The notes under the pieces were generated by a model that was not told where the DNA came from, did not search any database, and was given only the letters and a program-made list of their open reading frames with translations. From NCBI GenBank assembly GCA_029834535.1, contig JAQMWT010000104.1, positions 48,269-112,268 on the forward strand: a stretch of DNA of 64,000 nt. The letters run 5' to 3'. The DNA is from Chrysophaeum taylorii. Its lineage: Eukaryota; Sar; Pelagophyceae; Pelagomonadales; Pelagomonadaceae. A program made the position numbers and the translations under genes. Positions 1 through 64,000 of the stretch are shown piece after piece. Within the stretch, counting starts at the first letter, position 1. The number at the start of each line of letters is the position of its first letter.

Positions 1-2093
1 AATTTTGACCCTGAACTTGGTTACAAGCCGGGAAAGTCACCGGGAATGAGTATCCCTGACTGTCTCTCCCGCAACCCGATATATCATGTCATCGAGACTG
101 ACGAGTTTGGAGAACCTTTGAACCACGCTTATCTGGTGTTCAAAGAGCTTCCCCGACCTGTTGATGACCGAGGAATTCCCGCTGCCGGCTGCCACTTCAT
201 AATGTCGTTTGTTACGACCGAACTGCCGGAAGACGAAGACGAAGACCTTGAAAAGGAGCCGATGAAATTGGCTACGTCTCACGCTACGAGACAACGTCGG
301 AAGAACCGTGCGCGATGAGCCACAGATCTCCAAGGACGCAGCCGCTTACAAATATTACATCGATAAGATACCCGATAATATGACGCTCGCTGAGATCGCA
401 CGTGAGCAAGAATCTGATGCTACTTGTGAGGATATTCGCTACCGAATGGCCCAAGGTCAGACGCCGCGACGTTCCCGAGCGAACGAACGATTCGAAGTCG
501 TTAAAGACGTCCTTTACCGCATTTCTGCTGATTTGCACCCGATGATTGTTGCACCTGCTACTTTGCGCAAGCGCATTATTCGACGCTACCATGACACTCC
601 GGTTAACGGTGGTCATATGGGACGTCACAGTACCGTCCAGGCTATCCAATAACGATTTTGGTGGCCCCACATGTCGAACGAAGTTGGAGTATTCATTGCT
701 GAATGTTTAGTTTGCCAGAAAGCTCGTACGCCGGAGCCGAAACGAGCTGGACTCTTGCAGCAGCCCGTCTACGATGGTGATGGTGCTGTTCTTTGCATGG
801 ATTTATTTGGACCTTTGCCCAGCGCTGGTCCCGAGACGTATGTTCTAGTATCTTTTGATCAGTTCTCGCATTTCTTGATTCTGGATGTTTAGAATGATAA
901 GACTGCCGAGTCTGCCCTCGAGTCTTTTGTCATTAACATCCTCCTCAAGGGCTACTTGCCCCAGATGATTCGTACCGACAACGGTAAAGAGTTCGTGAAC
1001 AAGTTGATGCGCGAGTTTTGCCATCTCTTTAACACGCGATACCAAACTACGATTCCTTATCATGCCCAGTCGAACCCGGCCGAGCGTGTTAACCGATTTA
1101 TCAAGGCCTTCTTCCTCCGTGCTTGCCTTCAGGGCCGGAACATCACGGATTGGCCAGACTTTGCCCATTATATTGCGTTTTGTTATAACCGCAAGTTTAT
1201 TCCAGGCACGCAGATTTCTCCCTTTATGCTGCGCCTGAACCGTCAGCCGATGTTACCTACTGATTACACGCTTATGGACTTTGATACGCGATTATTGCCG
1301 AAGACTCGCTCTGATGCAGTCGCCGAAACTCGTGAACGATTGAAGTATTATACGAAGATCGTCCGCGAGGCTCGTGATAAAGCTTTGAAGAAACAACGAT
1401 TGGCTTATAATGCCGATCATGTCGATGTTGAATACAAGGAAGGATCGCACGTTTGCTCTACATTCCTTTCCTTCAGAACAAACTTCGACCGGAATGGCGA
1501 GGACCGTTTATTATCAAGGAACGCCTTTCCCCGGTCACCTATAGGATTGAGTCTCTCGACTCTCCGCCTGAAGAACGACGTGTTCATATTAGTCAGATCA
1601 AGCCGTGATGGTACCTCCGATCGTTGATCAAACCATCCGCAAACCCGAAGAAACCTTCCGTGATGATTATCAGCACGATAAGTTTGTTGTTTTCCGGAGT
1701 CCTGACCGGAAGCGCTCTGATTGGCGCAAGAAGATTTATGTTGCTGGAGTTTACGAGCCTTACGATTACCAAAATGATCGTGTTGCTCTACATTTCTACT
1801 CCGAATTGGGTCCGAACGATGATGTCGCTTATTTCAAGCCGACCTCTCACCTTTCGCACCGTAAGCTCAAGCCCGAGTTCAAGGACGTTGAGGGTCGAAG
1901 TTTCACCGACAAGTCCAGAATATCCTCCAACACAACTCCTTGTGTCACGGATTTCGCTCTGCACGAGATTGGTGTGTTGATCCCCAAGTTTACTTTACGC
2001 AGTGGCCGAGTTCCTGAACCGGTCATCACCCGCGTTTACCAGAAGATTCGCTCACGAGATGCTCGTAAGGCGAAGCCGCGCTCCTCGCGCTAG
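1..2093 (+). pseudogene. gypsy pol 3' part: RNase H end, integrase, C-terminal domain (broken)
   Basis: Reading along the plus strand, an RNase H end (PDCLSRNP, about 55-80) is followed by the integrase zinc region (RRYHDTPVNGGHMGRH, then CLVCQ near 710). The integrase core follows: MDLFGPLP (first Asp, near 800), RTDNGKEF (second Asp, near 970) and PYHAQSNPAERVNR (Glu, near 1085). A C-terminal part (1605-2093) matches the end of the pol ORF at 41546. It is not intact: there are in-frame stops at 650-652 (TAA) and 890-892 (TAG), a frame change near 300, and another near 1455. By family knowledge the intact product would insert the element's cDNA. This copy is dead as it stands. Confidence 0.88.
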
Positions 2094-2133
2094 CACCTCG
2101 CTGGGGCAGCTCGAATTCTTACCAGGGGAGTCC

Positions 2134-2449
2134 TGTGGCGGCAACTCCCGCCTCCTAAGGCTTACCCCTCTTCTAGCCCCCCCCCCTTATCAGGGGCACC
2201 CTACTCCGTTCTGATGATGTCAGTTTTCTCTATGACATTATCTTCCCTGATTTCTGTGTTTCGATAATATCTTAATCATAAAGCAACAGCCGATCCTCAA
2301 GTTGTGAGGACCAGGCACGGAAGTTGTTTGTGGTTGTGTGGCGGGAGAACGGCCATCCTCGTCCAGTGACTCCATCAAGGGCACGGACGCGAACGGCGAG
2401 CCAGGATTCGAAGGCACGCCAGGTAGGCGTAAAGTCTCCTTACGCCACA
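2134..2449 (+). repeat. gypsy 3' LTR, 316 bp
   Basis: Starts TGTGGCGGCAACTCC just after a purine-rich tract (accaggggagtcc) and ends TACGCCACA, giving inverted ends TGTGGCG/CGCCACA. The start matches the solo LTR at 51538-51859 (minus) and the partial LTR at 52247. The end matches the 51538 LTR, and the length agrees (316 versus 322). Confidence 0.85.
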
Positions 2450-2563
2450 ACACTCTCCACATTCTTGTCGATGGAAAGTCGTTTCCTGCTTAGTTTGATC
2501 CAGATTTCGCTCACCGAGTTCAATCTGTGAGGGCGTAGAGATACAAAATTTATTTTAGGGTTA

Positions 2564-2922
2564 ACTAACTAAACTAACTTCAGACCTCTCCCGAGCAAGG
2601 GAGCCAGGCCGGACCGACAGGAGCCAATCCGGAATCACGGGCCTGTAGACGAGGAGCGCCGAAAGGTCGGTCGGCGGAGAGTGACCATCAAGCTTGTCGC
2701 CATGCGACGAGGAGACCGCGATGTGACTGACAACCAACTCGTCGATAGCCTTCCGTCTTCGCCCCCCGGCCATACCCCGTCCCACTGCGAACGCTCCGGC
2801 TGCCAACCGGCCCGCCCGGGAGGCGAATAGGTGCCAACCTACGCCGGGAGGGCGGATGCCCTCACAAGGCTCAGGATTCATGAGGCACCGTCCTCCATCG
2901 CAACCGCAGTCGGTGTAAGGGA
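2564..2922 (-). mobile_element. SINE-like repeat, copy 1
   Basis: A GC-rich unit of about 360 bp with a (GTTA)n tail, read on the minus strand so the tail is at 2564. It is flanked by a 9-bp direct repeat TTAGGGTTA (2555-2563 and 2923-2931). The same unit occurs at 2964, 12182 and 21272. A simple-repeat tail, variable target-duplication length and no terminal inverted repeats fit LINE-type target-primed insertion. An open frame of about 100 codons runs through it, but I see no known protein. Confidence 0.82.
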
Positions 2923-2963
2923 TTAGGGTTAGTATCCCCATATCGTAGGGTTAGCTCTCTTTA

Positions 2964-3337
2964 ACTAACTAACTAACTTCAGACCTCTCCCGAGCATGGG
3001 AGCCAGGCCGGACCGACAGGAGCCAGTCCGGAATCACGGGCCTGTAGACGAGGGGCGCCGAAAGGTGGGTCGGCGGAGAGTAATCATCAAGCTTGTCGCC
3101 ATGCGACGAGGAGACCGCGATGTGACTGACAACCAACTCGTCGATAACCTTCCGTCTGCGCCCCGCGGCCATACCCCGTCCCACTGCGAACGTTCCGGCT
3201 GCCAACCGGCCCGCCCGGGAGGCAAATAGGTGCCAACCTACGCCGGGAGGGCGGATGCCCTCGCAAGGCTCAGGATTCATGAGGCACCGTCCTCCATCGC
3301 AACCATGCGGTTGGCGATCAGGGTAAGGGGAAAAAAA
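2964..3337 (-). mobile_element. SINE-like repeat, copy 2
   Basis: Same unit and orientation as copy 1, closely similar over its length. It is flanked by a 14-bp direct repeat GTTAGCTCTCTTTA (2950-2963 and 3338-3351). It was inserted independently in the same copia LTR, since the two have different target duplications. The tail (TAAC repeats on the plus strand) starts at 2964. Confidence 0.85.
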
Positions 3338-3361
3338 GTTAGCTCTCTTTAGCACCTTTTA

Positions 3362-3762
3362 ACTAACTAACTAACTTCAGACCTCTCCCGAGCATGGGAG
3401 CCAGGCCGGACAGGCAGGAGCCGATCCGGAATCACAGAGGAAAATCACGCAGTTGGGGCAGAGGTGAGGGACGAGGACTCGTTGATGACGGACCGCCACT
3501 GCGCGCGGTCTTGTGCGAAGTCGTGCAAAAGCGTCGCAGGCCGCAAACGTGTTGGTCCACGAACAATCGACCTGTCCGTCGCGTTCTGCCCAACCGAGCG
3601 AACCCCATCCCAGCGCGGACTTTCCGGGTGCTAACCGGCCAGCCCGGGAGGCGAGCAGGCACCGTCTCGCTCCGGGACGGCCGGGGCCGCCGCAGGGAGC
3701 AAGCGTGTTAGGCGCCGTCCTCCATCGCAACCAACGGTTAGCGATCGCAGGGTTAGGGAGGG
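3362..3762 (-). mobile_element. SINE-like repeat, copy 3 (diverged subfamily)
   Basis: The same two ends as the other copies (CTTCAGACCTCTCCCGAGC beside the tail; TCCTCCATCGCAACC at the other end) but a different, longer middle. It is flanked by a 10-bp direct repeat GCACCTTTTA (3352-3361 and 3763-3772). It is the third independent insertion in this LTR. Confidence 0.8.
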
Positions 3763-3894
3763 GCACCTTTTATTTCAAGAAAATGCTGTGTTATTCACAC
3801 CGTGCTGTCCTCGTTCTTAGAGGCAGATACGAGGGCAGACTACCACTGCTCTCACTCTGCTGAAGGGCAACACTGTTGAAATTACTGTTCTCTA

Positions 3895-4249
3895 CACTTC
3901 ATGTGGCTAATCATCATATAAAGTCAGTGCACCTTCACGTCACATCAACCTCTGTGAATTCCGCATTCGTGACTATCAAGCCAACTCCGCAATCCGTCCG
4001 CTCTGGTGTCTTACTCAAGATCGCAGATCATTTCCCCAAGCTCCTCACTCGCAACCTTTTCCGCAAGTCCAAGAACGCCTATGGTGTTCATTCCACTTCT
4101 TCACCCCCATTTCGTCAAGTCAGCCTCTTAAGCATCCTTTCTCCCTATGGATCCATCCAGAATGATACTCACATTCTTCTTAATGGCAAAGTCCTTCCTG
4201 CTTAGTTTCATCCAGATTTCGCTCATCCCGAGTTCAATCTCTGACAGCG
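3895..4249 (+). pseudogene. copia RNase H tail remnant
   Basis: Translates to a diverged version of the copia RNase H end and tail. LHVANHHIKSVHLHVTS aligns with the stretch around LHVANHPKVSAPSRHINL at 31510-31570, and VLLKIADHFPKLLTRNLF matches the outer element. Frames change several times. It is the host of the copia fragment at 2450-3894, and it ends in its own LTR at 4250. Base changes are numerous, so it is the oldest copia copy here. Confidence 0.8.
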
Positions 4250-4436
4250 CAGATATAGAAAAGTCCTATCTAGGGTTATTATCACACCACACTATAACTA
4301 AATAACTAACTAACTAACTATCGCTATGTTTGACTACACCGTGCTGTCCTTGTGTCGTTAGATACAGGACGTAACAGGGCTGCTCTACCGCTGCACACTC
4401 TACCGGGGGGAACACAGTTATTTTTGCTGTTCTCTA
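4250..4436 (+). repeat. copia LTR, old and diverged
   Basis: Runs from near CAGATATAGAAAAG to GCTGTTCTCTA and is colinear with the 195-bp LTRs of the intact element. It keeps the central hairpin region (GTCCTTGT ... ACAGGAC) with both arms changed. A run of TAAC units at about 4300-4318 resembles a SINE tail, but no SINE body follows. Confidence 0.7.
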
Positions 4437-4561
4437 ACCACACTGTGCCAAAGGTTGTCACGTCCGCTGCAGGCGCCACCCTCGCCGCCTTTGACCCCGG
4501 CGTGGACCCCGAGCTCCCCGCCGCCCATGCCGACGAGTCGGACTCGTCGGACAACGACTGA
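4437..4561 (+). CDS. C-terminal fragment of an unrecognised acidic protein
   Basis: An open frame ends ADESDSSDND and TGA at 4559-4561, with GC-rich third positions unlike the copia LTR before it. The acidic serine-rich end looks like the tail of a host protein, cut by the copia LTR that ends at 4436. No domain can be named from about 40 residues. The remainder of the gene is not in the window unless it lies beyond the repeats at 1-4436. It could also be a chance open frame. Confidence 0.3.
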
Positions 4562-5179
4562 GTCGTCAGACTCCATAGAACGATTAGGAAAAAAAATTCG
4601 ATGTTCGCGTTTAGAGCTCAACGGAGGTAGTACCAATCAGCGCTCGAATTAGGTGTCTTAATTAACAAGTCTGAGTACAGGAAAACTAGGCCAAAAGAGG
4701 GCCCGTGTAGTGTTGGCCTTGGCTCGAAAGGAGACCCACGAGTCCCTTATCTGGACACGGCTCGATTCAAGTGCCTTTCTAAGTCTGCGTGCCAAGAAAG
4801 GGCCTGCGCCCTCTCTCCGAAATAATCTCCGCCGTAGGTGGCATAGCTAGCACAGCTAGCACTGACCTCAAAAGCAACCATAGTTAGCACGGATGTGGCA
4901 GCATCGTGATGCTCCACATCGGCTAAGCGCGGTACATATAAAAACAGGGGCACCTGGTCAGGATGAAGAAGATTCAGAACAAGCACACCGCTCGCATCTT
5001 ACCACAGTCACTGAAGTAAAGGCACAGGGTGTAGACGCACTTGGCCTGAGCAAACAGCCATGTATATCCACCATTGTTCTTCGATTAATTTCGCTCTTCA
5101 CCCTCGCTTTGCAATGGCTTGTGGCAGACACAGGTTATAAGAAGTCATTCCAAAGCGCCGCACCTGTCAACTAAAAAAA
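4562..5179. other. intergenic, no gene seen
   Basis: About 620 bases of mixed composition between the acidic C-terminus and the 3' end of ARL1. Short open frames occur on both strands but none has recognisable content. The part next to 5180 is probably ARL1 3' untranslated sequence. Confidence 0.5.
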
Positions 5180-6047
5180 TTATTCGCCTTTTAAGCAGCT
5201 TACTAGCCAGTCAAAGCCCTCAAACAAACCCTCGGCCTTTACTGCGCAGGTCTCTTGGATTGACCATTGGCGATTGCGGACTTCGGGAAGGCCCAATGAT
5301 TCCGAGACCTGTAAATGCACGCGGAAATTGCTGCTTCTTGATACTGCCAGTGAAGCATTGACAACAAACCTCCTTGGCTCGTAGTGAACCCTTCTGGTCT
5401 TGCTTGTTTGCAAAAACAAGCAGAATTGCTTCTTTGAGCTCTTCTTCCTCCAACATGGCATGTAACTCTTGCCGCGCGACGGCAAGGCGTTCTTTGTCAG
5501 CGCTACACGGAGCGAGCTCTTCATAAACTGGCATCATTTTCTTTGAAAACAAACCTATCAACAACAAAGATAATTGCATCTGTGTTGGGGTAGTAGCATC
5601 GCCAGTAAGGGCGAATCGAGGTCTGTCCCCCTAAATCCCATACTTGAAACTTAATGTTCTTGTACTGGAGGGTTTCCACCTGCACACATGAGCTTATTGG
5701 TACTATTATGACAACGCACATTGAAGCCTATCGTTGGAATTGTTTGAATATCCTCATCAGTCTCATTCTGCGACGCACTCTGTTAGGTCCGAGCACGTTC
5801 GAGCATGACACTTACCTGAAGCTTGTATAATATTGTAGTTTTTCCAGCATTGTCCAGTCCAAGAATGAGGATACGAACCTATAACACCGCCTTGGAACAA
5901 AACTGGAAGGTGCTAACAGGAGCAATGAATACCGCTTATGCACCTCTTTCGATCCAAAGATAGCTTGAAAAACTCGACTAACCAGTATTCCCTGCAAACC
6001 AGGAGGCATCAGTCATCGCACCCAGAGGTTTGCTAGGGTCTTGCCAT
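5180..6047 (-). CDS. ARL1: ARL1-type ADP-ribosylation-factor-like GTPase, seven exons
   Basis: ARF-family GTPase; ARL1 acts at the trans-Golgi in vesicle tethering. Proposed exons on the minus strand: 6047-6045 (ATG only), 5991-5944, 5878-5816, 5767-5720, 5679-5555, 5502-5370, 5308-5180. These give 182 residues; ARL1 proteins are about 181. Visible motifs are an N-terminal MGILVS fitting N-myristoylation (Gly2, Ser6), the P-loop GLDNAGKT, the switch region [14 protein letters not shown], the ARL1-typical IRPYWRCYY, and the guanine-specificity NKQD. Introns are 53, 65, 48, 40, 52 and 61 bases. All are GT-AG except the first, which would be GC-AG (ATG|GCAAG). That first exon is the least certain part; an alternative in-frame start at 6009 (MPPGLQ) would lose the myristoylation site. 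No break is seen in the reading frame after splicing. Confidence 0.9.
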
Positions 6048-6205
6048 CGTCACGCGGCGTCCAGTGACCCTTGCGGAGTTCTCTATGAATGACCCCTGGG
6101 TCTGAAATTTGGCCCTACTTTGAAGTTCTGACACGTTCTGACTCGGTTCCCGACGAGAGTCCCGCAACTCGAGCGCAAACTACACGTTTTAGAACTCTGA
6201 AACTA

Positions 6206-7858
6206 CAGGCGGGTCGACACTAATAATTACAGTTTTGTTGCCAGGGCCGTAAGATGGACCGAACTCGACCAACGAGCGATGCGAGGCGCTCAGGCGTACT
6301 CCCGACCACTCAGGCGTACTCCCGACCACTCTCCTTTCGGACCTGGGGCACGCCATACCCACAGTTTAACGTGATCGTGGTATGGTGTGGGGTCATGTCT
6401 AGCAGTACCCGACACTAAAAGTTACCAGGCACGAGGAAGGAGAGGCTGGCTCGCTAGGGGCACTAGGTGTCGAAATAAGCATGACCGTAGCTCCCGGAGT
6501 GTCAGTGGGGTCCCTGGGAGCTTTGGGACGGGTCTGAGGTAGCTGGTTGGTTCGTGGCAGGGGTCGCGGACAGCGGCGACGACCGTGACCGATCTCGCGC
6601 TCGAATTCGGCGTCGCTGTCCTCCTCCTCTTCTTCATCTTCAGCATCAGCATCAGCATCATCCGGCTCGGCAAATGCAAGATCCCCCAGCGCTTTTTTGC
6701 ACGCCTTCTTACTGCACCGCTTCCGTTTTTGAGATCCCCGCGGATCTCGCAGTACTTGACTTTGCTGGCATCGCAGACGGCGCCGCTGTCAAGGCCGCAG
6801 ACGCGGCCGCCGTCCTTGCAGCGCTGCAACGCCTCGAAACGTGCCGAGAAAGCCGCGTTTATCGCGGCCGGCACAGGCCCCAGCACATCATGACAGTGTT
6901 GCACTCTCGGTTTTCGTAGGCTTCGGCCCAGCAGACGTTACCCTTGCCGGCCCCAAGCTTGGTCTTGGCGTTCCCTTTGTTGTCGGCGTAGTCCACGAAC
7001 TGGGGCGTCTCGTCGAGGTTCAAGGATAAGGCAGGGGTCCGATATGGCGCCGTGCTCGTCCATAATCCCCGCGGCCTTGAGCTCGGCGCCAAGTCCTTGG
7101 ATTCCCGCAAAGTACTCCTCGACCATCTCGTCGCAGTTCACGGCGGCACGCTTCGCCTCGATATTTTTGCTTGATCTTCGTGCCGATCCGGTGCAAGTTG
7201 CGGGCGAAGAAGCCTATGAAGAATTTTTCGGAGGGCGAATGGCCGCACACAAGTTTGTAGTTGGCGTTGTTGAACGGGACTTTCTTGCGTCCGCCGCGCC
7301 GGTTCTGAAGTCGACGGTTGAGTAAAATATGGCGCACTTTGACTCGAATCTCTTTGCAGCTTGGCGCGGCGCGGACCTTGTTGCTCTCGACGATCCATGT
7401 CACAAGCGCCTGCTCCTCCTTCGGCGTGAGCAACGTCCGGTCCAAGCGAGTGTGCGTCACGGCTGTTCATCAAACGAAACACGCCCCTTCAGTCTATCGT
7501 CGAGCTGTCTCAAGGTGATGAGATCAATCCTCTCTGGGTTGGCGTCCTGCACTTCTTGGCCCGTACTCCTTCCTTCACGCAATACGCTAAGGCCTCCGCG
7601 AAGACTTTCTGCAGCTGGCGTTTCTTTTCCGCGTCCAACGCGGCCGTTTTCTTGTTGAAAACTCGCTTCGGAGCAGTTTTTTCTCGCTACCGCTTCTCCC
7701 GGGGTGTGATAGGGTCCCGCCCAGGCTCCTTCCATGCCTTGGGACGCTTGGCCACCTTCGGCTTGGCTCTGGTGGCCTTCCTAGCGGCGGAAGCTGAGTT
7801 TCGAACGAACGGGTAATGTCGTTGTAGTGTCGGGTGATTTTTAGTGTCGACCCGCCTG
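6206..7858 (-). mobile_element. pogo-like (Tc1/mariner superfamily) DNA transposon
   Basis: The ends are inverted repeats CAGGCGGGTCGACACTAA (6206-6223 and, inverted, 7841-7858), directly flanked by TA on both sides (6204-6205 and 7859-7860). TA duplication is the mark of Tc1/mariner elements, and a CAG start is common in pogo relatives. The 1653-bp element carries a damaged transposase on the minus strand and lies inside the larger repeat at 6069-11762. Confidence 0.88.
6422..7735 (-). pseudogene. pogo/Tigger-type transposase (broken)
   Basis: In order on the minus strand: a helix-turn-helix start (LITLRQLDDRLKGR, about 7500), a CENP-B-like second DNA-binding part (LTPKEEQALVTWIVES, about 7420; APSCKEIR), and then the catalytic core start (LNLDETPQFVDYADNKG, about 7015). 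The Asp in NLDETP is the first acidic residue expected of the DDE triad. It continues with NTVMMCWG near 6890. The frame changes at least at about 7460, 7140 and 6900. The last acidic residues are not clearly preserved, so it is not functional as read. The family cuts and pastes DNA at TA sites. Confidence 0.82.
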
Positions 7859-8187
7859 TAGACCCTAGAAACCGAAACTGACGTGTTCACGTATCCAACA
7901 GCATCAGGGACGAGGTGTCGGCTGCCTCTGCAGTCTCCGCCATCTCTGCCGGTGGCCCCAAAGGCGCGTAGTCGAGCTGCGACTTGTGGCAGAGTCCGCG
8001 CCAGTTGTCGGACTTGCTCGGCTATGCGATGCTGCCGAGGTGCCAGCCGCGACGTTCGCTGGACGACAGCGTTCCACCGAACCAGACCATGACCATCATC
8101 AACGCCGCAGGCCTAGTCTCCGTGCCGAGGAAGGCTTTGGGCTCCTGCGACTTTTCGATCGAGTACGTGTCCATCGCAGAGTCGTGA

Positions 8188-8919
8188 TCACTCGTTGCGA
8201 GTCTCGGGACGTCCTTTCCATCTACGATCCCCGTTCCTGGCGGCGCCTCGGCCTCCGCCAGCGGAGCCTCCTCCGGCAGCAACGGCACCACCACCGGCAA
8301 GGTGCTCGCCTCGACCGCTGCCCCTGGCGCCTCCGCGCCTCCGAGACGTCCGTGTCCCTGGCGAAGACACACAACATCCCCGACGACAAGTAATCTCCGT
8401 GGTGAATCCGCAATTGTTCAGCCAACGCCCATTTACAATCTGAAGGGAAGCCCGCCCGTACAATTCGTAACCCACAGCGTCCAGCAAGACACGCTTGCGG
8501 TCGGCGCTGTACTTGACGGTGGAGTTTGTCGGGACCCAAGTCAAAGACGCGGTGATGTCTGCTGTCACGTTGCCTTCCTCGCGCAGGACAGCGTTCGTGG
8601 CTCGCAATTCGGTGTTTTCGCACTGCAAACGACCCATGTCGGCTTGAAGGTTGTGGGCTTGCGCCTGTGATTGGCAGTTGTCGGTACATTCAAGCGGGCA
8701 GTAGCTTCGGCGGTCAGCTTCGTCTGCTTTCTCTTCTCGCCACCTCGACCAGACTTGGGGCATCCTTGGAACGTAGCGTTGCCTCGGGATCGGTTGGCGC
8801 AAGCACCGGCGCCGATGTGTCCTCTCTAGACCGGCGCCTGCGCGCGACTGGCAGTGGAGGGAGTCGCGGGACAGGGCAAACCTCCGGGGACGGCCACCGT
8901 CGACGACGGCAAGGGGCAT
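8188..8919 (-). pseudogene. unrecognised ORF, 243 codons
   Basis: One open frame with a central stretch of heptad-like character (NLQADMGRLQCENTELRATN, about 8560-8640), a short cluster of cysteines before it (CPLECTDNC) and a glycine-rich end. The middle 120 residues look protein-like, while the two ends look like translated GC-rich DNA. It may be part of a gene of the surrounding inverted-repeat element. No family can be named. The overlapping frames on both strands are also open, as usual in GC-rich sequence, so the call rests only on the middle part. Confidence 0.3.
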
Positions 8920-10354
8920 GTTGGGAGCTGGTCGCCGAGGGTGTGCAGTTGATTCTGCTTGGGCTGTGGCGGGACCAAGCCATTACATATGGCCTGGATC
9001 GCGATGTGCGTCGTGTTCTTCGATCCTATCGCTTTTCCAGGTACAGCCAGGCTCCGCAGCTTGCCCCGCTGCATTGCCGTCGTTACGTCAGCTACACCGA
9101 CGTCCGCAGCCCTCGCCACATGTCCGTACGGCACGAAGCGTCCAACCCACTCACCGGGCGGCCTCGCAATTAGTTAGACGACGCGACTGACCTCATCGTT
9201 GCGCGTTGTACTCGACTCCGGCATTTTCGCAAAAGAGCGACCGCCTTGTTCTGGGCAGGAAGACCCACAACGTTCAGAAAACCGAACACCGCCGGGTGCA
9301 GAGTGGGCGTGCGAAGCCGACTGTCACCTTCTTTCTGAACTCGCTCTGTGCGACCCCTAGGTCTGAAACTAAACCCTAATCCGAGTCACGCTGAGTCATC
9401 GGCTTGGCATGCTCACTTTTGCGTGTCGGCTCCCCGTATATTTGTGTGGGGATGTCAGCGCGAGGCCACGTCAGCGACGGCACAAAATGTTCTAAATCGA
9501 ACACCGACTTCGGGCCGCGAAAGCACGCTATCGGAGCAGCGCTACGCCCGCCGGACTTTGCGTCTACGGACACTTCACGACCTCATCTGTCGGTCAGGCC
9601 AAAGTCCGGCGGGCAGACGGTGCTAAACGGTGTGCGCTGTGGCCGTATGTGGCATTTCTCGCAGCGACTGCGGATCCACTTTTCGCGGCAGCGACGGCAT
9701 TAGACACCGAAGGCTGGTGGGAAATCGACGTTGGCTTGGCACAACGCGTTAGTGTGAGTCTAAATCTCACTGTCGACTACGAAGAACGCCGCACTCTCTG
9801 GAGATCTTGGTCCGACTCTTCGTTGGCACTACCAGAAAGATGCGGCTGGCCGGAGGCACTGGTCGTACTGTAGCAACCCGACGAAGTTCACGAGCAAAGC
9901 CCCCCCTCGTGGTCCTTGCCGATGCGGCGCAGGCGGAAGCCACGGGACCAACCACCAGTCCGTTGTCCGGCCTGGGACTGTCCGGCTACAACGACGTTGG
10001 CCATACTCTCCGGTGCCGGCGTCGACCCCAAGCCGCGCGCTGTGGAGGCCCCGGCCTCCGTCACGGCCCCGGACTCCGCCACGGCCCTGGCCTCCACCGA
10101 GACCCAGACCCACGTCGACCCAGCGCCGAGCACCTACGAGGTGGGCTCGGTCGACGCCGAGCAAAGCACGGCCGAAGTCGGACGAGGAGTACGACAACAC
10201 GCCGCTGCCAGCCCCGTACCGGTAACCCGAGGATGTCATGGCAAAGTCCAAGCTCGAAGCTGCGGATCGTTCGACGGAGATCGCGAGCCAGAGAGCGTGT
10301 GTCCGGAACCTCGAGTACGAAAACTAACTTACTAATTATAGGCCAATCCAGTGC
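8920..10354. other. GC-rich region without an assignable gene
   Basis: Contains the third inverted-repeat core (9342-9385) and a run of near-tandem proline/histidine/glycine-coding units at about 10040-10110. Several overlapping open frames exist. None shows a known motif, and none is clearly preferred. It is probably decayed interior of the inverted-repeat element. Confidence 0.4.
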
Positions 10355-11658
10355 ATGAGGCGGAGGCTAATCGAGTACGAGAAAGTGGATGTTAAGACCA
10401 AGCTGCAGCAGGCTGGGACCGAACCAGTCGCCCAGCCCGTGCGACCCCGGTACTTCACCTGGCCTGTCTTGCTATACGGCCCGTTGCTTGCTATACGGCC
10501 GGCCTACCTCGAGGTCCTTCAGGCAAACCTCAATAAGCGCCCCATCCGTCTCCTTAACGACTTCCTCGAGAACGACTTGCCGTCCGCGGTCTACTATAAC
10601 CCCAGCCTCAAGATGGACCCGGTCACCGCGCGCGACGTCCTGGACGCCCTGGAGCAGTTTCAGTGTGTGGCGATGCGCTACAACGCGCGGGGCTAGTCGG
10701 GTGAGCTCCTCCAGTTCATCCAAGACGTCGGCAATCTCAGCGCGGATCGCAGCCGCAACTTCGACGAGAACCTGCCGAGGCTCGTGCGTGTGATCATTGA
10801 GTACATCCACGGCAAACTCGCCGAGAGCGTGACCACGCACAGCATTTCCACGGTCGAGAGCATCGACGTGCAGCATGCTTGCATGGAGAGAATCGAGCGC
10901 GGCGTCGAGCTTCTCTACCTCATCGTCAACCACGACTCCCAGCTCAACGCGACGTGCCATACCCCGGACATCTTCGGACCCGACAACTTGATCGACAGAC
11001 TTTCTCGCTGTAACCTTAGTATCGTCGACCAGGAGATGAGAGCGACGGCGAAGCGAGTCCAGAAGGAGAACGAAAGGGGCGACATGTTGGCCGACGACTC
11101 GCAGCTCGTCATCGCTGGCCAGGGGAGGGGGAGCTTCACTATCCCGAAGTGCTTGCTCCTGGACAAGGCCGCCACGAACGAGAAGAAGAAGGAGAACGTC
11201 ATTGAATTTATTGTGAAGCTTATGAGCCTCGTAAACGAGCTCCCGACCAAAACGCTCTTCGAGACCGAAGAAGCCGACAACAAGATCCCACTCTCACAGA
11301 TGGACCACGCCGCTCTCGTCGCTGATCTGCGCCAATACGAGCACAACTTCGAGCCGCCAGCCTGACTGACGGGGCGCGAGTTGCTTTCGACGCTCCGCCG
11401 TAAGCCGGCCCCCATCTCCGCCGCAATCTCATCCAGGAGACGACAAAGGGTCCCAACGGCAAGGTGTGCGATCTCACACGCAAGGTGGGAAACGGCGACT
11501 TCAAAGGAGTCGTTGGGGACGAAGGCGTCTTCGCCAAGTATGACGAGCCCGGCGATACCGATACTATCCCCACCGACGACGCGATGGAGACCTTGGACTT
11601 GAGTTCTATGAAATTATGGGGGGACTCGAGGGGGAACTGGTTGAAGGATATATACTGA
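10355..11658 (+). pseudogene. unrecognised protein, one nonsense codon and a frame change
   Basis: A 337-codon frame runs from the ATG at 10355 to the TGA at 11363-11365, interrupted only by TAG at 10694-10696. Translation continues sensibly across that TAG (RYNARG * SGELLQFIQDVG). The protein is mostly helical in character, with stretches such as LIDRLSRCNLSIVDQEM. A further frame (11464-11658, ending LKDIY) may be its C-terminus after a frame change near 11370. It ends only 40-100 bases before the inverted repeat at 11681-11762, so it is plausibly an element gene. No similarity to a known family is recognised. Confidence 0.45.
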
Positions 11659-11929
11659 ACTTGTACACTTAAGCTTTTGAGTGACGCTCGTCAAAAACCG
11701 AGTCAGAACTTCAACTATAGGGCATAGTTTCAGACCCAGGGGCCGCACAGAGTGCGCAAGAGCTTAGGCCCTAAATATACCACCGAAATTTGGCTTGCGG
11801 TTTGAGTTTTGAGGCCCTAACGTAACACAAAACGGTCGTTGATGCCACTCCAAACCACATCTCTCTGTCTCTCCTACGTGCGGCCGCAATTAAGTTGGAA
11901 AACGCCCAAATACTAAACCCGCTGTCCGA

Positions 11930-13440
11930 TGTTGTGAATGTGTCGGCCTCTGGCCGCCTCGCGGCGGCTTGCTTCGCGTCGGATGGTCACCAAATTCCGC
12001 GGATGTCCATCGAAAGCTGTTTGGCTCGCGTGTGAGCTTTGTTCGGCGGGTCCTGGCGAGGTTTGTTCGACTTATCACGGCGGTCCGGACGAGAACGAGG
12101 CCTCTCGTCGCACAGTCGCGACCTTCGCGATGTTCATCTTTGGCAATCCCGAACGGCGAGGTAACCGAAGGCGTAACCGCCTTACCCTGATCGCCGACCG
12201 CATGGTTGCGATGGAGGACGGTGCCTCATGAATCCTGAGCCTTGCGAGGGCATCCGCCCTCCCGGCGTAGGTTGGCACCTATTCGTCTCCCGGGCGGGCC
12301 GGTTGGCAGCCGGAACGTTCGCAGTGGGACGGGGTATGGCCGGGGGGCGCAGACGGAAGGTTATCGACGAGTTGTTTGTCAGTCACATCGCGGTCTCCTC
12401 GTCGCATGGCGACAAGCTTGATGATCACTCTCCGCCGTCCCACCTTTCGGCGCCCCTCGTCTACAGGCCCGTGATTCCGGACTGGCTCCTGTCGGTCCGG
12501 CCTGGCTCCAATGCTCGGGAGAGGTCTGAAGTTAAGTTAGTTAGTTAACCGCCAGCCATTCGATCAGTTCGCGGCCATGCTCGACGATCGCAAGTTCAGG
12601 CGGCGGTCCCGCTTGCATAGGCAGTTGTTCGACTATGTTCTCTCTCGCGTGAAAAGCGAACTCCGCAAGAGCGAGAGTGCAGCCATTCGCTCCAGTGGAT
12701 CGGCCATTTCCCCGAAGTGGGAACTCGCTATCACTCTCCGGATGCTCGCTGGTGGCGATCCATCCGGCGTCGCGGACATGGCAATGTCTCCGACGTCACG
12801 GTCTGGCTGATTGTTGCCGAAACGGTGAGAGCGATCAACCGTCAGTTCCCTTTCGACAAGTTCGACCTAATGAACTCTGAGCGTCTTGAACAGCTCGAGA
12901 CGGAGTTCGCATAAAGCGGAGCGGAAACGTCGTCCGTGGCTGCGTAGGCGCCGTCGACGGGATGGCGGTTTGCATCCGCAAACCGCGGTCGCGAGAGTGC
13001 GGCGGCAAACCGTGGCACCACTAAAACCGCAAGGGCTTCTACGCCGTCAACCTTCAGGTCGTCTGCGATGCGAAGAAGAAGATTCTCTTCGGCAGTATCC
13101 GGTGCCCGGGGAGTACCCACGACTCCACCGCTTTCGACGTGAGCTAGCTCGGCATGGAGCTCGACGCTGGGCGGATGTTGCAACCGTACTGGATTGCCGG
13201 GGACGCCGCCTACCGCGCCAGTGAGCTCATGGTCGTTGGCCAGGGCGTAACCTAGACACCTGGAAAGATAGTTTCAACTTCTGGTATTCCAACTCTCATA
13301 TCACCATCGAGTGTGCCTTTGGCATTCTGACGGTGTAGTGGGGGGTCCTCTGGCGGCCGCTTAACTTTTCGTTGTCTTTGACCGCGCAGGTCGTCTTCGC
13401 GTGCAGAATCCTGCACAGTTTATGCATTGATGCGTGCCTC
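11930..13440 (+). pseudogene. PIF/Harbinger transposase (DDE_Tnp_4 type), broken
   Basis: Pieces in order: FAMFIFGNPERRGNRR (about 12130), then after the SINE SPKWELAITLRMLAGGDPSG (about 12710), VTVWLIVAETVRAINRQFP (about 12800), GCVGAVDGMAVCIRKP (about 12945; the Asp of VDGM is the first catalytic residue), GFYAVNLQVVCDAKKKILF (about 13030), PGSTHDSTAFD (about 13110; second Asp) and IECAFGIL (about 13310; third acidic residue, Glu). All three acidic residues can be read, but the frame changes repeatedly (near 12790, 12915, 13020, 13250 and 13335) and stops intervene. A normal protein of this type is 350-450 residues. Confidence 0.85.
12182..12545 (+). mobile_element. SINE-like repeat, copy 4
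   Basis: Full-length unit of 364 bp with a GTTAGTTAGT tail on the right. It is flanked by an 8-bp direct repeat TAACCGCC (12174-12181 and 12546-12553). It interrupts the PIF/Harbinger transposase remnant. Sense orientation is plus. Confidence 0.87.
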
Positions 13441-13464
13441 GACAGCAGACATGTGAAGTATATG

Positions 13465-14000
13465 TAGAGAACAGGAAAATCACTGTGCCTCTGGTAGAGA
13501 ATGATGGCGGTGGTAGTACTCCCCTCTAACGTCCTGTCTCTAACGACACAAAGAGCAGCACGGTGATCGACACAGCGATTTTTGGGTATTTTGGGTGTGT
13601 GAGTGTGAAGAGTAACCCTAGATAGAAATTTCCCATCTCTACGCCCTCGCAGATTGAACTCGGGGAGAGTAAAATCTGGAACAAACAAAAGAAATGTCTG
13701 GCCAATGACAAAGAGAAGTTGAGTTCGGAGGAGGCGTGTGGTGAGAGGTGAGCAAATTGCACGAGGGAGGTATAGAGAGCGGAGTAGCACGTGAACTTTG
13801 GTGAGGAACGGACAATGCGCAAAGAAGAAAGCGGAACAATTTAAAAGGGGTGACAAAGTGCGAAGAAGAACGTCAGGATAGGAGACGAACAAATAGGAAA
13901 ACGGAAAATATCGATTGCAAAGGGGAAGGAGATGTGAACTAGGATGCTAGATGGGTGAAGTGTAGAGGTCAGATCATCATCTTGTCCAGTGACGAAGGCT
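13465..14000 (-). mobile_element. fragment of second copia-like family (LTR plus 3' tail)
   Basis: 13465-13641 is an LTR of 177 bp with TAGAGA/TCTCTA-type ends, and the next 360 bp are its internal 3' tail. Both are clearly similar to 52361-52920. The similarity stops near 14000, where unrelated sequence begins. The LTR shares ends and the AACCCTA motif with the main copia family but little else, so it is a related but separate family. Confidence 0.75.
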
Positions 14001-14617
14001 AATTCTTATGACAACATTAAAAATTAAAGCATGCTTTAGGGTAGTTGTTTGTTTCGTACGTCTTTAAAAGAGTCTCTTATGACTGAACTAAAGGTTAAGG
14101 TCGGGGTAAGGGTCGAGTCCCCACATTTTTAGACGTTGGAGCCGTCGTAGCTACGTAGAGACTCGTACGACGGGACCGTGCTCCCGCTCTTGGCCTCTCA
14201 TGATGCCGCGGCCGCGATCTTTTACCCTGGGGAGATGTACGTGATAGCTCTCGCCGGAAAAGAAGTCTCGTAGCAAAGGACTTCGGCGACGGCCGATCTA
14301 CGCGCGTTGATTGCTGTTGCTTTTGGGCGACAACGCGCTCTAGTCCTCCAGGCTGGCAACGTCACCATCAATAATCCAACTGTGCAGCGTGACGGAGCGG
14401 GTCTTTGGGCCAAGCGGCGAGAGTTTAAGGCGAACATAACAGCGTTTGGTTTCCTTTCTGGAACAAACAACTGGGCCCCGGCGAACAGCTCCCATCGGGG
14501 AAGCAGCTCGAGGATCATCAAGTAGAGCATAACTCCAGCTCACAAGATAACAGTCCTCTTCCCACCACGCCCTCCCATTTTCGGTTCATACTACCCCAAC
14601 TCCAGCCCTCCTGCAAA
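14001..14617. other. non-coding stretch
   Basis: No gene is supported here. AT-richer sequence up to about 14100 gives way to GC-richer sequence. A minus frame at 14222-14530 has no recognisable content. Confidence 0.4.
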
Positions 14618-15703
14618 GTGCATCTACCTCCGACACACCACACCGCCATCGTGATAGACGACGACGACGACGAATATTCGAGCGCGGCTGGCACGGAACG
14701 CCCCCTAGTCCAAGCAGGTCTCGATGATAAGGTAATCAAGGAGCAGGCCGACAGCAACTTCATCTCCTGCCAAGACAAGGAGGTCGTACTACTTGGCGAT
14801 CGTCCGAGCATGGACAACGCCGCGGACGAGCTGAGGGCCGCCATCTGTGGCGGTGTCAGGTCGCCCCGAGTCTCGGCTGCAGTCGTGGCGGCGGCTCGTA
14901 AGATTGATGGTGCCATTTGCGACAAGGTGCCGAAAGTCTTCTTCGACTCCGGGCTGGTGACGCGCCGGGGACCCTCTTGGGCGTGCCGCCTCACCTCGGT
15001 GCCATTCCAAGTGTACAAGCAGGACCGCTCGAAGATTGTCTACGAGTACAAGGGCGCTGCAGCGCGAGACCAAATGGCCGCCGCCTCCGTCCATCCAAGT
15101 ACGACGTCTGCATGTCAAGGCGCCGTGTCGCCTTTGTGAACTTCGAGGACGGCGAGCCTAAGAGGGTCTGCGAGGACTTCGGCCTAGCCTGCTGCCCATG
15201 CGCAAATCCCGAGTGCTTCGGCACGAATGGTGCGTGGCACACGGCGCCGGTCAAAAGTAAGGACTGGCTTTTCCACACGTCCGCACCCAAGACCTCGTCC
15301 AACCTAAGTGCCCAGCCCGTCCTCGCTATTTCCTCGGAAGCAGTTATCACAGAAGGACAAGACCACCAACAGTCTCAAGGTGGCCAAGGAGACCCAGCAG
15401 CGGCGCGCTGTCGCCGCCGAGCGCGAGCGAAACTTGGCCCACGCCGAGGCTCTCGATGCCGAGACGGGGTTGGCCATGAGGCGGGGCGTCTTGAGACCGA
15501 GCGAAAGTACCATGACGAGGTTACACGTCGGGAGGAGCGACTCTGGGTCCGGAACGAGCGCCAAGTTGCCGCGAGGGAGAAGCAGTACGACCGCGGTGCT
15601 GCGAAGTTGCAGCAGTCCATCGGCGAGCTCAACGCGACCAAGGCCCAGTCAAAGGAGGCGGTAGGACTGGCTGCGGTGGCGGCCAAGGTGCGAACGAGGA
15701 GGC
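14618..15703 (+). pseudogene. coiled-coil protein, first part, cut by the outer copia
   Basis: Frames that take over from each other give VIDDDDDEYSS and KVPKVFFDSGL (to about 15090). They continue with a cysteine-containing part, LACCPCANPECFGTNGAWH (about 15185-15240), and then a long charged helical stretch with QQRRAVAAERERNLAHAEAL and ERKYHDEVTRREERLWVR (15380-15690). At least three frame changes are needed, so it is decayed or has introns I cannot define. The outer copia LTR starts at 15704, and a helical stretch of the same character resumes at 34902. Function unknown. Confidence 0.45.
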
Positions 15704-15899
15704 TAGAGAACAGTAATTTCGACTGTGTTACCCTTCAGCAGAGCGATGGGTAGTGGTAGTCTGCCCTCGAATCTGTCTCCTAGAACGAGGAAAGCCGGTG
15801 TGAATAACACAGCGTTTTCTTAAATCAAAAAGTGCTAAAGTTAAGGGAACTAACCCTAGGATAGGGGATACTAACCCTAATTCAAATATTCTATCTCTA
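15704..15899 (-). repeat. outer copia 3' LTR
   Basis: Ends TAGAGAACAG and ATCTCTA, giving the 6-bp inverted ends TAGAGA/TCTCTA; 196 bp. It is alignable throughout with the 5' LTR at 34676-34901, apart from an extra repeat in that copy, and with the inner LTRs. Confidence 0.9.
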
Positions 15900-16020
15900 C
15901 GCCCTCACAGATTGAACTCGGTGAGCGAAATCTGGATCAAACTAAGCAGGAAGCGACTTGCCATCGACCAGAACATAGAGTGTGTTCTGGACGGAGTCGT
16001 ACGGTGGAAGAGTAGCAGAA

Positions 16021-19000
16021 AGAGTAACTTGATGGGATGGTGGTGAAGACGATGTAGAGTAAACACCGTAGCGTTTTTGAACTTGTGGAATAAATTGCGT
16101 GGAAGAAGCTTGGGAAAGTGATCAGCGACCTGGTAGTGAGTAGGACACCAGAGAGGACGAATGACCGAGTTGGCCTGGTAGTCACGAATGCGAAATTCTC
16201 GTAAGTTGATATGACGAGAGGGAGCACTGACTTTAGGGTGATTAGCGACATGTAATGCGCTAGCGTTATCAATAAGCAGGGGAATAGCGTGAGCTTGATC
16301 ACGTGAAAACAAATAAGGGTGAGAGGAGAAGAGTTTGTGGAACCACTGACATTCATCGGCGGCTGCGCTGGCGGCGATGAGTTCGGCTTCCATGGTGCTT
16401 TTGGCAGTAAGAGTTTGGCGTTTGCTAGACCAGAATACGAGACTGCCAAAGACGAAAATACATGCACCAGAATGAGATCTTAAGCGAGGGTCAGAACGGT
16501 CAGCGAAACTGGCATCAGTAAAACAAATAATGGGCGAACGAAGATGATGCAGTTCAGAATATGTGCTGATCAGATGCTGAATAAAGGGCGTAATAGAGGG
16601 GCTGTCGGATGAATAGTCGAGAGATTCATCCAGAGTACCCTTCAAATAGCGAAGTAAAAGAAAACATATAAGTGCAGAAGGTGGGTCTGCTCAGGGTTGT
16701 GCATACCCTTGCAGCATTTGTTGCACAAAGTAGTAATATCTGGGCGACATGTGACAGACATGTAAATACTAATGCCACAGTAGTGAGGAAAATTTTTCGC
16801 GTAATATTTCCAAAGTAGGAGCCAAGTCTGAGAGAAGCTTAGAATGAGCTTTCTGAGTGAGAATGTCCGAGTAGGGGACGTCCATAGTATGGAGGTTGAG
16901 TTTATGCTCGGCGAGCATCTTGTTTATCTTTGCGGCTACATTCATAGTGAGGTGACCAGCGGGGACATTGTAGTGTACATCGATACCAAGGAAGGATCTG
17001 ATGTTATCGTGCCAAGTACCTTTGCCATATTCCTTCTCCAGAGCGGTGCGAAGAGATGTAATTTTGGCAGTGTTGGTACCAGTGATCAATAGGTCATCGA
17101 CTGAGACGGATAGGAGAGCCCATCTGTTGATAGATCGATCCCAACTGATATAGAGGCAAGTGTCGACTTGTGAGCGTTCGAACTCATGTTGTCGAAGAAA
17201 CGAGTCGAGCTTAATGTTCCACAACAAAGCTGACTGTTTGAGGCCATAGAGAGCCTTGACGAGTTGGAGAGCGAGCTTGGACTCTGGATGCTTCTTCTGT
17301 ATCTGCTGGATAAGGTTTTGCGAGACACACGTATTCCTCGATGTAAGTCAATCCATACCGGGCGATCGAGTGCTGATTGGATGAATGCCTGGGGAATGTC
17401 CGCTTGCTCGACCGGGAGCTTGTGCTTCACAGCGATGGCGAGCAATAACCGGTTGGTGGCGAGCATTGCGGTTGGTGAGGATGTGGCATAAAAGTCAATG
17501 CCTACACGTGCCAAGAAACCTCGGGCAACTAGACGAGCTTTATAGCGGTCTGGGGTGCCGTCAGCAAAATACTTGATCTTCAGCACGAGTTTCGTCGAGA
17601 TAGACGAACGGTCTGGCGGTAAAGGCTCAAGCTCAAAGACGCCGTTGGAGCACAAGCCTTCAATTTCCTTGCGAATCGAGGCGACATGCTTGAGCTTATC
17701 TTCTTCACCGGGTCCTTTGAGTTCGACAATCTTCTCAGGCTCATAGACAATATTTTCAGCAGTCACGAGTTGTAACACGACATGGTCGATGTGCTGCAAG
17801 TCATAGTCCATGACTTCTTGAAGAATGTCTTGGTTCGGATCACTTTGACTTAGAAAGAGGTGTCCGAGTTCGCCAGAATCATGCATGAAGGCATGTCTGT
17901 GACGAGAAGCTAAGTGGTAGTGCTGATGCGCTGAGATGTCCCATAAAAGAGAGGAGCTCATACAACAGAATTCTTGGTTCCATTGACGCGCATAGTACTC
18001 TGCCGGTGACAGTTCGTCGTGGCACACATAGTTCTCGAGAACAGAATTGTCGTTGTCCAGGTGGTCGACCAATACAGATGAGCGGTACGGCTTCCTTGGA
18101 AAGTCAACGTACAAGAGTTCTGCGTCGGTTTCTCTCTGCAGATCCAGTGCAGTGCCGCCCATGATACCATAGTCGTGTGTCGTATTTGCTAGGAGACTTC
18201 CTTTCGGGACATCATTTGGCGGCTTAGCGTCCCTTCTAATGTTGAGATCAGATGCGATGCTGACGGCATGGCCCTGGTGCAGAGCGCTGACACTGATGAG
18301 GAACATCAATGTGCTGGACATGTTGGCTGTGGCGCGAGCCGTGGATTGCTCCTGCTGGTATTTCCAGTTGCGACCATACTCTGAAGCGATAATGCGTATG
18401 GTGGAGAGTTTTCCATCGTCGACACGTTTCACGATATAGAGTTTGTCCTTGGGAATGCGGAATCCGCGCTCGTCCTTGAGATCTGCCTTTAGTTTGTCAC
18501 TCTGGTTGCTATGCACGAGAACTGGGGTAAAACCTGAATCGTCGAGAACAACCTCTAGGCGATCCTTTCGTTTGGGCATCGGAATGCTACCATCCGGCGG
18601 AGGTGGCCGGGTTCAGGTGTCTCGTCGCTGACGGGACTTGGATCAGCAGCGGTGGTTGGATCCGGTTCTTTGTGCTCGTCGTCATCGTCGGGTTTGTCAT
18701 CCTGGTCGTCATCATGAATCTCGCCCTCATTTTGCGATTCCTGTCTAGCTTCCGGCATTTGCTGTTCGCTAATAGCTGGGAGCGGGTCCTCTTGCCGTGC
18801 CTCTGCTGGGATCTGCGTGAGTGCTTTGATCCGTTCGATCTCCTTGTTGCGGTTGACTGGCATGTCTGCATCAACGTGGAAGTCGTTAGAGGTGACGATT
18901 TTTCCATATCGCCCCTGATGTACAAGCAGGATAGAGCTATGAACATCACGGATAAATCGGTCCGTGCCGGGGAGGTTCGGGACGTAATTGTTGCTATTAA

Positions 19001-21265
19001 GATAGGAGGCGGAGACGCTGGAGGGTTCCAGCTTGTGACTTTGAGGATAGACAAAGGTGACAGGTTCGCCAAAGGGAAGGAGCTTCAAGAGCGGTGCCAT
19101 GGGTGACATGATGCGCCGGGGGACGGTGCAAGGCATGTTGGTGCGCGAGGGCAGTCCATGAGAGCGCTGGTTGTCGGCTTGGATCTTATGCAGCAGAGCA
19201 AATGGGTGATAATACTCGGCGGCAATGGGCTTTCCTTCGATGCGGACACTGCGCAGGTTGAGGAGGCGAACTACAGTGCCTCGGGTGTTTTCCTTAATGA
19301 TGTTTTCCGCGAAGTTCCGCTGGTGTAGGTGGCGACCAATGATTTGAAACTGGATACCGAGTTGCACCTTGAGCGGGTGGAATGCTTCGGAGCGGAAGGT
19401 GGAAAATGCATCGGACGAGATGATTTTCACATTTACATCGAATTCGACCTTAATCACATTGACCACGTAGAGGATGCCAGCCAGAACGTCCTGCGCGTCT
19501 AGTTTCCTCAGGAAGTATACCCATTTGTGTGCTGAGATAATACACACAAAATGCATGATGTAACGAAAGCCACCATAGCATTTGGTAATGCTCGGGTATG
19601 ATACATCCATATGGAGATGTTGGCCAGGAGCATAGGCTAGTTCATCCTGTGACCAGGAAGTGTTCTTGTGACTAAAGCTGACATGCGATTGACAGCGCTT
19701 GCATTCGCTGCAGTCTTGCAGATACCGATCATCACCTGGGCGGAGATTCGTTACATTAGCGGCAATCGTGCGGCGAAGAATCTCTGGTTGCTGGTGGTGT
19801 ATGCGGTGCCAGCGAGTGACCAAAAGCACTCTTTTGGCGTGCTGAATGGTGCCGGGCTTGTGCAAGGGGGGCAGAGCGGCAGTCGAAGCGCTGGGGGGGC
19901 TGGGTCGCTTGTCAACTCGGACTTTAGCAACGGTTGCCTCGGCAAGGAGCGTCTCGAGGTTTTTCGATTTGCTTGGCTTGCGGATCGCATCATGGTGAGC
20001 ATCTGCTACGGCATTGAAGAGGGAGGTGAGGTTGAGGTCCTCCTCTGCTAAGAGACGGCTGGAGATGTTCAGGAAGAATTCTGCAACCTGGTTGATGTCT
20101 CCGGGGCTGGGGATGCCATTGCGTATTGTTGCCCATTCGATGTGAAAGTTCACGTGGTGGTGCGATTCGTGGAGTGCGAGGACAGCGCTGTACTTTGCCT
20201 GCAGCATGTTGTGCGGGACGGCGTTGGCCAGTGCCTTAAACGCGAAGTACGGCGGGTGCTGTTGGAACAGGCGGAGCAGTTCCGGGTCCGAGTGGTGTCC
20301 AAACTTTGCGATTTCGTTGAGAGTCGCATAGCGGATGTGGTCTGGAGAGATCAGCAGCAAGGCGTTGGAGTAGCTCGTGTTGGTTGGGTACGAGCCAGTG
20401 ACCGAGTAGCACTTGGTGCTTTTCTGAAGCGTGTCTCCGATGTGGCCGACATAGTCCGCGTAAGTGGGACGTGCTATGGACATTATAAGTCCCTTGGGGT
20501 CGTCGAGAGTAATACGCCCTCGTGAGTCTATCGCGGCAAAGTCAGGATGCGAGCGATTCACGTAGTGAACCCAAGTGGAGGGGCGCGAGCAGCTGTGAGA
20601 GGCTGCCAAGGAGGTGGTGTAGGCGACGACCAGAACGGCGGTGCCCTTGGGAACATCAAGGGAAAAGGCGTGCTTTGGGGAGATGACTGCGGATTGGTGG
20701 GAACAGTCCAATATCCGAGGGGGGCTGGAATGTAGGGTGAGTGAGGCGCGCGGGAAGTAGCCACATGCGACGGTAGTAGCGACAGTGCCGGTGATGGCTC
20801 CATCCAAATGATAAGACATTGAGACTCTGAGGCATGAAACAGCGGAGAGTGTTCCAAGCGGCGAGAGTTGGATGTTACGACAGGCGGTTGTGCAGCAATG
20901 CGAAAACCGGGAGATGGGAGATGTTGGTCATGGTAGAGTAGGGCAGCAATGCGAAAACCAGGAGATGGGAGATGTTGGTCATGGTAGAGTAGGGAATGCC
21001 ATCGGCGTCTAGACCTAGATGCGTGAAGGGCCTGGTGAAGCGCGCAAGCATTTAACAGACGCGTGCATTTTCGGAAATCGAGAGTTTAGAGGCGTTGGCG
21101 GGTTTGTAGGAAAAGGTGGCCTTGTGCTGGTAATAAGCCAAGGTGGAGCGGGTCACGGTGCCACGAAGGGCGGGTTTGGCGATCCAGAGATCGTCGGGGA
21201 TAGTGGGACTGGGGTCCAGGAGGGGAACCATGCTCGGAGGAGATGTTAACCAAGGAGAAGAGGTT
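16021..21265 (-). pseudogene. outer copia pol: methyltransferase end, integrase, reverse transcriptase, RNase H
   Basis: Read on the minus strand. After the end of the methyltransferase-like domain comes a long ORF (20819-18555) with the integrase zinc region (WHRIHHQQPE and CSECKRCQ, about 19850-19690), the core (LHMDVSYPS; KIISSDAFSTFRS; NFAENIIKENTRG) and the linker. The ORF 18579-17086 carries the linker and reverse transcriptase (DIPQAFIQSALDRPVWID). 17227-16769 has the active-site VDDLLITG, and 16645-15905 has RNase H (CFTDASFADRSDPRLRS; TMEAELIAASAAADE). Frame changes near 18590, 17090, 16700 and beyond 20819 break the polyprotein. The integrase portion is intact here where the inner copy has a 4-bp loss. 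Confidence 0.88.
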
Positions 21266-21271
21266 GTAATC

Positions 21272-21636
21272 TGTCCCTTACCCTGATCGCCGACTGCGGT
21301 TGCGATGGAGGACGGTGCCTCATGAATCATGAGCCTTGCGAGGGCATCCGCCCTCCCGGCGTAGGTTGGCACCTATTCGCCTCCCGGGCGGGCCGGTTGG
21401 CAGCCGGAACGTTCGCAGTGGGACGGGGTATGGCCGGGGGGCGAAGACGGAAGGTTATAGACGAGTTTGTCAGTCACATCGCGGTCTCCTCGTCGCATGG
21501 CGACAAGCTTGATGGTCACTCTCCGCCGACCGACCTTTCGGCGCTCCTCGTCTACAGGCCCGTGATTCCGGACTGGCTCCTGTCGGTCCGGCCTGGCTCC
21601 CATGCTCGGGGAGGTCGGAAGTTAGTTAGTTAGTTA
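21272..21636 (+). mobile_element. SINE-like repeat, copy 5, inside the outer copia methyltransferase region
   Basis: 365-bp unit ending GTTAGTTAGTTA, flanked by the 6-bp direct repeat GTAATC (21266-21271 and 21637-21642). Comparison with the inner copia at 26525-26540 shows the empty site: copia sequence is continuous once the insert and one GTAATC are removed. Confidence 0.92.
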
Positions 21637-21642
21637 GTAATC

Positions 21643-22675
21643 GGTGAGCGGGTGTCGGGCATAGACAGCGAGATAGCGGGTCTTGCTTATGACGTCGCCA
21701 AAAGCGGAGGCATTGTAGACACCGGAGTGTCTGAAGTAACCTAAGCGCTGATAGCATTTGGCGAGTTGGGTGTACTCGTGATGAGTTCGGGGGTTGGGAG
21801 GTACGTTCTCGACAATGGCGTAGGTCGGGAGCGTGCAACGAACAAAGCGGATTTGTTCTTTGACGAAAAGGCCGGCGGTCACCGGAGTGGCATAGCCGTC
21901 GTATTCTTTCATTACACTCAGATGTTGACATGGCAGTGTGAAAACTGCTAAGTCAAAATGAGGTATTCGTATTTTGCCGGTTTGCAGAGCGGCAATGAGC
22001 TTTCTTAGATCCGCATAATGCTGCGCGTGCGGGAAGAGTTGTGGCGCGCGCGCGCATCATAGGGTGAATTTCACAGGTGACCACGACAGTAATACGTTTG
22101 TCGAAGCGTTTGCGAAAAGAGGTGAAGCCTTCTTGGTGGAGTCCACCTGCAATAATAGCTGTTTTTAGCGGAGGGGGTTGTGCTTGCACAGAGAGGTCCG
22201 CTGAGCCAGTGAATGCATATTGGACGACAGTACGCGGGAGGCTAATGAGTTCCGAGAGAAATATTGAATGATGCTGTAACTTTGCGAAATCTAACATATG
22301 GGATTGCAAGCGTGTCTTTGCGACATGCTGCGTGATGTGTGCGAGCTCATCCTTGAGTGACATTCGCGTTCCGGTGTGAAAATTAAGCACAGCGCGGAAT
22401 GTTTGCTTTAGATGAGACGGCAGGGACAACAGGCCATTGGTTTGGCGATTGGCGAGAACTACTGCTGTTTTGCCTAGAAGCGTCTTATAATCGTGGGGAT
22501 CTGCGGTCGACGTGTTCATAAGCTCGTAGAGGTATGGTTCGTGTGGCAATGGCGGGTCGGTTGCTTGTACGTTCAGAGCTTTGAGCTGAGATGTCGCTAT
22601 AACCTGTAGACCTTTTCTTGAATTGCGGAACGACCAGAAAGACGAGATATAAAACGTAACCTGTTGAGTCTTTTA
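21643..22675 (-). pseudogene. outer copia: methyltransferase-like domain, main part
   Basis: Minus-strand translation matches residues of the inner copia copy. It carries IIAGGLHQEGF (motif I type, about 22150), the acidic motif II (VVVTCEIHP), YAIVENVPPN (motif VI, about 21820) and AFGDVISKTRYLAVYARH (motif VIII, about 21670). The PCQ stretch is read as PCQHLSVMKEYDGYAT with a frame change nearby (about 21920-21960). It is cut on one side by the inner copia at 22676-22680 (TATCC) and on the other by the SINE. Confidence 0.85.
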
Positions 22676-22680
22676 TATCC

Positions 22681-22875
22681 TTGAGACAGAAAATCTGAAC
22701 TAGGGTTAGTACCCCCTGTTCTAGGGTTAGTTCACTTAACTTTGCCACCTTTTGATTTAAGAAAACGCTGTGTTATTCACACCGGCTGTCCTCGATTAAG
22801 AGACAGATTCGAGGACAGACTACCACAGTTCCACGCTCTGCTGAAGGGTAGCACAGTTGTGATCACTGTTCTCTA
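22681..22875 (+). repeat. inner copia 5' LTR
   Basis: Begins TTGAGACAG (the 3' LTR has TAGAGATAG) and ends CTGTTCTCTA. It contains two TAGGGTTAG motifs about 28 bases apart (first near 22700, second near 22728) and a 10-bp perfect hairpin. Sequence after the LTR is ggtattgggcaccagg. A tRNA primer-binding site should start about here, but I could not match a tRNA. Confidence 0.93.
22786..22818 (+). promoter_or_regulatory. conserved LTR hairpin
   Basis: CTGTCCTCGA (22786-22795) pairs perfectly with TCGAGGACAG (22809-22818) across a 13-base loop. In the LTR ending at 3894 the arms read CTGTCCTCGT and ACGAGGGCAG, with a paired A-T for T-A swap plus a G-T pair. The old LTR at 4250 keeps an altered hairpin too. 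Pairing is therefore kept while sequence changes, suggesting an RNA structure in the transcript end. Confidence 0.6.
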
Positions 22876-22960
22876 GGTATTGGGCACCAGGCCCGGTATC
22901 AGCAGAGTCCTAGGATTTCCAGACAAGTCAAGTTCACTGACGTTCCTGAACCCAAGAAAA

Positions 22961-25277
22961 ATGCCAACCAATCAAGAACTCCAAAAGGAGATGCGAGAAC
23001 AAGCAGCTCGCTATGAAGCTCGGCATAAACAAGAGATGCAAGAACAAGAAACACGCGTGATGGCTCAAATAAGCGCTTTGTCCGCCCAAGTGCAAGCAAC
23101 GCAAGCACCACCACCTGCCGTCGTTGCTGCGGCTCCGCCTCCCACTCCGGCTCAACAAGATCCCAAGCCTAAGATCAACACCTTTAGTGACCCACCAAGT
23201 GCCGTTCTCAAGTCCATGGACTCGGCGCAAGTCACACCCCAAATGCTCTCCTTTCGTGTCATGCAATTGTTCGTCGAACATCTGATGCCTGAAACAGGTA
23301 TAACTCAGTATCTCCTACAGGGCTTCTACACGTGGGAATCCGTCCTGCGCGGATCTAACGATCTCGCTGACGCTCTTCTAAGCCACTGTATCGACGAATA
23401 CGACAAGGACCCCGACAACCACTCTACCGCCGGGAACACGCAAGATTTCCAAGGCCGTTACGTCTACTACAAGGGTGTCTACCGCAAGTTCGGCAAGCAC
23501 TTCCTGGACAACGTCTACGAGCCAAAACTCCAAGAACTCAAAGATCAATACAAGGACCCAACCGATATGACAAAAGGCAAGTTATATCCATTAACTCAAC
23601 CCCTTCTCCAAGGAAAAGAAGCCGACTTCATCGTATATCTCCGCGAGACTGTACACCCCCTCTTTCGCCGTTTCCTACGTGCCGGTAGCGACTCCGTCAA
23701 GCACCCAGCATACGACAAAATCGATGCACTTGGATCCTCCTACCCGTAACCTACTAGGACTCGAATTCGTGCTTCAAGTTCGCCTCGCACTCGATAAGCA
23801 TACGGGCCAGGACCACTTCCATCATGCGCGTTATGTTTACAATGCCTTTCTGGACACGCCGTTCAACACTGAAATCCATGAGCCAGCTCACTACATCGAC
23901 TACATGCGCCATGTCCAGCGGCAACTCCGCCAGATCACCACGGACACCTCTCTCCAACTCCCGGACAACAAGATCCTCGAAGAAATTCACCAAATTCTTC
24001 GATTCAAGTACCCCCCAAGCTTGCTTGACTCCCGCGCCCCAACACACATCAAGGGCTTTGCACGTCTTGCTAACTGTCTGCGCACTCCCAACGATTCGCT
24101 GTTACTCGACGAAGACAAGGACGCCATCCACCACCTTCCTAAGCTCATCGCTCGCATCACCGTCATTTCGACGTTTGAGCGCAACTTTTGGGCTCACCTC
24201 AAGCCTCACCCCACTCTTAACTTCAAGCCTTTGCGCTTCGTTACGGACTTTGGTCGTCTGCCAACAAAGGACAAAGACAACCCCCGCTTTCGCTCCCGCC
24301 GTCATGGTCTCCACCTCACCGAAGACGATGATGACACCTCTCCCTCTGAAGACGACACCCCACCGGACCCCATTGAAGACACCGACCCCGTCGCCGTTTT
24401 TCTCACGGAGGCCAATCTTGATCAAGAGGAAGACAATGATCTTATTCACCAACTCCACGCCTACCGCAAGAAGCAAATTTCGCGGCACGTCAAAAAGCCC
24501 CCTCCAGGCAAAAAGCCTCCTAATCCTCGCTCCCCGTCTTACTACGACGTCAATGACAGTCCTAAGCCCAAGGCCACCCCTGTCACCCCACCGAAGAACA
24601 AGCACCGTCCCCGCGCTCCTCCTGTCACCCCTGACAAACGCGAGCACCCGCATCTTCGCAAGGTCACCTTCCCAACACAACCTCATCCACCCAAACCGTC
24701 TACTCCAGACCAACGCTTCAAGGTCCCCCTTCGTGAAGTCCGTCGCAAGCTCCAAACCATACGGAATCTTAGCCAAGCCGGTCGCCAACATACGTCCAGC
24801 TCCGAGCATATGAACAAGCTCATCAACCTCATCACCACCATTTCCGACGAGATACTTCTTTCCGAAGCCGAAACTGACGCCGCCGAATTCCTCCAGATGT
24901 TAACGTCCGATCCCCAAGACGATCAACCTGATGAGGACGAAGCCGAAACCGATGAACAAGACGACAAAGGACATCTCGGCTTCTATGACGACAAAGGTCA
25001 GCTAGACCTCTACGACGACGCCATTCCCGAAACCCAAGATGAAGAAGACTCCGCCGAAGACTACGCCAAACGTCACAGTGACTACATGCGTGCTCTCCAC
25101 AAGAGTCGGCTTTTCCCTGATGGTTGCCGACGACGCCTGTGCCGACAACCACACCTTACTTCATCAGGCACCAAACCTCCAGATGACGAATTTCCCGACT
25201 TCATCCTCTATTTCCACACGAGCCGCCGATTTTATTTGTGCAACTTACACTCCACACAAGACCTCAAAGAAGGCTAG
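22961..25277 (+). pseudogene. copia gag (frame broken near 23745)
   Basis: Start chosen at MPTNQELQKEMREQ because the outer copy starts at the same residues (34589, minus). The N-terminal 60 residues are a charged helix, then a proline/alanine linker, then the gag body (QVTPQMLSFRVMQLFVEHLM). A second half from 23760 is followed by a basic/proline stretch and an acidic end (DDQPDEDEAETDEQDDKG). The outer copy reads straight through GSSHPIGLEFVLQ, while here about 7 extra bases near 23745 put a stop at 23747-23749. No CCHC knuckle is visible. Gag would form the particle that packages the RNA. The frame ends at 25275-25277, overlapping pol by up to 239 bases in a different frame. Confidence 0.85.
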
Positions 25278-28200
25278 CTCCTTGCACGGCTGCAATGGCC
25301 CCGGCACTGAAACCTCGTTGATTGACGGTGGCGCATCTTTTTGCTTTACGCGCACCATTCAGAATTTTGTTCCCGAGACCATACGCCGAATTCCCGAACA
25401 CACCATTCATATGGGACGAGGCACTCTTACCAGTCACTTTATCGGCGTTAAACCGTTGTATCTGCAGGCTGCAGGTCTCTCTTCAAAGGACACAAAAGAC
25501 AACACAGGTTACGTTTTATATCTCGTATTTATGGTAGTCCCGCAATTCCGACAAGGTCTTCAAGTTCTTGCAACATCCCAGCTCAAAGCTCTGCACGTAC
25601 AAGCAACAGACCCGCCACTGCCCCACGAGCCCTACCTTTATGAGCTCTTAAAATCCTCGACCTCAGACCCCCACAATTACGCAACACTTATAGGAAAGAC
25701 CGCCGTCGTACTTGCCGCTCGCAAGCCTAACGGCCTGTTGTCCCTGCCATCCCATCCCCGGCAAACATTCGCCACTGTGGTTAGCTTTCACACAAGAAAA
25801 CGAATGTCACTCCAAGATGAGATTGCACACATCACACAGCATGTCGCAAAGACACGCTCAAAATCGCACACGCTTGACTTCGCGAAGTTACATAATAATT
25901 CCATGTATCTTACCGAGCTGCTCAACATCCAATCTCCTGTCGTCCACTACGCCTTCAATGGCTCCGCAGACCTCTCTGTGCAAACACAAACCCCTCTGCT
26001 CAAAACAGCCATTATTGCAGGTGGACTTCACCAGGAAGGTTTCGACACTTTTCGCAAACGATTCGACAAACGCCTAACTGTCGTAGTCACCTGTGAAATC
26101 AACGATATCCTGCGCACCCGTGCGCAACACCTCTTCCCGCATGCCAAGCACTATGCGGACCTCAGAAAACTCAATGCCGCACTCCAAACCGGCAAAATAC
26201 GACTCCCTACATTCGACCTGGCAGTTTTTACACTGCCCTGCCAACATCTGAGTGCAATGAAAGACTACGACGGTTATCACACTAAGGTCACCGCCGACCC
26301 TTTTGTCAAAGAACAACTCCGCTTCGTTCGTTGCACGCTCCCGACCTATGCCATTGTCGAGAACGTCCCTCCCAACCCCCGAACTCACCATGAGTATGCT
26401 CAACTCGCCAAAGGTTATCAGCGCTTAGGCTACTTCCGCCACTCCGGCGTCTACAATGCCTCTGCTTTTGGTGATGTCATCAGCAAGACACGCTATCTCG
26501 CTGTGTATGCCCGGCACCCGCTCACCGGCTACAACCTCGAGAAAACCGCCTCTCCTTGGTTAACCTCGCCTCCGAGCATGGTTCCTCTCCTGGATCCCAG
26601 TCACACCATCCCTGACGATCTCTGGATCGCCAAACCCGCCCTTCGTGGTACAGTGCCCCGTTCCACATTGGACTACTACCAGCACAAGGCCACCTACTCC
26701 TACAAGCCCGCAAACGCCTCGAAACTCTCGATTTCCGAGAATGCCCGCATCTGCCAAATGCTCGCACGTCTCACCAAGCCCTTCACGGATCTCGGTCTAG
26801 ATGCCGACGGCACCCCCTACGCCACAATGGCGTCCATTTCCAACCTACTGGTTTTCACGCTCCTGCACAACCATTTGTCGCAACACCCCACTCTCGCCGC
26901 TTGGAACACCATCCGCTGTTTTCATGCCTCAGAGTCTCAATGTGCTTACCATTTGGATGGAGCCATCACCAGCACCGCCGCTACTGCCGTCGCCTGTGGC
27001 TACTTCCCGCGCGCCTCCCTCACCCTCCATTCCAGGCCCCCTAAGACTTTGGACTGTTCCCATCAACCCGCAGTCTTCTCCCCAACGCACTCCTTTTCCC
27101 TGGATGTTCCCAAGGGCACCGCCTTTCTGGTCGTCGCTTACACCACCTCCTTGGCCGCCGCTCACAGCTGTTCGCGCCCGTCCACTTGGGTCCACTATAT
27201 GAATCGTTCGCATCCTGGCTTTGCCGCGATCGACTCACAAGGGCGAATTGCTCTCGATGACCCCAAGGGACTCGTAATGTCCAAAGCACGTCCCACTTAC
27301 GCGGACTATGTCGGCCACATCGGAGACACGCTTCAGAAGAGCACCAAGTGCTACTCGGTCACTGGCTCGTACCCAACCAACACGAGCTACTCCAATGCCT
27401 TGCTGCTGATCTCTCCAGACCACATCCGCTATGCGACCCTCAACGAAATCGCAAAGTTTGGACACCACTCGGACCCGGAACTGCTCCGACTATTCAAACA
27501 GCACCCGCCGTACTTCGCGTTCAAGGCACTGGCCAACGCCGTCCCGCACCACATGTTGCAGGCAAAGTACAGCGCTGTCCTCGCATTCCACGAATCGCAC
27601 CACCACGTGAACCTTCACGTCGAATGGGCTACAATACGCAATGGCATCCCCAGCCCTGGAGACATCCACCAGGTTGCAGAATTCTTCTCAGCCATCTCCA
27701 GCCGTCTCCTAGCAGAGGAAGACCTGAACCTCACCTCCCTCTTCAATGCCGTTGCAGATGCTCACCATGATGCGATCCGCAAACCAAGCAAATCGACAAA
27801 CCTCGAGACGCTTCTTGCCGAGGCAACCGTTGCTAAGATCCGAGTCGACAAGCGACCCAGCCCCCCCAGCGCTTCGACTGCCGCTCTGCCTCCCTTGCAC
27901 CAGCCCGGCACCACTCAGCACGCCAAAAGAGTGCTTTTGGTCACTCGCTGGCACCGCATACACCACCAGCAACCAGAGATTCTTCGCCGCACGATTGCCG
28001 CTAATGTAACGAATCTCCGCCCAGGTGATGATCGGTATCTGCAAGACTGCAGCGAATGCAAGCGCTGTCAATCGCATGTCAGCTTCCGTCACAAGAACAC
28101 TTCCTGGTCACAGGACGAACTGGCCTATGCTCCTGGCCAACACCTCCACATGGATGTGTCATACCCGAGCATCCACAAGTGCTACGGCGGATTTCGCTAT

Positions 28201-31200
28201 ATCATGCACTTCGTGTGTATCATCTCAGCACACAAATGGGTCTATTTCCTACGGAAATTAGACGCACAAGATGTTCTGGCCGGCATCCTCTATGTGGTTA
28301 AATCAAAGTCGAATTCGATGTCCATGTGAAGATCATATCCTCTGACGCATTCTCGACTTTTCGCTCTGAAGCCTTCCACCCTCTCAAGGTGCAGCTTGGT
28401 CTCCAATTCCAAATCCTTGGTCGCCACCTCCACCAGCGGAACTTTGCTGAAAACATTATAAAGGAAAACACCCGAGGCACCGTGGTTCGTCTTCTCAACC
28501 TTCGCAGTGTACGCATCGAAGGAAAGTCTATTGCCGCTGAGTATTATCACCCATTTGCTCTCCTGCATAAGATCCAAGCCGACAACCAGCGCTCTCACGG
28601 CCTGCCTTCGCGCACGCACATGCCATGCACCGTTCCCCGGCGTATCATGTCGCCCACGGCACCGCTCTTGAAGCTTCTCCCCTTTGGCGAACCTGTCACT
28701 TTTGTCTACCCTCAAAGTCACAAACTGGAACCCTCCAGCGTCTCTGCCTCTTACTTTCATAGTAACAACTATCTCCCGAACCTCCCCGGTACGGACCGAT
28801 TTATCCGTGATGTTCACAGCTCTATCCTGCTTGTACATCAAGGGCGATATGGAAAAATCGTTACCTCAAACGACTTTCACGTCGACGCGGACATGCCAGT
28901 CAACCGAAACAAGGAGATCGAACGGATCAAAGCACTTGCACAGATCCCACCAAAGGCACGACAAGAGGACCCGCTACCAGGCATAAGCGAACAGCAAATG
29001 CCGGAAATTAGACAGGAATCAAAAAATGAGGGCGAGACTCACGAAGACGAGCACGATGACCAACCTAGCGATGACGACAACCACAAAGAACAGGATCCAA
29101 CTCCCGCTGCAGATTCAAGTCGCGTCAGCGACGCGACGCATGAACAGGATTTTTCGTTCCTCAACCGGCCACCTCCACCGGATGGTAGCATTCCGATGCC
29201 CAAACGAAAAGATCGCCTAGAGGTTGTTCTCGACGATTCAGGTTTTACTCCAGTTCTCGTGCATCGCAACCAGAGCGATAAACTCAAAGCAGATCTCAAT
29301 GACGAACGTGGATTCCGCATCCCTAAGGATCAACTCTACATCGTGAAACGTGTTGACGATGGAAAACTCTTCACCAGACGCATTATCGCCTCAGAGTATG
29401 GTCGCAACTGGAAATACCAGCAGGAGCAATCCACGGCTCACGCCACAGCCAACATGTCCAGCACATTGATGTTCCTCATCAGTGTCAGCGCTCTGCACCA
29501 GGGCCACGCCGCCAGCATCGCCTCTGCTCTCAACATTCGAAGAGAAGCTAAGCCGCCTAATGATGTCCCGAAAGGATGTCTCCTAGCAACTACCACACAA
29601 GACTATGGTATCATGGGCGGCACCGCACTGGATTTGCAGAGAGAAACCGACGCGGAACTCTTGTACGTTGACTTCCCAAGGAAGCCATACCACTCGTCTG
29701 TGTTGGTTGACCACCTTGATAACGATAGTTCTGTTCTCGAGAACTACATGTGCCATGACGAAATGTCACCGGCAGAGTACTATGCGCGTCAATGGAACCA
29801 AGAATTCTGTTGTATGGGTTCCTCTCTTTTGTGGGACATCTCCGCGCATCAACACTACCATCTAGCTTCTCGTCACAGGCATGCCTTCATGCATGATTCT
29901 GGCGAACTCGGACACCTCTTCCTAAGTCAAAGTGAGCCGAATCAAGATATTCACCAAGAAGTAATGGACTATGATTTGCAGCACATCGATCATGTCGTGT
30001 TACAACTTGTGACCGCGGAAGATATTGTCTATGAGCCTGAAAAGATTGTCGAACTTAAAGGACACAGCGAAGAAGATAAGCTAAAGCATATTGCTTCGAT
30101 TCGCAAGGAAATGGAAGGATTGTGCTCCAATGGTGTATTCAAGCTTGAGCCTATACCACCAGACCGTTCGTCTATCTCGACGAAGCTCGTGCTGGAGATC
30201 AAGTATTTTGCCGACGGCACTCCAGACCGCTACAAAGCTCGTCTAGTCGCCCGAGGTTTCTTGGCACGTGTAGGCATTGACTTTTATGCCGCATCTTCAC
30301 CAACCGCAATGCTCGCTACCAACCGGCTACTGCTCGCCATCGCCGTGAAGCACAAGCTCCCTGTCGCGCACGCGGACATTCCTCAGGCATTCATCCAATC
30401 TGCACTCGATCGCCCGGTATGGATCGACTTTCCTCGAGGAATACGTGTCTCGCCAAATCTTATCCAGCAGATACAGAAGAACCATCCAGAGTCGAAGCTC
30501 GCTCTCCGACTCGTCAAGGCTCTCTATGGCCTCAAACAGTCAGCTTTGTTGTGGAATATTAAGCTCGACTCATTTCTTCGACAACATGAGTTCGAACGCT
30601 CACAAGTCGATACTTGTCTTTATATCAATTGGGATCGATCTATCAACCAATGGGTATTACTATCCGTTTCAGTCGATGACCTATTGATCACTGGTACCAA
30701 CACTGCCAAAATTGCGTCTCTTCGCACCGCTCTGGAGACCGAATATGGCAAGGGTACATGGCATGACAACATCCGATCCTTTCTTGGCATCGATGTCCAC
30801 TACAATGTCTCCGCTGGTCATCTCACTATGAATGTTGCAGCGAAGATCAACAAGATGCTTGCTGAGCATAAGCTCAATCTACATAGCCTAGACGTCCCCT
30901 ATTCGGACATCCTCGTCCAAAAACCTTCCAATAAACTTCTCTCCGACTTGGCTCCTACCTTAGATGTATTACGCCAAAACTTCCCTTTCTACTGTGGCAC
31001 CAGCATTTATTTGTCTGTCACATGTCGGCCGGACATCACCACCTTGTGCAACAAATGCTGCAAAGGGATGCACAACCCCGACCAAACACACCTTCTGCAC
31101 TTATATGTTTTACTTCGCTATTTAAAGGGCACTCCGAATGACTCCCTTGACTATTCATCCGACAGCCCGTCTATTACCCCCTTTATTCAGCATCTGATCG

Positions 31201-31655
31201 CTCACTATCCTGAACTGCATCATCTTCGTTCACCTATTATCTGTTTTACTGATGCAAGCTTTGCTGATCGTTCTGACCCTCGCTTACGATCCAATTCTGG
31301 TGCATGTATATTCGTCTTTGGCAGTCTCGTATTTTGGTCTAGCAAACGCCAGACTCTCACCGCCAAGAGCACCATGGAAGCTGAACTCATCGCCGCCAGC
31401 GCGGCTGCTGATGAATGTCACTGGGTCAACAAGCTTTTCTCCTCCCACCCCTATCTGTTTTCGTGTGATCAAGCTCACGCTATCCCCTTGCTTATTGACA
31501 ACGCTAGTGCACTACATGTCGCTAATCATCCTAAGGTCAGTGCCCCTTCTCGTCATATCAACTTACGAGAACTCGCATTCGCGACTACCAAGCTAACTCG
31601 ATCATTAGACCTCTCTGGCGTCCTACTCTCGACCAGGTCGCTGATCATTTTTTGA
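25039..31655 (+). pseudogene. copia pol: protease, C5-methyltransferase-like domain, integrase, RT, RNase H
   Basis: ORF 25039-28329 (1096 codons) has LIDGGASFCF (protease; D near residue 96, with Gly in place of the usual Ser/Thr) and the methyltransferase-like part (about residues 325-614). An unrecognised segment of about 350 residues follows, then the integrase zinc region (WHRIHHQQ; CSECKRCQ) and LHMDVSYPS. A 4-bp loss near 28303 shifts the frame. ORF 28326-31655 continues the integrase (KIISSDAFSTFRS; NFAENIIKENTRG), a long linker, RT (LPVAHADIPQAFIQS; SVSVDDLLITG) and RNase H (FTDASFADRSDP; STMEAELIAASAAADE). A 1-bp loss near 31572 alters the end. Pol is in the +1 frame relative to gag. 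Copia integrases usually directly follow the protease, so the roughly 850 residues in between are an addition. Confidence 0.9.
26010..26880 (+). other. C5-cytosine methyltransferase-like domain of copia pol
   Basis: Conserved-motif order of C5 methyltransferases: IIAGGLHQEGF (I, residue ~325), VVVTCEIND (II; Glu for AdoMet ribose), KHYADLRKLN (III), FDLAVFTLPCQHLSAMKDYD (IV; catalytic Cys at residue ~401), YAIVENVPPN (VI; Glu ~441) and AFGDVISKTRYLAVYARH (VIII). A weaker region then resembles a target-recognition part with motifs IX/X (KLSISENARICQML; MASISNLLVF). Key catalytic residues Cys and Glu are present. Motif I lacks the usual F-x-G-x-G-G form (AGG instead), so cofactor binding is uncertain. 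Confidence 0.8.
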
Positions 31656-31867
31656 AGCTCCTTCAACGCAACTTATTTCACAAGTTCAAAAACGCCTACG
31701 GCGTTCACTCCACTTCATCCTCCCCACCATCGCACCAAGTTACTCTTTCAGCTACTCTTCCACCGTACGACTCTGTCCAGAACACTCTCTACATTCTTGT
31801 CGATGGTAAGACGCTTCCCGCTTAGTTTGATCCAGATTTCGCTCCCCGCGTTCAATCTGTGAGGGCG

Positions 31868-32062
31868 TAGAGATAGAAAATCTGAACTAGGGTTAGTACC
31901 CCCTGTTCTAGGGTTAGTTCACTTAACTTTGCCACCTTTGATTTAAGAAAACGCTGTGTTATTCACACCGGCTGTCCTCGATTAAGAGACAGATTCGAGG
32001 ACAGACTACCACCGTTCTCACGCTCTGCTGAAGAGCAACACAGTTGTGATTACTGTTCTCTA
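31868..32062 (+). repeat. inner copia 3' LTR
   Basis: 195 bp, TAGAGATAG ... TTCTCTA, the same length as the 5' LTR. It is preceded by the short purine-rich run gtgagggcg and followed by the target copy TATCC. Confidence 0.93.
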
Positions 32063-32067
32063 TATCC

Positions 32068-32468
32068 TTTGAGGAGAGACCTGCGGCCTGCAAATACAAC
32101 GGTTTGACACCGATGAAGTGGCTGGTTAAGGGGCCTCTTCCCATACGTATGGTGTATTCGGGAATCCGTCGTATGGACTCGGGAACAAAGTGTTGAATTG
32201 TGCGAGTGAAGCAAAATCATGCGCCACCGTCAATTAAAGAAGTTTCAGTGCCGGGTCCATTGCATCCGTGCAGCGAGTTGGTCTTCTTGGATGTCTTTCC
32301 TGGAGTGTAAGTGGCACAAAGAAAATCTGCGACTCTGGGTGAGATTGTTGATGAGGTCGGGAAATTCGTCATCGTGAGGCTTGGTGCCTGATTGAGCAAG
32401 ATGTGGTTGGCGGCACAGGCGTCGTCGGCAACCATCAGCGAAAAAGCTGACTCTGGCGTAGAGCACAT
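32068..32468 (-). pseudogene. outer copia protease region
   Basis: Minus translation gives VADDACAANHILLNQAPS, FLCATYTPGKTSKK and LIDGGA, then HTIRMGRGPLTSHFIGVKP, matching the inner pol N-terminus. The same LIDGGA form appears in both copies, so the Gly in place of Ser/Thr is not a private mutation. Breaks occur after LIDGGA, near 32220. The region ends at the inner copia's target site. Confidence 0.8.
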
Positions 32469-32480
32469 GTAGTCGCTGTG

Positions 32481-34589
32481 ACGTTGTGCGTAGTCTTCGG
32501 CGGAGTCATCTTCATCATGGATTTCGGGGATGGTGTCGTCGTAGAGGCCTAGCTGTCCGTGGTCATCATAGAAACCGAGGTGGCCTTGGTCAGATTTTTC
32601 GTCAGTTTCGCCTCATCAGGCGTATCATCATGAGGATCGGACGATGGCACCTGAAGAAACTCCGCGGCATCGCAGTCTGCTTCGGAGAGAAGTATCTCGT
32701 CGGAGATAGTGGTGATGAGGTTGATGAGCTTGTTCATGCGCTCGGAGTTGGACGTATGTTGGCGACCGGCTTGGCTCGGGTTCGGTATGGTTTGGAGCTT
32801 GCGACGAACTTCACACGAAGGGGGACCTTGAATCGTTGGTCAGGAGTAGATGGCTTTGGTGGATGCGGCTGTTTGGGAAAGGCGACCTTGCGAAGGTGCG
32901 GGTGCTCGCGTTTGTCGGGGGTGACAGGAGAAGCACGGGGGTTTTGCTTGTTCTTCGTTGGGGTGACAGGGGGAGCCTTGGGCTTAGGGCTGTCATTGAC
33001 GTCATAGTACGACGGGGAGCGAGGATTGGGAGGCTGTTTGGGGGGAGGCTTCTTGGGATGGCGGGTGAGCTGCTTCTTCCTATAGGCGTGAAGATGTTGG
33101 ATGAGATCATTGTCGTCATCTTGGTCGAGGTTGGCTTCCGTGAGAAAGACGGCAACAGGGTCGGTGTCTTCATGGGGTGTGTCATTGGGATCCGGAGGGA
33201 TGTCGTCTTCAGAGGGGTTGTCATCTTCATCATCTTCGTGAAGTGAAGACCATGGTGGCGGGAGCGGGAACGTGGATTATCTTTGTCCTTAGTCGGTAGA
33301 CGACCAAAGTCAGTGACGAATCGCAACGGCTTGAAGTTCAAGGTGGGATGAGGCTTAAGGTGAGCCCAAAAGTTGCGCTCGAAGGTGGAGATAACCGTGA
33401 TGCGGGCGATGAACTTGGGAAGATTGTTAATAGCTTCTTTGTCTTCGTCGAGTAATAGCGAGTCGTTTGGCGTACGTAGACAATTGGCAAAACGCGCGAA
33501 ACCCTTGATATGCGTTGGGGCGCAGGAGTCAAGCAAGCTCGGGGGTTTCTTAAAGCGGAGGATTTGGTGGATTTCCTCGAGGATCTTGTCGTCGGGAAGT
33601 TGGAGAGAGGCATCGTTGGTGATTTGGCGGAGTTGCTCCTTGACATGACGCATATAATCTATATAGTGCGCTGGCTCGTGAATCTCTGGGTTGAACGGCG
33701 TGTCCAGGAAAGCATTATAAACATAATGCGCCTGGTGGAAGTGGTTCTGGCCCGTGTGCTTGTCAAGTGCGAGGCGAACTTGGAGCACAAATTCGAGTCC
33801 TATCGGATGGGAAGATCCGAGTGCGTCAATTTCGTCGTATGCTGGGTGCTTGACGGAGTCGCTACCGGCATGTAGGAAACGGCGAAAGAGGGGGTGCACG
33901 GTCTCGCGGAGGTACACGATGAAGTCGGCTTCTTTTCCTTGGAGGTGATGTTGAGTGATCGGATACAACTTTCCTTTCGTCGTATCGGTCGTGTCCTTGT
34001 CTTGGTCTTTAAGTTCTTGGAGCTTAGGCTCGTAGACGTTCTCCAAGAAGTGTTTACCGAACTTCCGGTAGACGCCTTTGTAGTAGACGTAACGGCCTTG
34101 GAAATCTTGCGTGTTCCCTGCTGTAGCGTGGTGGTCGGGGTCCTTGTCGTATTCCTTGATGCAGTGGCTGAGAAGAGCGTCAGCGAGATCATTAGATCCG
34201 CGCAAGACGGATTCCCACGTGTAGAAGCCCTGCAAAAAGTATTGCGTTATGCCTGTTTCAGGCATCAGATGTTCGACGAACAACTGCATAACGCGAAACG
34301 AAAGCATTTGGGGTGTGACTTGCGCGGAGTCCATTGACTTGAGGACGGCGCTAGGTGGGTCACTAAAGGTGTTAGCCTTGGTCTTGGGGTCTTGTTGAGC
34401 TGGAGTGGGGGGTGGAGCCGCAGCAGCGACGGCAGGTGGCGGTGCTCCGTGCGTAGCTTGCATTGTTCTCAGCATATCGCGAAGATCTTGAGTGACTTGT
34501 TGGTGGTTGGCTTGCATGTTGGTCATCTCTTTCTGATGCCTTGCCTCTTGATCTTTTATCTCCTTTTGGAGTTCTTGATTCGTCGGCAT
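32481..34589 (-). pseudogene. outer copia gag
   Basis: ORF of 592 codons (34589-32811) beginning MPTNQELQKEIKDQ. It reads through the point where the inner gag is broken. From about 33240 the frame slips, and the true continuation (acidic C-terminal part, 32549-32737) is in another frame. The N-terminal helix differs most from the inner copy, while the gag body is almost the same. Confidence 0.85.
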
Positions 34590-34675
34590 CTTGTTTTTGG
34601 TTCAGGAACGTCAGGGAGCGGAACTCTTCTGGAAAACCTGGGACTCTGCTGATACCGGGACAGGTGCCCAATACC

Positions 34676-34901
34676 TAGAGAACAGTAATTTCAACTGTGT
34701 TACGCTTCAGCAGAGCGATGGGCAGTGGTAGTCTGCCCTCGAATCTGTCACCAGTGGTAGTCTGCCCTCGAATCTGTCACCTAAAACGAGGACAGCCGGT
34801 GTGAATAACACAGCGCTTTCTTAAATCAAAAAGTGCTAAAGTTAAGGGAACTAACCCTAGGATAGGGGGGTACTAACCCTAATTCAAATTTTATATCTCT
34901 A
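34676..34901 (-). repeat. outer copia 5' LTR with internal tandem duplication
   Basis: 226 bp against 196 in its partner. The excess is a tandem copy of CAGTGGTAGTCTGCCCTCG and the following bases (about 34723-34782), covering one arm of the LTR hairpin. Ends TAGAGA/TCTCTA. Confidence 0.88.
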
Positions 34902-35464
34902 GAGCCGACTGAATAAATCGGACCCTCGGGACATGCGACAACTCAAGGACAATTACGCCGCCGTCAACCAGGAGGCGAAGCAAATGGAGATCGAGCTCGC
35001 GGCTGCCGAGGGCCGCGTCCAGGCCAAGGAGGAGTAGTTCGAGCAGGTGCAGGATCGGGTCACGGCGGGCGAGAGACATGGAGCTCTCGTCCGAACGCTT
35101 CATTCGCGACCTGCGCTCCGATATGGGCGTCTTTCACGAGACCGCCGTCGCCCTAGCGCTGGGCTACGGTGACGTCGTCGACGCGGCGACGGACGCGTCG
35201 CCGCTCGATTGCAAACATGTCGCTACCACCCACGTTCGCGTCAAACGAGGCGGCAAGACAGATAACTGGACGCTTAGCGTGTACGAGATATCCGACCAGA
35301 GCGCGGCCGGCGAGCGGCTGGCGAGGCTAAGGCGATCGCCATCGGCTCGGCGACCTGAGTCGAGCGCCCCACCTCAATCGTCAAGTTCACCACGAGCGCC
35401 ACGGAGCCGACGTCGCGACGGTTCTCGAGCTCCAACAACCCTCCTTCAGAGTCAGCCAGAATAA
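34902..35464 (+). pseudogene. coiled-coil protein, second part
   Basis: Continues directly after the outer copia with MRQLKDNYAAVNQEAKQMEI and LAAAEGRVQAKEE, then TAG at 35036-35038. After a frame change comes MELSSERFIRDLRSDMGVFH (35078) and onward to about 35320. The helical character matches the segment ending at 15703, so the two were probably one coding region before the copia insertion. Function unknown; decayed. Confidence 0.42.
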
Positions 35465-35758
35465 TCCACAACTCGTCGCGACCGCCGAGTATGAGGCCTT
35501 CGACACCGAGATCGCCACATACCCCCAGTTCCTCGAGATCCGGGCTGGGTCGGCGAAGCTGTCCGTCGACGGCCAGTCCACGATCCACGATGCCGCGGCC
35601 GTTCGAGCGCGGCTCTAGTCTCCGACTGACACCAATGATCCAGAGACCAAGACCATGCTCGACGCGATCCGGGCCTGGGGCCGCGGCAGCACGTTGGAGG
35701 GAGGGGCAGTCTATGCGCTACGTTGGCGACGGGCGGCGGTCAACCAGACCTCGGAGCT

Positions 35759-36298
35759 CTAGCTCTCGCGAAAGCCGGCAGGGCCAACATTGACCACTGT
35801 CTTATCGACAGCGTATTCGACGGCGAGCGTCACGGTATCCGTCTCGAGGTCGCAATGCATATTCTGAACAACCCTCTGCCCTTCGTCCACTCTTTGACCG
35901 CTCGAATAGTCGTGAACGACGCACACCTTGTCGCCCGGCCGAATCCGCGTCGTGAGGTGCTCGGTCAGTGCGTCCGAGATGCGAGCGAGGATAGCTTGCA
36001 ACGGGCCGCCTATACGAATCGCGGGCGCGAAGTCTCGCCTACAAGAGGGTGAGCAAACATTAGAGTCGATGCTGCAGTCGAGTCCCGTGATGTTCATAAT
36101 GCGCCCCAGGTCGAGCGACTTTCCCGAACGTCGTTCAAGCTTGGCGACGCAACAGACGCACTCTCTATCAGCCAGATCAGTGCGTATCTCGCGCCTGGCG
36201 GCTTTCAAGCGCTTCCACGGCGGATCCGCCGCGTCGGGAGCGTCGGTAGGCTGATCCCCGACGTGCATGGAAATTCCCATCGGCTCACACGCCGCCAT
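35759..36298 (-). CDS. unrecognised ORF, 179 codons
   Basis: Open from ATG at 36298 to the stop at 35759. It includes a cysteine cluster (ECVCCVAKL, about 36160; DSNVCSPSCRRDF, about 36050) and a regular C-terminal part (MHCDLETDTVTLAVEYAVDK). The content looks more protein-like than the opposite-strand frames. The cysteine spacing hints at a small metal-binding fold, but no family is recognised. It could be a piece of an older transposon together with the helical region before it. Reading starts at the first ATG; no splice sites could be assigned. Confidence 0.35.
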   Translation of the reverse strand: MAACEPMGISMHVGDQPTDAPDAADPPWKRLKAARREIRTDLADRECVCCVAKLERRSGKSLDLGRIMNITGLDCSIDSNVCSPSCRRDFAPAIRIGGPLQAILARISDALTEHLTTRIRPGDKVCVVHDYSSGQRVDEGQRVVQNMHCDLETDTVTLAVEYAVDKTVVNVGPAGFRES

Positions 36299-37919
36299 CG
36301 CCGCGCCAGGCGCCCAACAGACGATCGAACGGCTCTTTGGACTTTCAAACCATTTGAAAGCCGACGAATGCGCTTTTTAACGAGGGTTTCTCGTTTTGTG
36401 TTCGAAAATGGAGGCTAGGGCCTAGTATAAAGCTCTCTTATCCGACCCTACTCTAATCGGCTTGCGTAAACGCCCATCCTTCCACTCACCCCAGTTCTGC
36501 TTTCCGCTCGACGCTCTCACCCCCGCCAATCGAAGCTGCTTTAATCAGCGCAGGCTCCGCCCTTTAACCTTCGAGTTTACTCCTAAATCCCAGCGCCGTG
36601 GCGCTGGGATGAGCCTACGCCCCATGCACCGGGCTGGCCTAGCTTCGTACTTTGCACACTTACTCAATACATCGGTGACATCAACAGCCAGCAGCGTGAC
36701 GCGCCCCTTGATTGCGAGATAACTCGAACGCTGATTGGATCATTTAGTTCGCGACACGCCAGCAACCATGTAAGCCAATGAGAAAGTCGGGTTGGCTCGC
36801 AGCACGTCAGCAATCGCGCGGGGTCTCGCGAGGACACGGTGACCATGCCTCGCGGTCGGGGTGTGGTGCGGCCAAAGCATCGCAAGAACGCATAGATTGA
36901 AAGCGACAAGCGTGCTGGCGGACGGCCGAAGAAAAAACGGTCGCCACCGAGAAGCGACGGACATTATTTGAGCCGAGGAAAGGACCCAAGGCGATGCCGC
37001 ACCCGACGGACCGTCGTCACGGCGCCGTGTAGTTTATAGCGAGAACTGGCGCAACTCAATGACGAAGAATCCGCGTAGCCTAGCGGCAGCGCAACCTCAA
37101 CATCGCTTCGACCATCGTCACACTCTCACCATTACAAATCTACAGACCGGGACGAAAACGTGTCACTCCGATACCACCCTCGGGCTCCCAATCGTGAGGG
37201 TAGCTTTGCTTCCGCTAGCCAGATCGCCCTCCGCCGCTCATCCGAAGTCAAGTTGTCAATTAACCATTGCCTGAAGCTTCAGTCAAGGACAAAGAACCTG
37301 CCACAATACTGCTGACGACGATGTCGATTCGGCGACGACCGTCGATCCGCCAACGACGCTGTCGTTCCTGCATCCGCGCCTGCTCCTCGAGGGCCATTGT
37401 CCTAGCACTCGCGCCACGCCCTCCTTCACGACCTCCAGGTCATCAGCGTAGACACAGCGCTCAAGTCGAATCCGACTCGGGTCGACAAGCCACCGCCAGC
37501 CCGACGGCCCGACCAGGCCAACGAGGGAACACACATGGACCCACGGTGCAAGCGCTGCGGTCGCTCGAAACATAGCGACACAATTGCCGCTAGCATGCGC
37601 GGGCCGCCCACTAGCAGATGACTACTGTCGAGCGGACACAGCCCAGTACATGTTATGCTGGTTAAGATTTCGCTACTTGTGCATAATTTGGATTCCGGCG
37701 CGACGAACGTCGACAGCAGCTGGAGATGGTGCAGGGAAGCAAGGTCCGACTGCAGCCTTTTGTCCTTGATGACAGGGATTATCCTTTTTTTTTTCATTTC
37801 TTTCAGGATCTAAAATTTCCATGACCCGCGCTACAAAGAGAATCATATTTCCACCACTTCCTAAGATTACCGCGATGGCGTAGTTGCATTTAGGTTGGAC
37901 ATTTTTGGTTGAACTCTGA
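36299..37919. other. non-coding stretch with one strong palindrome
   Basis: No gene is supported. At 36587-36610 the arms ATCCCAGCGCC and GGCGCTGGGAT form an 11-bp perfect stem around GT. Small open frames on both strands (for example a minus frame at 37673-37960) show no known motif. A poly-T run lies at about 37784-37795. Confidence 0.4.
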
Positions 37920-38177
37920 GTAGGTACATACGTAGCACACGACACGCTTGTTTTCCCCAAAGGGCAGGGCGGCCAAGATCGCTACGTTGAGCCGCTCAAT
38001 ATATCACTGGGAGGGGTTGCTTGGACAGACCTCACTTCCGGCGACTTCGTATCACATACTTAGCACATGACACGCTTGTTCACCCCAGACTGGCAGGGCG
38101 GCCATGATCGCTACGCTGGGGCGCTCAATACCTCTTTGAGAGGGGTGGCTCGGACAGGCCTCACTTCCGGAGACTGC
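37920..38177. repeat. tandem duplication, two 129-bp units
   Basis: Units 37920-38048 and 38049-38177 are the same length and alignable throughout (GACACGCTTGTT, GGCAGGGCGGCCA, CTCACTTCCGG in each), with scattered differences. A third unit starts (gtataagg) but then diverges. No coding sense is seen. Confidence 0.85.
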
Positions 38178-39110
38178 GTATAAGGGTACACACACACTGC
38201 GCTTGAGGAGCAACGCGATAATGTCTAACAAGATGCACAGGATAGTGAATATGGCCCGTGATGACTCGCCCGTGATGACTCTTACAGCTTAAGCTCTGCT
38301 CATTATGTCGCAAATTAACGACGTGCGGGCATGGAGGATAGCTTCTGCATAAACCCCTCGAGGTACTAGCCATCTCTCGTGTGCCGTGCGGATGAGCACC
38401 ACGAGGTTCGAGCCCTCTCTCGTGTGCCACATTGAGGTGCTCACTTGGAAATTACTACCCGGAAGTTAAAACGTGTGTAAAAGCGAGTCGAAAGGTTTGT
38501 CGACGGGTCAGTCCACAATAGTCTTTGACACGACATTATAATTTCCAGTGATTATCTGGATGCTTTCAACGGCGACTACTATGGTAAGTACGTCTCCTGG
38601 GTTTGCAACCTGTGCGCTTTGACTCACCCGGTCAGGAAGGCCATTCTATGATCAATAGTCATGCAGGTTCGGTTCCCGCTGGTGGCGCAACGGACGCACT
38701 ATGAAAGGAACCCATCACATGCTGGGGAGTCAAAACTTCTGAAGCTCTAAGAATTAAAATTGCAACGTCTATCTGGCATTGAGGCGCAGTTGAAGTTACT
38801 ATGCAAGTGGAGCAATGTGACGCCACACATCAAAGTTTCATCGAATGTCCACAGGCAATCAATACGACAGGTCATGCCATGATTTATAATAGAACATAGC
38901 CGCTCGAGCACTAGATATGTGAGTTATGTTTCCGCCGTTACCGTGTTCCGCTCCCGAGCATCTCATCAGACTACAGGCACGGACACGCCTGGCAGAATTC
39001 TTTTCACTTCATTTTCCACAACGAAATCCAAAGATTGTGACACAGCAACGGAACGCCTTCAATAATTCAAAAAACTGCTGCACCAAGAAACAGCTTTGTC
39101 GTGTCTTCAA
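38178..39110. other. intergenic, nothing assigned
   Basis: Contains short tRNA-like stretches (GAGGTTCGAGCCC near 38412; GCAGGTTCGGTTCCCGC near 38663), but neither can be folded into a full tRNA. It is AT-richer than the transposon regions. Confidence 0.4.
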
Positions 39111-39254
39111 TTATTCATCAGGTCTAGCACCAAGGTACAATTCGATGAGGCGCGTTTGCACGTTGCGTGTAAGTGTCGAAGCAACATTCTCATCGTCTGC
39201 CCATTTTGCAACCTCTGCCCTCAGCTCTCGGTGTGATGTTGCAATGTTCGCCAT
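39111..39254 (-). CDS. very short ORF with LisH-like helix pair (tentative)
   Basis: 47 codons from ATG at 39254 to TAA at 39113-39111. HRELRAEVAKWADDE and TRNVQTRLIELYLG have the spacing and character of the N-terminal LisH-type dimerisation helices seen in centrosomal proteins such as OFD1 and FOR20, which is inference from pattern only. It may be one exon of a larger gene, given the tiny introns in this genome. It lies 77 bases downstream of the MSP gene, same strand. Confidence 0.3.
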   Translation of the reverse strand: MANIATSHRELRAEVAKWADDENVASTLTRNVQTRLIELYLGARPDE

Positions 39255-39331
39255 CGAAGAGTATGGCAAGTGTTTAAGCGTTTTAGTAGTTGACAGCTAG
39301 CTCCAATAACAAACACAGGACTACGTCGGCC

Positions 39332-40276
39332 TCAGCTCGCGGCAAACCAAGCCTCCCCACGACGTTCAAAACTGTCGTCATAGCAACGAGGGTTACAATA
39401 TCCTTTATCCGTGGATGTGCGCCTTGAAATAGAAATACGGAGGACTCCTGCTCCAAGAATAAAGGCAGTGCAAACCACTAAAGAAAGACGCCTTGAGCGG
39501 ACCGTACATGTCCTCGTTGCTTTCTGGACACAATTAACTGCCTCATTTGATTCCAACGCGTCGCGAGGTTGACATGCAGACATCGAACACTCCCTTGCTG
39601 AAGCCAGATCAGCAGAAAGCATGTCACGCTCAGCCGTCAAATTTACAGTGAACGCAACAAGATCATCATACTTTTTTCTGAGTGCTACTATCTCTGCAAA
39701 CATGGCTTCGGGAGTTCCAGGGATAGGTGCAGGGGTCACGTGCTCCAGAGTAAGCTTATCCATAAACCCCTTCCTTGCAACATCAGGATCTCCGTACTTG
39801 CCATCAGGATCTCCGTACTTGCCCGCTGCATTCATTTCGGGATAACAGAATTCCACCGTAAACTTCTTCGAGTTAATGTCCCTCTTGTCTTTGCTGCTGA
39901 AAACGCCGCTTATTGCATCTGCAAACTCATTTGACGATTTACCCTCTAGTTGGCGCACAATTAAACTGTCGAGGAATAAGCATTGCACCAAGAATTTGTC
40001 TTGACACTTTTCAGGGCTATACAACTTGGCTTGTACCAGTAGGTCTTTTTTCTTTACTTTAACTACGATGATTGTCACTTCTGTACACTCGCCTTGAACC
40101 ACGACGCCGTGATTGGGTTTCACCAAGTAGCGATCAGGAGTGGTTGTTTTAACTTTAAAGGCGACAATCCCATCTGAAACATTGGTTACACGCAAAGTTG
40201 CCTGAGCCTGCATCGTGTCACTCAATGTAAACGTTAGAGTATTGTCTGGGGTGAACTCTACCGGTGGTGGCGCCAT
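39332..40276 (-). CDS. MSP-domain (VAP-like) membrane protein
   Basis: VAP proteins sit in the ER membrane and recruit FFAT-motif partners at membrane contact sites. The N-terminus is an MSP domain: EFTPDNTLTFTLSD, then VAFKVKTTTPDRYLVKPN (the signature region), to about residue 110. A central part carries a duplicated hexamer (GKYGDPDGKYGDPD, about residues 150-163), a helical stretch (EIVALRKKYDDLVAFTVNLT) and one hydrophobic segment near the end (LSLVVCTAFILGAGVL). The start is taken at MAPPPVEF (40276) rather than the upstream ATG at 40306, because MSP proteins begin close to the fold; total 314 residues. About 30 residues follow the membrane segment, more than in typical tail-anchored VAPs, so the C-terminus could be mis-read. 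No intron is needed. Confidence 0.8.
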   Translation of the reverse strand: MAPPPVEFTPDNTLTFTLSDTMQAQATLRVTNVSDGIVAFKVKTTTPDRYLVKPNHGVVVQGECTEVTIIVVKVKKKDLLVQAKLYSPEKCQDKFLVQCLFLDSLIVRQLEGKSSNEFADAISGVFSSKDKRDINSKKFTVEFCYPEMNAAGKYGDPDGKYGDPDVARKGFMDKLTLEHVTPAPIPGTPEAMFAEIVALRKKYDDLVAFTVNLTAERDMLSADLASARECSMSACQPRDALESNEAVNCVQKATRTCTVRSRRLSLVVCTAFILGAGVLRISISRRTSTDKGYCNPRCYDDSFERRGEAWFAAS

Positions 40277-40774
40277 CGGCCGACTGGAATTATGAATGCA
40301 CACCACCGACTAGCACCATTGGGGTATTTTCCTCTAGCTTTGTAGAAAAACTGAGTCAGCTTGACGTCATAAGGCTTGGAGAGAGAGAGATTCTGACGTT
40401 GCAGAGCATATTTCAAAATCAGGATCAGCACCCTCTGGTCCTATTCCCTGCTTCTCCGGAGGACTACTGCGCCGAGTGCGGTCGTGCGAGGGGGGGACAC
40501 GTCGCCGAACCTCTCGTCTTGGGCTACGACGCGCGCCGGGGCACATCGAGACCAGCGGCACTCGTTTGAAAGCCGTCGCGAAAATCCGTCCAAACCCTAG
40601 CTCGGCACGTTTGAGGCCGCCCTGCCCGAGCGCCGAGGGCCTTTACTTACTCCGCTGAGCCACGCCGTCAGGACCTTGTTCCGGACCTGGTGTCAGCTTG
40701 GGTAAGTAAAGGCTTTCCATCGCGACCCGCTACACTCGGTCGAACACGCGAGACGCATGCCGCGAACGTTCGAG
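40277..40774. other. upstream region of the MSP gene and target of the composite LTR insertion
   Basis: About 500 bases with no supported gene. The last five bases, TCGAG (40770-40774), are repeated at 50109-50113 on the other side of the TRIM/gypsy composite. Confidence 0.5.
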
Positions 40775-41191
40775 TATAGCGGTATAAAAGTGTGTATGGG
40801 CGGCTTCTCCGGATTAGCCTATTTGGACCATACACTTCTCGCTACATAAAGCTGTAGTAACCGCCACAGGCGCCCCCTTTTTAAGAAAGGACGCCGACCC
40901 CGGCGGCATTCTCAGATTCGATCGCTCGCCACAGGCGCTACCATGGCGCCGCCTCGGCGTAAATTTGGAGGCTATTTCGTCCCGGCCAGAAACGTATTCC
41001 TCGACGGTCTGGACACGGGGGAAGAGTAAGAAGACATATAAGTCAGGGGTAGATTTGAACCAGGGACCATGAGTTCGGTCGCGAATCCTCCGCCATCTAT
41101 AGCGGTATAAAAGTGTGTATGGGCGGCTTCTCCGGATTAGCCTATTTGGACCATACACTTTTCGCTATATAAACCTGTAGTAACCGCCACA
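40775..41191 (-). mobile_element. TRIM-like miniature LTR element, 417 bp
   Basis: Two 94-bp direct repeats (40775-40868 and 41098-41191) read on the minus strand as TGTGGCGGTTACTACAG ... ACCGCTATA. Two bases after the 5' copy comes TGGCGGAGGATTCGCG, which has the form of a tRNA primer-binding site. Just before the 3' copy lies a purine tract, AAAAAGGGGGCGCC. The internal part is only 229 bp and has no coding capacity. The LTR start TGTGGCGGT is shared with the gypsy LTRs, suggesting mobilisation by gypsy enzymes. Inside the LTR a foldback (AAAGTGTGTATGG with CCATACACTT) is conserved. Confidence 0.8.
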
Positions 41192-41193
41192 CC

Positions 41194-41516
41194 TGCGGCA
41201 GGAAAGGATTATGCGCGCCGACTTCTTACCCTGCTTCGACGGTGCCCTCGACGTCTCGAGGGTGCCGAGCGGGTTGAGGTGCGCTTCCTTCCTGTCGATC
41301 AACCTTCAAACTGTCCACGAGCTTCAATCCCAAGACTCGTGAAATGATTTATGGTCGAGATTAGTCGATTTGAAGAAGGGGAACGCCTGTTGGCGTTGTA
41401 ATATGTGCGTCAGGGGTTGAAGTAGAGTCCAGTAAAGAGTCCAGTAAACGGGAAGTGGGGTAGAGAACTCGATAGAACTAAGGGGTAAGGATGGCGGTGT
41501 GAGGGTTACCGCCACA
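41194..41516 (-). repeat. gypsy 3' LTR
   Basis: 323 bp; minus sense begins TGTGGCGGTAACC after the purine tract GCAGGGGAGTCC and ends CCTGCCGCA. Confidence 0.92.
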
Positions 41517-41545
41517 GGACTCCCCTGCTTTGATAGGAGCTGTCC

Positions 41546-44500
41546 TCAGCGACGGCGGGGGCGCGATTGAAGCGAGCTTCGGCGCGGACCGTCGGGGGAC
41601 GGGACTTGAGTGCGCGTCTGGTGAGCGCGTTGTTGAGCTTGGATTTGTTCTTGTTCTTGGCGCGCGCGATGCGCGAGGGTATCTTTGACTCGCTGGACGA
41701 TCGGGTGAGGAATCGATTTACCCTGGAGCTTGAACCGGGGAACCAGGACGTCGATCTCGTCCGGGGCGAAGTCGGTTACGCAAGGGGTGCACTGAGGCGT
41801 CAGCTTCTCGGGGCGAGTGAAGCTGCGACCGAGTGCCGTCTTGAATTCCGGGCTCAGCGTGCGACCTTCAAGTGGCGAGGTCGGGTCGAAATACGATGGG
41901 TCGTCGCGCGGGCCCAAGTCGGAGTAAAAATGGAGCGCGACTCTGTCTTGAAGATCATCATGATCCTCGAAAACCTCGGCGACATAAAGCTTCTTGCGCC
42001 AATCGGGGTCTCGGGCCGACGGGATGCGGAAAATGACGAACTTGCCGCGCTCGTAATCGTCGCGGAACCCGGGGCTCGGACGACGGATCGTGGCGTCGAG
42101 CGCGGGAGGCATAGATACCGGGGTGATCTGTTGGACCGATACGATTCGCTCTTCGGTGGCTCCGTAAACCGACCGGATCCTGTACGAGACGGGTGATAGG
42201 CGCTCGGTGATGAGGAAAGGGCCACGCCACTCCGGTCGCAACTTGTTTTGGGACTGCGGAATGTACAGCAGCACGTGCGAGTTGACGTTGTATTCGACAT
42301 CGACGTGCTCAGCGTCGTACGCGAGCTTCTGCGGCTTCTTGGCCTGCTCATGTGCTTTCGCGACGACCTTTGAGTAGTACTGGAGGTTTTGCTTGATCTC
42401 CAGGAGCGCGTCTGATCGGGGTCGCGGTAGAACAGGATCCAGCTGAACTAACAATGTGTAGTCTGTGGGCAACATCGGCTGCCGGTTCAGGCGCAACATG
42501 AATGGGGAGATTTGCGTGCCGGGAATGAACTTTCGGTTGTAGCAGAACGACACGTACCGGACGAAGGCCGGCCAGTCGGTGATGCTGCGCCTTTCAAGGC
42601 GGCGGGCCCGGAGGAACGCCTTGAGGAGTCGATTGACTTGCTCCGCGGGGCTCGCTTGGGCGTGGTATGGTCTCGGCGTCCTGTGCTTTCGGCCGGCCCG
42701 GAACGCTATGGCGTCCTCTTGCGACGGGTTTGGCCCTCTGTCTGCAACCAACTGATCGTTGAGCGGACGTAAGTCGACGGCCGCGCGGGGAGCGTTAGAT
42801 GTCCCGAGCTCGGCCCCTTTCTTCGGAAGCAAGAAGATCAGGAACCCCCGAGGGGAGTTGGCGGGTCTTACGACTCCGTCTCGGCGCCATTCGGAAATCT
42901 GCTTGCGAAGATAGTCGATCTTGGCTGGAGCGAGGTGGTACGGCGACGTCTCGATGGGCTTTGGGTTCGCGTCTTTGAATCGGAGGGACACCGGTCGAGG
43001 GTCCACGGTCCTCATAATGGGATCGAAGGAGGCCCAAGAGTATCGAACGCAGTGCGCCAACATGAGTTTGGCATCTTCGTCCAGGTGAGGGTTATTCGGG
43101 ATGCCTAGCTCCCCGACGGCCTTGTCCCCTTCTTTCGTGGGGTTCTTGCCGACCATGGCCTCGTTCCCTTTCAGATGGTTGGGCTGTTGCGGTAGCGGTG
43201 CGCCGTCTTCGTCCCTGGGTGCGTTTTTCCATGGCACGTCAAACCATTCCTCGTACTTGAACCGGACGAGCTCTTTGGTCTTATCGCTCGTTGGTTCCTT
43301 GGTTGGTTTTCCGTCCCTTGGTTCGACTTTCAAGGTTGCATCGTTTTTGCTCGCGCGGGTACCCCCTTGGGAAGATGAGTGCATCGTCCCTGATGCAGCG
43401 GGCTTCGGAGCGGTCAAAGAAAGGTCCGGTGGTTGCCATTTCGATTTATCCTGGAGGTCGCGGTTCGGCACCAAGTGAATTGCGCGAGTTGAGACGTTCA
43501 CGAGGGCGCTTCGGGGCTCGGGTGCGGTGGTTCCCACGCGGACGGGGGCGGAGGGGACGCGCTCGATGATGTATGTTTCAGAGGGTCTGTTGGTGGGTAC
43601 GACTACGTTCGGGCGCGCGATTCCAACGTTGCGGAGCGGGGGCGGGAGTGCGTTGTGTGCGTGAAGGGCTATGTATGCCGTGGAAGACGGGGGTATCACG
43701 GCCGCTAGATGCTTCATTCGGTCCGTGACTGTGAGGTGACCCCATGCGAGATCGCTCGGCATTGTGAGAGCCTCCGCGAGCATGTCTATTTTGAGTGCTT
43801 TGGTGTCCGACGGCGTGGGTCCTGTTCGCACTCCGTTCCGCGTGGTGGTGTATATCGGTGCTGTGGCCTCTCGGATGCATCCAAAATTGTTGCGCTGGAT
43901 GAGAGGCTGCGCAGGGTCGAGTCCCAGTTTGGCGGCGAAGGTATCTTGAATAGTGCCGCACGTTTTGGGACGTCGAATGAGCTCGAGAGGCCAGCTCGTG
44001 ATGATCATGCGTCGACGGGTGCTCATGAGGTCCGGCGTGTTCGTCCACAGGTCGACGACGGTGATGAACCCTTGCCTCAGCGTGATTCTCGAGCGGATGG
44101 AAGGTTCCTGCTCGATGATCCAGCGTCCTACTCCGGAGAGCTGAAAAAGCTTGATGGTCCAATTGGTTGCGGAGACTCCTTTCCCAGCGTCGCGGGCCGT
44201 AAGGTTGCACAGGGAGGAATGGACGCATGGTGGCGTGCCAACGAAAAGGGCCATGGGCCATAGGCTTTCATGCAAGTAACCCTTGACCAAAGAAAGGACC
44301 CTGTCATACCGACCGCCGAGGGTGTGCTGGACGACCGGTATTCCTGGAAAATTTTTCTCATGGACTTCTTTGGCGGTGTCGGATGCGTCGATGACGAGCA
44401 CGACCTTGTACGCGGTTCCGAACCATTCGTTGCTCCGGTATATACCCTGGGTGCCTCCTCCAATCCCGCCGAAGAACATTACTACGGGCGTCACGTTCTC

Positions 44501-45646
44501 CGGGATCCAGGAGAGCGCCTGGTGCTTGTCGATGATCGCTTGTTCAGCGGTTCGAGACTTCAGCGCTTCTTGCGTCTGTGGGGCTTGCAGTCGCGGCTTG
44601 ATTGATGATGTTCGAAGTGCTTGACCGTCTGTTTCTCCGGGGTCTGGAGTTGGGTAGCTGGTGATCGAGACCGTAAAGGAGGCCGTGCCCTCGTGCTCGC
44701 TTCTGTGCGGGTTTCCGAGGTCGGCGCTTGGCAATGGGGCTGTCACCCGATCTTCTTCTTGGCAGTTGATAATTTCCCCCCGCGCGAGCTCTTGACCTGG
44801 GATGATCGACATCGGCGTGTCGTCCCTCGACGACACGGCCACTGCGGCCGCGGTCGGGTCGGAGCGGTCACACGTCGAGCAGGTCCCGGCGACGACGCCG
44901 AGGTGATCCACGCTAGGCGCGGTGGCGGCGAAGGCTTCTCCGGGCTTCAGCGCTTGACTCAGCTTGACCGGGATGTTGTGGGTTCGACCGGGGTCGATGC
45001 GCTGGGAGCCGGTTGCGAACGCTCGGATCTCGGGCGCGGACGTTTTCGGGTCGTTGCTCGGCATAGACGGGTCCTCGGCCAAGGTTACGGCGGCCGAAGC
45101 TCGCTGAGGAGGCGGCGAGAGGAGTTTCCCCGCGTACGGGAGCTTCATCATCTGGAAGACTGTTTGGTTTCGCGAGAGGAGATTCGGTCTCGGGGATAAT
45201 CCGACAACGCCCAAGGCTCGAATGTCGCGGGCTCCCAGCAGAATGTTGTTGGTGTCTGCCACGATTGCGACTACCGGTACGGCCATTTCGCCTGAAACGG
45301 ATACTCGCAGGGCGATCCACTCTGAAGTCGAGGTCGTGTTCTTTCCCGATCCGAAGAGCGTTCGCTCGAAAGGCAGCTTGCCGCTATCCAGCAACATCCC
45401 TCGCCTTCGTATTAGGCGAGCGAGGTCGCGACAGATGTAGGTGACGTCGGCCATTCCGTCCTCACCGATCACCGTGGCATACGATGAGTCGCCTGGCTTA
45501 TTGAACACGTGGATGGGCATGAACGTCAGGCTGCCGGCTTCCCAGCAATTAAGGACGCGCAGGTCTCTGCCGATCGTTTCGGTGTTGATGGGGGCAAAGG
45601 AGGAGTGCATGCGCATGGCTTCGTCCTCCGTCCCTGCCATCGGCAT
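41546..45646 (-). CDS. gypsy pol-like ORF: protease-like, C5-methyltransferase, RT stub fused to integrase end
   Basis: One uninterrupted ORF of 1366 codons. N-terminal region: GEDGMADVTYICRDLA and VADTNNILLGARDI, the layout of a retroviral-type protease with the usual D-S/T-G replaced. Residues ~387-665 are a C5-methyltransferase-like domain. From ~840 comes the reverse transcriptase start (SLRFKDANPKPIETSPYHLA; AAVDLRPLNDQLV), cut after DAIAF near 42700 and continued in frame by the last part of the integrase core (PYHAQASPAEQVNR). The C-terminal domain follows (DWRKKLYVAEVFED). RT active site, RNase H and the first two integrase acidic residues are absent. The start at 45646 is the first ATG of the open frame; upstream frames belong to other ORFs. 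Confidence 0.88.
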   Translation of the reverse strand: MPMAGTEDEAMRMHSSFAPINTETIGRDLRVLNCWEAGSLTFMPIHVFNKPGDSSYATVIGEDGMADVTYICRDLARLIRRRGMLLDSGKLPFERTLFGSGKNTTSTSEWIALRVSVSGEMAVPVVAIVADTNNILLGARDIRALGVVGLSPRPNLLSRNQTVFQMMKLPYAGKLLSPPPQRASAAVTLAEDPSMPSNDPKTSAPEIRAFATGSQRIDPGRTHNIPVKLSQALKPGEAFAATAPSVDHLGVVAGTCSTCDRSDPTAAAVAVSSRDDTPMSIIPGQELARGEIINCQEEDRVTAPLPSADLGNPHRSEHEGTASFTVSITSYPTPDPGETDGQALRTSSIKPRLQAPQTQEALKSRTAEQAIIDKHQALSWIPENVTPVVMFFGGIGGGTQGIYRSNEWFGTAYKVVLVIDASDTAKEVHEKNFPGIPVVQHTLGGRYDRVLSLVKGYLHESLWPMALFVGTPPCVHSSLCNLTARDAGKGVSATNWTIKLFQLSGVGRWIIEQEPSIRSRITLRQGFITVVDLWTNTPDLMSTRRRMIITSWPLELIRRPKTCGTIQDTFAAKLGLDPAQPLIQRNNFGCIREATAPIYTTTRNGVRTGPTPSDTKALKIDMLAEALTMPSDLAWGHLTVTDRMKHLAAVIPPSSTAYIALHAHNALPPPLRNVGIARPNVVVPTNRPSETYIIERVPSAPVRVGTTAPEPRSALVNVSTRAIHLVPNRDLQDKSKWQPPDLSLTAPKPAASGTMHSSSQGGTRASKNDATLKVEPRDGKPTKEPTSDKTKELVRFKYEEWFDVPWKNAPRDEDGAPLPQQPNHLKGNEAMVGKNPTKEGDKAVGELGIPNNPHLDEDAKLMLAHCVRYSWASFDPIMRTVDPRPVSLRFKDANPKPIETSPYHLAPAKIDYLRKQISEWRRDGVVRPANSPRGFLIFLLPKKGAELGTSNAPRAAVDLRPLNDQLVADRGPNPSQEDAIAFRAGRKHRTPRPYHAQASPAEQVNRLLKAFLRARRLERRSITDWPAFVRYVSFCYNRKFIPGTQISPFMLRLNRQPMLPTDYTLLVQLDPVLPRPRSDALLEIKQNLQYYSKVVAKAHEQAKKPQKLAYDAEHVDVEYNVNSHVLLYIPQSQNKLRPEWRGPFLITERLSPVSYRIRSVYGATEERIVSVQQITPVSMPPALDATIRRPSPGFRDDYERGKFVIFRIPSARDPDWRKKLYVAEVFEDHDDLQDRVALHFYSDLGPRDDPSYFDPTSPLEGRTLSPEFKTALGRSFTRPEKLTPQCTPCVTDFAPDEIDVLVPRFKLQGKSIPHPIVQRVKDTLAHRARQEQEQIQAQQRAHQTRTQVPSPDGPRRSSLQSRPRRR
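43650..44490 (-). other. C5-cytosine methyltransferase-like domain of gypsy pol
   Basis: VVMFFGGIGGGTQGIYRSN is a good motif I (F-x-G-x-G-G). VVLVIDASDTAKEVHEKNFP fits motif II. LFVGTPPCVHSSLCNLTARD is motif IV, with the catalytic Cys at residue ~474. GRWIIEQEPSI is motif VI (ENV as EQE, Glu at ~512). STRRRMIITSWPLE is motif VIII. A C-terminal part with REATAPIYTTTRNG and then KHLAAVIPPSSTAYIALHAH resembles motifs IX and X. All are in the canonical order within about 280 residues. The frame is intact. A large spacer for target recognition between VIII and IX is short, so substrate specificity may be loose. Confidence 0.85.
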
Positions 45647-46017
45647 CGATACGTGCGCGCGTCCCGCGAAGAATCGGTGGGCTATCGACCACCGGCTCTG
45701 TCGGCTCGCTCGCGGATCGGCGGGTAGCTCTTGGATTCTCCGCTGTAACCGACGGCCTCTTTCTTCGCGCTCTCGGACCGGAAGGTCGGGAATCTTCGTT
45801 CCTCGTCTTTCCGAGGCTCCTTTCGTTCTTCGGGTGGCTCGGGCTCCTTGTCGATTGCCTTATCTTCGTTTTGAAGAGGAGGACTCTGCCTCCGTCTGGG
45901 GTCTTATTTCGGTTTCGTGCCGTGGGTCGGTTCGCTCGGGACTCTTCTTGTTCCAGAGCCGCTTGACTCTCGTCCCCCTCCTCGACCGTCGGCGCGGAGG
46001 TCTTAACCTGGCGCTTC

Positions 46018-47784
46018 TTAACCGCGTGCGGGACGGCGATCCGTGAACTTCCTCGAGGCTTCTCTCTTCCCGAGCTTCGCGCGGGGGCCCCCTGTCGGTT
46101 TCGGCTGTTTGTTCCGATCGGCGCGGGGTCCCTTGTCGGTTTCGGCTGTTTGTTCCGATCCTTCCGGTTCCGGCGTGTTCGGTTCCTGGGCGGGTTCCTC
46201 GACTGGTGGCGACTCGCTGTTTCCGCTGCCGATATCGCGGCCGGGTCCGCGGCGGGTACACCCTTGGGGAGAGTGCGGCGTCGCCCTCGACGTTGAACCG
46301 GGGTTGATATCTTTCTCGGGCGTGCTGCCGTCGTCGTCATGGTCGTTTCTGTCGGACGCGTCGCCGTCCGCATCCGTCGGGTTTTGTCGGTGCGGGTCCG
46401 CGAATGCTTGGAGAAGGGCATCTGTTATTGCTGTGGCGGTTGCGGGTCCGCGCGGATGACTGAATAGGGCAGGGAACAGTTCTCCGGGTTGACTTTCCCG
46501 TTCGTCCGAACTGCCGCCGTCCGAATCGGTGTCATCGTCGATGAGGGCGGTGAGTTCGTCATTGACGGCGGCGTGCGGATTTGCCTCCGGTGATCCCGTT
46601 CGGTTAGCGTCGGTGTCGGAGTCGTCGTCGCTGTCGGACACGTTCTGACGAGGTCGGAGACGTCGTGTCCGACTCGTGCGGGACGTGCGTGGTGGCGGCG
46701 CTGATTCGACTGGCAACATCCTCTGGGGCGTGCGAACTCGAAGTTTCGGAGGTGTCGCTGGCGACCGAGGATGTTGCGTCCGACTCGTACCGTCTCTGCT
46801 CGAGGTCGGCGGCGTTTCGGAGGTTCGACTCAACTAAAAGCGATGGCGCGTTCTCCCCGGGATCTGGCCGATCGGCATTGGGCACCTGGGAGGTGAGCGA
46901 CCGCGGGTTGACCGTTCGCTCCGAATCGACGTCCGCTTCGGGGGTCCGGCATTTTCCTCGTGCACGAGCGGAGCTCCTAGCGAGGTGAGCTTGGCCTGTG
47001 CGATTGCGATCTCTGCTTGCCTTTTGTCGAGCTCATCCTCCGGGACCACGTCGAGAGCAGTTGGAGAGGCGAACGTCGAGTCGGCCGGGGCGGTCCTCAC
47101 GCTCGGCTTTGGCGGTGGTTCGCTCGGTGGTGTCACTGGGGGCACAAAAACCGGCTGCGGTGCTTCAAAAAACTCTCCGTCGTTGCTGCTGGCCGACCCG
47201 AGGGACGTGGCGTCGGTGAAGGAGCATCCGGCGGTTCCGTCCCTCGATTGAGGCCCAAAGAAAGACTCCGCGTAGTCCATCGAAGATTGTGTACTCGAAC
47301 TCGAGGAGTTTCGCGCTGCGAACATGCACTCGACGATCGCTTCGACCTGGTTGACCTGCACCACGCCAGCGTCCGGCGAGGAGGTGGCGTTCGCATTCGC
47401 GGGCGGTCGTCTGTCGCTGTAGGTTCGTGCTGCTCTCTGCTCTCTCTTCCAGGCTCCGTAAGGGATGGGTTCTTGTCCCTGCCGTCGCCGCGCTTTCATC
47501 GCTTGCTTGTACGCGTTCGGGCGCGGGCATCGGAGGGAACCATCCGCGTTTCGCGTATGGTCGATCTTGTAGTTTCCGCAGTCGCACATCTTCCGCATCC
47601 ATGCGTCCTTGTTTCGCATACTGGGCCTCGGATCATCGTCGACCTCTGGCTCTTCCTGTTGCGTCGCGTATGCGCCGGGTTTCTTGCGGTCGCGCGGGTT
47701 GCGTGGCGGCGGGTCGGTGGTTTTACCGGGGTGCGCCTTCTGCCACGCGTTGAACTGGATCTCGTGCCGGAGGATTAGACGCAT
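46018..47784 (-). CDS. gypsy gag C-terminal part and linker ORFs
   Basis: Two abutting minus frames. 47784-46834 carries CDCGNYKIDHTRNADGSLRC, a cysteine/histidine pattern that may bind zinc, then a low-complexity part. 46833-46018, in the next frame, is proline-, arginine- and acid-rich (TDSDGGSSDERESQ). They lie between the gag N-terminal ORF and pol. No standard CCHC knuckle is visible. The change of frame at each step could be programmed or decay; the third gypsy copy (59442 on) preserves nothing upstream to compare. Confidence 0.5.
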
Positions 47785-48092
47785 CGGAGAAGGTGTTGTA
47801 CTGACTAGGTTGGTCGCACCGCGCCATGAATCTTTTGTTGCAGCTTTGTCGATGCCAAACCGGCGATCATTTGGTGAATCATCTCGATGCTATCATCGAC
47901 GTTCCCGTCAACGCGGTATAGGCCGTAGCCTCCTTCTGCAGCGACTTGAGGTAGGTCAGGACCCAAGATTCGCCCTCCTTCCTCGGCGTGGTGGCCTGCG
48001 TGATGTTCCGGACCTTGTGGAAGGCCTCCGGTCGCGGCGCGGGCCGGCAGGCTTGGCGGAGCTGCTGGAGGATCCGCTGGACGTGGGAGGGG

Positions 48093-49295
48093 TCACGTCG
48101 CGAAGCTGTCGGATCTGTTCCTTGTACGGCGTTTGGCTGTCGGCGTGGAATTGCAGATAGAACGACTCGGGTGGCCGAACGAGGTACACAGCGCCTCGGC
48201 CGCTAATCGCCCTTCCTCCAACGTTGGTAGCACGGCCTGTCGCACGTCGTCCGCGAGGCCAAACGACAGCGAGCTAATAGAATAGTGGTCCTTCGATAAC
48301 TCTCCGACGATGAGGGCGGCCTCGTGATCGAACTGCCGCTGGTCTTTGCCCTCGATGTCCAGCTTGATCATCTCCAGCTTGAGACGTCGGTGCCTCGGGG
48401 CAGCCGCGTCCTCGTATCTTCGGGAGGCCAGGGCGGCGGAGGGCCCTTGGCCCGTGGCGGCTCTCACCAGTGCGGCGATGATCTTGTCGGCTTCCGTGGG
48501 TTCCTTCTCCTCCTCGTGGGCTCGCGGACGATTCGCTCGCTCCGCGCGTCGGACCGGCGGTTCGCTGCTCGGCGGCTCGGAGTCGGATTCGTCGTGGTTC
48601 GAGTCTCGAGGCGATTCGGGTCGCGGTGGTTGCGCTCGCTGCTCTCGACGCGTCTTTAGCGAGCGCATTTCCTCCCGAAGATCTTGGATTTCGGCCGCTG
48701 CCGCTTCGCGAGCGTGCTCCGCGTCTTTGCGAGCGTGCTCCGCGTCTTTGCGAGCGTGCTCCGCGTCTTCGCGAGCGCGTCGGAGCTCGTTCTGAAGGGC
48801 TTCCTTCTCCTCACGGGTTGCGGTTTCGAGTTGAGCCGCCGCCGTCTGTTCGATCTGCGCCGCGATTTCTTGGGCGATCAAGCTGCGCTCTTCGTCGCGC
48901 TCTTGTGCCTGCTTCTGTATCTCCTCATCTTGTATTCGGATCCGCTCTTGCAGCAGGTTTCGCACCTCTTCATCTCGCCGGTTGCGCTGCTGCAGCTGGT
49001 CTTGGAGCAGCGATACCATCTCCCGCAGCTCGCGAACTGCTCGGGAGCTTTCGGCGGCGCGCTCATCGGCGGGTTCGGTTCGAGTCGTGGTCGGGACGCT
49101 TGGCTGCTCGCCCGTCAACTCTTCGTCTTTTCTCTCTTCGGCTTCTGCCGGTCGTTCGTTTTCTCGGCCTGGCTCGTGTGCGGCGGCCGGCGCCGGCGCG
49201 GGTGGCTGCGTCGGCGGGGTCTCTTTTTCTTCCGCCCCTTCTCTCCCGGCGTCGGGGGGGACGTCTTTCTCTCGTATGGTGCGTCGCTTCGGCAT
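48093..49295 (-). CDS. gypsy gag N-terminal ORF (coiled coil)
   Basis: 400 codons from MPKRRTIREKDVPPDAG. A disordered proline/glutamate N-terminus, then a long coiled coil (about residues 95-215; LREMVSLLQDQLQQRNRRDE), which includes three near-perfect 7-residue repeats of ARKDAEH type (48713-48776). A basic/acidic linker follows, then a helical gag-like part (DKIIAALVRAATGQ; LKLEMIKLDIEGKDQRQF). The open frame ends in a frame change near 48150; YLQFHADSQTPYKEQIRQL in the neighbouring frame is its natural continuation. Gag would form the particle shell. Confidence 0.7.
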   Translation of the reverse strand: MPKRRTIREKDVPPDAGREGAEEKETPPTQPPAPAPAAAHEPGRENERPAEAEERKDEELTGEQPSVPTTTRTEPADERAAESSRAVRELREMVSLLQDQLQQRNRRDEEVRNLLQERIRIQDEEIQKQAQERDEERSLIAQEIAAQIEQTAAAQLETATREEKEALQNELRRAREDAEHARKDAEHARKDAEHAREAAAAEIQDLREEMRSLKTRREQRAQPPRPESPRDSNHDESDSEPPSSEPPVRRAERANRPRAHEEEKEPTEADKIIAALVRAATGQGPSAALASRRYEDAAAPRHRRLKLEMIKLDIEGKDQRQFDHEAALIVGELSKDHYSISSLSFGLADDVRQAVLPTLEEGRLAAEALCTSFGHPSRSICNSTPTAKRRTRNRSDSFAT

Positions 49296-49764
49296 TGTTG
49301 CTGACGCTGTCTCTTTCAGTGCCTCTGTTCTGGCTTGGCCCGTCTTTTCGGACTCCGCTCACTCCTTTCCGGTGGTCGGCGATTTGTTTGTCCTCGGGCT
49401 TGTCGGGCGAGTCGATGCTCGTCTCCGGATTTCGCGCAAATATACGTTTTTCACACGTATGCCGCGTTCGACGCTCCGCTCAGGGCCACGTCGGGAAGCT
49501 TCTTTGCCACTCAGTTCCCAAACTGGTGGTGATACCGAGAGATGTTGTCTCGGCTGGGTACCCTCTCGTTGTTGTGCGCGTCTTCACGCGGGCGTACGAT
49601 CTCGTCGACGATCGTACGGAGCACGTTACGTGTGCTAGTCTTCTCTCGAGCGCCTTGAAGAGCTTCGGGGGTGATCAACCCCCGCGGCAACTACCGGCGG
49701 TGCTTGTGCTGTTACCAACGCTTGGTTTGCGGTTGCAGGTTCGGAGATCTCGCCGATGTAGCAA

Positions 49765-49783
49765 GATCTCGTATCCTCCACCA
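49765..49783 (-). promoter_or_regulatory. gypsy primer-binding site
   Basis: Minus strand TGGTGGAGGATACG, two bases (GG) after the LTR end CCGCA. It begins TGG, as expected for pairing with a tRNA CCA end. The donor tRNA could not be identified. Confidence 0.65.
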
Positions 49784-49785
49784 CC

Positions 49786-50108
49786 TGCGGCAGGAAAGGA
49801 TTATGCGCGCCGACTTCTTACCCTGCTTCGACGGTGCCCTCGACGTCTCGAGGGTGCCGAGCGTGTTGAGGAGCGCTTCCTTCCTGTCGATCAACCTTCA
49901 AACTGTCCACGAGCTTCAATCCGAAGACTCGTGAAATGATTTATGGTCGAGATTAGTCGATTTGAAGAAGGGGAACGCCTGTTGGCGCTGTAATATGTGC
50001 GTCAGGGGTTGAAGTAGAGTCCAGTAAAGAGTCCAGTAAACGGGAAGTGGTGTAGAGAACTCGATAGAACTAAGGGGTAAGGATGGCGGTGTGAGGGTTA
50101 CCGCCACA
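49786..50108 (-). repeat. gypsy 5' LTR
   Basis: 323 bp, the same ends as the 3' LTR, followed on the plus strand by TCGAG (50109-50113). Confidence 0.92.
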
Positions 50109-51537
50109 TCGAGCTCGACGTCGACGCGCCAGTCGCCAAGGCTGTCCTGGCCACCGGCACCTGCCGACAGGTCTGGTCCGACTGGCAACTACTGCACGCT
50201 GTCGTTGCGCGCGACCGGTCGAAGAATCTCCGAGGCGTGGCCCTCGACTCGCTGGTTTTTGCGCTCGGGCCACTACATGCGTCAGGCGAGTATTCCGACC
50301 GTGCGAATGGGATTTACCGGCGCAACTAAAAAAAGACGGTGCCTGGCGCTGTGCTTACGTTGTCTTGCAGCCGCACGAGAGCTTACCGTGGCCGACCGGC
50401 CGAATTCTGTTTCCGGAGGCTACGAATGAGACGTTTTGGACCACCGACGAGCGAAAATAAGCCCGCAGCCTTTCGCGTCAGCCAGCGCTTGCGATTCTGC
50501 CGGCTCCGGCGCCCGCCCCGGCAGCCCCGGTCGTACAGGGCACCGACACCGGCCGAGTTCGAAGCCCGTCGCCGACGCCGTCGTCTGGGAGCAAGCGACG
50601 CGTACAACACGGCCGAATCTACGCCACGCCGCCTCGCCAGAAGAGTCGAATGAGTGGTCAGTAAGATGACGGCGAATACCGCGACAGCGACGAGATGGAC
50701 GCGGAGTTGAGTTTGGAGGAGCTGCAAAAGCGACTCCGTGATTATAAAGCTCTGGTGAAGTCGCTCGCATGACAGTCAACCGCTTGTATTGCGCGCAGGA
50801 CGAGAAAGAGGACAAGATCACCCCCCAGCAAGAAGAATTCCGTCGCGTACAGGCCGAACTTGATGCTGTTCGACTTTCGTACCAAAGCACCGGTGCCGGA
50901 GAAGAAGATGATGATGCGGCGGAGCTGACTCCCCAGCGGAGCTGACTCCCCAACGTCGATTAGAGCTTCTCCGACCACTTATGGCTGCGCGCGAAAAGCT
51001 TCCGCGAGGACGACATCGGCGACGCAACCTCCTCGCCGACTTCACATCGAGACTCCGGGCGCACGAGCGTTCAGGTTTGATGACGATGTTGCCGGATGAA
51101 GCAGCCAAAGTGCAGCTTGTACATGTTTACGAAATGTTGGGCGGTTTCGTTGTATACACAAGTCTCTGAAGGGCAGGATTTTTCGTCTGATGTGGCACCT
51201 TGGGGAGAGAGAGATAGGGTCTAGTTTTAAGGTGACTGTTGTCTACAAAGCTAGAGGTAGTAATGCAAGTTCGGTAGTAATAGGGGGTTAAGGAACCAGT
51301 GGGTTCCGTGCGCAGCCCGCCCCCGCCGCTGAATGGCTGGGGAAAGTCGATAGACGTCGAAAGGGGCTTCCAACTGGCCAGTTTGCACCCAAGGCCACCC
51401 GAGGCTACCCTCGTAGCTCCCGCACTCGCGATTCTATGCTGCTTTATTTCCTTGGGCCTCGCCGATGAGCGTGAGCAGGGACTGGCTGCTCGAGTGTACG
51501 TAGAAATCCAGTAAAAACGCTTGAAAGCGAACCCACT
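50109..51537. other. host-side sequence, partly protein-like, no gene assigned
   Basis: Plus-strand frames contain helical, charged pieces (LDVDAPVAKAVLATGTCRQV near 50120; EEFRRVQAELDAVRLSYQST near 50835), broken by frame changes and stops. 50924-50949 includes a short tandem repeat (ctgactccccagcggag). It looks like a decayed coding region of the same general kind as 14620-15703. The rest to 51537 shows nothing. Confidence 0.4.
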
Positions 51538-51859
51538 TGTGGCGTACCAAAAACGTTCCCGACCCGGGGTGACAAAGGGGGTACTCACCGACACGCCGGA
51601 GACCTCACTGCTCGAGGTCAATGCGGACTCGGGGTCGGCTACGCTCGCCACAACGCCTGCTCACGCTCACCAAGCCTCTCAACTTGAGGATGGAGAGTTG
51701 ATTTATGATAGCAAGATACTCTCTTCTCGAGAGAACAATGTAACGTCACTAGGATGAAGTTCCGTGACATCACAATGAAAGTAAGGAAAGGCTTCCCGTT
51801 TAACGGGCATAAGCACTGAGGAACAGAGTGAGCCTAAGCGGTCCGGAGTTGCCGCCACA
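51538..51859 (-). mobile_element. solo gypsy LTR, 322 bp
   Basis: Minus sense TGTGGCGGCAACTCC ... TACGCCACA, the same ends as the LTR at 2134-2449. It is flanked by the perfect 5-bp duplication CCACT (51533-51537 and 51860-51864). It was left by recombination between two LTRs of an inserted element. Confidence 0.88.
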
Positions 51860-52246
51860 CCACTCGACAATGTGTTTCCTCCGAAGAACTCCTGACCAGC
51901 ACACTGTGCGAAGTCGACCATTTGGGCGGCTGGTTGGCCGTCGGCGACAGTCGGCCCGTCAATCGGCGAGCTCATCGGTGGAAACGCAAGTGTCCTCTTA
52001 AAAAAAGGTGCCTCCCGCAGTTTCGTCCACATCCTCGTCGTAATCGTTGGTGTCGAGCTCGAAGCGCCAGGAGCCAGGTTTCGTGCCTCGAACAAACGTC
52101 GGACTATTTGCTTTGAGCCGACGGGAGAAGCCGTCGTCGTAGCCGAGGAGTATTCTTTCAGTCCCAAGTTTGGCTGGGAGAAGACCGCCTCCAGGGGGGG
52201 GCGCGCGAGGACAGCGAGATACTGGGCGGGGGGGTCGCGACCCCCC
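51860..52246. other. short unassigned stretch
   Basis: Between a solo LTR and a partial LTR. A purine-rich run (ggaggggggggcgcgcgagg-type sequence near 52190-52240) directly before 52247 could be the polypurine tract of the gypsy element whose LTR starts there. Nothing else is seen. Confidence 0.35.
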
Positions 52247-52360
52247 TGTGGCGGAAACTCCCGCCTCCTAAGGCTAACCCCTCCTCTAGCCCCCCCCCTT
52301 ATCAGGGGCACCCTACACCGCTCTGATGATGTCAGTTTTCTCTGTGACATCATCTTCCTA
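52247..52360 (+). repeat. partial gypsy LTR
   Basis: 114 bp, highly similar to 2134-2250 (TGTGGCGGAAACTCCCGCC; TGATGATGTCAGTTTTCTCT). It is cut at 52360 by the LTR element beginning at 52361. The remaining LTR part was not found on the far side. Confidence 0.82.
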
Positions 52361-52545
52361 TAGACAGAAAAAAATCACTGTGCCCCTGGTAGAGAATGAT
52401 GGCAGTGGTAGTGCTGCCCTGACGCCCTGTCTCTAGCGACACAAAGAGCAGCACGGTGTTCGACACAGCGATTTTTATTGGTTGTTGGGTGTGAGTGTGA
52501 TAGGGGGGGGAGGGTACTAACCCTATATCATATTTTCTATCTCTA

Positions 52546-55500
52546 CGCCCTCGCAGATTGAGCTCGGTGATGAGCGAAATCTGGAACAAACAAAACAAAT
52601 GTCTGGCCAGAGACAAATAGACGTCGAGTTGTAAGGAGACGTGGAATGAGAAGTGTGCGAAGTGCACGAGAAAGATAGAGTAGAGCGGAGTAGCAGGTGA
52701 GTGTGATTGAGAAAGGAGAAAGAGCGCAAAGTTGAACGTGGAATTGGGAAACAAAGTGAAAAGGTCAAAGCAAGAGGAGGCGAATAATCGAAAAGGGAAA
52801 AGGCCTCGATCATAAAGAAGAGGAAACGTGAAAGAAGATGCTAGGTGGGCTAGTGACGAACTATGGCGAATTCTATACGAGAGATCGGATCATCATCTTG
52901 TTCAGTGACTGATGAAAGAAGGATGTGATGACAATATCGTGAAGAATAAGCGGGTGAAAGAGTGTCATCGTCGAAGTCTAGAGTCGCATGCATTGTCGTG
53001 GGTGTTCCGTGACATAGGACGACGGTGCGTGCGGGTGGATAAATCCTAAATGACTGAGGGATCCTCATAGTGGAGCGGGTGGTCTAACTGATAACGATAG
53101 TAGGGATCATGGGTCAGGCAGTCGTGAAGTGCACAACAGACCAATGATTGATCGAAAGGCGAATAGCGAGAGTGGCCGTAGGAATGAGATTCTATTGTGA
53201 CTAACGTTGGGCTAGAAAAGGTGTGACGATGTGACTGAGCGCCAGCGTTGTCCCATGAAGAGATATGGCCATTTAACCACATCGGTTTCGACATGGTAAG
53301 GTAATCGTCGTAATGATAGCGAGTAAGGCGGAGCTGTTCCTGGAAGATGAGAGAACCATCATTGCTTTTCACATATGCGTCGAAGCTGTCGTCCTGAGTG
53401 TAGCGTGGGACAGCTGAAGCTAAACTATGCGCGTCTAACGTAATATGCGGATAATCATAGTGTGATGTTGCTATCGGGACATCGTCGTCTGGGGGTGGCC
53501 ATAAATATGAAAACTATAAATTTGCCGTAGACCTGGAGTTGTAGTCTGGTGGAGGTTGCGATTTGCTATCATCGAAAGATGATTGGACTCAGACTGAGGT
53601 TTGCGAGTGTATCGCGTATGATGGTGGATGCAGGCGTGTGTCCTGTGCAGAAGAGTCGGCGCCCTGTGCAGAAAATGCAGAAGAGGCAGGCAACAGGAGA
53701 AGATGCCGGAAGGCGATGGACTGTTCGAAGATATTGTCCTTGATGAATTGCTCGAAGATATTGTCTTTGCCTGGGGGAGAGTTGACTTCGAAGGTATGGT
53801 CAGAGTCGCATCTTTCGTGTTCTATTCGGCAAAGTAAGCCTGAGTCGTGATAATCGACTGACCCAGTATTTATTTCATGTCCGGCGTCGTTTTCACCAGA
53901 ATCAAAATTCCCTTTATGCACGAGCGCGAGGGATCGTGGTGCATCCCTGGTGAATCGTGCAGTGACTGAAAGGTGTGACATTCGACAGGAGGGTGTTGTC
54001 GATATGCGAGAGCTGTACAGTATATAACGTGTAGGGAGCGTATGTTTCAAGATAGGGTTAATCTGTGGACGGGAAATGTATGAAGAGTGAACATGATGTG
54101 AGGTAATGTCCATAATGCGAGAACTGTCCGATACGCAGTCATGCGAGACTGTGACTAGCAGCGAGTGTGCGGGAATGAAGGAAGAGATAGGCATGGCAGT
54201 TGACTCCCCTTGAATCGTAACACAAATGCGTGGGGCTAGCGGTGCGCGGCAGTGACATCCGGTAGAATGCTGAGAGCAGAGCGCGTGTCCAACCTGTGGA
54301 GATTGGGGGCTATCATCGCGGGTGCTACGGAAAATGTCGACTGGGTGCGAATCGCAATGGTGGCTGTTGGGCTCAGAGTTCTGCAATATGGAACCTGCAG
54401 TGTGAACGGAGAGGAGCGAACCGGGTGCGTCATGAGAGCGTAATACGCGAGTGCAGTCTGGGCTGTGTCCGAAGCAGAATTCTGACAGTAATGTCGACAG
54501 ATGCGAAACGTGACCAGAACTGGGCGAGGATGTCGCGTGAAGTCGTGTTGTAACCGAACCATAGTGGTGCAGAGTTTCAACGTCAAGCATGGTGCTGGGA
54601 GGGACGTTAAAAGAGGTGAGCGAATAACTCAACGTGCGGCTATCATTTAGTGGCGGGCATTTGTTGCGCGAGACTGGCGATAACTGCGACATATGGCGTT
54701 GGCGTGACAGAACTTCGTTTGCATATGGCAGCATGCAGGATGAAATCGAGCGAGCTGGAACTTGAGAGGTGTGACCGGCAAGAGACTGACGGAAGAGCGT
54801 GGGATGATCGGAATTTCATCGACGACGGAACTTAGTGTCATCACAAATCGTCGGAGATTGAGTCGTCGGGAGTGAGCTGAAACTTGAGAGGTGTGACCTG
54901 CAAGAGACGGACGGAAGAGCGTGGGAGGCTCGGAATTGCATTGATGACGGAACTTAGTGTCATCACAAATCGTCGGAGATTGAGTCGTCGGGAGTCGCGT
55001 CGAAGCGGGGAGGAACGACGAGTGCTCATCAGGTCTTGGCGTGTTACAGAGGTCATTGGAAAGAGGGACTTCGTTTCGTGCCTTGAAGTGAGTTCCGATG
55101 TAGCCAGAGTAGCCATAGGCGACGTGACTGATACGAATCGAAACAGATCCGTGTCGGCGGTGGGAAACGAATGCGCCCTCGTAATTCGAACTGGGTGGAA
55201 TCTTCGAATTGCCATTGAGGCGGAGAGACCGTGGTTGCGGGACGAGCGCAGAGCCAGGCGGCGGTCGGAGGGGGCACGTAAGCGGTGACTGAGATGACAG
55301 TGTTCTGCTTATCCTGAACCAAAAGGTGTTCGGGCATCGTACTGTGCAACAAGCGAGCGTGCGCTCGGTTGACTGTGAGTGTACCATGAGGATGGCGCAA
55401 TGTTGGTAGTCTAAACCGAGAGGGGCTGGGAGCGTGCCGTCGGAGTCCTAGGAGCCTGTGCGGTGTCTGGGCTGTAATCGGAATATGACGTATGGCGTCA

Positions 55501-57177
55501 TACAATGCGATGGGAGCTGGATCAAACGTGATGGGGCTGGCTAGTAGTGCCGGGAGCAGCATGTCGGGGGTAATGCTCAGAGATGAGGGTGGAACGCAGT
55601 CCACGTCTATCTTGGTTGCCGTATGTGGCGGTAATATGAGCGTAAACGTCTGACATGAAGGAAAAGCTTTTGTCCCAAACGAGAATGCGGGTACAGTCGC
55701 ATGGGAAGGTTCCATGTTGTATCTGCTGCAGTCAAAAGCTCTGGGAGAAAGCAATGGATAAACCATGAGCACATGGGTGGCGTCTGGTGGCCAAAGTTTC
55801 TGTGGGATTGGCTGAGGTGGCTCCAAAGTAGGATTCCTTTTTGGGTATGACTCAAGCGTTGCGATGAGTTCATGCTCGAGATCATAGTCGTCCAATATAT
55901 GACGTGAGGTGATCGCGAATGAGCGATGCGTCGACCTGGTGTCAGGGGAGACCGAGGTGGTGCAGTGACATAGGCCGCCGGCTAAGGTAGCCGCGCTGGT
56001 GAGATTCCAGCGGGCGCGCATAACTCTGGCGAATGCTGACATTGGCTTGTGCTTGATCTGCAGTCGTGCAGGGAGGCAGCATCGTCTCTGCTAATGCGGA
56101 TTGCAGCGACAGGGGCGGGTCAGGTGCCTGGGAGGCTGGAAGGCGGCCTTTGTCTTCCAGAGGCGAAGGGAGCAAGCAAATCTGTAGCTTCATCTCGTCG
56201 TGGTCAAATAGGCGCAATGATCTAATGCGCGTGATCGTGTTGCGTTTACCTGTATCTTTGTGATGTACCTGTGTGTCCTGCGGTGGTGCTTATGCGAGCG
56301 GGACATATCTGAAGGACTGATCCATCGGACGGGGTGCATCAGCTATGAATGAGACAGGGGGCAGTAGCAGTGCAAGGTCGGGTGACAGAGTGTTTGCGTG
56401 GTCGAGCAATTGAGCGTTGGACCTGGGAATTGTATGCATAGTCTGGAACCGTGCTGTGCAGTTGGTTTGCATTATCTCGTCTGCTACATCAATGGGCTGA
56501 CTGGTGTGGCTAGCCGTTGTGGTCTTATTTTTCGTCTTGTCATCCAATAGAGACTGCGAGATAGTGCTCGTTGCTATGTGCGAGACTAAATTTGCGGTTG
56601 AGCAGCGGTGGAGAGCTGATTGCTTTCTTGTCTGGCAGTTTCTGTGGCTGTGGAGTTCCGGAGACATGGTTGCGCAGCGTAAGACGTCTTGGCATTGGGG
56701 ATTGCCATAAAGTGACTCGTAAGTTTAAAGTCGGACGTCGGAGAATGCATCGAAGGACCTGTGAGATCACCAATTGAAATACGCCCTCGTAAGGCGTGCG
56801 CGACGTGGTGCGGGCGCGATCGACTTATGTTGGTGATAGGACGGTTGTGAAACACGTGGCGGCGCGGAGCGTCGGCGGAAATGACGAGTGTCTTGGTGTT
56901 AAAGGCGGTGACATTGAGGGCATCGAGAAGCGTGTCATGCTCCAAGAGCAAATGCGCGTGATGCGGGTGGTCCGAAGTCAGTGCCAAAAGGAGTGTTGTT
57001 CGCGGCTGACCTGTCTGCAAGGTAGTGCAGATGGGCGCGTGAGTTGAGATCCCGTGGTGGAGTGTATCCGGCCTGGAATGCTTGGGGTCCAGTGCGGGAA
57101 ATCGAAAAGGGGGATCGCCGAAGGAGAGTGCAGTAGAATCAAGGGCGATGGAAGGGTCAGTCATGCTGGGTGCATCC
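52546..57177 (-). pseudogene. decayed coding region of the second copia-like family
   Basis: Several minus frames take over from each other: 57251-56586 (RGRISIGDLTGPSMHS), 56042-55053, 55387-54647 and 54734-53589. They are rich in Ser, Thr, Pro and His and carry many small indels. A stretch near 54835-54990 is tandemly duplicated: about 120 bases that include GTGTCATCACAAATCGTCGG occur twice. No known domain. Confidence 0.35.
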
Positions 57178-58239
57178 TCAATGGCGGAGATGCGGGGACC
57201 AGAGCAGTGAGTGCCGTAGTGACCAGGGTTGCCCATAGGCGTGTAGTGCATTCGAAGGTGCGTGTCCTCGAATGAGGAGTGACGTGCCGAGCGATAGGAC
57301 GCTTTGAGGGAGGCAACGTGCGTGACTTGGGTGCATGTTTGTGGTGGAGCCGGCAGCTGGCGTGGGACATTTGTTGTACATTCCAGTTACGCGAAAATGC
57401 TGACAGAAGCGGTTCAGGTGGAGCGAGTCTGTGCATTGTGCGCGGTGAATGTCTCCTGAGAGCGCAACATTGATTTTCCGTAAGCAGCGCAAGCGTGTGG
57501 CGTCCAGAAGAGAGCTATGCAAGGGGACATAAAGGACCGAAGTGGTCGCAATAGAAGCGTGCATAGTTGGCGGCTGGTCGGGGTGTTCAGAACTCTCGAA
57601 ATCTTTGTCTGTTACTGCAGCCATGGGGGAGGCTTTCCAGAAGCTTGGTCGCGGTGAGACATAAGGGTCCGCAGCCGAAAGGAGTGCGTCCTCTGACTGA
57701 GAGGGAGTGCGGGTGATCATGTGCTGCGGCTGATGCTCGTGCGATGACATCCATCGAATCGTGAAATGGTGATCGCAGATGGGTTCATACAACCTGCTGA
57801 GCATGTCATCCGGTGCATCCGGCCGAGAAGGTGTATGGTGGGTGCAGCAGCGAGCGCCGGTGAGCGGCAGTGCGCCCCTGTCTTCGGGGAGAGAAGGCAG
57901 CGAGGTGGAACCAGCTTCGAAGTGATCGGGAGCGGCTGATCGAGAGATATCGAACAAGGCGGGAGTGCATTGCGAATTTGAGCTGGTACCTGCAGGTGAG
58001 GTGAGTTCCTGCGAGTATGGTGACCGTGGAACCGTCGACGGCGTGTCTTGTCCTTGTGGATACGGCGTTGTGGGGGCATTGATGATGGTGCTAGGATCAG
58101 GCGGCTGATTTGGAATGGTCGGGGGGACCATATTCGAGGCTAGTGAAGTTGTTCTTGCTTCTTCACTGTGTGCGCCAGATCGGGGGGCTGAGTCAGAGGG
58201 GATGTTGTCAGTGGCCTGCGGCTCTGTTGCCTGGGGCAT
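57178..58239 (-). CDS. unrecognised ORF, 353 codons
   Basis: Open from MPQATEPQATDNIPSDSAP to the stop at 57178. The first 150 residues are low-complexity Pro/Ser/Thr. The second half has a more ordered stretch (LLDATRLRCLRKINVALSGD, IHRAQCTDSLHLNRFCQHFR). It lies at the 5' end of the second copia-like element, where gag would be expected, but does not resemble the gag of the main family. Function unknown. Confidence 0.4.
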   Translation of the reverse strand: MPQATEPQATDNIPSDSAPRSGAHSEEARTTSLASNMVPPTIPNQPPDPSTIINAPTTPYPQGQDTPSTVPRSPYSQELTSPAGTSSNSQCTPALFDISRSAAPDHFEAGSTSLPSLPEDRGALPLTGARCCTHHTPSRPDAPDDMLSRLYEPICDHHFTIRWMSSHEHQPQHMITRTPSQSEDALLSAADPYVSPRPSFWKASPMAAVTDKDFESSEHPDQPPTMHASIATTSVLYVPLHSSLLDATRLRCLRKINVALSGDIHRAQCTDSLHLNRFCQHFRVTGMYNKCPTPAAGSTTNMHPSHARCLPQSVLSLGTSLLIRGHAPSNALHAYGQPWSLRHSLLWSPHLRH

Positions 58240-58439
58240 TGAATACGGCGGGGCCTTGGGTCCTTGAGTGTGGTTGCCATAGTCGATATAGGCGCGATAC
58301 TCGGGAACATCTCGAGGTGTCTTGTTCTTTGACTTGTCGAAAGTGGGAACGATGTGGCTTGGTGTTCCTTCGGCAAGACTGCTTCCTGGGCCGTTGTGCC
58401 CGAAGAGAGAATACTACCCTTGATTACTGTGTCGATGTT

Positions 58440-59441
58440 GTTGATAGGTTCCCGACCTACCTATGTGGCGACTACCAATCCAGAGAAAGGTGGATATGCG
58501 TCGCCCGCAGATATTCTACTGGACCAATTAAACTATCATCGTGGCCCATCCTCCATCCACGCCCCTTCCCGAAGATCGTGGATGATCTACAAGCTATTCC
58601 CAAGCGCCTTTGGCTACCCCACCACCTAACCAAAGACTGGATCCGGGTGTTCCCCGATCCTCCATATATACCCGTTCCTAAAACGTTTGCACCTTACTCT
58701 CGCACAGGTTCTGCTCAGCTTACTATGGCTGACCTTGAATCCCTCAATATGTTACTACTTCGCATTCATTCACAACAGGCTCACGAGCAACGTACTCACT
58801 CTGTTCAACCCGAGTGTACTTACCATCCGTTGTGCTTTAAACGCTCCTCTATGGAGCCATTACCCAAAGCAACACATCCTATACACGTCAAAATTTTTAC
58901 AATCCTCTATAACGTGTTCGCAAGCTTACTTACTAACTCACCCACTCCTGTGTCCTATTACATAACCGTTTTCGAAACTAACCAACCATCATACAGGTTA
59001 TTACTTACAAACTCATCAACATCAGACAACTCCTACTTCTTAACTGGTGGCCAGCATTCCGACGGCAACCTCACCATAGAGAACGCCACCACCAACCAAA
59101 AGACCCCCTTCAACGCCTTTGGGAGCACGTATACGTTCACTGCTTCCGACATCCCCCGCGACCGGGACAGGTCCATATATCTGGAGCCATTTATAGGTTA
59201 CTTGTGGATAGTCCAAGCCCCTCCCCAAGTTGGCTCCACTACCACCTATGGCACCGCCATACAAAACCTCGTGTCCAGATGCGCTCTCATTATGCCTGGC
59301 TGCTTTACCTACAAGGCCACCGACATCTCTTTCGATTACAAGGAGTCTCTTTTTGCTCTGGAAGATCATCACCTATCTCATAGTCGCTATATAGGGTACC
59401 TTCGTGGAAGTGACCGCAAGCTCGGCTCTAAAATCCACTAA
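58440..59441 (+). CDS. unrecognised ORF next to a gypsy element
   Basis: The frame is open from 58110 to TAA at 59439-59441. The first 330 bases lie opposite the ORF ending at 58239 and are probably not coding, so the likely coding part begins after about 58440, with an ATG at 58725 (MADLESLNMLLLRI). The C-terminal half has an ordered look (TYTFTASDIPRDRDRSIYLE; GYLWIVQAPPQVGSTTTYG; ISFDYKESLFALEDHHLSH). It is AT-richer than the gypsy genes after it. No family is recognised; it could be a host gene or an accessory gene of an element. Confidence 0.4.
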   Translation, partial: VDRFPTYLCGDYQSRERWICVARRYSTGPIKLSSWPILHPRPFPKIVDDLQAIPKRLWLPHHLTKDWIRVFPDPPYIPVPKTFAPYSRTGSAQLTMADLESLNMLLLRIHSQQAHEQRTHSVQPECTYHPLCFKRSSMEPLPKATHPIHVKIFTILYNVFASLLTNSPTPVSYYITVFETNQPSYRLLLTNSSTSDNSYFLTGGQHSDGNLTIENATTNQKTPFNAFGSTYTFTASDIPRDRDRSIYLEPFIGYLWIVQAPPQVGSTTTYGTAIQNLVSRCALIMPGCFTYKATDISFDYKESLFALEDHHLSHSRYIGYLRGSDRKLGSKIH

Positions 59442-62400
59442 ATGCTTGCTCCATTGCCAACCATCCGAGGGTATGCCAATGTGAATTTATTCGACCCTCG
59501 CAACGGGAAATTACGCTATGTGCCTCCGATTGAGAAGTGTCAGAATTTGTTGCCAGCGAAACTTGGGAATGAGGAAGCAGCCGAGGCGCCGAGCCCACCC
59601 GAGGTCGCGATGGAAAAAGAGAGAGAGCCACCAGACAAAGAGACCGCGGCGAACGCCAATATAGATTCAGAGGCGAGACGCGGGACGCCCGAGATGGCAG
59701 CGGTGACGATGCAGATGCCGGGCGACGCGAATCCGGAGGGACGATGCCATCATACTGCCCTTTCGCCGCGCGACGGGGAAAAGATCGAGCAAGACCTCAT
59801 CACCATCGGATTTCTGGACCCTGGCACACTTACGTCCATAGTTGGACGTATTTACCGACGAAGAGACGGGCCGAAGTTCGCAAAGACTTTAGGCATTGAT
59901 GGAATGGCTGATGTCTCCTATATTTGTTGTGGGATGGTCGACAAACTGGCGAAGGATAATATAAATCCTCGACCAAGGCGATCTCCCAGTCGAGCGCACC
60001 CTGTACGGGTCGGGATTGAATAAGACGACTACCCACAAATGGGTCGCATTGCGAATTGCGCTCGCGGGCGACGTGGCAGTCCCAGTGGTTGCCATCGTGG
60101 CCGATACTAATCATTTATTTCTGCTGGGAGCGCGCGATATTCGGGTGCTGGGAGCCATAGTGGACTACCCGCGAAGTCGCATTGCGTTTCTCCGCACACA
60201 AGTCGCCTATGGGCGCAAGAAGTTAAAGGTGCAGGATCGACGAGTCGATTCTCCGGTTTTGACGTTCAGATCAACTTATGATGAGCGCAACCCCGTGGTT
60301 GTTCAAGTCTACGGGCAACAGCACCATGCGATGCAGAAGAGCCTGAGCACGGTCGAGGACCGCGTTTACGCTCGCTTGTGCAAGATTGAAGACCTCCAGC
60401 GTCCACCGCCAGAACGAGCGGCGGCTTCGACGACTTGGGGAGTCCCGACAGATACGCCCTCTCGATGCTCGAACAGCGATGCCCATGAAGTGGTAGCCTA
60501 TGCCGCGCGCACGATGAAGGTCGAGCCTGGGCGCACTTACACGCGTGCGTGCCAGTCACTCTTTCAGAGCCCATTGAAACCGGGCAGGTTTTCGTTGCTA
60601 CATCCTCTGGATACGAGCAACTTGGGGTAGTCGATGGAATGTGTTCTTCTCCCGAAGATCACGACAAGTTCGCCGCTCGAGTGGCGATCTCCTCTACCCA
60701 GGATGTGCCGAGTGTGATTACTCAAGGCGAAGTTCTCGCTTTGGGCGATATAGTGTGTTTTGATGACGAGCTGAACGTTGAGACGGTCGACGAATTAACG
60801 AAGGACTGTGGAGCCGAATATGACAAGGCCAATCTATCGTTTACTGTTTCGGTCACAAGCCATATGACTCAAGGCGACGCGGTTCCCGAACCGATGCTTT
60901 TGAGCTCGGTGCAGAAGGCGGCTCCTTCTGCCGATAAGGATAGGAACTCTCGCCAAGAATCGCTCGGTAACGACGCTTTCGACCGACGAACCGACGAGGA
61001 GGAAAAGAAGTGCCGAGAGTTACAGAAGGCGAGATTCGCCGAAGATTTGAAAAGGTCCGGCTGCCGATCACGTATCGCAAGGTTGTGATGCTATTCAGCG
61101 GCGCTGGAGGCAGTACTTTGGGGCTGCAACGAGCGAATGAGTTGTGCGGGACGTCGTTTCGAGTCGTCATTGCTCTTGACTCTTCAACAGTTGCCAACAA
61201 GATTCATGAGAAGAATTTTCCGAAGGTGCCTGTGGTTCAGCACACGCTCTGGCGGACGATATGACACGACCCTCCGATTGATCAAGGATTATTTGCCTGA
61301 AGCGGAATGGTCATCGTCGATGTATCGCGTCTCCGCCCTGCGTTCATTCAGCACTATGCAACTTGACGTCCAGAGGTGTTGGCAGGGGAGTTACGGCCAC
61401 TAATTGACGATGGGCTGTGCAAAATGGCTGGCTTCATGATGTGGTTGATTGAACAGGAGGCGTCCATTAGTTCTTATATAGCGCGCTTGACGACACATAA
61501 GGTATATTGTGTACGTCGTCAATTTTCATGATATCACGCCCACTTTGATGAGCTGTCGCATGCGGTTGTTGGTCTCCAGTCACCCACTGCACCTGCAACA
61601 GGCTCCGAAGACATGTGCGAACATGCAACAGAAATTTGCTGCAGCATTAGGTTATGCAGATGAACGCCACCTGCTCCAGCTGAATAGTATAGGCTCGTCT
61701 CGAGACGCAACAGATACGGCTTACACCGCTACGCGAGTTTCTCTTCGCTTGGGACCGCACCGCTCGGACACTCAGCCTTTGACTCTCAAGATGACGACAG
61801 AGTTGCTCACGATGCCGCTGGCCATGATTGGGCTGGTTCTAAGACAAATTCGTGCAAGCACCTAGCGTCTGTCGTCCCTCCGACACTCTTGCGATTTTAG
61901 CAGTCGATCTGCACAACTCCGTGACCAGAGGTTTCCGCCAAAGTGGCGACGTCCTGCCGACCGCGTTGAGCCCTACAGATCGATCCTCTGAAAAGTATTT
62001 GCGAATTGCCGACACCACCCTTCGTCACGTACAGGTCCCGCTGTTGAATACGCGCACTCGTGTCGTTAGTTTCCGCTTCCAACAGATGCGCGGGGACGGC
62101 TCATGCTTTTCTGCTGCCTTCCCCGACAATCGAAAGTGGACGTTCCGCCGGATCCTGAACCTGACCAGGAGCCGAAAGTAAGGAGCGAGCCGAATGTGCG
62201 CGTCAAAGGTGAAAAGATCAATAAGAGCCACCCTGAGGCGAGGTTCAAATACGAAGAGAAAGTTCGATGTGCCATGGAAGGATGCGCCGCGCGACGCGGA
62301 CGGTGCACCGTTACCGCAGACTCCGGAGCACGTCAAGGACAATGATGCGATGAAAGTCGAAACCTGACGAAAGAAGGTCGAGAAGGCTGTCGAGAACTGA

Positions 62401-63936
62401 ATTCCCGACAACCCGCATCTGATGAGGATGCGAAGATGATGTTGAGCCACTGCGTATACGCGTGGGCCTTTTTGATCCGGATTATGAGACCCGTGGACTC
62501 GCCACCGGTTTCTCTACGATTAAAAGACGCAAACCCACGACCGATCAAGATGACGCCTTACAGGTTGACGCCAGCAAAGCTCGAGTGTCTCAGAAAGCAG
62601 ATCACTGAGGGTGTCGCGATGGAGTCATCCGACCGGCGAACTCCGTGGGGATTCCCTGTACTGATGCTGCCTAAGAAGGGAGCAGAGGGGACGTCGAATG
62701 CTTTTCGTGCTGCAGTTGACTTGCGTCAGCTCAATGATCAGCTGGTCAATGACAGTTGGCCGAATATTCGTCAAGATGATGCTTGGCTTTTTTGCCATGC
62801 GCCGTTGGCGGACGTGCATTGATATTCGATGGGGTTATCACAACTACGTTTGGACGCCGCGCTCAGGACGCCGTTACGATGGTTAGTCCACTTGGAGCCC
62901 ATAGTTCTTGCGCTTGCCTCTGGGAGGAAAACAGCAGGAGCTCTCTTCTGTAAGCAGATGGCTAGCGATTTGTCCACATGGATGTATATGGACTTGGTCG
63001 CGTTTGTCGACGATATTATGATGGGATCGGATGAACTCCACCGTCATTTACAAGTTTGATTGAAGTGCTGTGCCATTTAGCGCAAGCGAGGATATAGTGG
63101 ACGAACTTCGAAGTTCCACCTCCTCAAGGATGAAATCGAGTTTCTGGGACATTTCGACTCCGGAAGGCTTGAATCCAAGACATCCCAAGACGTTGCAGAC
63201 ATTTGACTCGGAAGGTGCCGATTCCCGGTACGTTGCGGCACACGATTCCCCCTGAACGTCTCCAGATTCGACTTTTCATCGGCATGGCAACTATTGCCGC
63301 CGATATGTGAAGAATTAGTCGAAGATTGTGGAGCCGCTGAGGCGATTGTGTCTTGAAGGCGCTAAGTTTGAGTGGACGCCGGAGTGACAGAAGGCATGGG
63401 ACACGATCATCGAAGCGGATACTCGCGGAGTTTATCATCCTGACTACGATCTTCCTTTTCAGATCCGCTCGGATGCTTCCAAGGATGGTCTGGGCGCGTA
63501 TCTTTTTCAGCTCGTGGAAGTCGAGGACGAAACCGGCAAGGTGACACGAGAGAACGAGAGATTGAGTATTGGAGCCGAGCTGTGCCGAATGAGATACGGA
63601 ACTATGAGCCTCGCCGGCTAGAGATACTGGCAGTTATTCTTCTCTTGGGCATTTCCGCTCTTATATCGAAGGTCACAAGACGATCCTTGAAACATATCAT
63701 CGCAACTTGACTTTTTTACGAAAGGCGAAGCACTCGTCTGGGCAGTTGGCTCGATGGGCGATGCGGCTCGCCATTTTGATCCTGAATTGGGTTACAAACC
63801 AGGAAGTCGCCGGGAATGAGTATCCCTGACTGTCTCTCGCAATCCTATAGACTGCGTCATCGAGACGTGATGAGTTTGGTGAACCCTTGAACCACGCGTA
63901 TCTAGTGTGCCAAGAACTTCCTCGGCCTGTTGATGG
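59442..63936 (+). mobile_element. decayed Ty3/gypsy element with methyltransferase domain (no LTR seen)
   Basis: Contains, in order, the protease-like region, the methyltransferase, RT, RNase H and the beginning of the region seen at 1-160. This is the part of pol that the element at 41194 has lost, so it fills in the family's gene order. The gypsy similarity stops at 63936 (cctgttgatg). The 5' part and both LTRs are absent. Confidence 0.85.
59442..63936 (+). pseudogene. gypsy pol: protease-like, C5-methyltransferase, RT, RNase H (broken)
   Basis: GIDGMADVSYICCGMV and VPVVAIVADTNHLFLLGARD (protease-like) are followed by KVVMLFSGAGGSTLGLQRAN (methyltransferase motif I, 61080-61140). SPPCVHSALCNLT comes after a frame change (motif IV, about 61330-61370), then WLIEQEAS (motif VI, 61441-61464) and SCRMRLLVSSHP (motif VIII, about 61553). 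After a spacer come the RT start (KDANPRPIKMTPYRLTPAKL, 62527; AAVDLRQLNDQLVND, 62710), FVDDIMMGSDE (RT active site, 63004) and FQIRSDASKDGLGAYLFQ (RNase H, 63459). Many stops and frame changes. The catalytic Cys and Glu positions of the methyltransferase can still be read. Confidence 0.85.
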
Positions 63937-64000
63937 TTAAGTTAGTTCTGAAACGGTTATGTAATAGGACAGGAGTGGTGAGTTGGTACGTAAGCTTGCG
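63937..64000. other. sequence after the gypsy break
   Basis: Unrelated to the corresponding part of the gypsy element at 165 onward. It starts gttaagttagtt, like a SINE tail, but is too short to judge. Confidence 0.3.

Follow-up and report, generated by a model that had tools for sequence, protein, structure and literature searches.

A C5-cytosine methyltransferase-type domain with an intact-looking active site was found in the Pol of a Gypsy clade of Chrysophaeum taylorii, where selection appears to have kept it and where it probably methylates the element's own cDNA. The stretch of 64,000 nucleotides that was analysed (the window) contained one Gypsy copy with the domain on the minus strand, a decayed Gypsy copy on the plus strand and a copia element with another methyltransferase (Table 1).

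Table 1. Features of the two Gypsy copies and of the copia methyltransferase in the window
Feature	Positions	Strand	Basis
5' LTR	49782..50108	-	98.5% to 3' LTR over 327 bp, 5 mismatches
Upstream coding region, several ORFs	45549..49295	-	ORF list; presumably gag
1366-aa ORF with protease-like region, methyltransferase and an RT remnant joined to the C-terminal part of integrase	41546..45646	-	ORF translation, Pfam
Protease-like region, DGMA ... LLGARDI, without canonical DTG/DSG	45209..45559	-	read by eye
C5-cytosine methyltransferase-type domain, lineage A, 288 aa	43643..44506	-	translation, alignments with lineages B and C
Motif I, FGGIGGGTQG	44444..44473	-	translation, alignment
Motif IV, PPC, predicted catalytic cysteine	44225..44233	-	Cys in 41/42 aligned A/B copies
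Motif VI, EQE, predicted catalytic glutamate	44105..44113	-	EQE in 42/42 A/B copies
Motif VIII, RxR (RRR in the window copy)	44009..44017	-	R164 in 42/42, R166 in 41/42 A/B copies
Motif X-like KHLAAVIPP, in the IX/X block	43688..43714	-	alignments
RT N-terminal remnant	42688..42826	-	start set by comparison with RVT_1 of L049
Deletion junction, where the sibling has about 2.0 kb more	42671..42687	-	blastn against L049
Integrase C-terminal part	41666..42670	-	Pfam, comparison with L049
3' LTR	41190..41516	-	repeat comparison
Decayed lineage B Gypsy copy	59595..63934	+	tblastn, L052 ORF as query
Methyltransferase pieces of the decayed copy, different frames	61067..61923	+	frame translations
Copia methyltransferase domain, LPCQ and ENV	25867..27048	+	translation, Pfam

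The Gypsy element and its methyltransferase domain

The domain was found to occupy residues 381-668 of the 1366-aa ORF, which is read from 45646 to 41546; plus frame 1 contained several stops across 43643-44506. The preliminary description had placed a C5-methyltransferase domain at 43650..44490 without naming a strand, close to the limits that we obtained, and the motifs it named (FGGIGGGTQG, PPC and EQE) were all present, accompanied by RRR and the KHLAAVIPP block. The motifs carry the names which we take to apply to the Gypsy domain, motif I being presumably the SAM-binding one.

Three Gypsy lineages, A (the window copy), B and C, were found to contain the domain at the same place in pol. 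In their alignments motif I, the Cys of motif IV, the Glu of motif VI, the RxR of motif VIII and motif X were all present and in order, with FSGAGGSTLG in lineage B and FAGAGGSSLG in lineage C as the counterparts of motif I. Motifs I, II, IV, VI, VIII, IX and X also lined up with those of Dcm, a host Dnmt2-like protein and phage C5 enzymes in a joint alignment, in which the motif VIII-IX region of the Gypsy domain was short. Motif VI of most C5 enzymes is ENV; the Gypsy domain contained EQE instead, also in both aligned lineage C copies, and the Glu was kept.

The order protease-like region, methyltransferase, RT, RNase H and integrase was found along a sibling copy (L049), where the protease-like part lay in a separate ORF, and also in a lineage B copy (L052), all within one ORF of 3063 aa. 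The assignment to Ty3/gypsy was made from the LTRs of the window copy and from the order of RT, RNase H and integrase in L049 and L052. The domain had been placed between the protease-like region and RT, which agreed with our result, the protease-like part being recognised by eye and the RT remnant from L049. No Pfam protease was found in the protease-like region of either the gypsy ORF or the copia element. Three ORFs of the upstream coding region gave no Pfam match, and this region presumably represents gag. On the 3' side the element adjoined an ORF with a major sperm protein domain (39332-40306, minus strand; PF00635, E 3.7e-19).

The ORF had been described as one intact frame of 1366 codons. 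The frame was indeed open, yet pol was not intact because about 2.0 kb of it was absent. In L049, whose domain is 97% identical, the profiles RVT_1, RNase H, H2C2 and rve all scored above cut-off, whereas no RVT_1, RNase H or rve was found by Pfam in the window ORF, the only matches being two integrase C-terminal families, both below cut-off. Nucleotides 4814-6822 of L049 were absent from the window copy (breakpoint 42688/42670); this segment holds the greater part of RT, the RNase H and almost the entire integrase core. The deletion perhaps occurred in two steps, because 23 bases resemble nucleotides 4867-4889 of L049. Having lost this segment, the window copy is no longer able to move by itself.

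A profile search with the window copy alone gave no match to PF00145 in Pfam and none in NCBIfam, TIGR00675 (the dcm model) included; two PHROG DNA methyltransferase families were matched weakly (E 0.005 and 0.012). The profile search suggested in the preliminary description gave matches over the cut-off in the sister lineages and none in the window copy itself. In lineage B, PF00145 was over the cut-off of 22 bits in 8/8 members (27.6 bits for the first, best E 2.4e-6), which are the 8 matches of a 16-member alignment, and in 7/7 members of a second lineage B alignment (27.4 bits for the first). The lineage B match was confined to the motif I end (profile 2-52), and within the long L052 ORF the domain scored 18.4 bits, below the cut-off. 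Lineage C scored 38.7 bits (E 1e-9) in two stretches, one at each end, the best covering profile positions 257-321 (motifs IX-X). The same two blocks were aligned in order with the solved cytosine methyltransferase 8yf3, without significance (E 0.031). The lineage B domain matched the families phrog_116 and phrog_363 (PHROG E 5e-8), and its TIGR00675 scores of 18.8 and 20.1 bits were far below the cut-off of 100.65.

Three protein searches, confined to relatives of fitting length with exact 5-residue words in common, gave no match at E 0.001, 0.1 and 0.01, respectively. A collection of viral contigs contained no match to the Gypsy domain and one weak match to the copia domain (30% identity), and 2 weak phage records were matched by the lineage B domain in tblastn (best E 0.02). 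For a Rossmann-type fold, AlphaFold2 gave no reliable model, the mean pLDDT being 34.0 for the window domain alone and 36.7 with the decayed-copy pieces as separate rows.

A chance origin of the motifs was ruled out, because lineages B and C passed PF00145 and the window domain matched at least 135 places in the genome. The sequence comparisons therefore identify the product of 43643-44506 (minus strand) as a genuine C5-cytosine methyltransferase-type domain, for which catalysis is predicted.

Spread of the domain and selection on it

The domain of lineage A was about 50% identical to that of lineage B over its whole length, and the lineage C domain was 36-37% identical to the window copy. The window domain as query matched at least 135 scored places (E <= 4e-83) and a lineage B query at least 137, which together made at least 183 different places in 70.8 Mb; a lineage C query gave at least 140 match rows in the same 70.8 Mb, some of which were pieces of one copy. 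The counts for all three lineages include fragments, and many methyltransferase copies were fragments or carried stops. The lineage C query was shifted downstream by about 35 residues and so lacked motif I. The two contigs of the pairs C25/C521 and C10/C297 had matches at almost identical places, which suggests duplicated haplotypes, so the copy counts may be slightly inflated.

In a survey of RT, 68 of 111 matches could be paired by place, among the matches listed, with a methyltransferase no more than 2.5 kb upstream. Of the 43 unpaired RT matches, 17 were examined and 15 had at least a piece of the domain (14 of 16, and C681); C681 retained only the last part and L079 nothing but a fragment of about 40 residues in inverted orientation, and no methyltransferase domain was found within 2 kb of L082 and L083. 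Two further copies (L098 and L099), taken from another list of RT matches and not covered before, both contained the domain. Among the copies examined, no Gypsy lineage of this clade was met without it. Its presence in all three lineages ruled out a restriction of the domain to one copy. The domain is a trait of the family, as had been proposed, and its acquisition is most simply placed before A, B and C diverged.

The decayed copy had been said to keep the same motifs. FSGAGGSTLG (motif I), SPPC and EQE were found there; they lay in different plus frames with stops between, and the copy belonged to the sister lineage B and not to the same subfamily. The RNase H/integrase end of another lineage B Gypsy copy was present at 1-2090 of the window (plus strand, 92-97% to the L052 ORF), beside an RT match just left of the window (C104:47084-48184).

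Studying selection, we aligned 42 copies, of which 41 were grouped (15 in A, 11 in B1 and 15 in B2) and L071 was in no group; the partial copies L024-L030 were left out of this alignment, and five lineage A copies with a stop were kept in the omega analysis with the stop codons skipped. The median NG86 omega was 0.231 in lineage A (105 pairs), 0.114 in B1 (54 of 55 pairs usable) and 0.196 in B2 (104 of 105). Between B1 and B2 the median was 0.056 (165 pairs), a rough value because dS was near 2, and between A and B the synonymous sites were saturated. The dN/dS survey proposed in the preliminary description thus gave within-lineage medians of 0.11-0.23 against 1.28-3.91 in shifted frames. In seven open copies omega was 0.22 in the domain, 0.293 in the linker and 0.185 in RT (20, 21 and 20 of 21 pairs, respectively). 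These codon comparisons indicate that the methyltransferase domain is under purifying selection in the compared copies.

Between lineages the domain was found to diverge faster than RT, with identities of 48% against 81% (A-B2), 37% against 62% (A-C) and 82% against 96% (B1-B2). The 48% against 81%, the short VIII-IX region and EQE in place of ENV would suit a degenerate domain that no longer catalyses and now serves in binding or as a spacer. Such a loss of catalysis appears very improbable, as the active-site Cys (41/42), EQE (42/42) and the two Arg (42/42 and 41/42) were nearly invariant in the 42 aligned A/B copies and the Cys, Glu and Arg were also kept in the two aligned lineage C copies.

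Relation to the copia methyltransferase and to known systems

The copia domain was matched by at least 145 rows in the genome, pieces included, so that Gypsy and copia methyltransferases together were present at several hundred places among the listed matches, fragments included. A decayed fragment of the copia methyltransferase, 85% identical to the window copia domain and with two stops, was found at 21622-22053 (minus strand). The Gypsy domain had been called unlike the copia domain, and we found no detectable similarity between them: BLASTP with four queries gave no match below E 5.6, and profile comparison by hhalign gave a probability of about 0.1-0.2%, from alignments poor in diversity. 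The motifs differed, being PPCV and EQE in Gypsy and LPCQ and ENV in copia. The place in pol, which had also been described as different, differed in what follows, namely RT in gypsy and an integrase-like part (by eye) in copia with RVT_2 in the next ORF; the slot after the protease-like region (by eye) was the same in both elements.

In three free trees the Gypsy and copia domains were apart, each on its own long branch, and in two of them the Gypsy domain adjoined the C-terminal parts of two phage proteins (support 55/91 and 90/87). A single capture, common to gypsy and copia and moved between them in the deep past, would account for the shared slot, and one Gypsy and copia clade was not rejected by the AU test (p 0.223, 0.357 and 0.055). 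The failure of BLASTP and hhalign to find direct similarity, the different motifs IV and VI and the separation in all three free trees make this single origin improbable. Independent capture, as suggested in the preliminary description, is therefore likely the better reading of the sequences; it falls short of proof, given that the branches which meet are long and that the AU test leaves a joint clade unrejected. The tree called for there accordingly separated the two domains as non-sisters without excluding a sister grouping.

Gypsy-borne Dnmt3 has already been published as KnitGypsy-Dnmt3 of Klebsormidium nitens (PMC5890265), and the window family is a variant of that theme. KnitGypsy-Dnmt3 has several copies with Ka/Ks < 0.2 and is like the window family in its C5 methyltransferase in the Gypsy Pol ORF, its several copies and its purifying selection (PMC5890265). 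The KnitGypsy domain clusters with Dnmt3 and its repeats are arranged as in DIRS elements (PMC5890265), whereas the window element had plain direct LTRs of 327 bp. The window domain may or may not share the affinity to Dnmt3: no Dnmt3 chain was among the rows of four solved-structure searches, and none of those rows was significant. SymbioDIRS-Dnmt3 and SymbioLINE-Dnmt of Symbiodinium are likewise retrotransposon-borne C5 methyltransferases of high copy number; by their description they are a DIRS and a LINE element and not Gypsy (PMC5890265). Gypsy, DIRS and LINE elements with DNMTs are described and the Copia elements of Symbiodinium are stated to be without them (PMC5890265), and Copia and DIRS elements with DNMT3 are mentioned in PMC12344493. 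Methylases in Gypsy and DIRS elements have been reviewed; counting adenine and cytosine methylases together, such elements are reported from charophytes, stramenopiles and both red and green algae, among others (PMC6338049), which reduces the novelty of the Gypsy domain.

The excerpts of PMC9998398 and PMC3145265 contained no retrotransposon-borne DNMT of stramenopiles, and methyltransferase does not occur in PMC12747079. In the literature outside subscription papers, preprints and Repbase, neither this domain nor a genome with both a Gypsy and a Copia capture was found described. Dcm-type C5 methyltransferases of bacteria and phages have the motif order of the Gypsy domain, and PF00145 was matched by lineages B and C; the Gypsy domain differs from them by EQE for ENV, the short VIII-IX region, its fusion in Pol and scores far below the TIGR00675 cut-off. 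The copia methyltransferase of the window, like that of Gypsy, belongs to an LTR element, follows its protease-like region and is present in high copy number.

The chances appear evenly balanced that the Gypsy domains form an undescribed EQE-form C5 methyltransferase clade, an ancestral and selected component of a whole Gypsy clade, with which a separate copia capture, in the same slot behind a protease-like region, has converged in the same host. In most cases retroelements are themselves targeted by cytosine methylation. A methyltransferase kept under selection in Pol of one LTR superfamily, beside another in a second superfamily of one genome, would offer a natural replicate for what elements gain from methylating nucleic acid, be it protection of cDNA, mimicry of host DNA or self-restraint. 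The open ORFs of lineages B and C are direct material for activity assays.

Possible role of the domain

The methyltransferase would be made as part of Pol, perhaps be released from it by the protease, and be packaged with RT and integrase. It may then methylate cytosines in the new cDNA of the element before or at integration, and the methylated copy could be read as self and be protected or tolerated. We infer this role as the most likely one because of the position in Pol, the constraint on the domain and the published finding that the DNMT of a retrotransposon is capable of de novo CG methylation (PMC5890265).

The substitution pattern was examined in the 14 B2 stretches, which are 14 of 19 lineage B stretches (L052 being additional to the 19). 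The C-to-T singletons per site were 22/346 in CG, 19/239 in CC, 20/255 in CT and 15/315 in CA, with no excess at CpG among the singletons of these 14 stretches, and CpG o/e was 1.04-1.28 in the measured stretches. CpG decay as a mark of the action of the domain was rejected, as it was seen in neither measure. It follows that CpG is not the target, or that the mark is not kept, or that it leaves no mutations; the absent signature speaks against lasting, mutagenic CpG methylation, or for another context.

The domain might instead act once integration is complete or, in trans, upon host DNA or the silencing machinery, affecting insertion-site chromatin or restraining expression of the element itself. 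The constraint fits any selected role, and insertion-site chromatin and slower retrotransposition are named as options in PMC5890265; the place inside Pol would better suit a role in the particle and the copies showed no CpG mutation signature, so that action of this kind appears rather unlikely. Methylation of RNA, either element RNA or a tRNA primer, is quite unlikely. RNA has been suggested for SymbioLINE-Dnmt (PMC5890265), and Dnmt2-type chains were among the top rows of the solved-structure profile searches, but these rows all had E > 0.1 and covered the motif I end only, and in one search another cytosine methyltransferase, 3g7u, ranked above them, also without significance. Methylation of the element's own cDNA is accordingly the role that we favour.

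At least two host-like DNMT genes were recognised in the genome. The first (L001, contig C634) was a Dnmt2-like gene with CQPHTR and ENV, and an ORF on its opposite strand contained a light-harvesting protein match (PF00504, E 1.1e-13); from this single match the host is probably photosynthetic. The second (L002, contig C621) contained PF00145 (E 9.5e-18) in a long ORF. Contig C696 contained eight RVT_1 matches among those listed, which are perhaps group II introns of an organelle. A tandem pair of 122-bp units, 93% alike, was found at 54748-54991 of the window.
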